Under the pieces are notes generated by a model. It saw only the letters and a program-made list of their open reading frames with translations. It was not told the DNA's origin and searched no databases. Positions 1 to 64,000 of a stretch of DNA of 64,000 bases are shown in pieces; the stretch's first letter is position 1; every line of letters starts with the position of its first letter. Made by a program: the position numbers and the translations under genes. This DNA comes from Hevea brasiliensis (taxonomy: Eukaryota; Streptophyta; Magnoliopsida; Malpighiales; Euphorbiaceae): the NCBI RefSeq assembly GCF_030052815.1, contig NC_079503.1, positions 60,802,735-60,866,734 of the forward strand. Direction: 5' to 3'.

Positions 1-910
1 TCTGTTGAGTTTGCTGATCCGATCGAGGTGGTTTCTGTCCAAAAGATTTATCTCTACCGGACTTCTTACTATCTCTGTCGTATCCCCCAAAGTTTTTCCT
101 CTTTCCAAGAGGGACCACTAGAACTCGTCACTGACTTTCCCTCTTTTTCTGTCTTCTCTGATTTCTTTTTCTCAAGAGCTGCTTCAGATTCAATTCTTTC
201 TAATTCTAGTGCTTGAGAAATAAGTTCAGAGAAGTTGTTATGTTTGAATCTGACCACTTGTAATCTGATACTAGGCTTCAAGCCGGTTTCAAACCTCTTA
301 CATCTCTCCCTACTGGTAGAAAGTAGACTTACTGCATAATGGCTCAGGCAAAAAAATTCTCTTTCATATTCAGCCACTGATCTGCTCCCCTGTTTTAGAC
401 TTAGGAACTCTTGCAGCTTCTGGTCTACATAAGCATCAGGGACATATTTTTGCCTGAATTCCCTGAGGAAGTCATTCCATTTTAGCACTGCAGGTTCTAC
501 TGCATCGTGGGGAATGGTTTTCCACCATCATAAGCATCCCCTCAGTAGCAAGGATACCGAGTATTCAAATCTAAGCTCCTCTGCGGCAGGTTTCTTGAAT
601 ACCCTATCCATCCTTTCTAACCACTGCTCGCCTCTAGAGGATCTATCGCCCCTTGAACTCAGAGCCCCATATTTCATCAATTTGTCATATTGTCTAGCAT
701 AAGACTGTGGTTGTACCAATGGTGTGTGTATTGTGTTTTGAGTAGGCAAATTACCATCCATTTGTTGGAACATTGCAGCTGCTCACGAGCGAATCGAAAG
801 GCAGAATCATGCAGATCATGGTCTTCGAACCATCGACATTATGTAGGGTCAGCATCCCCTTGCACCTCAGCCTCTATAGATTGATCGACTGAACGATCAC
901 CCTCTTCCAT
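1..910 (-). pseudogene. gag: E1 gag, 5' part, frameshifted
   Basis: Structural capsid/nucleocapsid polyprotein of E1, which would form the cytoplasmic particle. The start codon is at 910-908 (MEEGDRSVDQ), the same start as in E5. The leader frame is lost within about 25 codons. A second piece (773-528) carries MFQQM, then YDKLMKYGA and EQWLERMDRVF. A third piece (488-69) carries WNDFLREFRQKY, QEFLSLKQG, VAEYEREF and CKRFETGLKPSIR, the typical plant gag core, and ends in a Lys/Glu-rich linker. The zinc knuckle would lie left of base 1. At least two frame breaks separate the pieces. Some sit at CAG/CTG-like sites and could be sequence errors. Confidence 0.85.
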
Positions 911-1080
911 AGTCAATGCGAGGATCTTAGATCTCCTGAACAAATAACACAAGGAGATCTACTCTCGTTAGTGCATATTTATAATGTAATGTACTGTATG
1001 TATCAAACAATGATGTTGAGCAGTTGTACTATGTAGAAAGAATATTCAAATAACAAGTGAAAACAAAATTTAAAAACTTT

Positions 1081-1092
1081 GCTCTGATACCA
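1081..1092 (-). other. E1 primer-binding site (initiator-Met tRNA type)
   Basis: On the minus strand this reads TGGTATCAGAGC, complementary to the 3' end of plant initiator-Met tRNA. It lies 8 bases inside the 5' LTR end and primes minus-strand cDNA synthesis. The same site occurs in E2, E5 and E7. Confidence 0.93.
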
Positions 1093-1698
1093 CTAAAACA
1101 TGTCACACCCTACCCCTCAGTAAGGCATAATATGATCCCGTAGTATACCTAATGAATTACCAACTCCGTCTACTGATAATCCATTAAATATACTACAAGG
1201 GATTTTAAAAACTTTTCTTGCTTCTTTTACAGTGGTGAGCACTATTTACAGGTGTTAAAAACTTTTGAGAGCTGAAGTGATAGAACTAACATATTTGAAT
1301 TATTTGGAATTTCTGTAATTTTTTTTTTGGCAGAGTGCCATCTGTATTTTGGATAAAATAGTTCTTCAGAAAACCTGTAAAAAGCACTTCAATATTTTTC
1401 CAAATCTCAACTCCAACATATTTTCTCAACACAACATGTTTCTCAACTAAAATCCACAGTGATTTTTCAAAGACTGAGATAAAAGAAATATAATACAATT
1501 TTTACAAGTCAAAATAACTCATAATTTACTTTATAACTTCAATGTACAATTTTAATTTACAACTGCTCAAACCAAAATAATATGTACATACAGTGGTCAT
1601 ACATTACAGTACAAAATGCAAAAAGCGGTATACTCGTTATACCCAAAAAATCTCTCATCGAGGTACTAGCGACCTAGTCTGCCGCCTGTCTGTCTACT

Positions 1699-1744
1699 GC
1701 GACAAAGAATAAAGCTATCACGAGACAATGTCTCAGTGGTGCAC
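1699..1744 (-). other. Two-hairpin module, E1 LTR copy
   Basis: On the minus strand: GTGCACCACT, then inverted repeat GAGACA/TGTCTC with a 1-base loop, then a GATA...TGTCGC stem. The junction reads CACGAG where intact copies read CGCTGAG, one of the CTG-to-CG lesions. Confidence 0.6.
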
Positions 1745-1932
1745 AACATTAACCAAATACAACTTTAAATCACAATTCATAAACCATATAAATAGTGGAT
1801 ACGTAAAACCATAGTTAAATTCAAGACAATGAATGTCATAAGGAATTTAAACTCCAATTCACAAATTATCAAATTTCATAATAACACAATTTAGTCAAAT
1901 AATTTAAGAATACCGTATTGCCAATTCATACA

Positions 1933-2215
1933 CAATTTGATCAAATTACTGAATAACACAGTGCTGCCGATCAATATCACAATTTGATCAATAAATGAAT
2001 AATATCGTTTTGCAAACAATAACACAATTCGATCAAATAACTGAATAATATCGTTTTGCAAATCAATAACACAATTCGATCAAATAACCAAATAATATCG
2101 TTTTGCAAATCAATAACACAATTCGATCAAATAACTGAATAATATCGTTTTGCAAATTAATAACACAATTCGATCAAATAACTGAATAATACAATGTTGC
2201 CAATCAATAACACAA
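1933..2215. repeat. 47-bp tandem array in the E1 LTR
   Basis: About six copies of an AT-rich unit, with the marker AATATCGTTTTGCA starting at 2001, 2047, 2094 and 2141 (spacing 46-47). The outer copies are diverged. Each unit carries ACACAATTCGATCAAATAA. The array is not seen in the E2, E5 or E9 LTRs, so it is a local expansion. Confidence 0.9.
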
Positions 2216-4787
2216 TTTAGGCCATGACACAATTCTTTTTCCACACATGCCGTGTTGTACACCACGACAAGACATACTCACCCCAATAATTGAAATCAAT
2301 GAGGGAGGAAGCTAGCTATATAATGAGTACTCATCCATACTCACCTCAGACTGGGAAGTCAAAGAGGGAGGAACATAATCATACTCACCCCAGACTGATA
2401 AGTCAAAGAGGGAGGAATAATCACACTCACCCCATTAATGGAGGAGGAACATAGTAACAGTGTCATGCCAATTGTGAATCAAAACAATTCCAAACATTTT
2501 ATTCAAATGATCCGAAGAATCCAATAAATTTCACAAAACCAATACCCATAACATGTACACAAAGTTTAACAAAGCCATCTTCAAAAGTGTAAACTTACCT
2601 TATGGTTGGAACTTGCCAAACCTTGATTAAACTTCTTAAATTTGGTATCAAGCTCTTCCTTATGATGTGTAGACAAACTTTCATGAAGGAACCTAAGTGA
2701 TTGGAGTTGAAATGAGGGGTTAGATGAAGCTTGCATGAAAACGTTAATGGAGGTTTTTCTTCTTCTTCAATTTGGCTAAGTTAAGGGAGTGAAGAAGATG
2801 AACATTCTGCTAGATATAGTGGACTTACATCAGCACCATTATGTGTTTATTTTATTCCTTTAGTGGTCCACTTACTCTAATTAATTCATATTATAAGTTA
2901 AACTTTCACTTATTCCACATTAAACCCTTAATTCTCACTATTTACTTTAGGTACCACCAAATTAATTTTTCATTTTATTTTCTAAATGTAATATTATTTA
3001 TTTTTAATGGACATTTAGGTCAAAAGACAATTCGAGATGTCAAATGACCATAATACCGGGTTTTGTCTGTTTTTCGATTTCTCACTTTTCTTTGTACTAA
3101 TTATTTAATTTTTCTTTGATCTTCCTAATGATATTTATTCTTCAATGAGGGTCTATTTAAGTCCCAAAAATGTTTTCCAGGGTTCCCCGCAGTCCAGGGC
3201 TAGTCAACGGTCCACGCCGTGACTTCCCAATGCGGTCACCCATCGCTAGGTTTCCCGGCTCGCTTAACTTGGTTACACTTCTTCGCTATTATTTTTCCTT
3301 TATTTTTCTTGTATTTCCTTTCCTTGTATTTCATTATTTTATATCTCCTCACTCATATTGAAGTGTAGTTCTAGGCATCCTAGCTGTCCGGACAGCACCG
3401 ATCACCAGAATAGCAGAATGCACTATCGAACTTAGGGGTGTTACATATGATCAAGCCATCATTTCTTTAAGAGTCCTTCATTAAACTTGTTCTACACATC
3501 ATGGGCAGCATGTAGCAAGCAAGAAAGAGGAGTTTTGGTGAAGTTTAATCAAGCCCAAGTTGAGGTTAGTGCTTAATCTCCCCATTTTCTTTCATTAGAT
3601 CTTGTTTTGAGCTTTGGGTGAGTTGATTTGTGAAGAAATTGAGTAAATTAATGTATATTTGGTGAGCCCTTCATTTCAGCAGCCAAGACATTCATGGGAT
3701 TTTGATGTGTTTAAATGATGTAGATGAGTTTAAAGATGATGTTTCATATGGGTATATATATGGGAAGTGATAGGACTTGAATTGATTGAAATTGAGAAAT
3801 TTAAATTATGGTTTGAAACAATTATTGGAGATTTGTGATGTTGCTTCATTTTGGGCAGCCATGAACCCTTGTTGAGCTTGAGTTATTTTTACTTCTAATG
3901 AATGAAAATGAAGGTTGAATTGTCCAAATGAAAGTTGTAGTAAGTTTGTGCATAAGTATGTGCATGTAGCGTTTAGATTAAAGGTGTGAAATGGAACCTT
4001 GAAGCCTTGAGCAAACTGCAATGTTTGGCAGCCCCTAATAGCATTAATTTGTGTGTGAATATATGGTTATTAATGATATATGTTAATGTCAATTTGTGGG
4101 CAGCAAGTGTAAGTGATATTGAAGTATGAATATGTTAAAGTATATGTGTAATATTAACATTGAAGTATGTTTAATGTTGGTGGAAGTGAATGTTGAACTT
4201 AATGATGAATTGTGTGCATTGAGCACTTGAACATTCTGCCCAGAATTGTTGCTGAAATTGTGTACAATATATGTATAGAAGTGTTGTTGATTGAATATTG
4301 TAGTAATGAGGAGGAGAAGGAACATTAAATTGGGAGTGTATGAGCCTTGTGCAGGTTGTGTATTGAAGGCAGCACCTAAATGAGGCTATAAGTGCCAAAC
4401 TATGAACCCAATTGATATGAGGCCAATATGGGCTGAAACTAGACACCAAATAGGCCAACTTTCATGTAGAAAGGTTGCCAAAATTCTGCCTAGAAGCTAA
4501 CCTTAAAAAGTAACCAAATTCGGATTTGTGCATTTAAGGCCTGAAAACTGACCATTTGGGCAGCAGTTAGTGTTTAGGCCATAACTCACTCAAAACAAGT
4601 CCAATTGACCTGAAATTTTGACCATGAATAGTTAAGATCTATATCTACAAGTCTTATGAAGACACCCAAGCTCAGAAATTACCATAAGCAAGTCAAAAAG
4701 CTTGCACATATTTGGGTCCAAAAACTGGCCGAACCTAAAATGACCTAAAGTGACCAATTTTGATACATTTTGACCAACAATACTAAA

Positions 4788-5557
4788 ATGACCATAACTT
4801 GGTCTACATAACTCAGAATGACCTGAAATTTTGCCTCGCGTTCCATAAGACATAGACCTACAAGTTTGTAGTTTGGAACGAAACCCAAAAACCGAGGAAA
4901 CTAGGTCGTCCTGCTAGGTCAAAATAGTACACCGAAATCCGGTAAATTGCAATAAAATGCAATACACTTGGAATTGAAATTGGTAACATATACCAACACT
5001 AAAGGGCTATAAAATGTGACATATTGGTAACATTAGAATTGACTCACGTAGAGTGCATCAAGGGTCAACATTATAGGTTGACTAATGAAATGAATTGAAG
5101 GGAATAGTACCAAGAGAAATAGGACTTTAAGCTAGACAAATCTAGCACACAAAAATTGAGAAATTGATCAAATTTTGCACTAAAGGTGCAATCTGTCCAG
5201 CTTTAGTAAATTGACCATATCTTGGTCTATACAACTCGGAATGACCTGAAATTTTGCCTCGCATGCAATAAGACATAGAGCTACAATTTTGCTTCTTTGA
5301 CCAAAAGCTAAAAACCAAGGGAAATAGGACTTTATGCTAGATCAATCTAGCTCACTAAAATTGAAAATTGGTAATTACATAAAATAATGCTTGAAGTGAT
5401 TTGGCAATGAATGCCAACTTGTAAAAATGGTAAATTGCACTATATTGGCAGCATATTGAAATTCAAATTGTGACATGTTGATACTAGAATCAACTTATCC
5501 ATGATGTATAAAAAGGTCAATATTTTCGTTGACCAGTGAATTGTGTAATGACCAGTA
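4788..5557 (+). repeat. Diverged ~345-bp duplication inside the E3 LTR
   Basis: The block starting GACCATAACTTGGTCTA at 4789 recurs from about 5212 (GACCATATCTTGGTCTA). Both copies contain AATGACCTGAAATTTTGCC and a CAATAAGACATAGA-like stretch, and both end in a GGTCAA...GTTGAC tail. Other LTRs here have one copy of this block. Confidence 0.75.
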
Positions 5558-6265
5558 AACCCTGAAAATAAAGAAATAAATATTTAATCTTGTAATATGC
5601 CCTAATTTGCCTAGTTGACTAGTTTGGATAGGTTGGCATGCTAATAGGATTCTGACAGCTGTTCTGTAAATGACTTTACGTCATACTGTGTTCTATGGCT
5701 TATTATGCCATACTATGATTTTAATAGCCTATGGCTATACAGTTTGTGTTATTATACTCGGCTTAATGCCTGATTGATTATATGGCTTTTTAGCCACACT
5801 ATTTGCACACCGGGAGACACTTTGTGACCAATGGTGTGACGGCCCGAGGTACTAGGTACCCAGTGCTAGTATATCCGTTTATCCAGTCTGGTCAGTGTAT
5901 AGGCTATATGGGCAGTCATTTAAAACATTATTCAATTCAGGAAGCTAATTTAAGTTAAGTATAATGAAATTTCAGTACAATTAAATTAAGTATTGAATGA
6001 ATGAGTAAAGGAGATTAGCAAAAGGAACATAACAAAAATATAAATTACAGAACTGTAGAGACTTGAAATACAATACAATTAGAATAATTTGTATACTGGG
6101 TAGTATTACTGAAAAGTTATAAACTAAGCACTTCCAAAGAGAAACAAACTAGTATATAAGATCGTTGATACTAGAAATACCATACCAAATTAAATTGATT
6201 CTTGAGTATCCAAATTATGATTTATTTCTTTCTTTATTTGTATACATTATTTCTTGTTATATTAT

Positions 6266-6314
6266 TGCACCACTAAGCAGAAATGCTCAGCGCGATGGAA
6301 TTGCTTCCTCGCGC
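6266..6314 (+). other. Two-hairpin module, E3 LTR copy
   Basis: GCACCA, then CTAAGCA-GAAA-TGCTCAG (one A/C mismatch) at 6273-6290, then GCGCGA...TCGCGC at 6290-6314 with a 13-base loop. Confidence 0.7.
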
Positions 6315-7138
6315 AGGTACTGAAGGTAAAACTAGTAGACTGTCGACTGAGATTTTTGGAGTCCAGATCTGCAGAAGTGTTAGAAGAATTGAAGGTTGTC
6401 ACCTCCTCAGCAATGCATGTAGATAGGGCTCATTTTAAGGATGTTTTATAATCTATAAATTATAATTACTGCTATTATTGTAATGTGTGTCACACCTTAC
6501 CCCTCCGTAAGGCATAGCATGCTCCCGTAGAATACTTAATGAACTACCGAACTTCACCTACCGATAACTCATTAAGTACCCTACAAGGGATTTTAAAACA
6601 ATTTTCTTACATTTTGGAAGTGGTGAGCATTTTGGTAAGAATTAAAAACCATTTATTCAAAGTTTAAATACTAGTAAAAATTTTTGTCCATTCAAATTTT
6701 GTCGCAAATTTTATAAAAATTTTGACAGAGTTCCCTCTGTATTTTGAGAAACCAGTTCTTCAAATACCTGTAAAAAGCACTTCCAAAACTATTTTACAAC
6801 TCCCAACCTCCAATAATTCACAATTCAACTCAAGTCAATCCATTTCAAACAGTTTCACAATCCAAGTCAAATTTGTCAACTCAGTAGGTTCAATAATTCC
6901 ATTCACAAAACATAAGGCAGAAAATCCATATGTACAAATATTAAATTTACAGAAGAAAATCTAAAATAATATTATTATAGTTTATTTACAACTGCTCAAT
7001 TTACATTGATACTTATGACATTACAGTATTTACATCAAAATAACCATAAGGGTATAAAACAATACCCGTACAAAAAGGGATCAAAAAGATCTTGTCAATC
7101 CCGCAGCTCACTCTGCTGCTTTCTCCTTCCTTTTATCT

Positions 7139-7188
7139 GCGACAGCAAATTAAACTATCGCTAAGTATAAACATACTCAGTGGTGCAC
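7139..7188 (-). other. Two-hairpin module, E2 3' LTR copy
   Basis: Plus-strand CTAAGTAT-AAAC-ATACTCAG (7161-7180) next to GCGACAG...CTATCGC (7139-7161), followed by TGGTGCAC. One stem mismatch compared with the 5' LTR copy. Confidence 0.72.
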
Positions 7189-9500
7189 AATAAAGATTTA
7201 AAATGCGATACATACATCATTTATTGATGAAACATAATTTGAATACTTCACAATCACATTTCGCAAATATCAAAGCTCATAACAATTCATTTTGTCAAAT
7301 AATATATTAAACAACAGTTTAGTCAAACAATTGCATAAACACAGTGTTGCCAAAGTCGTACACAACTTAAGCCATGACACAAAATTTCCGATCAATGCCG
7401 TGTTGTACACCACGACAAAGCAATCTCAACCCCATTAATCGAAACTAATGAGGGAGGTGGCTAGCTAGCTAATGAGTACTCATCCGATCTACAACCTCAA
7501 CTGGCAAGCCAGAGAGGGAGGAAAATAAACGATCTCAACCCCATAAATGGAGGAGGAATAATAAGTAACTGTCATGCTAAGTGTGAATCAAAAATTCGTT
7601 TCAAACATTTCATTCAAATATTGCATACAAAAATCAATCCATTTCCAAAGTTACAATTTGATCACAAGGTGGCAACACAAAAGTTCATAAATTCATAATG
7701 CGTAATAAATCAATTTTTCAAGGATAAAATGCTTAAATAGGGTTTATTGTGCACAAACCTCAAGCGAGTCGTCCCTTAGCCTCGACTCGTTTCCTCGGGT
7801 TCCTTCCCGATATTCTTTTCAATTGAAGCACAAAATTTTACAATGTTTCAGTACTAGAACTTAACATAAATCCCAAAATAAATTTTAACTTCACATTTAC
7901 CTATTTCTAACGTGTTAAATTCGACGTTTTCGAAATTTTGTGTTTCAGGTTACTATTCACTGTACTATTTAAGTCAAATAATTGACTTTCTAAGGATTAA
8001 TAGGTATGGGAACTCCAACTTCACCCACATACCACATTTTGTTCATTAAACTTGTTGATTTTGGTCACTTTTTCAAAGCATAGGTCATTTTGGCAAAATT
8101 GCCAATTTTCGGTTTTGTGCTCCGAAGTTGCACTATTCCATTGGTCGATCTACTGTTGGAATTTGACAAAACTTCCTTCATAGAAAATGTTCCTTATTGT
8201 CTTAAGTGTATTCTCATTTTTGGATCACCTCAATCAGAGTTTTGTAGCTCAAGTTATGGCCAAAATAAGTTTACTGTTTACGTGTACTGTTCATACTGAG
8301 ATTTTGGTGCTGGCAGATTTTTGGTCCAACTTTGGTTAATAATTTGATCAAGTTAAGTTCATAATTTGGTCTCACTTTCTTCATATGAAATGTTGTACTG
8401 TGTCTTACGTTTCCATCGGTTCAAGAATCGCCTAAATCCGAGTTTTCTAGAGGGAGTTATAGCTATCCAAACATTGCTGCTCAACTGAAAATCTGCAGAG
8501 TTGCAGTACAGTAATTTAATTTTGCTCAATGATTTTGAAAGGGTTAATGGCCTAATTTGGGTTGGTGTTCTTCATGAAAGTTTTAGGTCTATATCATATC
8601 TAATTGATGTTAAAATTTCAGGTCAATTTGACCTACCTAGCTCGAGTTATGACCAAATGAACAGTTACTGTTCATTTGGTCAGTTTAATCTTGAGGGCAG
8701 CCGGCTATCAATTCACTTTGGTCAATTGTTTCACCAAGTTTTGGTCAGTTTTTGGTCATGGTTCCTTAATGAAAATTGTGCTCTTTTATGTCTATTTTCA
8801 TCTCCAATTGGTGGCATATCAATTGGACTTGTAAAATTTGAGTTTTGGTCCTTCAAAGTGGGTTTGGTCATGCTGCTAGCAGCATGACCATTGACCTACG
8901 TATTTAGCTAAATTTTCCACCATTCCCACACAACTTATTTGGTCATAATTGACCATTATTTCATTTCACAATAGGTTAAACATGCCATTTATGTATTTCT
9001 CCAATTTTTGGTTCATAAACCCTAGCATTGAAAACCCTGACTCATCATTTTCATGCCTTTAACTAGTTCTAATGGTTTAAATGTTAATCATTTAACTATG
9101 TAAAGTTTCTAAACTCATTCAATTGCATCATATTCATGCAAACCATACTCCTCCCAACCAGGCCAAATTTCAGCAATGGTCATTCTCCCATGTTTGTTTC
9201 ATTTAATCAAGTTCTAAGCTCACTTTCAACCATCACATGTGCATTTGAATGGATAAATGAAGAGTTTAGCATACTAACCTTTGTGTAGCAATTTTCTTCC
9301 TCCTTTCCTTCAAATTTTCCTTCTTTCTTTCTTGCTCAATCCTCTTCTCAAGTTGCCTAGATAAGCTTTAACTATGGTGGCTAATTTTTTCTATGGTGGA
9401 ATTAGGGATTTGATCAAGCTCAAAATGAGCTTTAATGGAGGTTTTGGGTGAGGGAGAGGGTGAGGGAGAGAGAATCACGTTTTTGATGAAGAAGATGACT

Positions 9501-9510
9501 TTATTATATT
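9501..9510 (-). promoter_or_regulatory. Possible TATA element in E2 U3
   Basis: The minus strand reads AATATAATAA about 670 bases into the LTR, upstream of a pyrimidine-rich stretch and an AACCTCCATT segment shared with E5. The position resembles that of the candidate in E5 (20655-20666). No transcript evidence is available. Confidence 0.3.
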
Positions 9511-9538
9511 TTCTTTTCTTTTCTTTTCTTTTCTTTTA
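9507..9538. repeat. (TTTTC)n microsatellite in E2 3' LTR
   Basis: About six TTTTC units. The other LTR has a variant tract with a longer T run at about 18049-18080. Confidence 0.9.
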
Positions 9539-9592
9539 TGTCTTAGGAAGACTAAAATTCTCAAATTAATAAAATAAATCAATTAAGCCTTT

Positions 9593-9614
9593 ATGACATC
9601 ATGCATGATGTCAT
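9593..9614. promoter_or_regulatory. Perfect 22-bp palindrome in E2 U3
   Basis: The centre is TGACATCATGCATGATGTCA, with one more pairing base on each side. The half-site TGACATCA is CRE/bZIP-like. The identical palindrome is at 18137-18158 in the 5' LTR. It lies upstream of the possible TATA element. A regulatory role is inferred only. Confidence 0.5.
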
Positions 9615-10176
9615 CACTTTGACTTTTCCAACCTCTTTCCTTTTCTTTTTTTTTCTATTTATGTTTGTCTTAGTACTTAAAATCTATTGTCGATTTCGAA
9701 ATTTTCTTTTCTCCGATTTTATTTGACAGTTATGTCAGGAGTCAGCTCTCGGGGTCAATTGACCAAATTGCCCCTCGCCGATTCATCCCGGTTTGCAAAT
9801 AATCCAATATTTCTTCCGGCTCCCTGACCTAATTATTTGACTGACTTAACAGTTCTTTTTCGTGATTTTCTCTTTTCCACTGTGTTCATAAGGGTCCTAA
9901 GGACCGCAGCGTCACTTTTTACGGTTCGAAATTTGAGTTTAAAATGACTTCGAAGTCGTTCCCGAGGAGGTCACTCATCGCTGTGACTCTCGGCTCGTTT
10001 AACCTCTTATGTTCTGTTTTTCTTATTTATAGTTAACTAATTAAACATTACTAATTATTTGTGTTTATGGCTTCTCCAATTGTCTTAGGTGTGGCTCTAA
10101 TCCCAATAATTGTCCGGACTGACACCGGTCACCGGAACAGTGAAATATACCAGGCTATGCAAACGGGGGTGTTACA

Positions 10177-10191
10177 ATTCTCCCCCCCTTA
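10177..10191 (-). other. E2 polypurine tract
   Basis: Minus-strand AAGGGGGGGAGAAT directly abuts the 3' LTR. It primes plus-strand DNA synthesis. The same tract is seen in E5, E8 and E9. Confidence 0.93.
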
Positions 10192-10223
10192 AAATAAATT
10201 TCGTCTTGAAATTTTACCTGGTA

Positions 10224-12080
10224 TCAATCTCTGAATAGCTGTGGGTGCTGTCTCCTCATGTCCTCCTCTCGTTCCCAAGTAGCCTCCTGGCCCGAATGAT
10301 GGTTCCACAGTACTTTAACTAACGGTATCTGCTTTTTCCGTAGCTGTTTCACCTCATATGCCAGAATCTCTATGGGTTCTTCTTCATATGTGAGGTCTGG
10401 ATTCACTTCAATTTCCTCTGCTGGTAGTACATGAGATGGGTCTGATCGATACCTCCTCAACATAGACACATGGAAGACATTATGTATCTTCTCCAACTCT
10501 GGAGGTAGTGCCAAACGATAAGCCAAAGGACCCACTCTCTCCAGAACCTCATATGGCCCAATGAAACGAGGGCTTAGTTTTCCCTTTCTGCCGAATCTCA
10601 TAATTCTCTTCCAAGGAGAAACCTTGAGGAAAACTTTCTCACCCACTGCATACTCAATATCCCTTCTTTTCAAATCAACATAGGACTTTTGACGGTCTGA
10701 TGTAGCTTTAAGTCGATCTCTGATCACCCTGATTTTCTCTTCAGTCTGTTGAACAATTTCGGGTCCGATCATCTTTCTTTCACCCACGTCATCCCAACAC
10801 AACGGGGTTCTACATTTTCTGCCATACAAAGCTTCATATGGAGGCATCCCAATGCTTGATTGGTAGCTGTTGTTGTAAGCAAACTCAATCAAAGGCAAGT
10901 GTGTATCCCAACTGCCCTCAAACTCAATCACACAAGCCCGTAGCATATCCTCCAAAATCTGAATTACCCTCTCAGACTGGCCATCTGTCTGTGGATGGAA
11001 TGCAGTACTGAAGTTCAATCTAGTTCCTAGGGCTCTCTGAAGACTACCCCAGAATCTAGAAGTGAACCTAGGATCTCTGTCTGATACGATAGATACTGGC
11101 ACTCCATGCAATCTCACAATCTCATCGATGTACAACCTGGCCAATCTGTCCAAACTGTAGTCCATTCGGACTGGCAGAAAATGAGCAGACTTGGTTAGTC
11201 TGTCAACAATGACCCAAACTGCATCATGACTCTTCTGTGTCCTCGGAAGTCCCATCACAAAATCCATTGTTATTCTCTCCCATTTCCACTCTGGTACTGG
11301 TAGTGGATGTAACAACCCAGCGGGTACTTGATGCTCTGCCTTTACTTGCTGACAAGTTAGGCATTTAGAAATAAACTCTGCCACATCTCTCTTCATACCC
11401 ATCCACCAGTAATGCTCCTTTAACCCTTTATACATTTTTGTGCCACCAGGGTGCATGGCAAAAGGAGACTCATGTGCTTCCTTCAAAATGATCTTCCTCA
11501 ATTCAACATCAATAGGAACACATATTCTGCCCTGGTGTAGCAGTAAACCATCATCTCTAACTGAGAACTCTGGTTTCTTGCCCTGCCGGACTTCTCCCAA
11601 CAGCTTCTGATACTTCTGATCATTCTGAGTAGCCATTCTAATCTGATCAATCAACACTGGCTGTACATGCCATGCAACTGCTGCTTGCCCATCATCATTA
11701 ACCTCTAAGCTGGCATGCAATGATCTTAACTCATGTACCAAAGACAAAGGAGTAACCCGTAGACTTGCCATAGTCTTGCGACTTAAGGCATCAGCCACAA
11801 CATTAGCTTTCCCTGGCTGATAGTCTATCAGACAATCATAGTCTTTTATCAATTCTAACCATCTCCTCTGTCTCAAATTCAACTCTTTCTGGGTGCCCAA
11901 ATACTTCAAACTCTTATGATCTGTGTAAATGTAACACTTCTCCCCATACAAATAATGTCTCCAGATCTTAAGAGCAAACACAATGGCTGCAAGCTCCAAA
12001 TCATGCGTCGGATAATTCCTCTCATGCGGTTTTAGCTGGCGTGATGCATAGGCAATAACATTTCGATCTTGCATCAACAC
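10224..12080 (-). CDS. pol: E2 pol, C-terminal part: RNase H, integrase, chromodomain (618 codons)
   Basis: One uninterrupted frame. RNase H fills residues 1-103 (ELE at 29, TDH Asp54, ADALSR Asp97); its first Asp (YSDAS) lies upstream of a frame break near 12115. The integrase HHCC zinc site is His203, His210, Cys240, Cys243. The catalytic triad is Asp273 (MDF), Asp334 (SDRD) and Glu370 (GQSE), with exactly 35 residues between the last two. GPY/F motif is at 507-510 (IGPY). The chromodomain spans about 568-616 ([24 protein letters not shown]), which in chromoviruses steers insertion to heterochromatin. The frame ends in PQLFRD and a stop. No intron interrupts the integrase, unlike E6 and E7. 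The first Met is internal; the real product is a polyprotein. Confidence 0.95.
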
Positions 12081-12122
12081 ACAACCTAATCCGTTGTGAG
12101 AAGCATCAGAAGCGTATATTCT

Positions 12123-12611
12123 TTACGGTGTAGGTAAAGTCAGGACTGGAGCCTCTGTCAAACATCTTTTCAATTCATCAAAACTTTGTTGGCATTTGTC
12201 CGTCCATTGAAATTTCACATCCTTTCTAAGCAGCTTGGTCAATGGAGATGCCAACATGGAGAATCCCTTCACAAATCGACGGTAGTATCCATTAACTTGA
12301 CTGCGAATCTCTGTGACATTTCTGGGTGGCTTCCAATTAAGGACAGCTTCAATCTTGCTAGGATCTACCTTAATGCCCTCTTCTGATACTACATGCCCCA
12401 AAAAGGATATCTCATTCAGCCAAAATTCACATTTCGACAATTTGGTATATAGTTGTTTCTCCCTCAAAGTCTGTAGTACAATCCGCAGATGTCTATCATG
12501 CTCTTCTGCAGTCCTCGAATAGACCAATATATCATCGATAAATACCACAACAAACTGGTCGAGGTATGGTCTGAAGATAGTGTTCATCAGATCCATAAAA
12601 GCGTGGAGCAT
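12123..12611 (-). CDS. pol: E2 pol, RT palm/thumb part (162 codons)
   Basis: Continues the reverse transcriptase after a frame break near 12605. It carries FIDD (residues 24-27), the YXDD-equivalent polymerase motif, then [34 protein letters not shown] and [10 protein letters not shown], all typical of Ty3/gypsy RT. It runs into the RT-RNase H connection ([11 protein letters not shown]) and ends at a stop near 12123; the downstream frame resumes at 12080. The breaks on both sides look like one- or two-base indels compared with E9. Confidence 0.92.
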
Positions 12612-13176
12612 TGGTTAACCCGAATGGCATGACTAGGAATTCATAATGGCCATAGCGGGTTCTGAAGGCAGTTTTAGAAATACTTTGCTCTTGTACTTTT
12701 AGCTGATAATAACCTGATCTCAGGTCAATTTTAGAGAACACAGCTGCACCCCTCAACTGATCAAACAAGTCATCAATACGGGGTAATGGATATCTGTTCT
12801 TTATTGTCACCTTATTCAACTGCCGATAGTCAATGCATAGCCGGAGAGTGCCATCCTTCTTCTTTACAAATAATACTGGCGCTCCCCAAGGTGACACACT
12901 AGGGCGAATGAAGCCCTTATCAAGCAACTCTTGCAACTGCACTTTCAATTCTTTTAGTTCCGCTGGTGCTATTCTGTATGGCGTTATGGGGATTGGGTCC
13001 ACACCAGGCATAACATCAATTTCAAACTGCACTTCTCTTTCTGGAGGTAATCCTAGCAATTCATCAGGAAACACATCCGGAAAGTCACATCTGATAGGAA
13101 TGTCCTTGATCTTTGGACTCCCCACTTGGGTGTCTATCACATGTGCCAAGTATGCCTCACACCCTTTTCTAATCAT
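12532..13176 (-). CDS. pol: E2 pol, protease-RT linker and RT fingers/palm (214 codons)
   Basis: Starts at [12 protein letters not shown] in the linker after protease, then FPDVFPDEL and [12 protein letters not shown]. The RT domain begins about residue 65 (ITPYRIAP). It includes [32 protein letters not shown], the first catalytic Asp in KIDLRSGYY (Asp151), and [21 protein letters not shown]. After residue 191 the frame is lost near 12605, and the last ~20 residues are out-of-frame read-through. In the original element this joined gag-pro upstream, with a break near 13176-13240. Confidence 0.93.
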
Positions 13177-13239
13177 TTTTCTAGCCAGTGCAGCTGAAAA
13201 TGATGTTTGAAGGCAATAACTGCCTCTCCCCCTGTATTA

Positions 13240-14845
13240 CTACATCACCATACTGAGGAAGACCAAAAGTGACTGTCTTGATCTCTGATCAATCATAGCA
13301 TGATGCACAGCTAACCAATCCATGCCCAAGATAATGTCATAATCTCTGAAGGGCATTTCAATTAAATCAGACAAAAAAGTGTGTCCTTGGATCACCAAAG
13401 GACAGTCTCTATATAGCCTATTTACCCTGACCTCCTGGCCTAATGGACTAGTTACTAACACATCATAGTCCATTGGTACACACGAAATAGTAGTAGAACA
13501 CATCACACTAGCACTAACATACGAATGTGTGGAGCCAGGATCAAATAACACATGCACATCTTTGTCAAGGATGGAGAAATTACCAGCTACAACATCTGAT
13601 GTTTCAGCCTCTTCCCTTTGACGCATGGTATATACTCTAATCCAGTGCGCCATGGATCTTTGGTGGTTAACGGTGCTCTGACTTCCAGGGGTGTTACCAG
13701 GACCCCTACCTCTGCCTCTGCCTCTAGCAGCTGATTGTGACCCTCTGGGTGCAGAGACTTTAGCTGATCCTTCAGATGTAGTGAAAGACCCAGACCGGCG
13801 TGGACTAATGCAATCCTTAGCGAAATGTCCGCTCCCTCCACAGTTAAAACACGCACCAGTAGCTCTGTAACAAACCCCACCATGAGTTCTACCACAGGTT
13901 TCGCACTGCCGTACTGATAGAGCTCCTCGGGGTGCTGGTTGGGTCTGCTGACCAGACCGAGGTGGTCTTTGGCCAGAAAATCTGCCTCGGCCTCTACGGG
14001 AGCTAGATCCCCCAAACTGTTTCCTCTTCCCAGAACCACTTCCAGATGCTTGTTCAGTAGTCTTTTCAGTTTTCTCTTGTGGACCCTTCTTCACTGCCCC
14101 TTCTGATTCTATCTTTTCTAGTTCTAGGGCCTGTGAGATCAATTTGGCAAATTTCTGATGTCTGAATCCCACAACTTGCATTCTCAGACTCTGTCTTAGC
14201 CCAGCCTCAAACCTCTTGCATCTGTCTCTGGGGGTGGAGACTAAGCTTCCAGCATAGTGGCTTAGTCTTGAAAAATCTCTCTCATATTCTGCTACAGTTC
14301 GGTTCCCTTGTTTCAAACTCAAGAATTCTTGCAACTTCATGTCCACATATGCATCGGGAACCCATTTCTGTCGGAACTCCCTCAAGAAGTCTGACCAGGT
14401 TAACACAGGTGGCTCCACCAGGCTGTGGGGGATGGTCTTCCACCATTCATAGGCATCCCCTTGTAATAAGGAGACAGAATACTCAAACTTCATTTCTTCT
14501 GTACACTGCAGCTTTCTAAAAACCCGTTCCATTCTTTCCAACCACTGTTCTGCTTCCAGTGGATCCACAGTGCCTTTAAACTCGGTGGCCCCAAATTTCA
14601 TCAATTTTTCATCTTGCGAAAGTGAGGTGTGGTTGTCTTTGCAGTCTTGGCATTTGAGATTGGGGTGGCACATTACCCGCCATTTGCTGAAAGAAGGCAG
14701 CCATCTGCTACATAAATTGAGCAGGAAACTGCGGTGCTGGAGCAGGAGCTGGAGTGGCTGACCCACTCACATTCTGCAGTGCTAGGGCTTCCCCTTGAAC
14801 CTCAGCCTCAACAGATTGTTCTTCGGAATGATCTCCTCCTTCCAT
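13240..14845 (-). CDS. gag-pol: E2 gag-protease (one frameshift in the leader)
   Basis: The probable start is ATG at 14845-14843 (MEGGDHSEEQ). That frame stops near 14711. The main frame opens at 14766 and reads 508 codons. Gag core: GATEFKG, EAEQWLERMERVF, GDAYEWW, then the FLREFRQK and QEFLSLKQG block (residues 126-220). Arg/Gly-rich linkers follow, with one CCHC knuckle at Cys306, Cys309, His314, Cys319 (13810-13851). The protease active site DPGST is at Asp409, with IILGMDWLA at 478-486. Gag and protease share one frame, as is common in this group. The frame derails after MIDQRS (near 13285), where E9 reads an intact RLKTVTF. Confidence 0.93.
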
Positions 14846-15014
14846 TCCGTTTTTCACAATTTTCTACTTCCTGAGATCAAACACAAGGAGGTTGACCTCC
14901 GTTAGTGCATATTCATGATGTAAATATGTCATATGCATCAATTAAAGACACTTGAGCAGTTGTACATATCAAAGAAATATTCACATACATAGTCAAAATT
15001 TATTGCAAAACCAG

Positions 15015-15026
15015 GCTCTGATACCA
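15015..15026 (-). other. E2 primer-binding site
   Basis: Minus-strand TGGTATCAGAGC, matching initiator-Met tRNA, 8 bases inside the 5' LTR. Confidence 0.95.
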
Positions 15027-15685
15027 CTAAAACATGTCACACCTTACCGCTCCGTAAGGCATAGCATTCTCCCGTAGAATACTTAATGAACTACCGAACT
15101 TCACCTACCGATAACTCTTTAAGTACCCTACAAGGGATTTTAAAATAATTTTCTTACATTTTGGAAGTGGTGAGCATTTTGGTAAGAATTAAAAACCATT
15201 TATTCAAAGTTTAAATACTAGTAAAAATTTTTGTCCATTCAAATTTTGTCGCAAATTTTATAAAAATTTTAACAGAGTTCCCTCTGTATTTTGAGAAACC
15301 AGTTCTTCAAATACCTGTAAAAACACTTCCAAAACTATTTTACAACTCCCAACCTCCAATAATTCACAATTCAACTCAAGTCAATCCATTTCAAAACAGT
15401 TTCACAATCCAAGTCAAATTTGTCAACTCAGTAGGTTCAATAATTCCATTCACAAAACATAAGGCAGAAAATCCATATGTACAAATATTAAATTTACAGA
15501 AGAAAATCTAAAATAATATTATTATAGTTTATTTACAACTGCTCAATTTACATTGATACTTATGACATTACAGTATTTACATCAAAATAACCATAAGGGT
15601 ATAAAACAATACCCGTACAAAAAGGGATCAAAAAGATCTTGTCAATCCCGCAGCTCACTCTGCTGCTTTCTCCTTGCTTTTATCT

Positions 15686-15736
15686 GCGACAGTAAATTAA
15701 ACTATCGCTGAGTATAAACATACTCAGTGGTGCACA
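15686..15736 (-). other. Two-hairpin module, E2 5' LTR copy
   Basis: Perfect stem CTGAGTAT-AAAC-ATACTCAG (15708-15727) beside GCGACAG...CTATCGC (15686-15708; one G-T wobble). The flank TGGTGCAC is conserved. The stem sequence differs from group A copies in E5 and E9 but pairs equally well. Confidence 0.75.
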
Positions 15737-18136
15737 ATAAAGATTTAAAATGCGATACATACATCATTTATTGATGAAACATAATTTGAATACTTCACAA
15801 TCACATTTTGCAAATATCAAAGCTCATAACAATTCATTTTGTCAAATAATATATTAAACAACAGTTTAGTCAAACAATTACATAAACACAGTGTTGCCAA
15901 AGTCGTACACAACTTAAGCCATGACACAAAATTTCCGATCAATGCCGTGTTGTACACCACGACAAAGCAATCTCAACCCCATTAATCGAAACCAATGAGG
16001 GAGGTGGCTAGCTAGCTAATGAGTACTCATCCGATCTACAACCTCAACTGGCAAGCCAGAGAGGGAGGAAAATAAATGATCTCAACCCCATAAATGGAGG
16101 AGGAATAATAAGTAACTGTCATGCTAAGTGTGAATCAAAAATTCGTTTCAAAAATTTCATTCAAATATTGCATACAAAAATCAATCCATTTCCAAAGTTA
16201 CAATTTGATCACAAGGTGGCAACACAAAAGTTCATAAATTCATAATGCGTAATAAATCAATTTTCCAAGGATAAAATGCTTAAATAGGGTTTATTGTGCA
16301 CAAACCTCAAGCGAGTCGTCCCTTAGCCTCGACTCATTTCCTCGGGTTCCATCCCGATATTCTTTTCAACTGAAACACAAAATTTTACAATGTTTCAGTA
16401 CTAGAACTTAACATAAATCCCAAAATAAATTTTAACTTCACATTTACCTATTTCTAACGTGTTAAATTCGACGTTTACGAAATTTTGTGTTTTGGGTTAC
16501 TATTCACTGTACTATTTAAGTCAAATAATTGACTTTCTAAGGATTAATAGGTATGGAAACTCCAACTTCACCCACATACCACATTTTGTTCATTAAACTT
16601 GTTGGTTTTGGTCACTTTTTCAAAGCATAGGTCATTTTGGCAAAATTGCCAATTTTCGGTTTTGTGCTCCGAAGTTGCACTATTCCATTGGTCGATCTAC
16701 TGTTGGAATTTGACAAAACTTCATTCATAGAAAATGTTCCTTATTGTCTTAAGTGTATTCTCATTTTTGGATCAGCTCAATCGGAGTTTTGTAGCTCAAG
16801 TTATGGCCAAAATAAGTTTACTGTTTACGTGTACTGTTCATACTGAGATTTTGGTGCTGGCAGATTTTTGGTCCAACTTTGGTTAATAATTTGATCAAGT
16901 TAAGTTCATAATTTGGTCTCACTTTCTTCATATGAAATGTTGCACTATGTCTTATGTTTCCATCGGTTCAAGAATCGCCTAAATCCGAGTTTTCTAGAGG
17001 GAGTTATAGCTATCCAAACATTGCTGCTCAACTGAAAATCTGCAGAGTTGCAGTACAGTAATTTAATTTTGCTCAATGATTTTGAAAGGGTTAATGGCCT
17101 AATTTGGGTTGGTGTTCTTCATGAAAGTTTTAGGTCTATATCATATCTAATTGCTGGTAAAATTTCAGGTCAATTTGACCTACCTAGCTCGAGTTATGAC
17201 CAAATGAACAGTTACTGTTCATTTGGTCAGTTTGGTGCAGGGCAGCCTGCTATCAATTCACTTTGGTCAATTGTTTCACCAAGTTTTGGTCAGTTTTTGG
17301 TCATGGTTCCTTAATGAAAATTGTGCTCTTTTATGTCTATTTTCATCTCCAATTAGTGGCATATCAATTGGACTTGTAAAATTTGAGTTTTGGTCCTTCA
17401 AAGTGGGTTTGGTCATGTTGCCAGCAGCATGACCATTGACCTACGAATTTAGCTAAATTTTCCACCATTCCCACACAACTTATTTGGTCATAATTGACCA
17501 TTATTTCATTTCACAATAGGTTAAACATGCCATTTATGTATTTCTCCAATTTTTGGTTCATAAACCCTAGCATTGAAAACCCTAACTCATCATTTTCATG
17601 CCTTTAACTAGTTCTAATGGTTTAAATGTTAATCATTTAACTATGTAAAGTTTCTAAACTCATTCAATTGCATCATATTCAAGCAAACCATACTCCTCCC
17701 AACCAGGCCAAATTTCAGCAATGGTCATTCTCCCATGTTTGTTTCATTTAATCAAGTTCTAAGCTCACTTTCAACCATCACATGTGCATTTGAATGGATA
17801 AATGAAGAGTTTAGCATACTAACCTTTGTGTAGCAATTTTCTTCCTCCTTTCCTTCAAATTTTCCTTCTTTCTTTCTTGCTCAATCCTCTTCTCAAGTTG
17901 CCTAGATAAGCTTTAACTATGGTGGCTAATTTTTCTATGGTGGAATTAGGGATTTGATCAAGCTCAAAATGAGCTTTAATGGATGTTTTGGGTGAGGGAG
18001 AGGGTGAGGGAGAGAGAATCACATTTTTGATGAAGAAGATGACTTTATTATATTTTTTTTTCTTTTCTTTTCTTTTCTTTTATGTCTTAGGAAGACCAAA
18101 ATTCCCAAATTAATAAAATAAATCAATTAAGCCTTT

Positions 18137-18158
18137 ATGACATCATGCATGATGTCAT
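18137..18158. promoter_or_regulatory. 22-bp palindrome, second copy
   Basis: Identical to 9593-9614, in the E2 5' LTR. Confidence 0.5.
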
Positions 18159-18718
18159 CACTTTGACTTTTCCAACCTCTTTCCTTTTCTTTTTTTTTCT
18201 ATTTATTTTTCTATTAGTTCTTTAATTCTATTGTCGATTCCGAAATTTTCTTTTCTCCGATTTTATTTGACAGTTATGTCAGGAGTCAGCTCTCGGGGTC
18301 AATTGACCAAATTGCCCCTCGCCGGTTCATCCCGGTTTGCAAATAATCCAATATTTCTTCCGGCTCCCTGACCTAATTATTTGACTGACTTAACAGTTCT
18401 TTTTCGTGATTTTCTCTTTTCCACTGTGTTCATAAGGGTCCTAAGGACCGCAGCGTCACTTTTTACGGTTCGAAATTTGAGTTTAAAATGACTTCGCGAT
18501 GCGTTCAGGAGGTCACTCATCGCTGTGACTCTCGGCTCGTTTAACCTCTTATGTTCTGTTTTTCTTATTTATAGTTAACTAATTAAACATTACTAATTAT
18601 TTGTGTTTATGGCTTCTCCAATTGTCTTAGGTGTGGCTCTAATCCCAATAATTGTCCGGACTGACACCGGTCACCGGAATAGTGAAATATACCAGGCTAT
18701 GCAAACGGGGGTATTACA

Positions 18719-19168
18719 ATGTGAATTAGTAACTGTAATTTTATTTGTATATTCTGTACTTGATAAATTTATGTACTTAGTTGGCAAATTATGCAAAATA
18801 ATAAAATGTAAGAATTTTGATATATGAGTTAAGTATCTGATCATGATTATTCTAATTGAGATTGAGTATGAAAAATTTTGAGACTGATTCTGAGTTGTGA
18901 ATTGGAGTATATATTGAAATTGTTTTTGGCAGGTTTAGAAGAACTGTTAGTCCAAATTACTGCCAGCACTCTGTTGGATTATCATTGAAATTTTTGAATT
19001 TTCCAAATTAGTCAGATTTTGATAAAAGTAAAAATAGCCTAAACCTCAGATAAGGTTTTTGAACAAGTAAATCTAGAACTATAATGAAATCAGATAAGAT
19101 CAGGTGCTCCAGCACGCCGTGTAGCACGCCTTGCTCGGCTACACTGTAGACGGGTGAGGGGTGTTACA
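18719..19168 (+). repeat. E3 LTR, 3' end
   Basis: Continues 6487 after the E2 insertion (first 5 bases are the duplication). It ends GGTGAGGGGTGTTACA, as E4 does, preceded by a GGTGCTCCAGCAC hairpin shared with E4. No primer-binding site follows; E4 LTR sequence does. So this is a 3' LTR or solo LTR. The 5 bases after it (19169-19173, TTAAG) should be its target duplication. Confidence 0.85.
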
Positions 19169-20021
19169 TTAAGTATGAAAAAGTCAACATTTTGGTTGAC
19201 TAGTATGGTAAATAGTAATCAAAATGATTAGTAAATTAAGATGAAGACCTAGAACCAACTCTAAGCTTAAATGCTTAGAATTGTATGACAAATGTGGACT
19301 ATACATCCTAGTCAAAATTGTTAAAGGGAAATTAAAGCCATAAATTTGAAATCCATGAATTGTTCATGGATTACTTGAAACATGAAAAATAAGTCACCTA
19401 ATTGATGTGAATAGATAGTTAGGGCTTATATGCCCATCACAAATAGAATTCATAAAACATTAGTAACTCAACTTGAAATATAAAATTTGTAATTACATAA
19501 GTAGATTTTTGAATGTATAAATGAGAAAGGAAAAATGTTTTGAATACAATGGTACATGTGAACCATTGTTTTGAATTGTGATCAATATGAATGACATAAT
19601 GAATAAATAAATGAATCATATTAATATATGAATGAGACATTAGCTCTCATTATTGTAGAAAGGAAAAGTACTTTGAGTACAGTGGTATAAAAGGATAATT
19701 GATGTGAATTGTAATCACATAAATGATTAAATGAATGTATAAATTATAATTGAAATTTATCATGAAATAATGAAGTCATAAAACACAATGCATTAATATT
19801 TAATGATAATATGTGCCCTTGTATTGCCTAGACACGTGTATCAGATTGGATAGATTGGCATGCCAATAGGGTATTGTTTTAGCAGTACTGCGAAAGGCTT
19901 TATGCCTATATTCATGGCTTTATGCCCGTATTCCTGGCTTTTATGCCCGTATTCATGGCTTTTATGCCCGATTATGTGATATCATGGCTTTTTAGCCATA
20001 CTGACTGCATACGTTGTTGAC
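19169..20021 (+). repeat. E4 5' LTR, middle piece
   Basis: Matches 36588-37420 of the E4 3' LTR almost base for base, from GAATGAAAAAGTCAAC-like sequence to GCATACGTTGTTGAC, where E5 is inserted. No coding content. Confidence 0.93.
19894..19979 (+). repeat. ~21-bp tandem repeat in E4 5' LTR
   Basis: Four units built on GGCTTTATGCCCGTATTCAT. The 3' LTR copy (37314-37378) has one unit fewer, so the array has slipped since insertion. Confidence 0.8.
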
Positions 20022-20630
20022 TGTAACACCCCAAAGTTCGGTAGTGTGTTCTGCTGCTCCGGTGACTAGTGTTGTCCGGACTGCTAGGATGCCTAGAACC
20101 GTACTTCGATATGAGTGAGGAGACATAAAATAATGAAATACAAGAAAAGAAAGTACAAGAAAAACAAAGGAAAAATGATAGCAAAGAAATGTGACCAAGT
20201 TAAACGAGCCGGGAAACCTAACGATGGGTGACCGCACCGGGAAGTCACGGCGTGGACCGTTGACTAGCCCTGGACTGCGGGAAACCCTGGAAAATATTTT
20301 TAGGACTTAAATAGACCCTTGTTGAAGAATAAATATCATTAGAAAGATCAAAGAAAAATTAAATAATTAGTACAAAGAAAAGTGAGAAATCGAAAAACAG
20401 ACAAAACCCGGTAATACCGAAAAATCGGGAACGTAACCCGAACAGGGGCATTATGGTCATTTGACATCCCGAAGTGTCTTTTGACCTAAATGTCCATTAA
20501 AAATAAATAGTATTACACTTAGAAAATAAAAGGAAAAATTAATTTAGTGGTACCTAAAGTAAATAGCTAAAATCAAGGTTAAATGTGGGATTAAGTGAAA
20601 GTTAGCTTAAAATATGATTTAAATTTAGTT

Positions 20631-20666
20631 AGTGGACCACTAGGGATTTAATTAAACATAAATATG
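20631..20666 (+). promoter_or_regulatory. Possible E5 core promoter
   Basis: Inverted repeat AGTGGACCACT (20631-20641), which resembles TCP-type sites, followed by CATAAATATGGC (20655-20666) as a TATA candidate. The inverted repeat recurs in E1 (about 2862), E9 (about 59613) and E10 (about 54800). Inference from position and conservation only. Confidence 0.3.
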
Positions 20667-23077
20667 GCTGAAGTAAGTCCACTAACCATCTGAAATCCCA
20701 TCTTCCTCAAATCCTCTCAAATGGCCGAATTGAAGAACCCTTGAAAACCTCCATTGACGTTTTCTTTGAGCTTGATTTCCTCTCTCCATTTCAACTCCAT
20801 TCACTTAGGTTCTTTCATGAAAAATGGTCTACACACCACAAGGAAGATATTAATACCAATTTTGGGAAGTTTGGTGAAGGTTTAGCAAGTTACAAATAAA
20901 GGTAAGTTTGCATTTTTGAGAAATCCTTTGTTAAAGTTTTTGTGCATGTTATGGGTATTAGTTTGGTGAAGGAAAATTTTGAGTTTGAAAGGTTATTGTT
21001 ATTTTCATTTTGGACAGCCATGGGTCACGTTTATGATGAGGTATTTGTGCATATAATTGATGGGAAAGAATGTTAATAATGGTGATTTAGTAACTTAGTG
21101 AGTTATTGCATGTTTATATGGTGAATTATGCACTTTGATGGGAATTGGCATATGGTACGGCAATGTGATGTTGATGAATGATTTGTGGAAGCTTGTGGAC
21201 ACTTGAGAAATGGTGTATATTGAAGGAAGAGTGGGCAGAATATTGACCTAGAAGGATTGATGATATGTATGTGAATGAATGTTGTAAAGTGTATGTAAAG
21301 TTTGTAATGTTTAGGTGTGGTTGTAATGGTATTTAGAAATTGTAATTGTGAATGATATTTGGTGTGTTGAGGATGATTGGAATCTGCCCAAAATAATGCT
21401 AATGTAATGTAGAAAATATTTTTGGTAATGTGCCAAAACAGTTTGGTAGGGTATGGAAGTAAACCTTGCAAGGTGAGTATGTGTTTGAAGTTGGGGTGTG
21501 AAATGCATATTGAGGGCAGTGTATATTTTAGCCTATAACCTTGAATGTGTAACCTCAATTGGTATGAGACTAATTTGGGGTGAAACTAGGCACAAAATGT
21601 GCCAACTTTCATTGAGAAACCATGCCAAAATTCTGCTTGCAAGGTGACCTAAAAATTTGACCAATTCGGATTAGGTGCAATTAGGACCTGAAAAATGACC
21701 AATTGGGCAGCAGTGAGTATTTAGGCTATAACTCACTCAAAGCAGGTCCAATTGACCTGAAATTTTAACCATGAATAGTTAAGACCCATACCTACAAGTC
21801 TTATGAAGACACCAAAACCCAGAAATGACCATAAGCAAGTCAAACAACTTGCACAAGTTCGGGTCCAAAAACTGACCGAACCAGAATTGACCAATTTGAC
21901 CTAAAATTGACCTAAAATGGTACCACTTGACCAGCAATAGTGTAATGACCATAACTTGGTCTACTTAACTCGGATTGACCTGAAATTTTGCACCGCGTGC
22001 AATAAAACCTAGATCTACAAGTTTGTAGTTTCGACTGAGACCCGAAAACCAAGGGAACTAGATCGTCTGGTTAGGTCAAACCAGTGTTCCGGAATCCAGC
22101 AATTTGCATTAAAATGCACTAAGCGAGGAAATGACTTTGGTAAAACATACCAAACCTAAAACCCTATCGAGTGTGACATATTAACGACACTAAAACCTAA
22201 TTTACCTAAAACGCATCGAGGGTCGGTATATTAGGTGATTAAGCGAATAATTGAGTTCAGTGCATTATTTACCAAACCCCATCGATAGAGACAGTTTAAT
22301 TTGGTACTGAAACACTTCAAATTGTGTTTCTCAGTTAACAAGGACTCAGCAAAAGGGAAAGAAATACTGAGTCAAGACCAGGAGACAAATATCAGAGGTT
22401 TGTGTACAACAACTGTTTCTTTTGAATTATTTTCAATGGAAATAAATATTGATTATTTGTATATCATTATTTTAAATTGTGGAAATGTGTTTGAGGAATA
22501 TTTATTGATTGAAAAATATTGTGAATAGTTTGAAACTGTGAAAAATGGTTTGAATGACATTGATGGATACTTATTGATTAAAAAGCATTAGAAATGGTTT
22601 GAAACCACAGCTATCATGTATATTGATTGTATTCCTCTCTAGCTTGTCTAGTGGGATGAATTGAATTCCCTCTCTGGCTGAAGTGTTAAGGTGTGTGCCT
22701 GTTGAGGACGAATAGAATGAGTACTCATATTTTTGCTAGCTAGCCATGTTATTCCTCATTAGTCATCGACTTTTGGGATGAATTGAATACCTCATTAGCC
22801 ATCGGCTTTTGGGATGAATTGAATTATGGATCATGATTAAGCTGTGTGTGATTTACTGATGTGTATTGTGAGATTGTGAAGTGGATTTTAAACTCTCATT
22901 GACATATACTGTCTTTTGAATTCAAACCTGATCTGACTTTTGGAAAATCATTGTGATATTGAGAAATTGAGTTTAAATTCTTATTGACCTTTATTGTCTT
23001 AAATTTGACTATGGTTTTAAGTATCCACTATTTACATGATTTATGAATTGTGATTTAAATTGTATTTGGTTAATGTT

Positions 23078-23124
23078 GTGCACCACTGAGACATTGTCTC
23101 AGCGATAGCTTTATTCATTGCCGC
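23078..23124 (+). other. Two-hairpin module, E5 5' LTR copy
   Basis: GTGCACCACT, then CTGAGACA-T-TGTCTCAG (23086-23102), then GCGATAG...TTGCCGC (23102-23124). The last arm reads CCGC where E9 has GTCGC. Confidence 0.75.
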
Positions 23125-23728
23125 AGTAGAGAGACAGAGTGGCAAAGCAGACTAGGCCGCACATACCTCCAATGAGAGATTTTTCTGTATAACGAGTATC
23201 GCTTTTTGCATTTTGTATCAGAATGTATGACATTTGTATGTATATTTTCTTTTTGGTTTTGAGCAGTTGTAAATTCAAATTGTACCTTGAAGTTGTAAAT
23301 TAATTATGAGTTATTTGACTTGTAAAAATTGTATTATATTTCCTTATCTCAGACTTTGAAAAATTTCTATGGAATTGAGTTGATAAATTGTTGTGTTGAG
23401 AAATGTATTGAAGTTGAGATTTGGAAATTTATTGAAGTGCTTTTTACAGATTTTCTGAAGAACTGTTTTATCCAAAATACAGATGGCACTCTGCCAAAAT
23501 TTTTACAGAAATCCCAAATAAATCAAATGAGTTAATTGTTTCACTTCAGTTCACCAAAGTTTTTAATACCTGTAAATAGTGCTCACCACTGTAAAATAAG
23601 TAAGAAAAGTTTTTAAAATCCCTTATAGTGTATTTAATGGGTTATCAGTAGACGGAGTTGGTAATTCATTAGGTATACTATGGGATCATGTTATGCCTTA
23701 CAGAGGGGTAGGGTGTGACATGTTTTGG

Positions 23729-23740
23729 TGGTATCAGAGC
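23729..23740 (+). other. E5 primer-binding site
   Basis: TGGTATCAGAGC, 8 bases after the LTR end; initiator-Met tRNA type. Confidence 0.95.
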
Positions 23741-23910
23741 AAAGTTTTTAAATTCCGTTTTCACCTGTTATTTGAATATTCTTTCTTCATAGTACAACTG
23801 CTCAATATCATTGTTTGATACATACAGTACATTACATTATAAATATGCACTAACAGGAGGAAATCTCCTTGTGTTATTTGTTCAGGAGATCTAAAATCCT
23901 CGCATTGAAT

Positions 23911-25130
23911 ATGGAAGAGGGTGATCGTTCAGTCGATCAATCTATTGAGGCTGAGGTGCAAGGGGATGCCCCAGGCCTACATAATGTTAGTGGTTCACCG
24001 CACCACCGCAGCATCGCAGCTTTCTGCTCGCTCGCTCAAGAGATGGTCGCAATGTTCCAACAAATGGTCGTAATGTGCCTACTCAAGTCCCAATACAGAC
24101 ACCGATGGTACAACCACGCCTCCTACAAGGCAGTATGACAAATTAATGAAATATGGGGCTCCAGAGTTTATGGGGACAGTAGATCCTATATAAGCTGAAC
24201 AATGGTTAGAGAGGATGGAGAGGGTGTTCAAGAAGCTACCTTGTACAGAAGAGCTGAGATTTGAATACTCAGTGTCCTTCCTACAGGGGGATGCTTAGGA
24301 CTGGTGGAAAACCATTCCCACGATCAGTAGAACTGCGATCTTGACTGAATGACTTCCTCGGGAATTGCATGAAATACATCCTCGATGCTTATGTAGACCA
24401 GAAGCTACAAGAATTCTTAAGTCTGAAACAGGGGGGCAGATCAGTGGCTGAGTATGAAAGAGAATTTTCCCGCCTGAGCCATTATGCGGTGAGTCTACTC
24501 TCTACCAAATAGGAGAGATGCAAGAGGTTTGAAACTGGCTTGAAGCCCAGTATTAGAGTACAAGTGCTCAGCTTCAAACACACTAACTTCTCTGAACTTG
24601 TTTCTCAAGCCCTAGAGTTGGAAAGAGTTGAGTTTGAGACTGCTCCAGAGAAAAAGAGATCAGAGAAGACAGAGAAAGAGGGAAAATCTGTAGAACAGAG
24701 TTCCAGTGGTCATACTGGAAAAAGGAAGAACTATGGGGGACATGGCAGAGGTGGCAAGAAATCTGGTAGGGGAAGACATTCAGGACAGAGACCTCCCCTA
24801 TCTGGTCAGCAGAGTACCAGAGGTTCCTATCCTCCCCGCCAGTGTGAAACTTGTGGAAGATATCATGGTGGGATATGCTACAAGGCTATTGGAGCCTGTT
24901 ATAACTGTGGAGGCACCGGACACTTCGCCAAGGACTGCACCAGTAGTCGCAGAGTTGGACCACCTCCTACTACTGCAGAAGGGTCAGTTCAGAGCCCTGT
25001 CACCAGAAGCTCACAACCACCTAGCAGAGGTAGAGGCAGGGGTAGAGGTAACCCAGCAGGCAGCCAATGCACAGTAAAACAATCAGAGCAAGATAGTGCT
25101 CCAGTCAGAGTCTATGCCATGAGACAGAGA
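23911..25130 (+). pseudogene. gag: E5 gag, with stops and frameshifts
   Basis: The ATG at 23911 opens MEEGDRSVDQSIEAEVQG. The frame slips after about 80 codons. The core (AEQWLERMERVFKKL, then GDA) meets a TAG at 24296-24298 where relatives have a sense codon before WW. A second TAG is at about 24508, in STK-ERCKRFETG. From 24540 the frame is open: KPSIRVQV, ALELERVE, a basic Gly/Arg-rich linker, and an intact CCHC knuckle (CYNCGGTGHFAKDC, 24897-24938). It then runs on into protease. Much of the damage lies in the capsid part. Confidence 0.9.
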
Positions 25131-25500
25131 GAAGAGGCAGAGACATCTGATGTTGTGGCTGGTACCTTCTCAACTTTTAACCAGAATGTATTTGTGCTAT
25201 TTGATCCGGGTTCTACCCATTCTTATGTGAGTGCTAGCATCATTGATTTCATTGCTGTTCCATGTACAAAAATGGACTTTGAGGTGCTAGTAACAAGTCC
25301 GCTAGGACAGGAGGTCAGGGTTAATAGGATGTATAGAGATTGTCCTTTGGTGATCCAAGGACACACTTTTCTGTCCGATCTCATTGAAATGCCCTTCAGA
25401 GATTATGATATCATCTTGGGCATGGATTGGTTAGCTAGACATCATGCCATGATTGATCAGAGGTCAAGACAGTCACTTTTGGTCTCCTCAAGATGCTGAT
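25131..25500 (+). pseudogene. pol: E5 protease
   Basis: Shares a frame with the gag C-terminus (24540-25499, 319 codons). The active site is [11 protein letters not shown], with the Asp codon at 25203-25205. It continues through [33 protein letters not shown] and [13 protein letters not shown]. This aspartic protease would cut the Gag-Pol polyprotein. The frame is lost after MIDQRS, at the same spot where E2 breaks. Confidence 0.92.
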
Positions 25501-26443
25501 GTGGTAATACAAGGGGAGAGGCAGTTATTGCCATCAACCATCATTTCGACTGCACTAGCAAAAAAAATGATCAGGAAGGGGTGTGAAGCATACTTGGCAT
25601 ACGTAGTAGACACCCAAGTGGGGAGTCCAGCATTGAAGGACATCCCTACAGTATATGACTTTCCAGATGTGTTTCCTGATGAATTGCCAGGATTACCTCC
25701 GGAAAGAGAAGTGCAGTTTGAAATTAATGTTCTGCCTGGTGTGGATCCAATCTCTATAACGCCATACAGAATGGCACCAACAGAGTTGAAGGAGTTGAAG
25801 ATACAGATTACAAGAATTACTTGAAAAGGGCTTCATCCGCCTCTAGTGTGTCACCTTGGGGAGCACGGTGTTGTTTGTTAAGAAGAAGGATGGTACTCTC
25901 CGCTTATGCATTGACTACAGTGCGGTTGAATAGGGTGACAACAAAGAACAGATATCCATTGCCTCGCATTGATGATCCGCTCGATCGATTGAAGGGTGCG
26001 GCAAGATTCTCCAAAATTGATTTGCGATCCGGTTATCATCGATTGAAGGTGCAAGAGCAGTATCCCAAAAGCGCTTTAACTGGTATGGCCACTATGAGTT
26101 TCTAGTAATGCCATTCGGGTTAACAAATGCTCTAGCTGCTTTTATGGATCTGATGAACACTATCTTTAGACCATATCTTGATCAATTTGTGGTGGTGTTT
26201 ATTGATGACATTTTGATATACTCGAGGAGTGCAGAGGAGCATGATAGACATCTGCGGATTGTACTGCAGACCTTAAGGGAGAAACAGCTGTACGCCAAAT
26301 TGTCGAAATGTGAATTTTGGCTGAAGGAAATCTCCTTTTTGGGACATGTTGTGTCAGCTGAAGGGATCAAGGTAGATTCCAAGAAGGTAGAAGCTATCCT
26401 TAATTGGAAGCCGCTAGGAACATCACGTAAATTTGCGCTTTAG
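25501..26443 (+). pseudogene. pol: E5 reverse transcriptase, several frameshifts
   Basis: Three frames cover it. 25453-25824 has [32 protein letters not shown] and ITPYRMAP. 25821-26105 has [21 protein letters not shown]. 26108-26443 starts MPFGLTNA and has the polymerase motif [29 protein letters not shown] and ILNWKP. Local replacements such as ATCGATT for ATCAGTT (26038, 25982) remove single bases from CAG contexts and account for several of the breaks. Confidence 0.92.
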
Positions 26444-27000
26444 GTTTAGCTGGATATTACCGTCGGTTTGTAAAAGGGTTTTCTATGTTATCTTCTCCAC
26501 TGACTAAGCTGCTTCGAAAAGATGTGAAATTTCAGTGGACTGATAAATGTCAGCAGAGTTTTGATGAGTTGAAGAGGTGTTTAACTGAAGCTCCAGTCCT
26601 CACTTTACCTACTCCGGGTAAAGAATACACAGTTTATAGTGATGCTTCTCACAATGGGTTAGGCTGTAATCGATGCAAGATCGAATGTCATTGCTTATGC
26701 ATCACGCCAATTGAAACCGCATGAGAGGAACTACCCAACACATGACACAGAGTTAGCGCTATTGTTTTTGCTCAAGATCCGAGACACTATTTGTATGGGG
26801 AGAAATGCTACATTTTCACAGATCACAAGAGCTTGAAGTACTTAGGCACCCAGAAGGAATTGAATTTGAGGCAAAGGAGATGGTTGGAACTCATTAAAGA
26901 CTATGATTGCTTAATAGACTATCAGCCGGGGAAAGCAAATGTGGTGGCTGACGCCTTAAGTCGCAAGACTATGGCAAGTCTCAGAGTTTCTCCTTTGTCC
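26444..27000 (+). pseudogene. pol: E5 RT-RNase H connection and RNase H
   Basis: 26485-26724 reads [20 protein letters not shown] and reaches [12 protein letters not shown], the first RNase H acidic residue. A break follows near 26668. A shifted frame from 26791 reads [35 protein letters not shown] and VADALSRK, the remaining acidic residues. The ELE helix between them (26745-26790) is scrambled: GCGCTA for GCAGCTA and CCGAGA for CTGGAGA. Confidence 0.9.
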
Positions 27001-28100
27001 ATGGTATATGAATTGAAAGCACAGCATGCCAGTTTAGAGGTTGATGATGAGGGACAGACAGTAGTTGCATGGCATATACAGCCAGTGTTGATTGATCAGA
27101 TCAGAATGGCTACACAGAGTGATGAAAAATATCGGTCACGAAAGAAGTTCAGCAGGGCAAGAAACTTGAATTCTCTGTGAGAGATGATGGTTTATTGCTA
27201 CATCAGGGCAGAGTGTGCATTCCTAGTGATGTGGAATTGAGACAAACCATTTTGAAGGAAGCACATGAGTCTCCATTTGCTATGCACCCTGGTGGAACTA
27301 AAATGTACAGAGGGCAGAAATAGCATAACTGGTGGATGGTTATGAAAATAGATATAGTGAATTCGTTTCCAAATGCCTAACTTGTCGCCAAGTAAAGCCA
27401 GAACATCAAGTTCCAAATGGTTTATTACATCCTTTGTCGCATGCAGTGGAAATGGGAACGAATAACTATGGATTTTGTTACAGGACTTCCAAGGACACAG
27501 AGTAGTCATGATGCAGTATGGGTTATAGTTGACAGATTGACTAAGTCTGCTCACTTTTTGCCAGTTCGGATGGACTATAGCCTGGAAAGATTGGCCAGAT
27601 TATACATTTATGAGATTGTAAAATTGCATGGAGTGCCAGTATCAATTGTGTCTGACAGAGATCCTAGGTTCACTTCTAGATTCTGGGGTAGTCTTCAGAG
27701 AGCCCTAGGAACTAGATTGAACTTCAAAGACAAAGATTCCACCCACGCATGCATGGCCACCGAGAGGGTTATTCAGATATTGGAGGATATGCTACGGGCT
27801 TGTGTGATTGAATTTGAAGGTAGTTGGGATACACACTTGCCTTTGATTGAGTTTGCTTATAACAACAGCTACCAATCAAGCATAGGAATGCCTCCATATG
27901 AAGCTTTGTATGGCAGAAAGTGTAGAACTCCTTTATGTTGGGATGAAGTAGGTGAAAGGAAGATGATTGGGCGTAAATTGTCCAAAGCAGACAGAGGAAA
28001 AGATCGATTGATCGAGAGATAGACTCAAGGTCGCATCGACCGTCGAAGTCCTATGTTGATCTCAAGAGAAGAGATATTGAGTATGCAAAGTGGGTGATAA
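27001..28100 (+). pseudogene. pol: E5 integrase, scrambled near the catalytic Glu
   Basis: The zinc-binding His codons (CACATGAG and TGCACCCT, 27260-27290) and CLTC (about 27378) are in broken frames. The core is in 27417-28022: [14 protein letters not shown] (first Asp), [24 protein letters not shown] (second Asp). The stretch that should read [15 protein letters not shown] reads [15 protein letters not shown] (27725-27772), keeping only ERV. E9 has the same replacement. After [22 protein letters not shown] the frame decays at repeated TCGA for TCAGA changes (28004-28046). Confidence 0.92.
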
Positions 28101-28508
28101 AGTATTCCTCAAAGTTTCTCCTTGGAAGAGGATTATGAGATTTGGCGTAAAGGGGGAAACCGAGTCCTCGTTTCATCGGACCATATGAAGTTCGAAAGAG
28201 TGGGTCCTCCGCATATCGATTGGCATTACCTCCGAGCTAGCAAGGATACACGTGTCTTCCATGTGTCCATGTTAAGGAGGTACAGATCGCACCCATCTCA
28301 TGTACTATCGCTGAAGAGATTGAAGTAAATCCGGACCTCTCATATGAGGAAGAACCCATAAAAATTCTGGCTTATGAGGTGAAACAAATTGAGGAACAAA
28401 AAGATACACACAGTTAAAGTCTTTGTGGAACCATCATTCGTGCCAGACGCTACTTGGGAACGTGAAGAGGATATGAGGAGACAGCACCACAAATGTTCGA
28501 GAGACTAA
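28101..28508 (+). pseudogene. pol: E5 GPY/F region and chromodomain, frameshifted
   Basis: Fragments of [18 protein letters not shown] and SYEEEPIKILAYEV are present in alternating frames. The terminal chromodomain core (VLWNHHS-like, [11 protein letters not shown]) is recognisable to a stop at 28506-28508. Intact relatives are 10224-10560 (E2) and 52081-52338 (E8). Aromatic and basic positions of the fold survive only in pieces. Confidence 0.85.
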
Positions 28509-28538
28509 TGCTGTAAAATTTCGAGACGAAATTTATTT

Positions 28539-28553
28539 TAAGGGGGAGAGAAT
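28539..28553 (+). other. E5 polypurine tract
   Basis: TAAGGGGGAGAGAAT directly before TGTAACACC of the 3' LTR. Confidence 0.93.
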
Positions 28554-31500
28554 TGTAACACCCCAAAGTTCGGTAGTGTGTTCTGCTGCTCCGGTGACTA
28601 GTGTTGTCCGGACTGCTCGGAGGCCTAGAACCGTACTTCGATATGAGTGAGGAGCCATAAAATAATGAAATACAAGAAAAGAAAGTACAAGAAAAACAAA
28701 GGAAAAATGATAGCAAAGAAATGTGACCAAGTTAAGCAGTAGGAAACCTAACGATGGGTATTTGCAGGAAGTCACGGCGTGGACCGTTGACTAATACAGC
28801 TGCGGAAAACCCTGGAAAATATTTTTAGGACTTAAATAGACCCTTGTTGAAGAATAAATATCATTAGAAAGATCAAAGAAAAATTAAATAATTAGTACAA
28901 AGAAAAGTGAGAAATCGAAAAACAGACAAAACCCTGTCACAGAAAAATCGAACGAATCTAACAGGGCATTATGGTCATTTGACATCCCGAAGTGTCTTTT
29001 GACCTAAATGTCCATTAAAAATAAATAGTATTACACTTAGAAAATAAAAGGAAAAATTAATTTAGTGGTACCTAAAGTAAATAGCTAAAATCAAGGTTAA
29101 ATGTGGGATTAAGTGAAAGTTAGCTTAAAATATGATTTAAATTTAGTTAGTGGACCACTAGGGATTTAATTAAACATAAATATGGCTGAAGTAAGTCCAC
29201 TAACCATCTGAAATCCCATCTTCCTCAAATCCTCTCAAATGGCCGAATTGAAGAACCCTTGAAAACCTCCATTGACGTTTTCTTTGAGCTTGATTTCCTC
29301 TCTCCATTTCAACTCCATTCACTTAGGTTCTTTCATGAAAAATGGTCTACACACCACAAGGAAGATATTAATACCAATTTTGGGAAGTTTGGTCAAGGTT
29401 TAGCAAGTTACAAATAAAGGTAAGTTTGCATTTTTGAGAAATCCTTTGTTAAAGTTTTTGTGCATGTTATGGGTATTAGTTTGGTGAAGGAAAATTTTGA
29501 GTTTGAAAGGTTATTGTTATTTTCATTTTGGACAGCCATGGGTCACGTTTATGATGAGGTATTTGTGCATATAATTGATGGGAAAGAATGTTAATAATGG
29601 TGATTTAGTAACTTAGTGAGTTATTGCATGTTTATATGGTGAATTATGCACTTTGATGGGAATTGGCATATGGTACGGCAATGTGATGTTGATGAATGAT
29701 TTGTGGCAGCTTGTGGACACTTGAGAAATGGTGTATATTGAAGGAAGAGTGGGCAGAATATTGACCTAGAAGGATTGATGATATGTATGTGAATGAATGT
29801 TGTAAAGTGTATGTAAAGTTTGTAATGTTTAGGTGTGGTTGTAATGGTATTTAGAAATTGTAATTGTGAATGATATTTGGTGTGTTGAGGGTGATTGGAA
29901 TCTGCCCAAAATAATGCTAATGTAATGTAGAAAATGTTTTTGGTAATGTGCCAAAACAGTTTGGTAGGGTATGGAAGTAAACCTTGCAAGGTGAGTATGT
30001 GTTTGAAGTTGGGGTGTGAAATGCATATTGAGGGCAGTGTATATTTTAGCCTATAACCTTGCATGTGTAACCTCAATTGGTATGAGACCAATTTGGGGTG
30101 AAACTAGGCACAAAATGTGCCAACTTTCATTGAGAAACCATGCCAAAATTCTGCTTGCAAGGTGACCTAAAAATTTGACCAATTCGGATTAGGTGCAATT
30201 AGGACCTGAAAAATGACCAATTGGGCAGCAGTGAGTATTTAGGCTATAACTCACTCAAAGCAGGTCCAATTGACCTGAAATTTTAACCATGAATAGTTAA
30301 GACCCATACCTACAAGTCTTATGAAGACACCAAAACCCAGAAATGACCATAAGCAAGTCAAACAACTTGCACAAGTTCGGGTCCAAAAACTGGCCGAACC
30401 AGAATTGACCAATTTGACCTAAAATTGACCTAAAATGGTACCACTTGACCAGCAATAGTGTAATGACCATAACTTGGTCTACTTAACTCGGATTGACCTG
30501 AAATTTTGCACCGCGTGCAATAAGACCTAGATCTACAAGTTTTTAGTTTCGACCGAGACCCGAAAACCGAGGAACTAGATCGTCGGTTAGGTCAAACCGG
30601 TGTTCGAATCCGAGAATTTGCATTAAAATGCACTAAGCGAGGAAATGACTTTGGTTTATATTACCAAACCTAAAACCCTATCGAGTGTTACATATTAACG
30701 ACACTAAAACCTAATTTACCTAACACGCCTCGAGGGTCGGTATATTAGGTGTTTAAGCGAATAATTGAGTTCATGCATTATTTACCAAACCCCATCGATA
30801 GAGACGGTTTAATTTGGTAATCAAACACTTCAAATTGTGTTTCTCGATTAACAAGGACTCAAAGAAAAGGGAAAGAAATACTGAGTCAAGACCAGGAGAC
30901 AAATATCAGAGGTTTGTGCACAACAACTGTTTCTTTTGAATTATTTTCAATGGAAATAAATATTGATTATTTGTATATCATTATTTTAAATTGTGGAAAT
31001 GTGTTTGAGAAATATTTATTGATTGAAAAATATTGTGAATAGTTTGAAAGCTGTGAAAAATGGTTTGAATGACATTGATGGATACTTATTGATTAAAAGC
31101 ATTAGAAATGGTTTGAAACCACAACTATCATGTATATTGATTGTATTCCTCTCTAGCTTGTCTAGTGGGATGAATTGAATTCCCTCTCCGTGAAGTGTTG
31201 AGGTGTGTGCCTGTTGAGGACGAATAGAATGAGTACTCATATTTTTGCTAGCTAGCCATGTTATTCCTCATTAGTCATCGACTTTTGGGATGAATTGAAT
31301 ACCTCATTAGCCATCGGCTTTTGGGATGAATTGAATTATGGATCATGATTAAGCTGTGTGTGATTTACTGATGTGTATTGTGAGATTGTGAAATGGATTT
31401 TAAACTCTCATTGACATATACTGTCTTTTGAATTCAAACCTGATCTGACTTTTGGAAAATCATTGTGATATTGAGAAATTGAGTTTAAATTCTTATTGAC

Positions 31501-32232
31501 CTTTATTGTCTTAAATTTGACTATGGTTTTAAGTATCCACTATTTACATGATTTATGAATTGTGATTTAAATTGTATTTGGTTAATGTTGTGCACCACTG
31601 AGACATTGTCTCAAATGATAGCTTTATTCTTTATCGCAGTAGAGACAGACAGGGCAGCAGACTAGGCTGCACATACCTCCAGCGAGAGATTTTTCGGGTA
31701 TAACGAGTATACCGCTTTTTGCATTTTGTACTGTAATGTATGACACTGTATGTATATTTTCTTTTTGGTTTTGAGCAGTTGTAAATTCAAATTGTACCTT
31801 GAAGTTGTAAATTAATTATGAGTTATTTGACTTGTAAAAATTGTATTATATTTCCTTATCTCAGACTTTGAAAAATTTCTATGGAATTGAGTTGATAAAT
31901 TGTTGTGTTGAGAAATGTATTGAAGTTGAGATTTGGAAATTTATTGAAGTGCTTTTTACAGATTTTCTGAAGAACTGTTTTATCCAAAATACAGATGGCA
32001 CTCTGCCAAAATTTTTACAGAAATCCCAAATAAATCAAATGAGTTAATTGTTTCACTTTAGTTCACCAAAGTTTTTAATACCTGTAAATAGTGCTCACCA
32101 CTGTAAAATAAGTAAGAAAAGTTTTTAAAATCCCTTGTAGTGTATTTAATGGGTTATCAGTAGACGAAGTTGGTAATTCATTAGGTATACTACGGGATCA
32201 TGTTATGCCTTACAGAGGGGTAGGGTGTGACA
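28554..32232 (+). repeat. E5 3' LTR (3,679 bp)
   Basis: Partner of 20022-23720. Long identical stretches alternate with corrupted CG-rich spots near 28736, 28757, 28793, 28933 and 28950. There, CCGG- and CG-containing words of the 5' copy are replaced. The same modules and hairpins are present. No gene. Confidence 0.95.
31591..31637 (+). other. Two-hairpin module, E5 3' LTR copy
   Basis: Stem I CTGAGACA-T-TGTCTCA (31598-31613). The GCG of stem II is replaced by AAT, another CG-site lesion relative to the 5' copy. Confidence 0.65.
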
Positions 32233-33442
32233 TTGACGTTCTGCGTCCCATGGTATGACGGCCTGAGGCACCTCTGTGTCTAGTGCCAACGACCCGTTAT
32301 CCAGTTTAATCAGCCTGTCGTATGTTACTTGGGTAGTGTAATTTATTGAAATAAATTAAGACTATCAGTAAGTAAAAATATTAAAAATCAAATAAATGAG
32401 TTAATAAGACTTCAAAAGAATTAGGTAGAATTATGAAATGATCCAAACCACATAAAAATTGTTAAGTAAAATGATAAAAGAGTTGCAAAAATAGGTATAA
32501 CTTAACTAAATATTTTAAATATACCTTCTATTGCCATATGAATATAAACTGAGTATTTTTATTAATTCTGTATATTGTACATTATCACTGTGAATTTAGG
32601 AATTAAACACTTCCAAAGTGGAACAAATTAGAACAAAAGATAATTAATATTAGACACATTGTATTAAATTAAATTGATTCTTAAATATTGAAATTATGCT
32701 TCGTTCTTTCTTTATTTGTATATTTTATTTTCTTGTTATATTATTGCACCACTAAGCAGCGATGCTTAGCGCGATGGATTTGTTTCCTCACGCAGGTACT
32801 TTGACTAAGATTTTTGGAGTCCAGATCTACAGAAGTGTCTAAGGTATTCAAGGTTGTCACCTCCTCAGCAATGCATGTAGATAGGATCCATATAGATCAT
32901 ATTTTGTATTTTGTATAAAATACTAGATATTGTATTATAATATAGATTATGAACATGTAATTAATAGACATGTGATGTAAATTAATAAATTAGCTTTTTC
33001 ATTTGTAATTAATTTATATATCATGTAAATTATGAAATTATGTAAATTAATGAAATTTGAAAATTTTACTTATGTGATTTGAGCATGAATGAGATTGTAT
33101 GGATTTGAAGACATATTTGAAATATATAGATAATGCATGGAAATGAATATGAAATTGAGATATATGAATGAGATGTGAATTATGAGATGGTTATGAAAAT
33201 AATTGATGAGATTTTTATTGTAAAATATTATTGAAATTTTCAAACAGGTGAATAGTAAAACACGTCAAACGATATTAAAATAGGGGAAACTTCATTAGTT
33301 TCTCCATAAAAAAAAATAATCAATATTAAATATAACGAGAACAAAATTTTTAAAGAAATAAAGTAAGGTAAGTTAGGGTGCTCCAGCACCGAATGTAGCA
33401 TGCTTTGCTCTGCTACACTGTAGTCGGGTGAGGGGTGTTACA
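32233..33442 (+). repeat. E4 5' LTR, 3' piece
   Basis: Resumes after E5 (first five bases are the duplication TTGAC). Matches 37418-38620 closely. It ends GTCGGGTGAGGGGTGTTACA-like, directly before the PBS, which proves this is the 5' LTR. Hairpin module at 32745-32793. Confidence 0.93.
32745..32793 (+). other. Two-hairpin module, E4 5' LTR copy
   Basis: GCACCA, CTAAGCA-GCGA-TGCTTAG (32752-32769), then GCGCGA...TCACGC (32769-32793; one arm mismatch compared with the 3' LTR). Confidence 0.75.
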
Positions 33443-33447
33443 TTTAT

Positions 33448-33459
33448 TGGTATTAGAGC
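33448..33459 (+). other. E4 primer-binding site, one mismatch
   Basis: TGGTATTAGAGC; one C-to-T change from the perfect site in E2, E5 and E7. Confidence 0.85.
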
Positions 33460-33583
33460 ACGGTTTAGGCATTCCTAGGCATAGATAGATGGAAGGAGAT
33501 AGTGTGCATAACATGCATTGCATTCATATGAGTCGAGGTGACACTAATGCAGATTTGTTTTCTTAGTTCTTTTAGGTTAAGGT

Positions 33584-34462
33584 ATGGACTCAGAATTGCA
33601 GAGGGCAGTAGAAGAAGAAGTAGTAAACCGTATCCCGACTGAGAGTGATATTGGAAATCGGGGAGATCCTACTCCACCAGTGCAAGAGGTGCCTGTACAA
33701 ACCCAACAGGCCTTGTTTGAGCAGATGAATGAATTCTTTCGACAGATGACTGGGGTTATTCCACCACCGCCTCAGCGGAAATCACCTCTAGGAAAAATTA
33801 GGAAGTATGGAGCTATAAATTTCAATGGTAGAGAGGAAGACGATTCTTCAGCGGCTGAGTATTGGCTAGAAAGAACTGAAAGAGTCCTGCAGCAGCTCCA
33901 TTGCACACCAAAACAGAGTTTGGAGTGTGCAGTTTCATTGTTACAAGAAGTTGCATATCGATGGTGGGATGTTGTAAACAAGGTAGCGCCACCAGCCAAC
34001 GTAACTTGGGAATTCTTTCTGATAGAGTTCAGAAAGAAATATATTAGATGTGTTCATGAAGAGGAACAAAAGAGGAGTGGTGATCAGCAAAAGAGGAAAT
34101 TTGGACAGTCTAGTAATAAGAGGCCGAGAGAACAGTTAAGTCAGACATCTGATCAAAGTAGGAGATCTAGACCCAGGCCTATACCCAGAAGAGATCAACT
34201 AGAAACACTAGTAGTGAGTGCACCAGGATTAGCAAGAAAATGTGGCCATTGTAACAAGTGACATAAAGGTGAATGTAGGGGATTGACTGGAGCCTGTTAT
34301 AGATGTGGAGCCATAGACCATCGTTTGAAAGATTGTCCTAAGAGGAATTTACCATGGACCCAAACAGAGGTCGTGGAAGGACCAAGTACAACAGTAACAC
34401 CACTTCCAAATGCCACCCAAGCCGAAGAGGAGCAAGAAGCCCCAAATGTGAATTTGAGGTAA
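33584..34462 (+). pseudogene. gag: E4 gag, single in-frame stop
   Basis: One continuous frame of 292 codons, from MDSELQRAVEEE to a TAA at 34460-34462. A single TGA at 34259-34261 replaces the Cys of CNKCHKGEC. It contains EYWLERTERVLQQLHC, YRWW and FLIEFRKKYI. An in-frame internal deletion then skips most of the second capsid half, so the frame joins directly to EEEQKRSGDQQKRKF. Downstream of the TGA a complete CCHC knuckle follows (CYRCGAIDHRLKDC). No protease follows. The product would bind RNA and form or join particles; enzymes would have to come from another element. Confidence 0.85.
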
Positions 34463-34638
34463 AGTATCCTTCCTTTATGATATGCCTAAGTGTATAATGA
34501 TAGATTCGAAAAGACTAAATAGTACCATATATATATAAAAGAAGTAGACAGAGGGAGCAATAGAAAGGTAAAAGAATTATCTCAGATACCTACACCGAGT
34601 AAATTTCGAGGAAGAAATTTTTGTTAGAGGGGAAGAAT
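34463..34638 (+). other. E4 short 3' leader and polypurine tract
   Basis: No coding sequence seen between the gag stop and the LTR. AATTTCGAGGAAGAAATTT resembles the sequence before the tract in E7. The polypurine tract TAGAGGGGAAGAA is at 34626-34637. Confidence 0.85.
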
Positions 34639-37600
34639 TGTAACACCTTCACTATAGTAATTATGCACATTCTACTGTTCCGGTGACCGGTGTCGGTCTG
34701 GATAGCTAGAACATCTGGAAAAATATTTAGACTAGAGTGAGGAGTCATAAATAACTCAAATAAGTGTAATAAAAATTAAGGAAAAATTTTAGAAATAAAA
34801 TACAACCAAGTTAAATGAGCCGGTGCCCTAGCGATGGGTAACCTAGTAGGAAGTTGCGGTTCTCACAACTAGAAGCCCTAAACCCGGGAGAAAATTTATA
34901 AATAATTTTTGAGACTCCAGAAAAGAGTTATTCAGGTTTCTATGACATTAGAATGCCAAGACAATACTTAGAAAAAATTTTTAATCGGTACAGACAATTT
35001 TAGTCTGTTAAGCCAAACGGAGGGCATTTTGGTCATTTCGTCTTTAGAGATGATTTTTGACCGACTTGTCCAGTTAAGTAAATAATTAGTATGATCTAAA
35101 ATATGAATAAATATTGCTAAAAATTGAATTGAATATGAGTAGAGAAAATAAGAAAAGAAAATAAAAGAAATTAGGAATTATGACATCATATGATTAATTA
35201 AACACTCTCCATCCAATCACTATTTGACAAGCAAATTAAAAGGGATTAAAATGACATAACAATGACATAAAAATGAAACAATTCCAGCAGCCCCTTCTTC
35301 TTATTCCCGCACCAAAGAGGAAAAAGAGAGGAAGACCACCATTCAAGCTCCAAATGAGCTTGATTCCCTAGCCAACTACACCATAAAACCTCACCTCTCT
35401 TCACAAAAAATTTCCCTTACCACTAGAGCTAGACTTGGGCAACCATTAGAAGAGGAGAAAGTGAAGGAAAGTGAAGGGTAAAAATTCATCCAATAGGTTA
35501 GTGCTAATTTTCTTGCTTCCATTCTTTTCTAAGCATGAATTTAAGTTGAGTTAAGTTGAAAATTTGATGAAAAATGAATTAAAGACGCATGAACTTGCCC
35601 CATGAAATTTTGACAGTCTTTGGGTACCTAGGGTTTCAACAATTTGATTGCATAATAGTTATGTATGGCTGCCATTAAACATGATTTTAGTGTTTTAATT
35701 CATGGATTGTATGTATATAGAGAATTGAAATTGTTGGAGTTAGGGTTTGGGCACCAAAATTTGGATTTTGTTTAAGTATTGGTGAAAAGAGGTTGTAATA
35801 GTCAATTAGTGACCATTTGGTCATCTTTGAGTAGGAAATTGAGTGAATGGTGCCAGAGAATTGAGGTTATATATGCTGTTCAGTGTGCACTGCAGGACTA
35901 GTTGTAATCCAGCAGGTTTGGGCAGCCATAAATGGAGTTGTATAGGTTCAATTGGAGCAAGGCTAATTGGACATGAAACTAGACACATAATGGCACAACT
36001 TTGGTGAAGAAACCCTGCTCAGAAAACCAAACTAAGTTGACCTAAAAATTACGCCAATCTGGGTGACCAACATGCTGTCCCTGGAAAATGACTAAATGAA
36101 CAGTATTTATTCAAATGGTCATAACTCAGTGTAGGCAAGTTCAATTGATCTGAAATTTTAGCAGCAAGAAGCTGAGACATAGATCTACAACCTTCATGAA
36201 GAACACAAATCAAAATTTTGACCATAACCTAGTCAAATTGCCAACCAAACTTAGGTCACCAAATATGGCAGAAAAAAATTGCCCAGAAATTCTGGGTACA
36301 AGTCACTCCGGCCAGTTATGGTAAAATGGCCATAAATTGAGCTACAAAACTCCAAATGGATGATTCAAAAAGGGAATTAAAGAAGACACAATAAGGAATA
36401 ACTTTGATGAAGAAAAGTTAGCCCAGTTTCCACTGTAAAATTGTCCATTGGAACAGTAAACTTAGGTAATCAAAACTGAAAATTTAGAAATGCATCTAGG
36501 GGACTTTAAATTACAATTGGCAATTAATACTAGCAAATGTAAAACTCAAAATGTGGGATCTTGGTGTAATTAGAATTAATATATCCATCAAGAATGAAAA
36601 AGTCAACATTTTGGTTGACTAGTAAGGTGAATAGTAATCAAAATGATTAGTAAATTAAGATGAAGACCTAGAACCAATTCTAAGCTTAAATGCTTAGAAT
36701 TGTATGACAAATGTGGACTATACATCCTAGTCAAAATTATTGAAGGGAAATTAAAGCCATAAATTTGAAATCCATGAAATGTTCATGGATTACTTGAAAC
36801 ATGAAAAATAAGTCACCTAATTGATGTGAATAGATAGTTAGGGCTTATATGCCCATCACAAATAGAATTCATAAAACATTAGTAACTCAACTTGAAATAT
36901 AAAATTTGTAATTATATAAGTAGATTTTTGAATGTATAAATGAGAAAGGAAAAATGTTTTGAATACAATGGTACATGTGAACCATTGTTTTGAATTGCGA
37001 TCAATATGAATGACATAATGAATGAATAAATGAATCATATTAATGTATGAATGAGACATTAACTCTCATTATTGTAGAAAGGAAAAGTACTTTGAGTACA
37101 GTGGTATAAAAGGATAATTGATGTGAATTGTAATCACATAAATGATTAAATGAATGTATAAATTATAATTGAAATTTATCATGAAATAATGAAGTCATAA
37201 AACACAATGTATTAATATTTAAGGATAATATGTGCCCTTGTATTGCCTAGACACGTGTATCAGATTGGATAGATTGGCATGCCAATAGGGTATTGTTTTA
37301 GCAGTACTGCGAAAGGCTTTATGCCTATATTCATGGCTTTATGCTCGTATTCATGGCTTTTATGCCCGATTATGTGATATCATGGCTTTTTAGCCATACT
37401 GACTGCATACGTGGTTGACGTTCTGCGTCCCATGGTATGACGGCCTGAGGCACCGCGGTGTCCAGTGCCAACGACCCGTTATCCAGTTTAGTCATCCTGT
37501 CCTAGATTACTTGGGCAGTGTAATTTATTGAAATAAATTAAGACTATTAGTAAGTAAAAATATTAAAAATCAAATAAATGAGTTAATTCTTCAAAAGAAT

Positions 37601-38620
37601 TAGTTAGAATTATGAAATGATCCAAACTACATAAAAATTGTTAAGTAAAATGATAAAAGAGTTGTAAAAATAGGTATAACTTAACTAAATATTTTAAATA
37701 TACCTTCTATTGCCATATGAATATAAACTGAGTATTTTTATTAATTCTATATATTATACATTATCATTGTGAATTTAGGAATTAAACACTTCTAAAGTGG
37801 AACAAATTAGAACAAAAGATAATTAATATTAGACACATTGTATTAAATTAAATTGATTCTTAAATATTCAAATTATGCTTCGTTCTTTCTTTATTTGTAT
37901 ATTTTATTTTCTTGTTATATTATTGCACCACTAAGCAGCAATGCTTAGCGCGATGGATTTGTTTCCTCGCGCAGGTACTTTGACTAAGATTTTTAGAGTC
38001 CAGATCTACAGAAGTGTCTAAAGTATTCAAGGTTGTCACCTCCTCAGCAATGCATGTAGATAGGATCCATATAGATCATATTTTGTATTTTGTATAAAAT
38101 ACTAGATATTTATTATAATGTAGATTATGAACAGGTAATTAATAGAAATGTGATATAAATTAATAAATTAGCTTTTTCATTTATAATTAATTTATATATC
38201 ATGTAAATTATGAAATTATGTAAATTAATGAAATTTGAAGATTTTACTTATGTGATTTGAGCATGAATGAGATTGTATGGATTTGAAGACAGATTTAAAA
38301 TATATAGATAATGCATAGAAATGAATATGAAATTGAGATATATGAATGAGATGTGAATTATGAGATGGTTATGAAAATAATTGATGAGATTTTTATTGTA
38401 AAATATTATTGAAATTTTCAAACAGGTGAATATTAAAACACGTCAAAAGATATTAAAATAGGGAAAACTCCGTTAGTTTCTCCATAAAAAAAAATAATCA
38501 ATATTAAATATAACGAGAACAAAATTTTTAAAGAAAAAAAGTAAGGTAAGTTAGGGTGCTCCAGCACCGAATGTAGTACGCTTTGCTCGGCTACACTGTA
38601 GTCGGGTGAGGGGTGTTACA
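34639..38620 (+). repeat. E4 3' LTR (3,982 bp)
   Basis: Starts TGTAACACC and ends GGTGTTACA, a perfect 9-base inverted pair. It holds the U3-head block (about 34804-34842), LTR modules near 35950, 36117 and 36330, a 21-bp repeat (37314-37378), and hairpin module 37924-37972. The five bases after it, AAGTG (38621-38625), should be its target duplication. No gene. Confidence 0.94.
37924..37972 (+). other. Two-hairpin module, E4 3' LTR copy
   Basis: CTAAGCA-GCAA-TGCTTAG (37931-37948) and perfect GCGCGA...TCGCGC (37948-37972). Confidence 0.78.
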
Positions 38621-39130
38621 AAGTGTCGAAGGCCCGACTGTACCAGTTTTACCTGTACAAATTATTGCACAAATGGCCAAGCAAATGGCCACTTTCTTTC
38701 AACAAATGGCTGATACTCTGTCAGCTCAAGCTCAAGCACAAACCCAACCTCGACATTGGCAGTGTGAAATAGAGAAGAGGGAGAAACCAATGGGTCAGAG
38801 CTCGAACAATCATTTGGGGAAGAGAAAAGAATTTAAGGAACCTCGAGCTCAGGGATATGACAGAGGCAGATCATCAGGGAAAAGAACACCAAGATCTAGT
38901 CGTCGAACAACTAGAAGTTCCTATTCTGCCCGTTTCTGCCATGTTTGTGGTAAGCTACATGGAGGTATTGTCGTAAGGCCTCTAAAGCCTGCTATAATTG
39001 CGGAAAACTTGGACACATTGTTAAAGATTGTACTAGAGCACCTCGATCTACTCTCTAAAGTTCACAGACAGTCAGTAAAGGTCGAGATAGAAATAGAATT
39101 GGTACTCCTCATAACCATAACACAGTGAAT
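38621..39130 (+). pseudogene. gag: E6 gag, capsid deleted
   Basis: In frame from SVEGPTVPVLPVQ through AKQMATFFQQMAD to about 38755, then directly to EIEKREKPMGQSSNNHLGKRKEF, so nearly the whole capsid core is deleted. An RS/RT-rich basic linker and CHVCGKLHGG follow. A frameshift near 38970 moves the CCHC knuckle (CYNCGKLGHIVKDC, about 38990-39031) into another frame. E4 landed just after the leader. Confidence 0.82.
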
Positions 39131-39949
39131 CAACCCGAACATAGTAGCGCATTAGTTAGAGAGTCCACTATGCACCAAGGAGAAAGAACATAAACTTCGG
39201 ATGTAGCTGCTAGTAAGTTCTTAATTTTTGAAAGAAACAATTAGTTATTATTTGATCCCAGCACTACTTAATTGTGTGTTAGTATTAGAACTATATGTTC
39301 TGTTATTATTCCTTTATAGGGGAATAAATTTTGATACATTAGTGATTAGTCCTTTAAGATAAGGAATGTGATAATAAGTGAAATTAGTTCTAGAAGAGTT
39401 TATCAGCGAAAAGTATTTTCTAAAACACCATAAATTATAAAGTTAAACGGCAAGCCTACTTAATGTAAGGCAAGAGGACCTAAAAGTAAGTTATAGTAAT
39501 AGAATTACTCTAGATGAGGGCAAAGATGTTATTGTTAGTAATTGTCAAGGGATATTGTAATCAGAATAGGTTTAGGATATTAGTGGATTTGAGAAAGATA
39601 AGATGTTAGAAAACCTAGTCCATGAGGTTATAATGTAGTGACTATGTAATGTTCTCGATATTTGTATAATAAGATACAGATTACAGTACCGACATGAGAT
39701 TATTGTGTAGAGCTACGTGCTTCCTCGTTGTAAAATGAAATAAGAATATTTGTAAGTAATCTATAAATTGATACAGTTACGCCCGAATATAGTACTAGTA
39801 CGAGAAATAAATGTGAAAATTTTAGTCAGAAATTTAAAACTTCAAAACTAGCCTGTCAAAAGACTACACTTGTAAGGTAGCTGGAGTCAGTAACTCGGTT
39901 ACAATAATGTGAACTACCTATACCACAGTAATTGCTATAAGTTTAGAGA
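39131..39949 (+). pseudogene. E6 protease remnant and unrecognised pol remains
   Basis: TTATTTGATCCCAGCACT at about 39247 is the relic of LFDPGST, with the Gly lost and a stop two codons on. Beyond it I see AT-rich sequence full of stops, and no RT FIDD or RNase H motif. Given the spacing, most of RT and RNase H (well over 1 kb) has been deleted. Confidence 0.6.
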
Positions 39950-40212
39950 TATCAGTACGACTTTTTATCCTCAAACGGATGGATAGTCGAAACAAGTAAT
40001 TCAGGTAAATTCTGAAACTCTTTGAGTTTCTGTAAATAATGAAATGAAATGATAATAATAACCTGTAAAATGTAATAAGCCCTCAAAAATATACTGAGAA
40101 CTTGTGCCCTTGAATCCAAGGGGAGATGGGACAAATACCTTCCACTAACAGAATTTGTATACAATAATAAGTGTCAAGCTAGCATACAAACGGCACCCTA
40201 TGAAACATTGTA
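39950..40212 (+). pseudogene. E6 integrase fragment with intron-like insertion
   Basis: ATCCTCAAACGGATGGATAG corresponds to HPQTDG plus a stop where GQ begins. GTAATTCAG then matches VIQ, followed by the 75-bp insertion (40005-40079). The downstream part (40080-40205) aligns codon by codon with E7 48154 onward, through a TTTGTATACAATAATAA stretch (FVYNN) to TATGAAACATTGTA (YEALY in relatives). Confidence 0.8.
40005..40079 (+). other. 75-bp intron-like insertion in E6 integrase
   Basis: Begins CAG|GTAAAT and ends ATAAG. AT-rich, with GAAATGATAATAATAAC near the 3' end. Same position and same length as 48079-48153 in E7. Confidence 0.7.
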
Positions 40213-41014
40213 AGGGAACGGATAACTATGGATTTTGTGATGAGACTTCTGAGGACACAGAATAGTCATGATGCAGTACGGGTCATAGTTGATAGACTAA
40301 CCAAGTCTGCTCACTTTTTACCAGTCCAGATGGACTATAGTTGGAGAGATTGGCCAGATTGTACATAAATGAGATTGTAAAACTGCATGAAGTGCCAGTA
40401 TTGATTATATCAGACAGAGATCCTAGGTTCACTTCTAGATTCTGAGGTAGTCTTCAGAGAGCCCTAGGAACTAGATTGAACATCAGCATGGCATTCCACC
40501 CACAGATAAATGGCCAGTTTGAGAGGGTAATTCAGATATTGGAGGATATGCTACGGTCTTGTGTGATTGAGTTTGAAGGTAGTTGGGATATACACTTGCC
40601 TTTGATTGAGTTTGCTTATAACAACAGCTACCAATCAAGCATTGGGATGCCTCCATATGAAGCTTTATATGGCAGAAAGTGTAGAACTCCCCTATGTTGG
40701 GATGAAGTAGGTGAAAGGAAGATGATTGGGCTAGAAATTGTTCAATAGACAGAGGAAAAGATCAGATTGATCAGAGATCAACTCAAGGCTGCATCAGACC
40801 GTCAGAAGTCCTATGTTGATCTGAAGAGAAGAGATATTGAATATGCAGTGGGTAATAAGGTATTCCTTAAAGTTTCTCCTTGGAAGAGGATTATGAGATT
40901 TGGCAGAAAGGGGAAACTGAGTCCTCGTTTTATCGGACCATACGAGGCTCTGGAGAGAGTGGGTCCTTTAGCATATCGGTTGGCATTACTTCCAGAGCTA
41001 GAAAGGATATACAG
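40213..41014 (+). pseudogene. pol: E8 integrase core and GPY/F region
   Basis: Broken frames from TMDFVMRLLRTQ (first Asp) through a damaged [11 protein letters not shown]. An open frame from 40476 reads [25 protein letters not shown], with no intron, and [22 protein letters not shown]; a TAG at 40746-40748 replaces Gln. It resumes at 40767: [42 protein letters not shown]. It is cut at ERIYS by E7. Here the CAG words are intact, which makes E8 a useful reference for the lesions in E5. Confidence 0.9.
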
Positions 41015-44000
41015 TGTAACACCCTCCTGGTAACCACTCCGTACATTCTACTATTCCAGTGACCGGTGTCGGTTCGGACAGCTAGAATGTCCGGAAAAAT
41101 ATTTAAACTAAAGTCAGGAACCATAATTAACTCAAATATTAATAAGAAAAATTTAGTAAAAATTTTAGAAATAAAATACAACCAAGTTAAACTAGCCGGT
41201 GCCCAAGCGATGGGTAACCGAAGGGAAGTTGCGGTTCTCGCAACGAGGAGCCCTAGACCAGGGGGAAAAATTATAAAATAATTTTTGGGACTCCAGAGAA
41301 GGGTAATTGAGGTTCCCATGGCATTAGAATGCCAAGAAAATACCTAGAAAAATTTTTCAATCGGTACAGCCAATTTTGACCCGTTAAGCCAAACGGAGGG
41401 CATTTTGGTCATTTCGCCATCAGAGGTGAATTTTGGCCGACTTGTCCAGTTAAGTAAATAATTATTATGACTCAAAATATGAATAAATATTGCTAAAAAT
41501 TAAATTGAAATGTGGTAGAAAAGAAAAGAAAAGAAAAATGAAATAAAAAGCAAATTATGACAAATTATGATGTCATTTAAAAATTTCCTCCAATCATAAT
41601 AAAATAACCAATTAGTTAACCAATAAAAGAGACTAAAAATGGGCTAAAGGAATTAAAAACCAGCTGCTCTTCTTCTCCTTCTTCTCCACCAAAACGTGAA
41701 CCCTTCCCTTCCACCCTCCACTGGAGCTCAACCAAGCAAGCTTGATTTCCTACCTTGTCTCGCCATAAAATCCTAACCTAGCTTCACTAAAACTTGCCCT
41801 AGCACCTTGCTAAAGCCTTTGGCAGCCAAGAAAGTGAAGGAATTGCTTGGGAAAATTCTGCCCAAACAAGGTTAGTGCATATATACATCTAAAGCTTTTT
41901 AAATTCTATGTTAGAGACTTGGAATAAGTAGGAATTTGTGACTAAAATGAATGAAATCTATGTCTATCCATGCCCTAGGTTTCGGCAGCCCTATTGAATA
42001 AAAAGGAATGAGTGTTTTGATGGACTTAAAGTGGACTAGAGATCAAGATTAAACCATGTATGCATGTGATTATGGAATGAGATAGTTAATTAAAGCATGT
42101 TGTAAAAATTCATATGGAAATCAGGGTTTGGAAAGGTGAAAGTGTGACTTGGCTTAGGAAATTGTTAGGGCACATTGTAATGGTCAATTAGTGACCATTT
42201 TAGATGTGTTGACCATAAATGGGACAGAAAAATGAGATTGCAAAGTGAGGATTGCAGGCTGCCTAGGACAAGAAAGATAGGGACTGAAAATTCAGTACCT
42301 TTGCACTGCCATAACTTGGGCAGTGGTAGTCCAATTGGTGTTTGGCCAATTGGACATGAAACTAGGCTTATAATGGCACATTTTTGCTGAAGAAAACCAT
42401 GCCCAAAAGACCAAAGCAAAAGGGTCAAAACTCAGCCACAATCCGGATGCCCTGCACTGAATTCTGCAGAATTTGCTAAATGAACAGTAACTGTTTATTT
42501 GGCCATAACTCACTGTAGATTTGGTCAATTGGCCTGAAATTTTTACAGAAACAAGTTAAGACATAGACAAACAACTTTCATGAAGGAACCTACCCCAAAT
42601 TATGGCCAGAACCCATTCAACCAAGTGACTCAAGTTACTGTTCATGCACTGTAGATATGGTAAATTTCTGCAGAATGCATATCCGGACAGCTTGGGTTTT
42701 TGAGCCATATCTGGAGCTACAAAACTCCAAATGGAGTGATTCAAAAAAGGAAATTCAACTAGACAAAATAAAGAACAACTTTCATGTTTTACATTTCCTC
42801 AAATTCCAACAGTAACAGTGCTCAATGGAACAGTGAAGTTGACTCACCAAAATTGAAAAATCTGTTTGTGTTGAGTTACACTTTGGAATGGCAAAAACAC
42901 TTAATGCCAACAAGTTTTAAATACCAAATGTGGTATGTTGGGAGTGCCAAAGTTGATGTACACATTTTTATTCTAAAAGTCAACATTTTTGTTGACCCAT
43001 GATGAATAGTAACACCAAAAAAATTGAAATTCACAAATTGACAAATTTAAGAGTTTTAAATGCCCTAGTATACCTAACAAGATTGGTTTGGATAGTTTGG
43101 CATGCCAATAGGGTTCAGTTAGCAGTACTGCACATGGCAAAAATGTCATTCTGTGATTTCATGGCTTTTAGCCATTCTGACTTTGTATTGAGACTTGGCC
43201 TTGTGCGGATATTATTTACATTGTTAGTCGCTCATTGCACACCAGGATACGTATGTGACCGATGGTGTGACGCCGAGGTAATAGGTACCCAAAGGCGCTT
43301 ACCCGTTATCCATCCAAATATCTAGTGTAGGTTACTTGGGGCAACCAAATGAATAAAAGTGAACAACGTAAATGAAACAATGAATATATCAATACCAAAC
43401 AAAGAAAGCATACACATTCTATACACATTTATTTTCTTGCTATTTTCTTTTATTATATTATTGCACCACTAAGCATTATTGCTTAGCGCGTTGCTTTTGC
43501 CACGCCGTAGGTACCGGAGATCCCGATCGCGAGCCCAGTAGACCACGTGACCGGGTGAGTCCATCCGCAGCTTCGCTCGATGTCCGTGTCACCTCGTCAC
43601 TGCAAAGGCATTGGTAGGACACTAGATGTCATTTTGTCATTTTGTAATTAACTTTTTAATTTCTCATATGTATTTGGGATTTATGTAATGTATTTTGAGG
43701 TTCATGTAAATAATAAAGATTTATGGTCATGTATGGTATTAATTTGAGTATTTAATGGTTGTTTATATATGAGAACCATGAGAAAGGGAGGTTTTGAGAA
43801 ATGAAAAGGTTGTTGAGACACAAATTGACAAATTATTGAGATATTGATATTGAGTTTTGTTGATAATATTGGAGTTGAGTATGAATGAAATTGTATATTG
43901 GAAGTGTTTTTAACAGTTCAAGAACTGCTTTTTCTCCATTTTTAGCAGACTCACGGATTTTCCTTAAAATCTTCGGAACCTCAAATGAATAATACTTTTG

Positions 44001-44138
44001 ATAAATGGTTAAAACAAATCATATTTCATAAATTAACTTCAAAAGCATGACACAAATTAAGTAAGGGATATTAGAGAGTGCCAGTACACCGTGTGGCATT
44101 ACTTACTCGCATATCGTATACGGGTAAGGGGTGTCACA
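41015..44138 (+). repeat. E7 5' LTR (3,124 bp)
   Basis: Starts TGTAACACCCTC and ends GGGTGTCACA. U3-head block about 41182-41220; three modules near 42309, 42500 and 42700; hairpin module 43462-43505. Differences from the 3' LTR cluster at 43268-43310 and 43500-43612, in CAG/CTG/CCGG contexts. No gene. Confidence 0.95.
43462..43505 (+). other. Two-hairpin module, E7 5' LTR copy
   Basis: TGCACCA, CTAAGCA-TTAT-TGCTTAG (43469-43486), then GCGCGT...CACGC (43486-43505). The second stem uses different bases from E4 but still pairs. Confidence 0.75.
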
Positions 44139-44143
44139 TTTAG

Positions 44144-44155
44144 TGGTATCAGAGC
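44144..44155 (+). other. E7 primer-binding site
   Basis: TGGTATCAGAGC, 5 bases after the LTR end. Confidence 0.95.
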
Positions 44156-44264
44156 ACGGTTTAGGCGTTTCTGGGCCTAGATTGAGTCCATACCATGCAT
44201 TGCATTTGTAAGAGTCGAGGTGACACTAACGCAGATCTGTTTATCTTTCTTATTTTGAATAGGA

Positions 44265-45450
44265 TACGGACCCTTCATCTCAGAGAGCCGTTGAGGAGGA
44301 AGTGGAGAGTCATGCTCCACCTGCAGCACCGAGACTGGGGCATGAGAGAATCTGCTCCACCACTCAAGCGAGCAGCTCGGCCTCCACGAGCCATGTTCCA
44401 ACAAATGGTCGACTTCTTCAGACAAATGGCCGGGTAATGCCAGACCACCACCACCACCACTCCACGCAGTAAATCACACCGAAAGGCTAAGGAAGTTTGG
44501 AGTCGTGGACTTCTATGGCAAGAGAGAAGATGACTGTTGCGGTAGGAATTGGTTGAGCAGGCAGGCGAGTCTTAAAACAACTCCACTGCACCCAGGCGTA
44601 ACTTAGAAGCTGCTATATCCTTGTTACAAGACGATGCCTACAGATGGTGGGACACCGTGTCGATGAAGTGCAGCCCAAGTCAGTAACTTGGGACTTCTTC
44701 CTCTCTGAGTTCAAGAAGAAATATGTGGTACTTGTATACGGAAGAGAAGAAGGAATTCATTAACACGAGGCAGACGGTTGTCGATGGGTAGTATGAGAAG
44801 GAGTTTGTTCGGTTAAGCCGCTATGGAAGGAAATAGTCCTACTAAGGTGAAAGGTGCAAGAGATTTGAAGAGGGACTGAATGACAATATCAAGATACTGA
44901 CTCAACGCCTTGGGAATCACAGAATTTAGCAAGCTAGTGGAAGGCTGCAATAAGGGTTGAAAAAGTGAGAATCAATGAGCGGACCGGAAGGAGAGACAGC
45001 GAAGAGGGGACCAGTCGGTCTAGTTCCACCCACGGATTTGGGAAGAAGTTTAAGGGTCCTCCGCACAGAGTTGGGTCAACCACGTGGTCGAGTCGGTCTC
45101 GGGGCCCAGCCACGATTCACCCTAGGAGAGGTCGGTCCACACCATCGGTGGGCGGCTCTCGAGGATGGGGTTCAGGACCCGGCCCGGCATCTTCTCGCGT
45201 GTCCACACCGCCGAAATGGCACAAGGGGGAATGTTGGAGAGTGGCGGTGCTTGCTTGAGATGTGGGTCGGCAGAACATCAATCGAGAATCGCCCACGCTT
45301 GAGCTGCTACTGTTGCTCAGACACAAGTAGACAGACAAGCTCCTGCACCTCCCAGGTGTAGAAGGTCTGGTAAATCCGAAGCTGTGGGACCATATCTGAG
45401 GCCTACATCCGAGCCAGCGAGAGGCGGATAATGCACCACCTGCCGTAAAT
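44265..45450 (+). pseudogene. gag: E7 gag, degraded, start codon lost
   Basis: By comparison with E4 (GGTATGGACTC) the start should be at about 44264, but the sequence reads GGATACGGACCC, so ATG is ACG. Remnants: FQQMVDFFRQMAG (about 44397-44435), LRKFGVVDFYGKREDD, YRWW, SEFKKKYV, CKRFEEGLND, in at least five frames. A basic linker around 45030-45190 follows. Cys codons of a knuckle are suggested near 45247-45290 but I could not place a clean CCHC. Many breaks lie at CG-containing words. Confidence 0.8.
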
Positions 45451-45451
45451 T

Positions 45452-46105
45452 ATGCCCCGAGCTCGGGAGGAGCAAGATGCCCGGACGTCATCGAGTACGT
45501 TCTCCCTCTACACTACACCTGTGCATGCATTGGTGGATCCAGGATCCACTCATTCATACATCTGCATCAATTTACCCGTAGAAAGAGGGATACTGGTAGG
45601 GGAGAGTGACCAAGACATTCTGGTCACTAATCCATTGGGTCACAGTATGGTAGTGAACAAGGTATACAAGGGTTGCCCTTTAAGGATTCAGGGGTATGAA
45701 TTCTTGGCAGACTTGATTGAGTTACCCTTCCATGAGTTTGACGTGATTTTGGGAATGGACTGGTTATCACGTCATCAGGCAATAGTTGATTGCAAATTGA
45801 AGAGAATTTCTTTGAAAACCCCTAAGGGTAATGAGATCACAGTTGTAGGGGAAAGGACAGATTTCCTGTCCAATGTCATCTCAGCCACTGTTGCAAGAAG
45901 AATGATGAGAAAAGGCTGTGAAGCCTACCTAGCACATGTGGTGGATACTAGGCAGGCTAAGCCAAACTTGAGTGACATACCCACAGTGAGAGACTTCCCA
46001 GAAGTATTTCCTGAAGAGTTGCCTGGTTTGCCACCAGAAAGGGAAGTCGAATTTGCTATTGAGACAACTGCCGATTCTGACACCCATTTCTATTGCTCCT
46101 TATAG
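45452..46105 (+). CDS. pol: E7 protease and linker (217-codon frame)
   Basis: Open frame with VDPGSTHSY (Asp29), [31 protein letters not shown] core, [26 protein letters not shown] and the linker [35 protein letters not shown]. This is an aspartic protease followed by the RT N-terminal linker. It diverges from E2/E5 in ways consistent with a separate group (SRHQAIVDC for ARHHAIIDC). The frame is lost near 46075, just before the RT proper. Confidence 0.93.
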
Positions 46106-46748
46106 GATGGCACCTACTGAATTGAGGGAGTTGAAAACTCAGTTGCAAGAGTTGCTTGATAAGGGGTTTATACGCCCCAGTGTGTCACCATGGGGAGCTC
46201 CAGTGCTCTTTGTAAATAAGAAGGATGGGACTTTGAGGCTATGTAGATTACCGGCAGTTGAATAAAGTGACTGCGAAGAACAAGTATCCGTTGCCTAGAA
46301 TTGATGATCTGTTTGATCAGTTGAAGGGAGCAGGAGTATTTTCTAAGATTGATCTCAGATCAGGGTATCATCGGTGAGGGTGAAAGATGTAGATGTGCCC
46401 AAGACTGCATTCAGGACCCGGTATGGGCATTATGAGTTTCTGGTGATGCCCTTTGGCCTAACAAATGCACCAGCGGCATTCATGGACCTTATGAACCGTA
46501 TCTTTCATCCACACTTAGATCGGTTCGTAGTGGTCTTTATTGATGATATTTTGGTGTATTCCAAGACCAGTGAAGAACATGATGAGCATTTGAGGATTGT
46601 TCTACAAACCCTGAGAGAAAAGAAGCTGTATGCTAAGTTGTCCAAGTGTGACTTTTGGTTGAATGAGATTGCATTCCTTGGACACATAGTGTCAGCTGAT
46701 GGGATTAGGGTGGATCCCAAGAAAATAGAAGCAGTGATGGAATGGTAG
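46075..46748 (+). pseudogene. pol: E7 reverse transcriptase, two breaks
   Basis: [16 protein letters not shown] and [22 protein letters not shown] lie in one frame to about 46250. A short missing piece (IDY) shifts the frame before [13 protein letters not shown] (about 46345-46372) is followed by a shift at TATCATCGGTGAGG, where relatives have CAGTTGAGG. 46374-46748 is open: [54 protein letters not shown]. It ends at a TAG that replaces Lys in EWKPP. Confidence 0.92.
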
Positions 46749-47314
46749 CCTCCCTAAATACAACCGAGGTCGAGAAGTTTCTTGGGGCTAGCTGGGTATT
46801 ACTGAAGATTTGTGAAGGATTTTCCTAATAGCCGCTCCAATGACCAAGTTGTTACACAAGAATGTCGATTTGTTGGAATGACAAGTGTCGCACCAGTTTG
46901 AGAAATTGAAGGCTATGTTGTGAGAGGCACCGGTGTTAACACGGCCGGTGTTGGAAAGGACTTTGTGGTCTATAGTGATGCCTCACATAATGGGTTAGGG
47001 TGTGTATTGATGCAAGAGGGAAAGTGATCGCCTATGCTTCCAGCAGCTAAGGCCACATGAACAGAACTACCCTACCCATGATCTAGAGCTTGCGGCAATT
47101 ATCTTCGCCGAAGATATGGAGGCATTACTTGTATGGGGAAAAGTGCTACATTTACACGCACCACAAAAGCCTGAAATATTTGCCAACCTGAAGGAGCTCA
47201 ACCTTAGCAGAGGCGATGGATTGAGTTCCTAAAGGATTATGATTGTGTAATTAACTACCATCACGGGAAGGCAAATGTAGTTGCGGATGCTTTGAGCGAA
47301 AAATCCATGACACT
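46749..47314 (+). pseudogene. pol: E7 RNase H, heavily frameshifted
   Basis: Recognisable pieces: FLGLAGYY (about 46780-46803), [12 protein letters not shown] (about 46968-47002), the [15 protein letters not shown] helix (about 47066-47108), [16 protein letters not shown] (about 47134-47182) with TDH changed to THH, and VADALSE (about 47282-47300). Single-base breaks separate them. Without editing or error correction this would be inactive. Confidence 0.85.
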
Positions 47315-48078
47315 TTGAGATCATTGAATACCCGTCTAACTTTGATTCGAGATGGAGCTATCTTGGCTGAGTTGCAAGTGAGGCCAAACTCGCTACAGAT
47401 TTTAGATGGGCAGAAGGTAGATGAGAAGTTAATGGCTATTATGAGCAAGGTCTCAGAGGGAAAAGCAACTGATTATGTGATGAAAGCAGATGGGTGTCTG
47501 TATTACAAAGGAAAACTGTGTGTACCAGATGATGGGGAATTGAAAGCTAGTATTCTAAAAGAGGCACACACTAGTGTATATGCTATGCACCTGTGAAGTA
47601 CAAAGATGTATCATGACACAAGCTTGATATTGGTGGCACAGTATGAAGAAGGACATAGCTGACTATGTGACTAAATGCTTGACATGTCAGCAAGTCAAGG
47701 CAGAACATCAAGTTCCATCAGGTTTGCTATAGCCTATACGCATACCTGAATGGAAATGGGATCGGGTCACCATGGATTTTGTAAGTGGTCTACCTCTCAC
47801 CCGGAAGAAACATGATGCAGCATGGGTGATAATTGATAGATTGACAAAGTCAGCACACTTTACGCGATTAGGGTGACTACTCACTAGAGAGATTAGCAGA
47901 ATTGTATATTAGTGAGATAGTTAGACTGCATGGAATTCCACTTTCCATCATATCTGATCGAGACCCAAGGTTTACATCGAGATTTTGGAAGAAGTTGCAT
48001 GAATCCTTGGGTACACAACTCCATTTCAGCACAGCTTTCCATCCTCAGACGGATGGGCAATCTGAAAGAGTAATCCAG
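47315..48078 (+). pseudogene. pol: E7 integrase, part before the intron-like insertion
   Basis: 47315-47596 has the linker and KLCVPDDGELKASILKEAHTSVYAMHL (both zinc His). [12 protein letters not shown] follows in another frame (about 47678-47715). WKWDRVTMDFVSGLPL gives the first Asp. The open frame 47902-48090 contains [13 protein letters not shown] (second Asp) and [18 protein letters not shown] (Glu), then runs into the insertion and stops after three more codons. Confidence 0.92.
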
Positions 48079-48153
48079 GTAAACAATTGAAAACAATGAA
48101 ATTGATACAAATATTGAATTGAAATGATAACAATAACGTGAAATACTTGTCAG
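48079..48153 (+). other. 75-bp intron-like insertion in E7 integrase
   Basis: Donor CAG|GTAAAC, acceptor TTGTCAG|GTC, AT-rich, GATAACAATAAC about 25 bases from the acceptor as a possible branch site. Removing it joins VIQ to VLEDMLRSC, matching intronless relatives. Read through, it gives a stop (VNN then TGA). Confidence 0.78.
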
Positions 48154-48893
48154 GTCCTTGAGGATATGCTGAGGAGTTGTGTCATTGAGTTTGAGGGAAG
48201 CTGGGATAGATACCTCTCACTGGCAGAATTTGCATACAATAATAACTACCAAGCTAGTATTCAAATGGCCCCGTATGAAGCACTGTATGGGAGAAAATGT
48301 AGAACTCGATTGTCTTTGGGTGAATTGGCGAAGACAAATCGGTAGGGCGGACACAGTGAAAGCAGTGAGAGAAGGTGAAATCAATCAAAGCCAACTTAAA
48401 GATTGCCTCAGACAGATAGAAATCTTATGCCGACCTGAAGAGAAAAGAAATAGAATATGTGGTCGGCGACAAAGTGTTCCTCAAGGTGTCACCATGGAAG
48501 AAAGTGTTGAGGTTTGGAAGAAAAGGTAAGTTGAGCCCTAGGTTCATTGGCCCCTATGAAGTCATTGAACGTGTGGGTCCAGTGGCCTATAGGCTAGCTT
48601 TACCACCAGAGCTGGACAAGATCCATAATGTGTTCCACGTGTCCATGCTCAGAAGATACCGCTCAGATCCTTCACATGTCATCTCCAGAGAAGAAATTGA
48701 AATACAGCCGGATTTGACATACGAAGCAGAACCTCTACGGATCTTGGCTCGGGAAGTGAGAGAGTTGAGAAACAAGCAAATTCCATTGGTGAAAGTGCTT
48801 TGGAGGCACCACAACACCGAGGAGGCAACTTGGGAAAGTGAAGAGTCGATGAGGCAACAGTTCCCTCAATTGTTTGCATCAGGTAAATTTTGA
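48154..48893 (+). pseudogene. pol: E7 integrase C-terminus, GPY/F region and chromodomain
   Basis: [38 protein letters not shown] and RKCRT are in frame from 48154, then a shift near 48308. 48459-48893 is one open frame: [62 protein letters not shown], then the chromodomain EPLRILAREVRELRNKQ, VLWRHHNTEEATWE, MRQQFPQLF and a TGA at 48891-48893. It differs from group A by NTEEATWESEE for [11 protein letters not shown]. Confidence 0.92.
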
Positions 48894-48909
48894 GGACGAA
48901 ATTTAAATT

Positions 48910-48922
48910 AGAGGGGAAGAGT
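48910..48922 (+). other. E7 polypurine tract
   Basis: AGAGGGGAAGAGT directly before the 3' LTR; the same form as in E4. Confidence 0.93.
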
Positions 48923-51900
48923 TGTAACACCCTCCCGGTAACCACTCCGTACATTCTACTGTTCCGGTGATCGGTGTCGGTTCGGACAGCTAGAATGTCC
49001 GGAAAAATATTTAAACTAAATTCAGGAACCATAATTAACTCAAATATTAATAAGAAAAATTTAGTAAAAATTTTAGAAATAAAATACAACCAAGTTAAAC
49101 GAGCCGGTGCCTAAGCGATGGGTAACCGGAGGGAAGTTGCGGTTCTCGCAACGAGGAGCCCTAGACCCAGGGGAAAAATTATAAAATAATTTTTGGGACT
49201 CCAGAGAAGGGTAATTGAGGTTCCCATGGCATTAGAATGCCAAGAAAATACCTAGAAAAATTTTTCAATCAGATACCAATTTTGACCCGTTAAGCCAAAC
49301 GGAGGGCATTTTGGTCATTTCGCCTTCAGAGGTGAATTTTGGCCGACTTGTCCAGTTAAGTAAATAATTATTATGACTCAAAATATGAATAAATATTGCT
49401 AAAAATTAAATTGAAATGTGGTAGAAAAGAAAAATGAAATAAAAAGCAAATTATGACAAATTATGATGTCATTTAAAAATTTCCTCCAATCACAATAAAA
49501 TAACCAATTAGTTAACCAATAAAAGAGACTAAAAATGGGCTAAAGGAATTAAAAACCAGCTGCTCTTCTTCTCCTTCTTCTCCACCAAAACGTGAACCCT
49601 TCCCTTCCACCCTCCATTGGAGCTCAACCAAGCAAGCTTGATTTCCTACCTTGTCTCACCATAAAATCCTAACACAGCTTCACTAAAACTTGCTCTAGCA
49701 CCTTGCTAAAGCCTTTGGCAGCCAAGAAAAGCCAAGAAAGTGAAGGAATTGCTTGGGAAAATTCTGCCCAAACAAGGTTAGTGCATATATACATCTAAAG
49801 CTTTTTAAATTCTATGTTAAAGACTTGGAATAAGTAGGAATTTGTGACTAAAATGAATGAAATCTATGTCTATCCATGCCCTAGGTTTCGGCAGCCCTAT
49901 TGAATAAAAAGGAATGAGTGTTTTGATGGACTTAAAGTGGACTAGAGATCAAGATTAAACCATGTATGCATGTGATTATGGAATGAGATAGTTAATTAAA
50001 GCATGTTGTAAAAAATCATATGGAAATTAGGGTTTGGAAAGGTGAAAGTGTGACTTGGCTTAGGAAATTGCTAGGGCACATTGTAATGGTCAATTAGTGA
50101 CCATTTTAGATGTGTTGACCATAAATGGGACAGAAAAATGAGATTGCAAAGTGAGGATTGCAGGCTGCCTAGGACAGCAGCATAGGGACTGAAAATTCAG
50201 TCCCTTTGCACTGCCATAACTTGGGCAGTGGTAGTCCAATTGGTGTTTGGCCAATTGGACATGAAACTAGGTTTATAATGGCACATTTTTGCTGAAGAAA
50301 CCATGCCCAAAAGACTAAAGCAAAAGGGTCAAAACTCAGCCACAATCCGGATGCCCTGCGCTGAATTCTGCAGAATTTGCCAAATGAACAGTAACTGTTC
50401 ATTTGGCCATAACTCACTGTAGATTTGGTCAATTGGCCTGAAATTTTTACAGCAACAAGTTAAGACATAGACAAACAACTTTCATGAAGGAACCTACCCC
50501 AAATTATGGCCAGAACCCATTCAACCAAGTGACTCAAGTTACTGTTTATGCATTGTAGATATGGTAAATTTCTGCAGAATGCATATCCGGACAGCTTGGG
50601 TTTTTGAGCCATATCTGGAGCTACAAAACTCCAAATGGAGTGATTCAAAAAAGGAAATTCAACTAGACAAAATAAGGAACAACTTTCATGTTTTACATTT
50701 CCTCAAATTCCAACAGTAACAGTGCTCAATGGAACAGTGAAGTTGACTCACCAAAATTGAAAAATCTGTTTGTGTTGAGTTACACTTTGGAATGGCAAAA
50801 ACACTTAATGCCAACAAGTTTTAAACACCAAATGTGGTATGTTGGGAGTGCCAAAGTTGATGTACACATTTTTATTCTAAAAGTCAACATTTTTGTTGAC
50901 CCATGATGAATAGTAACACCAAAAAAATTGAAATTCACAAATTGACAAATTTAAGAGTTTCAAATGCCCTAGTATACCTAACAAGATTGGTTTGGATAGT
51001 TTGGCATGCCAATAGGGTTCAGTTAGCAGTACTGCACATGGCAAAAATGCCATTCTGTGATTTCATGGCTTTTAGCCATTCTGACTTTGTATTGAGACTT
51101 GGCCTTGTGCCGGATATTATTTACAGCTTGTTAGCTGTTCTGTTGCACACCGGGAGATACGTATGTGACCGATGGTGTGACGGCCCGAGGTACTAGGTAC
51201 CCAGTGCCAGTTTACCCGTTATCCAGTCCAGTCATCTAGTGTAGGTTACTTAGGGCAACCAAATGAATAAAAGTGAACAATGTAAATGAAACAATGAATA
51301 TATCAATACCAAACAAAGAAAGCATACACATTCTATACACATTTATTTTCTTGCTATTTTCTTTTATTATATTATTGCACCACTAAGCATTATTGCTCCA
51401 CTAAGCATTATTGCTTAGCGCGTTGCTTTTGCCACGCGTAGGTACTAGAGATCCCGATCGCGAGCCCAGTAGACCACAGACTGGGTGAGTCCATCCGGCA
51501 GTTCTGCTCAGTGTCCGTGTCACCTCGTCACCTGCAGTGCATTGGTAGGACACTAGATGTCATTTTGTCATTTTGTAATTAACTTTTTAATTTCTCATAT
51601 GTATTTGGGATTTATGTAATGTATTTTGAGGTTCATGTAAATAATAAAGATTTATGGTCATGTATGGTATTAATTTGAGTATTTAATGGTTGTTTATATA
51701 TGAGAACCCTGAGAAATGGATGTTTTGAGAAATGAAAAGGTTGTTGAGATCTGAAATTGACAAATTATTGAGATATTGATATTGAGTTTTGTTGATAATA
51801 TTGGAGTTGAGTATGAATGAAATTGTATATTGGAAGTGTTTTTAACAGGTTCCGAAGAACTGTTTTCTCCATTTTTAGCCGGTACTCCACCGGATTTTCC

Positions 51901-52077
51901 TTAAAATCTTCGGAACCTCAAATGAATAATACTTTTGATAAATGGTTAAAACAAATCATATTTCATAAATTAACTTCATAAGCATGACACAAATTAAGTA
52001 AGGTATATTAGAGAGTGCCAGTACACCGTGTGGCATTACTTACTCGGGTATACTGTACACGGGTAAGGGGTGTCACA
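48923..52077 (+). repeat. E7 3' LTR (3,155 bp)
   Basis: Partner of 41015-44138. It carries a GAAAAGCCAA duplication near 49728 and an 18-bp duplication of the hairpin arm near 51383-51400. The CG/CAG-type spots look intact in this copy (51170-51232, 51440-51545). Confidence 0.95.
51377..51438 (+). other. Two-hairpin module with duplicated arm, E7 3' LTR copy
   Basis: The left arm CCACTAAGCATTATTGCT is present twice in tandem (from 51381 and from 51399). Stem I 51401-51418, stem II CGCGT...ACGCG 51419-51438. Confidence 0.75.
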
Positions 52078-52338
52078 TACAGTGTCTTCCATGTGTCCAT
52101 GTTAAGGAGGTATAGACCTAACCCATCTCATGTTCTATCTGTTGAAGAGGTTGAGGTAAATCCAGACCTTTCATATGAGGAAGAACCCATAGAAATTCTG
52201 GCATATGAGGTGAAGCAGCTGAGAAATAAACAAATACACCTGGTTAAAGTGTTGTGGAACCATCATTTAGGCCAAGAAAATACTTGGGAACGTGAAGATG
52301 ACATGAGGAGACAGCACCCACAGCTGTTCAGAGACTGA
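52078..52338 (+). CDS. pol: E8 GPY/F end and chromodomain
   Basis: Continues E8 integrase after E7. [22 protein letters not shown], then the chromodomain [48 protein letters not shown] and a TGA at 52336-52338. No stop lies within this part, and the domain is intact in sequence. Joined across the E7 insertion it would follow ERIYS. It is the closest relative of the E2, E5 and E9 termini. Confidence 0.92.
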   Translation, partial: YSVFHVSMLRRYRPNPSHVLSVEEVEVNPDLSYEEEPIEILAYEVKQLRNKQIHLVKVLWNHHLGQENTWEREDDMRRQHPQLFRD

Positions 52339-52370
52339 TGCCAGGTAAAATTTCAAGAAAAAATTTATTT

Positions 52371-52384
52371 AAGGGGGGGAGAAT
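52371..52384 (+). other. E8 polypurine tract
   Basis: AAGGGGGGGAGAAT immediately before TGTAAAACCCC, the start of the E8 3' LTR. Confidence 0.92.
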
Positions 52385-54192
52385 TGTAAAACCCCTATGT
52401 TCGGTAGTGCGTTCTACTGTTTCGGTGACCAGTGTCTATCCAGACAGCTAGGATGCCTAGAACTACATTTAAATGTTAGTGGGGAGACATAAAATAATGA
52501 AATACAAGAAAGGAAAATACAAGAAAAATAAAGGAAAAATAATAGTAATGAAATGTAACCAAGTTAAACGAGCCGAAAACTATAGCGATGGGTGACCGCA
52601 TTAAAAGTTGCGGCGTGGACCGTTGACTAGCCCTGGACTGCAGGAAACTCTCAGAATTTAGTTTCGAGACATAATTAAAGACTTATTGAAGTATAAATAT
52701 CATTAGAAATATCAAAGAAAAATTAATTAATTAGTACAAAGAAAAACGAGAAATCGAGAAAATGACAAAACTCAGTGTTATCGAAAAATCGGGAATACAA
52801 CCCGAATAGAGGCATTGTGGTCATTTGACACCTAGAGTTGGCTTTTGACCTAAATGTCAATAAAAAATATATGGTATTACATTTGGGAAAATCAAATGAA
52901 AAATGGAATTGAAGATAAAATGTAAATTAAGAGAAATTAAGGTTAAAATTGTGATTTTTGAAACCTCAGATTATAATATCATTAATCTAGGTTTAGTGGA
53001 GCACTAAGTGGATACATTAATACTTAAAATGAGGGCAGAATCTTCCACTCACTTCATCATCCTCACCAAGCTCTACCATGGTTGAAAATGGTGTCCCAAC
53101 TTTCCTCCATGGAAATCACCCATGCAAGCTTGAGATCACCTTCATTTCAAGCTAAATTCTTGAACTTCCTTCATTAATCTTTGCCTACACACACTGGGCA
53201 GCAATAAGGGAGCAAGAAAGATAAGTTTTGGTGGAGTTTTGAAGAAGTCCAAAAGAGGTAAGTGGTTATTTTCAATTCTTGTTTCATTAAAAGTGTAACT
53301 AAGGTTGTGGGTAGTTGAATTATGGAAGAATTTTTTAGGTTTAATGAATTGTTGGTGATGGAGCACTTTGGCAGCCATGTAACTTCATCATGTACAGCTT
53401 GACTTTGCATGTAAATGGTTGTTGAGATGTTAAATTAAGTGTTTAAATGTATTGGAGTTGGTTTTCATGTATAAAGTTTGATTTGTAAGCTTGAAAAGTA
53501 AAAATGGAAGTTGATGAGTATGTGTAATTTTTGGGCAGCCTCAAAATGGAAATTGATAAGGTTCAAATTCATGAAATATTGTTGAAATATTGTACAAAAG
53601 AATGGCATCATATATGTGTGTGGAATAGTAGTGATAGGTATGTAATTTGATGATGGAAGTTTGTGTGATAATTAGAAGTATTTATGTGTATATATTATTG
53701 GGATTGAACTTGTGAATTGTGGCTACATTTGGTGTAATTTGGAAGTGATTATATTCTTTCCAAGTTGACGTATAATATAGAGAATTGAATGGTTTTGGTT
53801 AGTGCCAAATGCAAAATGGTATGGAGAAGTGAGGAGGTAGTTGGTGAATGTGTGTTGGTTTGGTGTTTGGAAAGCATGTAGAAGGTAGTGTGCAAATAGA
53901 CCTATAACCCTAAGTGTGTGACTCCAATTGGTATGAGACCAATTGGAGGTGAAACTAGGCACAAAATGTGCCAACTTTAATGAAGGAAGCTTACCTTAAT
54001 TCTGCCTAGAAGGTGACTTGAAAAATGACCAAATCCGAATTAGTGACTTAAAAGCCTGAAAATTGACCATTTGAGCAGTAGTTAGTGTTTTGATCATAAC
54101 ATACTCAAAAGAGGTCCAAATGATCTGAAATTTTTACCATGAATAGTTTAGACATAGAACTACAATTCTTATGAAGACACCAAAGCTCAGAA
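52385..54192 (+). repeat. E8 3' LTR, first 1.8 kb
   Basis: Starts TGTAAAACCCC (one change from TGTAACACC). U3-head block about 52558-52600. It is broken at TCAGAA by E10; the expected continuation, ATGACCATAAGC (seen at about 55998), is displaced out of the window. No gene. Confidence 0.9.
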
Positions 54193-56580
54193 TGTAACAC
54201 CCCTATGTTCGGTAGTGTGTTCTACTGTTCCGGTGACTAGTGTTATCCGGATAGCTAGGATGCCTAGAACTACACTTGGATATGAGTGAGGAGACATAAA
54301 ATAATGAAATACAAGAAAATAAAATACAAGAAAAACAAAGGAAAAATAATAGCAATGAAATGTAACCAAGTTAAATGAGCCGAGAACCCTAGCGATAGGT
54401 GACCGCACTGGGAAATCGCGACGTGGACCGTTGACTAGCCCTGGACCGCAGGGAACCCTGGAAAATATTTTTAGGACTTAAATAAATGTATATTGAAGTA
54501 TAAATATCATTAGAAATATCAAAGAAAAATTAATTAATTAGTAGAAAGAAAAAGTGAGAAATCGAAAAATAGACAAAACCCGGTGTTACCGAAAAATCGG
54601 GAATGCAACCTGAACAGGGGCATTGTGGTCATTTGACACCCCGAGTTGTCTTTTGACTTAAATTTCCATTAAAAATACATGATATTAGACTTGAAAAATG
54701 TCATGAAAAATTAAATTAGTGGTACATTAATTAAATAGCAAAAGTAAGGAGTTAAATGTGGGAATTTGGGAATTTAAGATTAAATAAACATTAAACTTCA
54801 CTTAGTGGTCCACTAACTCCCTTAAGTGGACCATTAACCTTCATTTGGCTGAAATAACATCATCTTCTTCCACCTTTAAGACAGCTAGCCGAAAATGGGA
54901 GAGTGAAAACCTCCATGGACGCATTGTTTACAAGCTTCATGCAAGCTTGATCCAAGCCTCCTTCCTTGCACTTTCCTTCATTAAAAGTTGTCCATACACC
55001 TTGGGCAGTAGATAGGCAGCAAGAAGACCAAGTTGTGGTGAAGTTTTGAAGAGTTTCCAAAGTGGTAAATATGTGTTTTTGATTATTTCTTCATTAAAGT
55101 TTGTGAGGATGTTATGGGTACTTGAATTGTGGAGAGATTTTTGGAGATTGATGTATTAAGGGAAATGTGTATTTTTGGCAGCCATGGAAACTCCTTAAGG
55201 GCAGTTTATTCTTGCTTGTAAATGGTAGATTAAAGGGTTGATTAAGTGTTTATATGTGTAGGAATAAATTGGGTGATGTATACTAAGTATATGTGAATGT
55301 ATACTTGAATTTGGAAGCTAGGAACTTTATTCAAAGTGAGGCACAAATCGGCAGCTTAAATTGTGAACCCAAAAAATGTTATTTCATAGTTTGGTTTGTG
55401 AAATATTATTGTTGAATTATAGTATTTGTTATGGCAGCTTGTGTATGTGTATGAGGGTTTGAGTTTGGACTTGTAAATGAGCTAGGTTATGTGATTAAAT
55501 TGTTGTAATTTGGACTTGATAAATTCTGTACAATAAGGAGCATATTGAGTGTGATTATAAGCTGCCAAAATGACCAAAGATGTAAAGTAAAATGTGTTCA
55601 TGTTATGGTACAAACCAGAATTGGCATGAGTGTGTAACTTGGTAAGTGTTAAAGGTGTATTTGGTATGTGATGAAGAGTGTTGCAATAGGGCAGTGTGTA
55701 TTTTGGCCTAGAACCTTAAGTGTGTGGCTCTAATTGGTATGAGACCAATTGGAGGTGAAACTAGACACAAAAAGTGCCGACTTTCATGGAGGAAGCTTAC
55801 CAAAATTCTGCTTATAAAGCAACTTGAAAAATGACCAAATCTGGATTAGTGCATTTAAGGCCTGAAAATTGACCATTTGGGCAGCAGTTAGTGTTTTGGC
55901 CATAACTCACTCAAAACAGGTCCAATTGTCCTGAAATTTTTACCATGAATAGTTGAGACATATATCTACAAGTCTTATGAAGACACCAAAGCCCAGAAAT
56001 GACCATAAGCAATCAAATAGCCAATCAAATAGCTTGCACCAGTTCGAGTCCAAAAACTAGCCGAACCTAAAATGACCTAAAGTGACCAATTTTGATGCAC
56101 CTTGACCAGCAATAGTACAATGACCATAACCTGGTCTACATAACTCAAAATGACCTGAAATTTTGCCCCGCATGCAATAAGATGTAGATCTACAAGTTTG
56201 TAGTTTTGACCGAAACCCGAAAACCAAGGGAACTAAGTCATCCGGCTAGGTCAAATTGGTATACCGGAATCTGATAAATTGCAATAAAACGCAATATACA
56301 TGGAAATGAATTTGATAACATGTACCAATATTAAAAGGCTACAAATGTTATATATTGGTAACATTAGAACCTAATTCACCTAGACTGCATCGAGGGTCAA
56401 AATCTTAGGTTGACTAAGGAAATAATAGAATTCAATAAACTAAGTGTTAAGCCTTATTCTTAGAGACAGTTTAAATAAGTACTGAAACACTTCAAATTGT
56501 GTTTCCCAGTTAGCAAAGACTCAGGGAAAGGGAATTAAACACTGAGTCAGAGGCAAGAGACAGTTATCAGAGGTTTGTGC
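54193..56580 (+). repeat. E10 LTR fragment
   Basis: Starts TGTAACACCCC and is a group A LTR, close to E8 and E5 by eye. U3-head block about 54364-54405, modules near 55710, 55900 and 56118. Cut at GGTTTGTGC by E9. Whether it is a 5', 3' or solo LTR cannot be told. The presumed duplication CAGAA (54188-54192) has its partner outside. No gene. Confidence 0.88.
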
Positions 56581-59500
56581 TGGCACACCCTACCCCTCTG
56601 TAAGGCATAACATGATCCCGTAGTATACCTAATGAATTACCAACTCCGTCTATTGATAACCCATTAAATACACTACAAGGGATTTTAAAAACTTTTCTTA
56701 CTTCTTTTATAGTGGTGAGCACTGTTTACAAGTGTTAAAAACCTTTTTGAATTGAAGTGATAGAACTAACACATTTGAATTATTTGGAATTTCTGTAAAA
56801 ATTTTAGCAGATTGCCATCTGTATTTTGGATAAAACAGTTCTTCAAAAACCTGTAAAAAACACTTCAATATATATTTCCAAACTCAACTCCAACATATTT
56901 CTCAACACAACATATTTCTCAACTCAAAACCATAGTAATTTTTCAAAGACTGAGATACAAGAAATATAATACAATTTTTACAAGCCAAAATAACTCATAA
57001 TTATTTTACAACTTCAATGTACAATTTGAATTTATAACTGCTCAAAACCAAAAACAATATGTACATACAGTGAACATACATTACAGTACAAATGCAAAAT
57101 GTGGTATACTCATTATACCCGATAATCTCTCGTTGGATGTACTAGCAGCCTAGTCTGCTGCCCTGTCTGTCTGTCTACCTGCGACAACAATAAAAAGCTA
57201 TCGCTGAGACAATGTCTCAGTGGTGCACAACATTAACCAAATACAACTTTAAATCACAATTCATAAATCATATAAATAGTGGATACTTAAAACCATAGTT
57301 AATTTCAAGACAGTATTTGTCAACAAGAATTTAAACTCCATTTCTCAATATCACAATAAATTTCAATAAGTCAGATCATGGTTGAATTCAAAAGACAGTA
57401 TATGTCAATAAGAGTTTAAATTCATTTCACAATCTCGCAATACATATCAATAAATCACACACACAGCTTAATCATGTTCCAAAGTTCAATTCGTCCCAAA
57501 AGCCGATGGCTAATGAGGTATCCAATTTGTCCCAAAAGTCAATGACTAATGAGGAATAACATAGCTAGCTAGCAAAAATATGAGTACTCATTCTATTCGT
57601 CCTCAACAGGCACACACCTCAACACTTCAGCCAGAGAGGGAATTCAATTCATCCCACTAGACAAGCCAGCGAGGAATACAATCAATATACATGATAGCTG
57701 TGGTTTCAAACCATTCTGATGCTTTTCAATCAATAAGTATCCATCAAATATCATTCAAACAATTTTTCACAGTTTCACAATTTAAAACAATAATATGCAA
57801 ATAGTCATAATTTATTTCAATTGAAAATAATTCAAAAGAAATAGCTGTTGTGCACAAACCTCTGATAACTATCTCTTGGTCTTGACTCAGTATTTCCTTC
57901 CCTTTTCCTGAGTCTTTGCTAACTGAGAAACACAATTTGAAGTGTTTCAGTACTTATTTAAACTGTCTCTAACGATAATGTTTGATAAGTAATTCACTGA
58001 ATTCAAATATTTGCTTAGTCAACCTAATATGTCGACCCTCGATGCATTCTAGGTAAATTAGGTTTTAATGTTATCAATATGTCACATTCGATAGTATTTT
58101 AGGGTTGGTATATGTTACCAAGTTCATTTCCGTGTATACTACATTTTCTTGCAATTTGCTGGATTCCGAGATATTAGTTTGACCTAGCCGGACGACCTAG
58201 TTCCCTCGGTTTTTGGGTTTTGGTCAAAACTACAAACTTGTAGATCTATGTCTTATGGAACGCGGGGAAAAATTTCAGGTCATTCTGAGTTATGTAGACC
58301 AAGTTATGGCCATTTTACTATTGCTGGTCAAATTGCACTAAAATTGGTCACTTTAGGTCATTTTAGGTCATTTTAGGTTCGGCCAGTTTTTGGACCCGAA
58401 CTTGTGCAAGCTGTTTGACTTGCTTATGGTCATTTCTGGGCTTTGGTGTCTTCATAAGACTTGTAGATATGGGTCTTAACTATTCATGGTTAAAATTTGA
58501 GGTCAATTGGACCTGTTTTGAGTGAGTTATGGCCTAAACACTAACTGCTGCCCAAATGGTCAATTTTCAGGCCTCAATTGCACTTAATCCGGATTTAGTG
58601 ATTTTTCAAGCTACCTTGCAAACAGAATTTTGGCAAGCTTTCTTCATGAAAGTTGGCACATTTTGTGCCTAGTTTCACCTCCAATTGGTCTCATACCAAT
58701 TGGAGCCACACAATTAAAGTTATAGGCCTAAAACTCAGACTGCCTTATTGAAATTCTTGCATACACATCAAGCACCACTTTTAACACTCACCAACTTAAC
58801 ATTCAAGCCAATTCTGGTTGTACCATGACCTAAACATAATTCACAACACATTATAGGTCATTTTGGCAGCTTACAATTACATTCAATGTGCACCAACAAG
58901 TGCAGAATTTGCCCAACTCAATTTACAACAATTTAACTCCATAACCAAGCTCATTCACATGTCTAGCCTTCACACCACTATACATACATTCAAACTGCCA
59001 CAACAACCAACACATTTTAACATCATTATTCCATAAACCAAGCATGAATTCCAGCATTCTTCAAGGGTTAGCAAACTGCCACAATGGTACACTTACATTC
59101 CATTACTTTCCAAGCTTTAAATTTCATTTTACATTTACATATACTAAGTATACATCACCTAAACAATTTCCTACACAATATACATTTAATCAATCATTTA
59201 ATTCACCATTTACAAGCACAAATAACCTGCCTTCAAGGTATTTCCATGGCTGCCAAAATTACACATTCCCATTCAACATCAAACCTCAAAAATTTCTTCA
59301 TAATTCAAACACCCATAACATGCTTACAAACTTTAACAAAGCAATATTCAAAAACTCAAACTTACCTATGGATGAGACTTCTTAAATCTTCACCAAAACT
59401 TCTTGAAACTGTTATCAAACTCTTCCTTGTGATGTGGGGATAAATTTTAATGAAGCAACCTAGGTGTTTGGAGGTGAAATGAAGAGGATGATGAAGCTTA

Positions 59501-60234
59501 AAGGAAAACGGCCATGGAGGATTTCAAGCTTCTCATTTCGGCATGGATGGTATTCAAAGGTTGAAGATCATGTTTTAGTGGAGCAATCTGCCCACTTAAT
59601 ACATATTATAATTCTTAGTGGTCCACTCACATTAATTAAATCATTTTATATGTTAAATGTGTTAATTACTCCATTTACTCTCCACTTTTGGCTATTTACA
59701 TTAGGTACCCCTAAATTCATTTTTCATTATATTTTCCAAGTGTAATATTATTTATTTTTAATGGACATTTAGGTCAAAAGACAACTCGGGGTGTCAAATG
59801 ACCACAATGCCCCTGTTCGGGTTGCATTCCCGATTTTTCGGTAACACCGGGTTTTGTCCGTTTTTCGATTTCTCACTTTTCTTTGTACTAATTATTTAAT
59901 TTTTATTTAATATTTCTAATGATATTTATACTTCAATAGGGGTCTATTTAAGTCCTAAAAATATTTCCTAGGGTTCCCGCGGTCCAGGGCTAGTCAACAG
60001 TCCACGCCGTGACTTCCCGGTGCGGTCACCCATCGCTAGGGTTCTCGGCTCGTTTAACTTGATTGCATTTCTTTACTATTATTTTTTCTTTTTTTTCTTG
60101 AATTTTATTTTCTTGTATTTCATTATTTTATGTCTCCTCACTCATCTCGAAGTGTAGTTCTAGGCATTCTAGCTGTCCGGACAACACTGGTCACCGGAAT
60201 AGTAGTACGCACTACCGAACATAGGGGTGTTACA
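56581..60234 (-). repeat. E9 3' LTR (3,654 bp)
   Basis: The minus strand starts TGTAACACCCC and ends GGGTGTGCCA (one change from GGGTGTGACA). Hairpin module 57181-57228, palindrome ATGAGTACTCAT near 57580 with GCTAGCTAGC, modules near 58275, 58480 and 58680, U3-head block about 60018-60062. No gene. Confidence 0.95.
57181..57228 (-). other. Two-hairpin module, E9 LTR copy
   Basis: Perfect CTGAGACA-A-TGTCTCAG (57204-57220) beside GCGACA...TATCGC (57181-57204), followed by TGGTGCAC. Confidence 0.77.
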
Positions 60235-60248
60235 ATTCTCCCCCCCTT
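60235..60248 (-). other. E9 polypurine tract
   Basis: Minus-strand AAGGGGGGGAGAAT, directly before TGTAACACCCC. Confidence 0.93.
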
Positions 60249-60280
60249 AAATAAATTTCGTCTCGAAATTTTACTTAGTA

Positions 60281-60703
60281 TTAGTCTCTGAACAGTTGTG
60301 GGTGCTGTCTCCTCATTTCCTCTTCACGTTCCCAAGTAGCTTCCTGGCCTGAATGATGGTTCCACAGCACTTTAACCAGGTGTATCTGTTTGTTCCTCAG
60401 CCGCTTCACCTCATAAGCCAGAATTTTTATGGGTTCTTCCTCATATGAGAGGTGTGGATTTACTTCAATCTCTTCAACTGATAGTACATGAGATGGGTCA
60501 GATATGTACCTCCTTAACATGGATACATGAAAGACATTGTGTATTCTTGCTAACTCTGGAGGTAATGCCAACCGATATGCCAAAGGACCCGCTCTTTCCA
60601 GAACCTCATATGGTCCGATGAAACGAGGACTCAGTTTCCCTTTTCTGTCAAATCTCACAATTCTCTTCCAAGGAGAAACTTTGAGGAATACCTTATCACC
60701 CAC
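60281..60703 (-). CDS. pol: E9 GPY/F region and chromodomain (140 codons)
   Basis: Open frame from [15 protein letters not shown] through [23 protein letters not shown] and [12 protein letters not shown] to the chromodomain [43 protein letters not shown]. Complete in sequence. The next upstream piece is in another frame, with a stop in the QQTEE stretch near 60805 (CAG to TAG), the same change as in E8. Confidence 0.92.
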   Translation of the reverse strand: MGDKVFLKVSPWKRIVRFDRKGKLSPRFIGPYEVLERAGPLAYRLALPPELARIHNVFHVSMLRRYISDPSHVLSVEEIEVNPHLSYEEEPIKILAYEVKRLRNKQIHLVKVLWNHHSGQEATWEREEEMRRQHPQLFRD

Positions 60704-60802
60704 TGCATATTCAATATCTCTTCTCTTCAGATTAACATAGAATTTCTGACGGTCTGATGCAGCCTTGATTCTATCTCTGATAAATCTGATCTTTTCCTCT
60801 GT

Positions 60803-61787
60803 CTACTGAACAATTTCTGGCCCAACCATCTTCCTTTCACCTACTTCATCCCAACATAAGGGAGTTCTACACTTTCTACCATACAAAGCTTCATATGGAG
60901 GCATCCCTATGCTTGATTGGTAGCTGTTGTTATAAGCAAACTCAATCAAAGGCAAGTGTGTATCCCAACTACCTTCAAATTCAATCACACAAGCCCGTAG
61001 CATATCCTCCAATATCTGAATAACCCTCTCGGGTGGCCATGCATGCATGGGTGGAATCTTTGTCTTTGAAGTTCAATCTAGTTCCTAGGGCTCTCTGAAG
61101 AGTACCCCAGAATTTAGAAGTGAACCTAGGATCTCTATCAGACACAATTGATACTGGCACTCCATGCAGTTTTACAATCTCATATATGTACAATCTGGCC
61201 AATCTTTCCAGGCTATAGTCCATTCGAACTGGCAAAAAGTGAGCAGACTTGGTCAATCTGTCAACTAGAACCCATACTGCATCATGACTACTCTGTGTCC
61301 TTGGAAGTCCTGTAACAAAATCCATAGTTATTCGTTCCCATTTCCACTGCATCGACAAAGGATGTAACAAACCAGCTGGAACTTGATGTTCTGCCTTTAC
61401 TTGTTGACAAGTTAGGCATTTGGAAACAAATTCAACTATATCTCTCTTCATACCCATCCACCAGTAATGCTCTTTCAGCCCTCTATACATTTTAGTTCCA
61501 CCAGGGTGCATAGCAAATGGAGACTCATGTGTTTCCTTCATAATGATTTGTCTCAATTCCACATCACTAGGAACGCACATTCTGCCCTGATGTAGCAATA
61601 AACCATCATCTCTCACAGAAAATTCAGGTTTCTTGCCCTGCTGGACTTCTTTCAGTAACTTCTGATATTTAACATCACTCTGAGCAGCCATTCTGATCTG
61701 ATCAATCAACATTGGTTGTACATGCCATGCAACTACTGTCTGTTCCTCATCATCAATCTCTAAACTGGCTGATAGTCTATTAAGCAA
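60803..61787 (-). pseudogene. pol: E9 integrase, scrambled near the catalytic Glu
   Basis: 61787-60981 is open: [18 protein letters not shown], linker, HHCC ([19 protein letters not shown]), [11 protein letters not shown] (first Asp), [27 protein letters not shown] (second Asp). It then reads [14 protein letters not shown] where [12 protein letters not shown] is expected, and shifts frame one base later. The downstream frame (61048-60803) starts at [17 protein letters not shown], so the catalytic Glu codon survives. No intron. The same replacement is in E5 (27725-27772). Confidence 0.92.
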
Positions 61788-62162
61788 TCATAATCTTTAA
61801 TGAGTTCTAACCATCTCCTCTGCCTCAAATTTTAATTCCTTCTGGGTGCCCAAATACTTCAAGCTCTTGTGATCTGTGTAAATGTAGCATTTCTCCCCAT
61901 ACAAATAGTGTCTCCAGATCTTTAGAGCAAAAACAATAGCTGCTAGCTCTAGATCATGTGTTGGGTAGTTCCTCTCATGCGGTTTCAGCTGGCGTGATGC
62001 ATAAGCAATGACATTCCGATCTTGCATCAGTACACAGCCTAACCCATTGTGAGAAGCATCACTATAAACTGTGTATTCTTTATCCGGAGTAGGTAAAGTG
62101 AGAACTAGAGCTTCAGTCAAACACCTTTTTAACTCATCAAAACTTTGCTGGCATTTATCTTT
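61763..62162 (-). pseudogene. pol: E9 RNase H, C-terminus deleted
   Basis: The frame 62120-61797 has [38 protein letters not shown] and [17 protein letters not shown] one-base insertion (ELKF for ELNL, about 61830) shifts it. Just after CLIDYQ (61763-61776) a 93-bp stretch present in E5 (26936-27028) is missing. That includes ADALSR, the last acidic site, and the deletion is in-frame. Upstream, TGG has become TGA at about 62160 (FQW). Confidence 0.9.
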
Positions 62163-63638
62163 TCACTGAAATTTTACATCTTTTTGAAGCAGTTTGGTCA
62201 GTGGAGAAGATAACATAGAAAATCCTTTCACAAACCGACGGTAATATCCAGCTAAACCCAGAAAACTACGAACTTCTGTGATATTCCTGGGTGGCTTCCA
62301 ATTAAGGATAGCTTCTACCTTGCTGGAATCTACCTTGATCCCTTCAGCTGACACAACATGTCCCAAAAAGGAGATTTCTTTCAGCCAAAATTCACATTTC
62401 GACAATTTGGCATATAGCTGTTTCTCCCTTAAAGTCTGCAGTATAATCCGCAGATGTCTGTCATGCTCCTCTGCATTCCTCGAATATATCAAAATGTCAT
62501 CAATAAACACCACCACGAATTGATCAAGATATGGTCTGAAGATAGTGTTCATCAGATCCATAAAAGCAGCTGGAGCATTTGTTAACCCGAATGGCATCAC
62601 AAGAAACTCATAGTGGCCATACCGAGTTCTGAAAGCAGTTTTTGGAATACTCTGCTCTTGCACCTTCAACTGATAATAACCAGATCGCAAATCAATTTTG
62701 GAGAATACAGCTGCACCCTTCAACTGATCAAACAGATCATCAATGCGAGGCAATGGATATCTATTCTTTATTGTCACCTTATTCAACTGCCGGTAGTCAA
62801 TGCATAAGCGGAGAGTGCCATCTTTCTTCTTAACAAACAATACTGGCGCTCCCCAAGGTGACACACTAGGGCAGATGAAGCCTTTTTCAAGTAATTCTTG
62901 CAATTGTATCTTCAACTCCTTCAACTCTGCTGGTGCCATTCTGTATGGCGTTATGGAGATTGGATCCACACCAAGCATAACATTAATTTCAAACTGCACT
63001 TCTCTTTCCGGAGGTAATCCTGGCAATTCATCAGGAAACGCATCTGGAAAGTCATATACTGTAGGGATGTCCTTCAATGCTGGACTCCCCACTTGGGTGT
63101 CTACCACATGTGCCAAGTATGCTTCACACCCCTTTCTGATCATTTTTCTGGTTAGTGCAGCCGAAATGACGTTTGATGGCAATAACTGCCTCTCCCTATG
63201 AATTACTACATCATTGTACTGAGGGAGACAAAAAGTGACTGTCTTCAGCCTACAGTCAATGATGGCGTGATGCCTAGCTAACCAATCCATGCCCAAGATG
63301 ATCTCATAAACTCTGAAGGGCATTTCAATGAAATCAGACAGAAAAGTGTGTCCTTGGATCACCAAAGGACAATCTCTATATATTCTATTAACCCTGACCT
63401 CCTGTCCTAGCGGACTTGTTACTAGCACATCAAAGTCCATTTTTGTACATGGAACAACAATGCAATCAATGATGCTAGCACTCACATAAGAATGGTTAGA
63501 ACCCGGATCAAATAACACAAACACATCTTGGTTAAAAGTTGAGAAGGTACCAGCCACAACATCAGATGTCTCGGCCTCTTCCCTCTGTTTCATTGCATAG
63601 ACTCTGACCGGAGCACTGTCTTGCTCTGAATGTTTCAC
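62163..63638 (-). CDS. pol: E9 protease-reverse transcriptase (491 codons)
   Basis: One open frame. The protease active site is DPGSN at Asp44 (other copies have DPGST), with [13 protein letters not shown] at 113-125. Linker [12 protein letters not shown], then [13 protein letters not shown] (202-214). RT from about 229: [45 protein letters not shown] (Asp316), [28 protein letters not shown] (378-381), [27 protein letters not shown]. Both RT Asp positions are present. It stops at TGA replacing Trp of QFQW. The Met used is internal; gag lies upstream in the same reading direction. The Thr-to-Asn change next to the protease Asp-Gly is a likely defect. Confidence 0.95.
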
Positions 63639-64000
63639 TGTGCCTTGGCTGCCTGCTGGGCTACCTCTACCCTTGCCTCTACCTCTGCTGGGTGGTTGTG
63701 AACTTCTGGTGACAGGGCTCTGAACTAACCCTTCTGTAGTAGTGGGAGGTGGTCTAACTCTACGACTACTGGTGCAGTCCTTGGCAAAGTGTCCTATACC
63801 TCCATAGTTATAACAGGCTCCAATAGCCTTATAGCATATCCCACCATGATTTTCTCCACAAGTTTCACATTGGCGGGGAGGATAGGAACTTCTGGAACTC
63901 TGCTGACCAGATAGTGGACGTCTCTGTCCTGAATATCTTCCCTTACTAGACTTCTTGCCACCTCTGCCATGTCCCCCATGGTTCTTCCCCTTTCCAGTAG
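63639..64000 (-). pseudogene. gag: E9 gag C-terminus with broken zinc knuckle
   Basis: Basic Gly/Arg/Ser linker, a [14 protein letters not shown] stretch, then the knuckle at 63774-63815, which reads [14 protein letters not shown]: the second Cys is Tyr (TGT to TAT). E2 and E5 have intact CCHC here. A downstream [15 protein letters not shown] region leads to protease. The rest of gag is right of the window. Confidence 0.88.

What the first reader, a model, noticed from the sequence alone, without database searches (positions are those of the whole stretch)
23078..23124. Two-hairpin module in all LTRs, with stems that change sequence but keep pairing
Every LTR long enough to contain the region has (G)TGCACCACT, a short stem I, then immediately a GC-rich stem II. 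Copies: 1699-1744, 6266-6314, 7139-7188, 15686-15736, 23078-23124, 31591-31637, 32745-32793, 37924-37972, 43462-43505, 51377-51438, 57181-57228. Stem I is CTGAGACA/TGTCTCAG in E5 and E9, CTGAGTAT/ATACTCAG in E2, CTAAGCA/TGCTTAG in E4 and E7; loops differ (1 to 4 bases). Stem II is GCGATA/TGTCGC, GCGCGA/TCGCGC or CGCGT/ACGCG. These are paired changes on both arms in diverged LTRs, the signature of a selected RNA (or single-stranded DNA) structure. It sits 600-700 bases before the LTR end. I do not know a described counterpart. A role in polyadenylation, packaging, strand transfer or translation is possible.
Basis: seen in the sequence. Interest (0 to 1): 0.82.

Follow-up and report, generated by a model that had tools for sequence, protein, structure and literature searches.

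The report
Paired RNA hairpins in plant retrotransposons
A very common family of plant jumping genes carries, inside its end repeats, two small side-by-side hairpins whose letters change in matched pairs so that the shape is kept, which suggests an undescribed RNA signal that these elements need in order to copy themselves.

Summary
In detail: all 11 copies are where stated. The elements are Ty3/gypsy chromoviruses, probably Tekay/Del (clade not tested). In the window the covariation score and paired cells beat 500 of 500 shuffles; the count of doubly changed pairs (7 of 14) does not. A structure model trained on two window families finds 5 of 5 modules of the other two; a sequence-only model finds 0 of 5. 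TGCACCACTRAG occurs 85,770 times genome-wide (control 28). At stem-I pair 3, 41,240 copies are G-C, 29,387 A-T, 2,114 G.T, 2,323 A.C. In 100 sampled copies the module is the only peak of fold stability within about 400 bases. GC rises sharply at its first base and a TGTA-rich, poly(A)-signal-like stretch follows. Best reading: a selected two-hairpin RNA element at the start of R. Transcription start, strand (RNA or DNA) and function (strand transfer or packaging favoured) are inferred; strand evidence is mixed. Ten searches of open-licence papers, some with capped lists, showed no counterpart.

The parts
23079..23126 (+). Module, family T1 (the copy given): TGCACCA, stem I CTGAGACA/TGTCTCAG, stem II CGATAG/TTGCCG, CAG
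   Evidence: z -1.3
31591..31639 (+). Module, family T1, second LTR of the same element; junction decayed
   Evidence: z -0.9
1697..1743 (-). Module, family T1; one base lost at the stem I/II junction
   Evidence: z -1.0
57179..57227 (-). Module, family T1, both stems complete
   Evidence: z -4.1
15684..15734 (-). Module, family T2, both stems complete (CTGAGTAT/ATACTCAG; CGATAG/CTGTCG)
   Evidence: z -4.9
7137..7187 (-). Module, family T2, one G.T pair in stem I
   Evidence: z -3.7
6266..6316 (+). Module, family T3 (CTAAGCA/TGCTCAG, one A.C mismatch; CGCGA/TCGCG)
   Evidence: z -3.1
32745..32795 (+). Module, family T3 (CTAAGCA/TGCTTAG; one C.A mismatch in stem II)
   Evidence: z -2.0
37924..37974 (+). 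Module, family T3, both stems complete
   Evidence: z -4.1
43462..43511 (+). Module, family T4 (CTAAGCA/TGCTTAG; stem II with one inserted base)
   Evidence: z -2.1
51376..51442 (+). Module, family T4, with an internal partial duplication; complete unit from 51394 (CGCGT/ACGCG)
   Evidence: z -3.2 for 51394-51442
23179..23379 (+). TGTA-rich stretch (10 TGTA in +100..+300 after the module start), inferred 3'-end-processing region of the LTR transcript
   Evidence: poly(A) role inferred
20022..23720 (+). 5' LTR of the element holding the given copy
28554..32232 (+). 3' LTR of the same element
15035..18718 (-). T2 LTR (the other LTR of the pair is 6488-10176)
41015..44141 (+). T4 LTR (the other LTR of the pair is 48923-52080)

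Best explanation
The module is a cis-acting RNA structure of a plant Ty3/gypsy chromovirus lineage: an unpaired 5' tag (TGCACCA) followed by two directly abutting hairpins and a YAG end. It most likely sits at the start of the R region. Every full-length transcript would then carry it near the 5' end and again about 150-300 bases before the poly(A) site. In R it would act in copying: either helping minus-strand strong-stop DNA find the 3' R (first strand transfer), or marking full-length RNA for Gag and packaging. Shown here: pairing is kept while letters change, the module is the only local fold peak, GC jumps at its first base, and a TGTA-rich stretch follows. Inferred: the transcription start at the module's 5' edge, the poly(A) site at about +200 to +300, RNA rather than DNA as the acting form, and the function.
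For: Window, 11 copies: covariation score 0.473 against 0.179 +- 0.033 shuffled (0 of 500) and at most 0.135 slid; 90.8% of cells paired; 7 of 14 pairs change on both sides, at most 3 when slid. Arms change together between families, one copy each: Fisher 0.011, 0.0003 and 0.011 for T1-T2, T1-T3 and T3-T4. Held-out test: structure model R1 trained on 4 T1/T2 rows finds 5 of 5 T3/T4 modules (E 9e-7 to 2e-4), sequence-only R2 0 of 5 at E up to 10; on 100 genome copies R1 98, R2 61 at E up to 0.01. 86 distinct aligned rows: 93.2% of cells paired, score 0.332 against 0.137 +- 0.008 (0 of 500), slides at most 0.050. Genome-wide at stem-I pair 3, 70,627 of 75,064 copies are Watson-Crick, in two types. 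The tag and first arm are the best conserved block in poorly alignable LTR ends: 11 of 13 columns invariant, 8 at best elsewhere. Cluster-weighted z -2.03 at the module, -0.52 to +0.64 at 24 other offsets; z below -2 in 66 of 100 loci, at most 24 of 100 at offsets beyond 60. R-like layout: GC 10-17% at -40..-1, 35-59% per 10 bases over 0..+140; more TGTA in +120..+300 than in -300..-120 in 100 of 100 loci; densest 150-base TGTA window of the LTR begins at +107 to +198 in the 5 window LTRs tested. Sense-strand hint: 90 G.T against 20 A.C cells.
Against: No transcript data, so R is inferred, and no consistent TATA box lies 25-40 bases upstream (TATAWA 0.36 per cluster in the last 50 bases). Doubly changed pairs and further pair types are not above shuffles: 119 and 276 of 500, 47 and 72 of 500. 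The tool warns that relatedness alone can lift the score above every shuffle. With one locus per cluster (19) the excess is small: pair I-6 14 Watson-Crick against 10.4 expected, I-7 9 against 7.3. One shifted control of the Fisher test also gave 0.016 (T2-T4, shift 5). Strand is unsettled: G.T 2,114 and A.C 2,323 at pair I-3; antisense z -1.95 against sense -2.03, sense lower in 44 of 100; 43 of 90 G.T cells come from one pair. The unpaired tag is the most conserved part, which structure alone does not explain. The GC step at 0..+11 is partly imposed, since the 100 loci were picked by the tag. R1 gives no full-length match in 8 plant-like contaminant contigs; in one of them, L069, the TGTA excess is absent.
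Confidence: 0.5

Rival explanations
1. DNA-level element: an inverted-repeat protein site or core-promoter mark at the AT-rich/GC-rich boundary, with TGCACCACTRAG as the recognised sequence. The hairpins would be extruded or simply be a dyad site.
For: The invariant part is linear sequence, including the unpaired TGCACCA. It lies at a sharp composition step like a promoter edge. Mismatch types at pair I-3 are about equal and the antisense folds equally well. Palindromic promoter-side repeats are described in Sirevirus LTRs (PMC2829016, passages).
Against: Inner stem letters, loop length and most of stem II change while pairing holds; a dyad protein site would keep letters and spacing. Stem II has a T.G pair in 40 of 75 distinct rows. 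Two abutting hairpins, not one dyad.
Confidence: 0.2
2. 3'-end formation element: the hairpins act only in the 3' LTR, placing or strengthening cleavage at the TGTA-rich region, or shielding the 5' copy from early polyadenylation.
For: Constant position upstream of a TGTA-rich region in the 5 window LTRs tested and in 100 of 100 loci.
Against: The hairpins hold no AATAAA and lie about 50-150 bases upstream of the TGTA stretch. I recall no such hairpin requirement in plant poly(A) signals.
Confidence: 0.12
3. No selection on structure: template switching at a quasi-palindrome during reverse transcription copies one arm from the other and makes matched changes mechanically.
For: The module is an inverted repeat in an element copied through single-stranded DNA. 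Close LTRs show double changes: L164/L165, 95% flank identity, and L072/L118, 90%. The first could also be two methyl-C transitions.
Against: It does not explain the invariant unpaired tag, the presence in 20 flank clusters at one place, the second hairpin, or common T.G pairs, which such correction would remove. The 20 clusters were picked by the tag, so they count for the stems only.
Confidence: 0.08
4. Splice signal: branch-like CACTRAG, a U-rich tract and the closing YAG form a 3' splice site, or CAG|GTA a donor, tuned by the hairpins.
For: YAG follows stem II in 11 of 11 window copies, as placed by the parse. In contaminant LTRs L065 and L069 the matching YAG is in the top 2-4% by pyrimidine content. 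BARE1 RNA is spliced with C(A)AG/GTA and CAG/G signals (PMC3735527, passage).
Against: In five window LTRs the YAG is only in the top 7-14% of YAGs by pyrimidine content; the best donor match near the module is 4 of 9 positions in T1a and 3 of 9 in T2. AGGTA is present in 6 of 11 copies.
Confidence: 0.05

Closest known systems
Retroviral R-region hairpins (HIV TAR and poly(A) hairpins)
   Same: Two adjacent hairpins placed near the start of R upstream of the poly(A) site, if the inferred R is right (comparison recalled).
   Different: No AATAAA inside a hairpin, no transactivator known, different host and element family. Sequences were not compared.
Sirevirus LTR palindromic repeat motifs (CGG-CCG core)
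   Same: Palindromic, conserved, in LTRs of plant retrotransposons (PMC2829016 and PMC10760457, passages).
   Different: Those are repeated motifs upstream of the TATA box in Ty1/copia elements, most with a fixed core. This is one copy per LTR with varying stems in a Ty3/gypsy chromovirus. A passage of PMC10760457 says that Ty3 elements in maize generally lacked an obvious peak of miRNA-like structure.
Structured 5' domain of Ty1 RNA (TIPIRT) and the 125-bp Tto1 R redundancy
   Same: Cis-acting RNA near the 5' end used in translation, packaging and reverse transcription (PMC5454406, search listing with start of abstract); R needed for first strand transfer (Tto1, seen only as a sentence and a reference in PMC12786077).
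   Different: Ty1/copia elements, not chromoviruses. What I saw of them describes no such module; the Tto1 paper itself is not held.
LTR profile models of Benachenhou et al. 2013
   Same: They note residual conservation in long R regions tied to stem-loops (PMC3601003, passages).
   Different: No models were built there for plant Metaviridae because LTR length varied too much (same passages).

Membership tests
Ty3/gypsy chromovirus | Gag, protease, RT, RNase H, integrase in this order | tested here: met
   Element at 10178-15035 (-): gag+protease, then RT, then RNase H+integrase ORFs by Pfam
Ty3/gypsy chromovirus | Chromodomain at the integrase C-terminus | tested here: met
   Chromo PF00385, E 7e-5, 23.1 bits, just under the Pfam cut-off of 25.1; one weak PDB hit, E 0.014. 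Chromodomains were found in 94% of chromoviruses and no other group (PMC6317226, passage). Tested in one element of the window only
Tekay/Del clade | Placement with Tekay in an RT/RH/INT tree | not tested
   Clade name rests on recalled LTR ends (TGTAACACC..), long LTRs and a Met-tRNA-like PBS; no tree was built
HIV-like R hairpins (TAR/poly(A)) | Lies in R, transcribed at both ends | tested here: inconclusive
   Composition and TGTA layout fit; no transcript ends mapped
HIV-like R hairpins (TAR/poly(A)) | Second hairpin holds the AAUAAA signal | tested here: not met
   AATAAA density 0.0 in bins from 0 to +200 over 100 loci; first AATAAA after the module at +201 to +438 in the 7 window LTRs
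Sirevirus palindromic repeat motifs | CGG-CCG core in repeated copies upstream of a TATA box | tested here: not met
   One tag per LTR in the window apart from the partial duplicate at 51394; no CGG-CCG core seen in the stems listed (by eye, 60 loci); no TATAAA or TATATA within 300 bases upstream in T1, T2 and T4
Known Rfam RNA family | Match to a curated covariance model | tested here: not met
   0 matches at gathering scores in the window; one chance-level hit in each of two 301-base stretches

The most novel reading that the evidence does not exclude
A previously undescribed, selected two-hairpin RNA element, present in tens of thousands of copies in this 1.88 Gb genome. It starts the R region of a chromovirus lineage and is needed for first strand transfer or genome packaging: a plant counterpart, of independent origin, to the hairpins at the start of retroviral RNA.
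Probability: 0.35. Interest if true: 0.75.

Novelty: new variant of a known kind. Interest (0 to 1): 0.62.

Why it matters
Plant LTR retrotransposons fill large genomes, but the RNA signals by which they package and copy their RNA are little studied; the passages of a 2025 review that I saw name one R-region deletion study in plants (PMC12786077). A module whose tag occurs 85,770 times in one genome, 75,064 of them followed by a CTYAG that can close stem I, gives a direct handle. It predicts where transcripts begin and end, gives a structure model that finds copies a sequence-only model misses (98 against 61 of 100), and makes the question of R-region function testable.

Tried and rejected
Viral contig scans: the module pattern gave 61 hits, none followed by the primer-site string, taken as chance; LTR-end and PPT patterns and an integrase protein gave none. 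Plasmid records gave three distant protein hits at 24-26% identity, phage records none. A genome-contig scan for LTR end plus PBS gave 9 records: 8 judged plant-like contaminants in bacterial assemblies (L062-L069; two match the window's proteins at about 55% in RT and integrase, the rest share DNA with those or with each other) and 1 unrelated (L070). In L062, L065 and L069 a hairpin TGAGCAA/TTGCTCA with ACTGAG before it and CAGG after it lies 322-366 bases before the LTR end; L063 has only 208 bases there. I treat it as a possible relative only: no stem II is evident, z is -1.1 in the two folded (L065, L069), and model R1 does not find it.

A coding reading of the stems was set aside by eye, without a call: in T1 and T2 a short frame runs through the module, in T3 it does not. 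Splice-site and TATA readings were scored and are weak. I first took the excess of G.T over A.C cells as strand evidence; genome counts at stem-I pair 3 did not bear it out there.

Rows dropped or altered before counts: in the window alignment A3 loops were padded with N, one inserted base was left out of T1_31591 and T4_43462, and one missing base was written N in T1_1743m. The Fisher test used one of the better-preserved copies per family. In the anchor-based counts 10 of 100 loci lacked CTNAG and were left out. In A5, 98 of 100 loci were aligned plus 7 antisense matches of the same stems; one search includes them, one search excludes them. Representatives were chosen for low module energy, so repeats the scan on all 100 loci.

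The 100 genome loci were selected for an exact TGCACCACTRAG and lie in the first 8.5 Mb of one contig. They test the free 3' arm and stem II, not the tag; that each lies in a chromovirus LTR was not tested.

Full report
What is there. The window lies in a 1.88 Gb, 755-contig genome and is filled with nested LTR retrotransposons. Pfam finds gag, aspartic protease, reverse transcriptase, RNase H, integrase, an SH3 domain and a chromodomain in the element at 10178-15035 on the minus strand, which makes it a Ty3/gypsy chromovirus. Where ends could be read, LTRs begin TGTAAYACCC and end GGTGTNACA, and GGTATCAGAGC follows in T1, T2 and T4. From recall this is the Tekay/Del pattern with a Met-tRNA primer site; I built no tree. 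Four LTR families (my labels T1-T4) hold the 11 module copies, and all 11 places with a matching downstream flank carry the module.

Is it conserved? In an alignment of the last 1.1-1.2 kb of one LTR of each family (59% mean column identity, 13.6% invariant columns), the best 13-column window is the start of the module with 11 invariant columns; elsewhere the best is 8. The conserved letters are TGCACCACTRAG: an unpaired tag and the first part of stem I.

Is it a structure? On the 11 copies 90.8% of cells pair; the covariation score is 0.473 against 0.179 +- 0.033 in shuffles (0 of 500) and at most 0.135 with slid partners. Seven of 14 pairs change on both sides; that count alone is reached by 119 of 500 shuffles, though slid partners give at most 3. 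A test that leans less on relatedness: a covariance model trained only on four T1/T2 rows finds all five T3/T4 modules at E 9e-7 to 2e-4, while the same rows without structure find none of the five at E up to 10.

The genome. TGCACCACTRAG occurs 85,770 times, the reversed pattern 28 times. I fetched the 100 listed places. They fall into 20 clusters by upstream flank. With anchors fixed on CTRAG and CTNAG, pair I-3 is G-C in 50, A-T in 36, G.T in 3 and A.C in 1 of the 90 that parse; pair I-6 is Watson-Crick in 79 of 90 against 38 expected from the columns, pair I-7 in 40 of 90 against 30.7. With one locus per cluster (19 parse) pair I-3 is A-T 12, G-C 6, G.T 1, but the excess is small at I-6 (14 against 10.4) and I-7 (9 against 7.3). 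Aligned to model R3, 86 distinct rows give 93.2% paired cells and score 0.332 against 0.137 +- 0.008 (0 of 500), slides at most 0.050; 9 of 14 pairs change on both sides, reached by 47 of 500 shuffles. The T1/T2-trained structure model finds 98 of 100, the sequence-only model 61 of 100, at E up to 0.01. Over the whole genome pair I-3 counts 41,240 G-C, 29,387 A-T, 2,114 G.T and 2,323 A.C, with 0 matches for each reversed control; 75,064 of the 85,770 tags are covered by these four patterns.

Where in the transcript? In a fold scan of -390 to +330 around the module on all 100 loci, cluster-weighted z is -2.03 at the module and between -0.52 and +0.64 at the other 24 offsets. GC is 10-17% over the 40 bases before TGCACC and 35-59% per 10 bases over 0 to +140; the step is seen in 20 of 20 clusters, though its first 12 bases are the selected tag. 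A TGTA-rich stretch follows: 7.75 TGTA per 180 bases at +120 to +300 against 1.08 upstream, more in 100 of 100 loci. The densest 150-base TGTA window of the LTR begins at +107 to +198 in the 5 window LTRs tested, which represent all four families (the T3 LTR slice is partial); of two contaminant LTRs tested, L065 fits and L069 does not. AATAAA lies at +201 in T2, +238 in T3 and +250/+267 in T4, while T1 has none before +438. UGUA-rich far-upstream signals and AAUAAA-like near-upstream signals mark plant poly(A) sites (recalled). So the RNA most likely ends about 200-300 bases after the module, and every full-length RNA should hold the module at least at its 3' end. The composition step suggests that transcription starts at the module's edge, which would make the module the first feature of R; no consistent TATA box supports or fixes this point.

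Which strand? In 84 distinct sense rows there are 90 G.T and 20 A.C cells, but 43 of the G.T cells belong to one pair of stem II. At pair I-3 the two mismatch types are about equally common genome-wide, as expected if both arms decay by transitions after insertion, and the antisense folds as stably as the sense (z -1.95 and -2.03). So the strand is suggested, not shown.

Mechanism. I favour an R-region RNA element used in copying (first strand transfer or packaging). R must be matched at both RNA ends for strand transfer, and retroviral R carries hairpins there (recalled). A DNA dyad site is the main rival because the most conserved letters are unpaired. A mechanical origin by template switching at the inverted repeat could make matched changes without selection, but it does not explain the tag, the second hairpin or the common T.G pair.

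Known or not? Ten full-text searches showed no description of this module. Searches listed only 20 of 180, 124 and 24 papers, and of the papers that print the exact tag in either direction I saw titles and abstract starts only. Subscription journals are mostly not held. Papers seen as passages: PMC3601003, PMC11656987, PMC5838962, PMC2829016, PMC12786077, PMC10760457, PMC3735527 and PMC6317226. Palindromic motifs are described in Sirevirus LTRs; the passages of the machine-learning paper on plant LTRs report ends, TATA box and binding sites.

Limits. The evidence is from one genome plus a handful of contaminant contigs, where only a weaker, single-hairpin lookalike was seen in 3 of 8. Counts are of related copies. 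No RNA data were available.

Noticed in passing
51376-51442: The 3' LTR copy of T4 has an 18-base tandem duplication of the stem-I region, absent from its 5' LTR partner at 43462.
   Followed up: partly
19167-20021 and 32233-33442: A T3 LTR appears split by the T1 element at 20022-32232; the matching LTR is continuous at 36586-38620: a nested insertion.
   Followed up: partly
31591-31730 and 15590-15734: T1 and T2 show further short hairpins after the module (GCAGC..GCTGC at about +60, GGTATA..TATACC at about +105 in T1), noted by eye; not noted in T3 or T4, where no search for them was made.
   Followed up: no
L062-L069: Records titled Geminicoccus, Solirubrobacter, Modestobacter, Blastococcus and Streptomyces hold plant-type chromovirus LTRs, so those bacterial assemblies look contaminated with plant DNA.
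   Followed up: partly
L062, L064-L068: In those contaminant LTRs a different hairpin, GAGTACATTACGGGACTGTACTC, lies 163-211 bases before the LTR end in 6 of 8 loci; L069 has a one-base variant, and in L063, with 208 bases available, none was reported.
   Followed up: no
L164 and L165: Two LTRs with 95% flank identity differ by a matched G-C to A-T change at stem-I pair 3; both sites are CHG contexts, so two methyl-C transitions could also explain it.
   Followed up: partly
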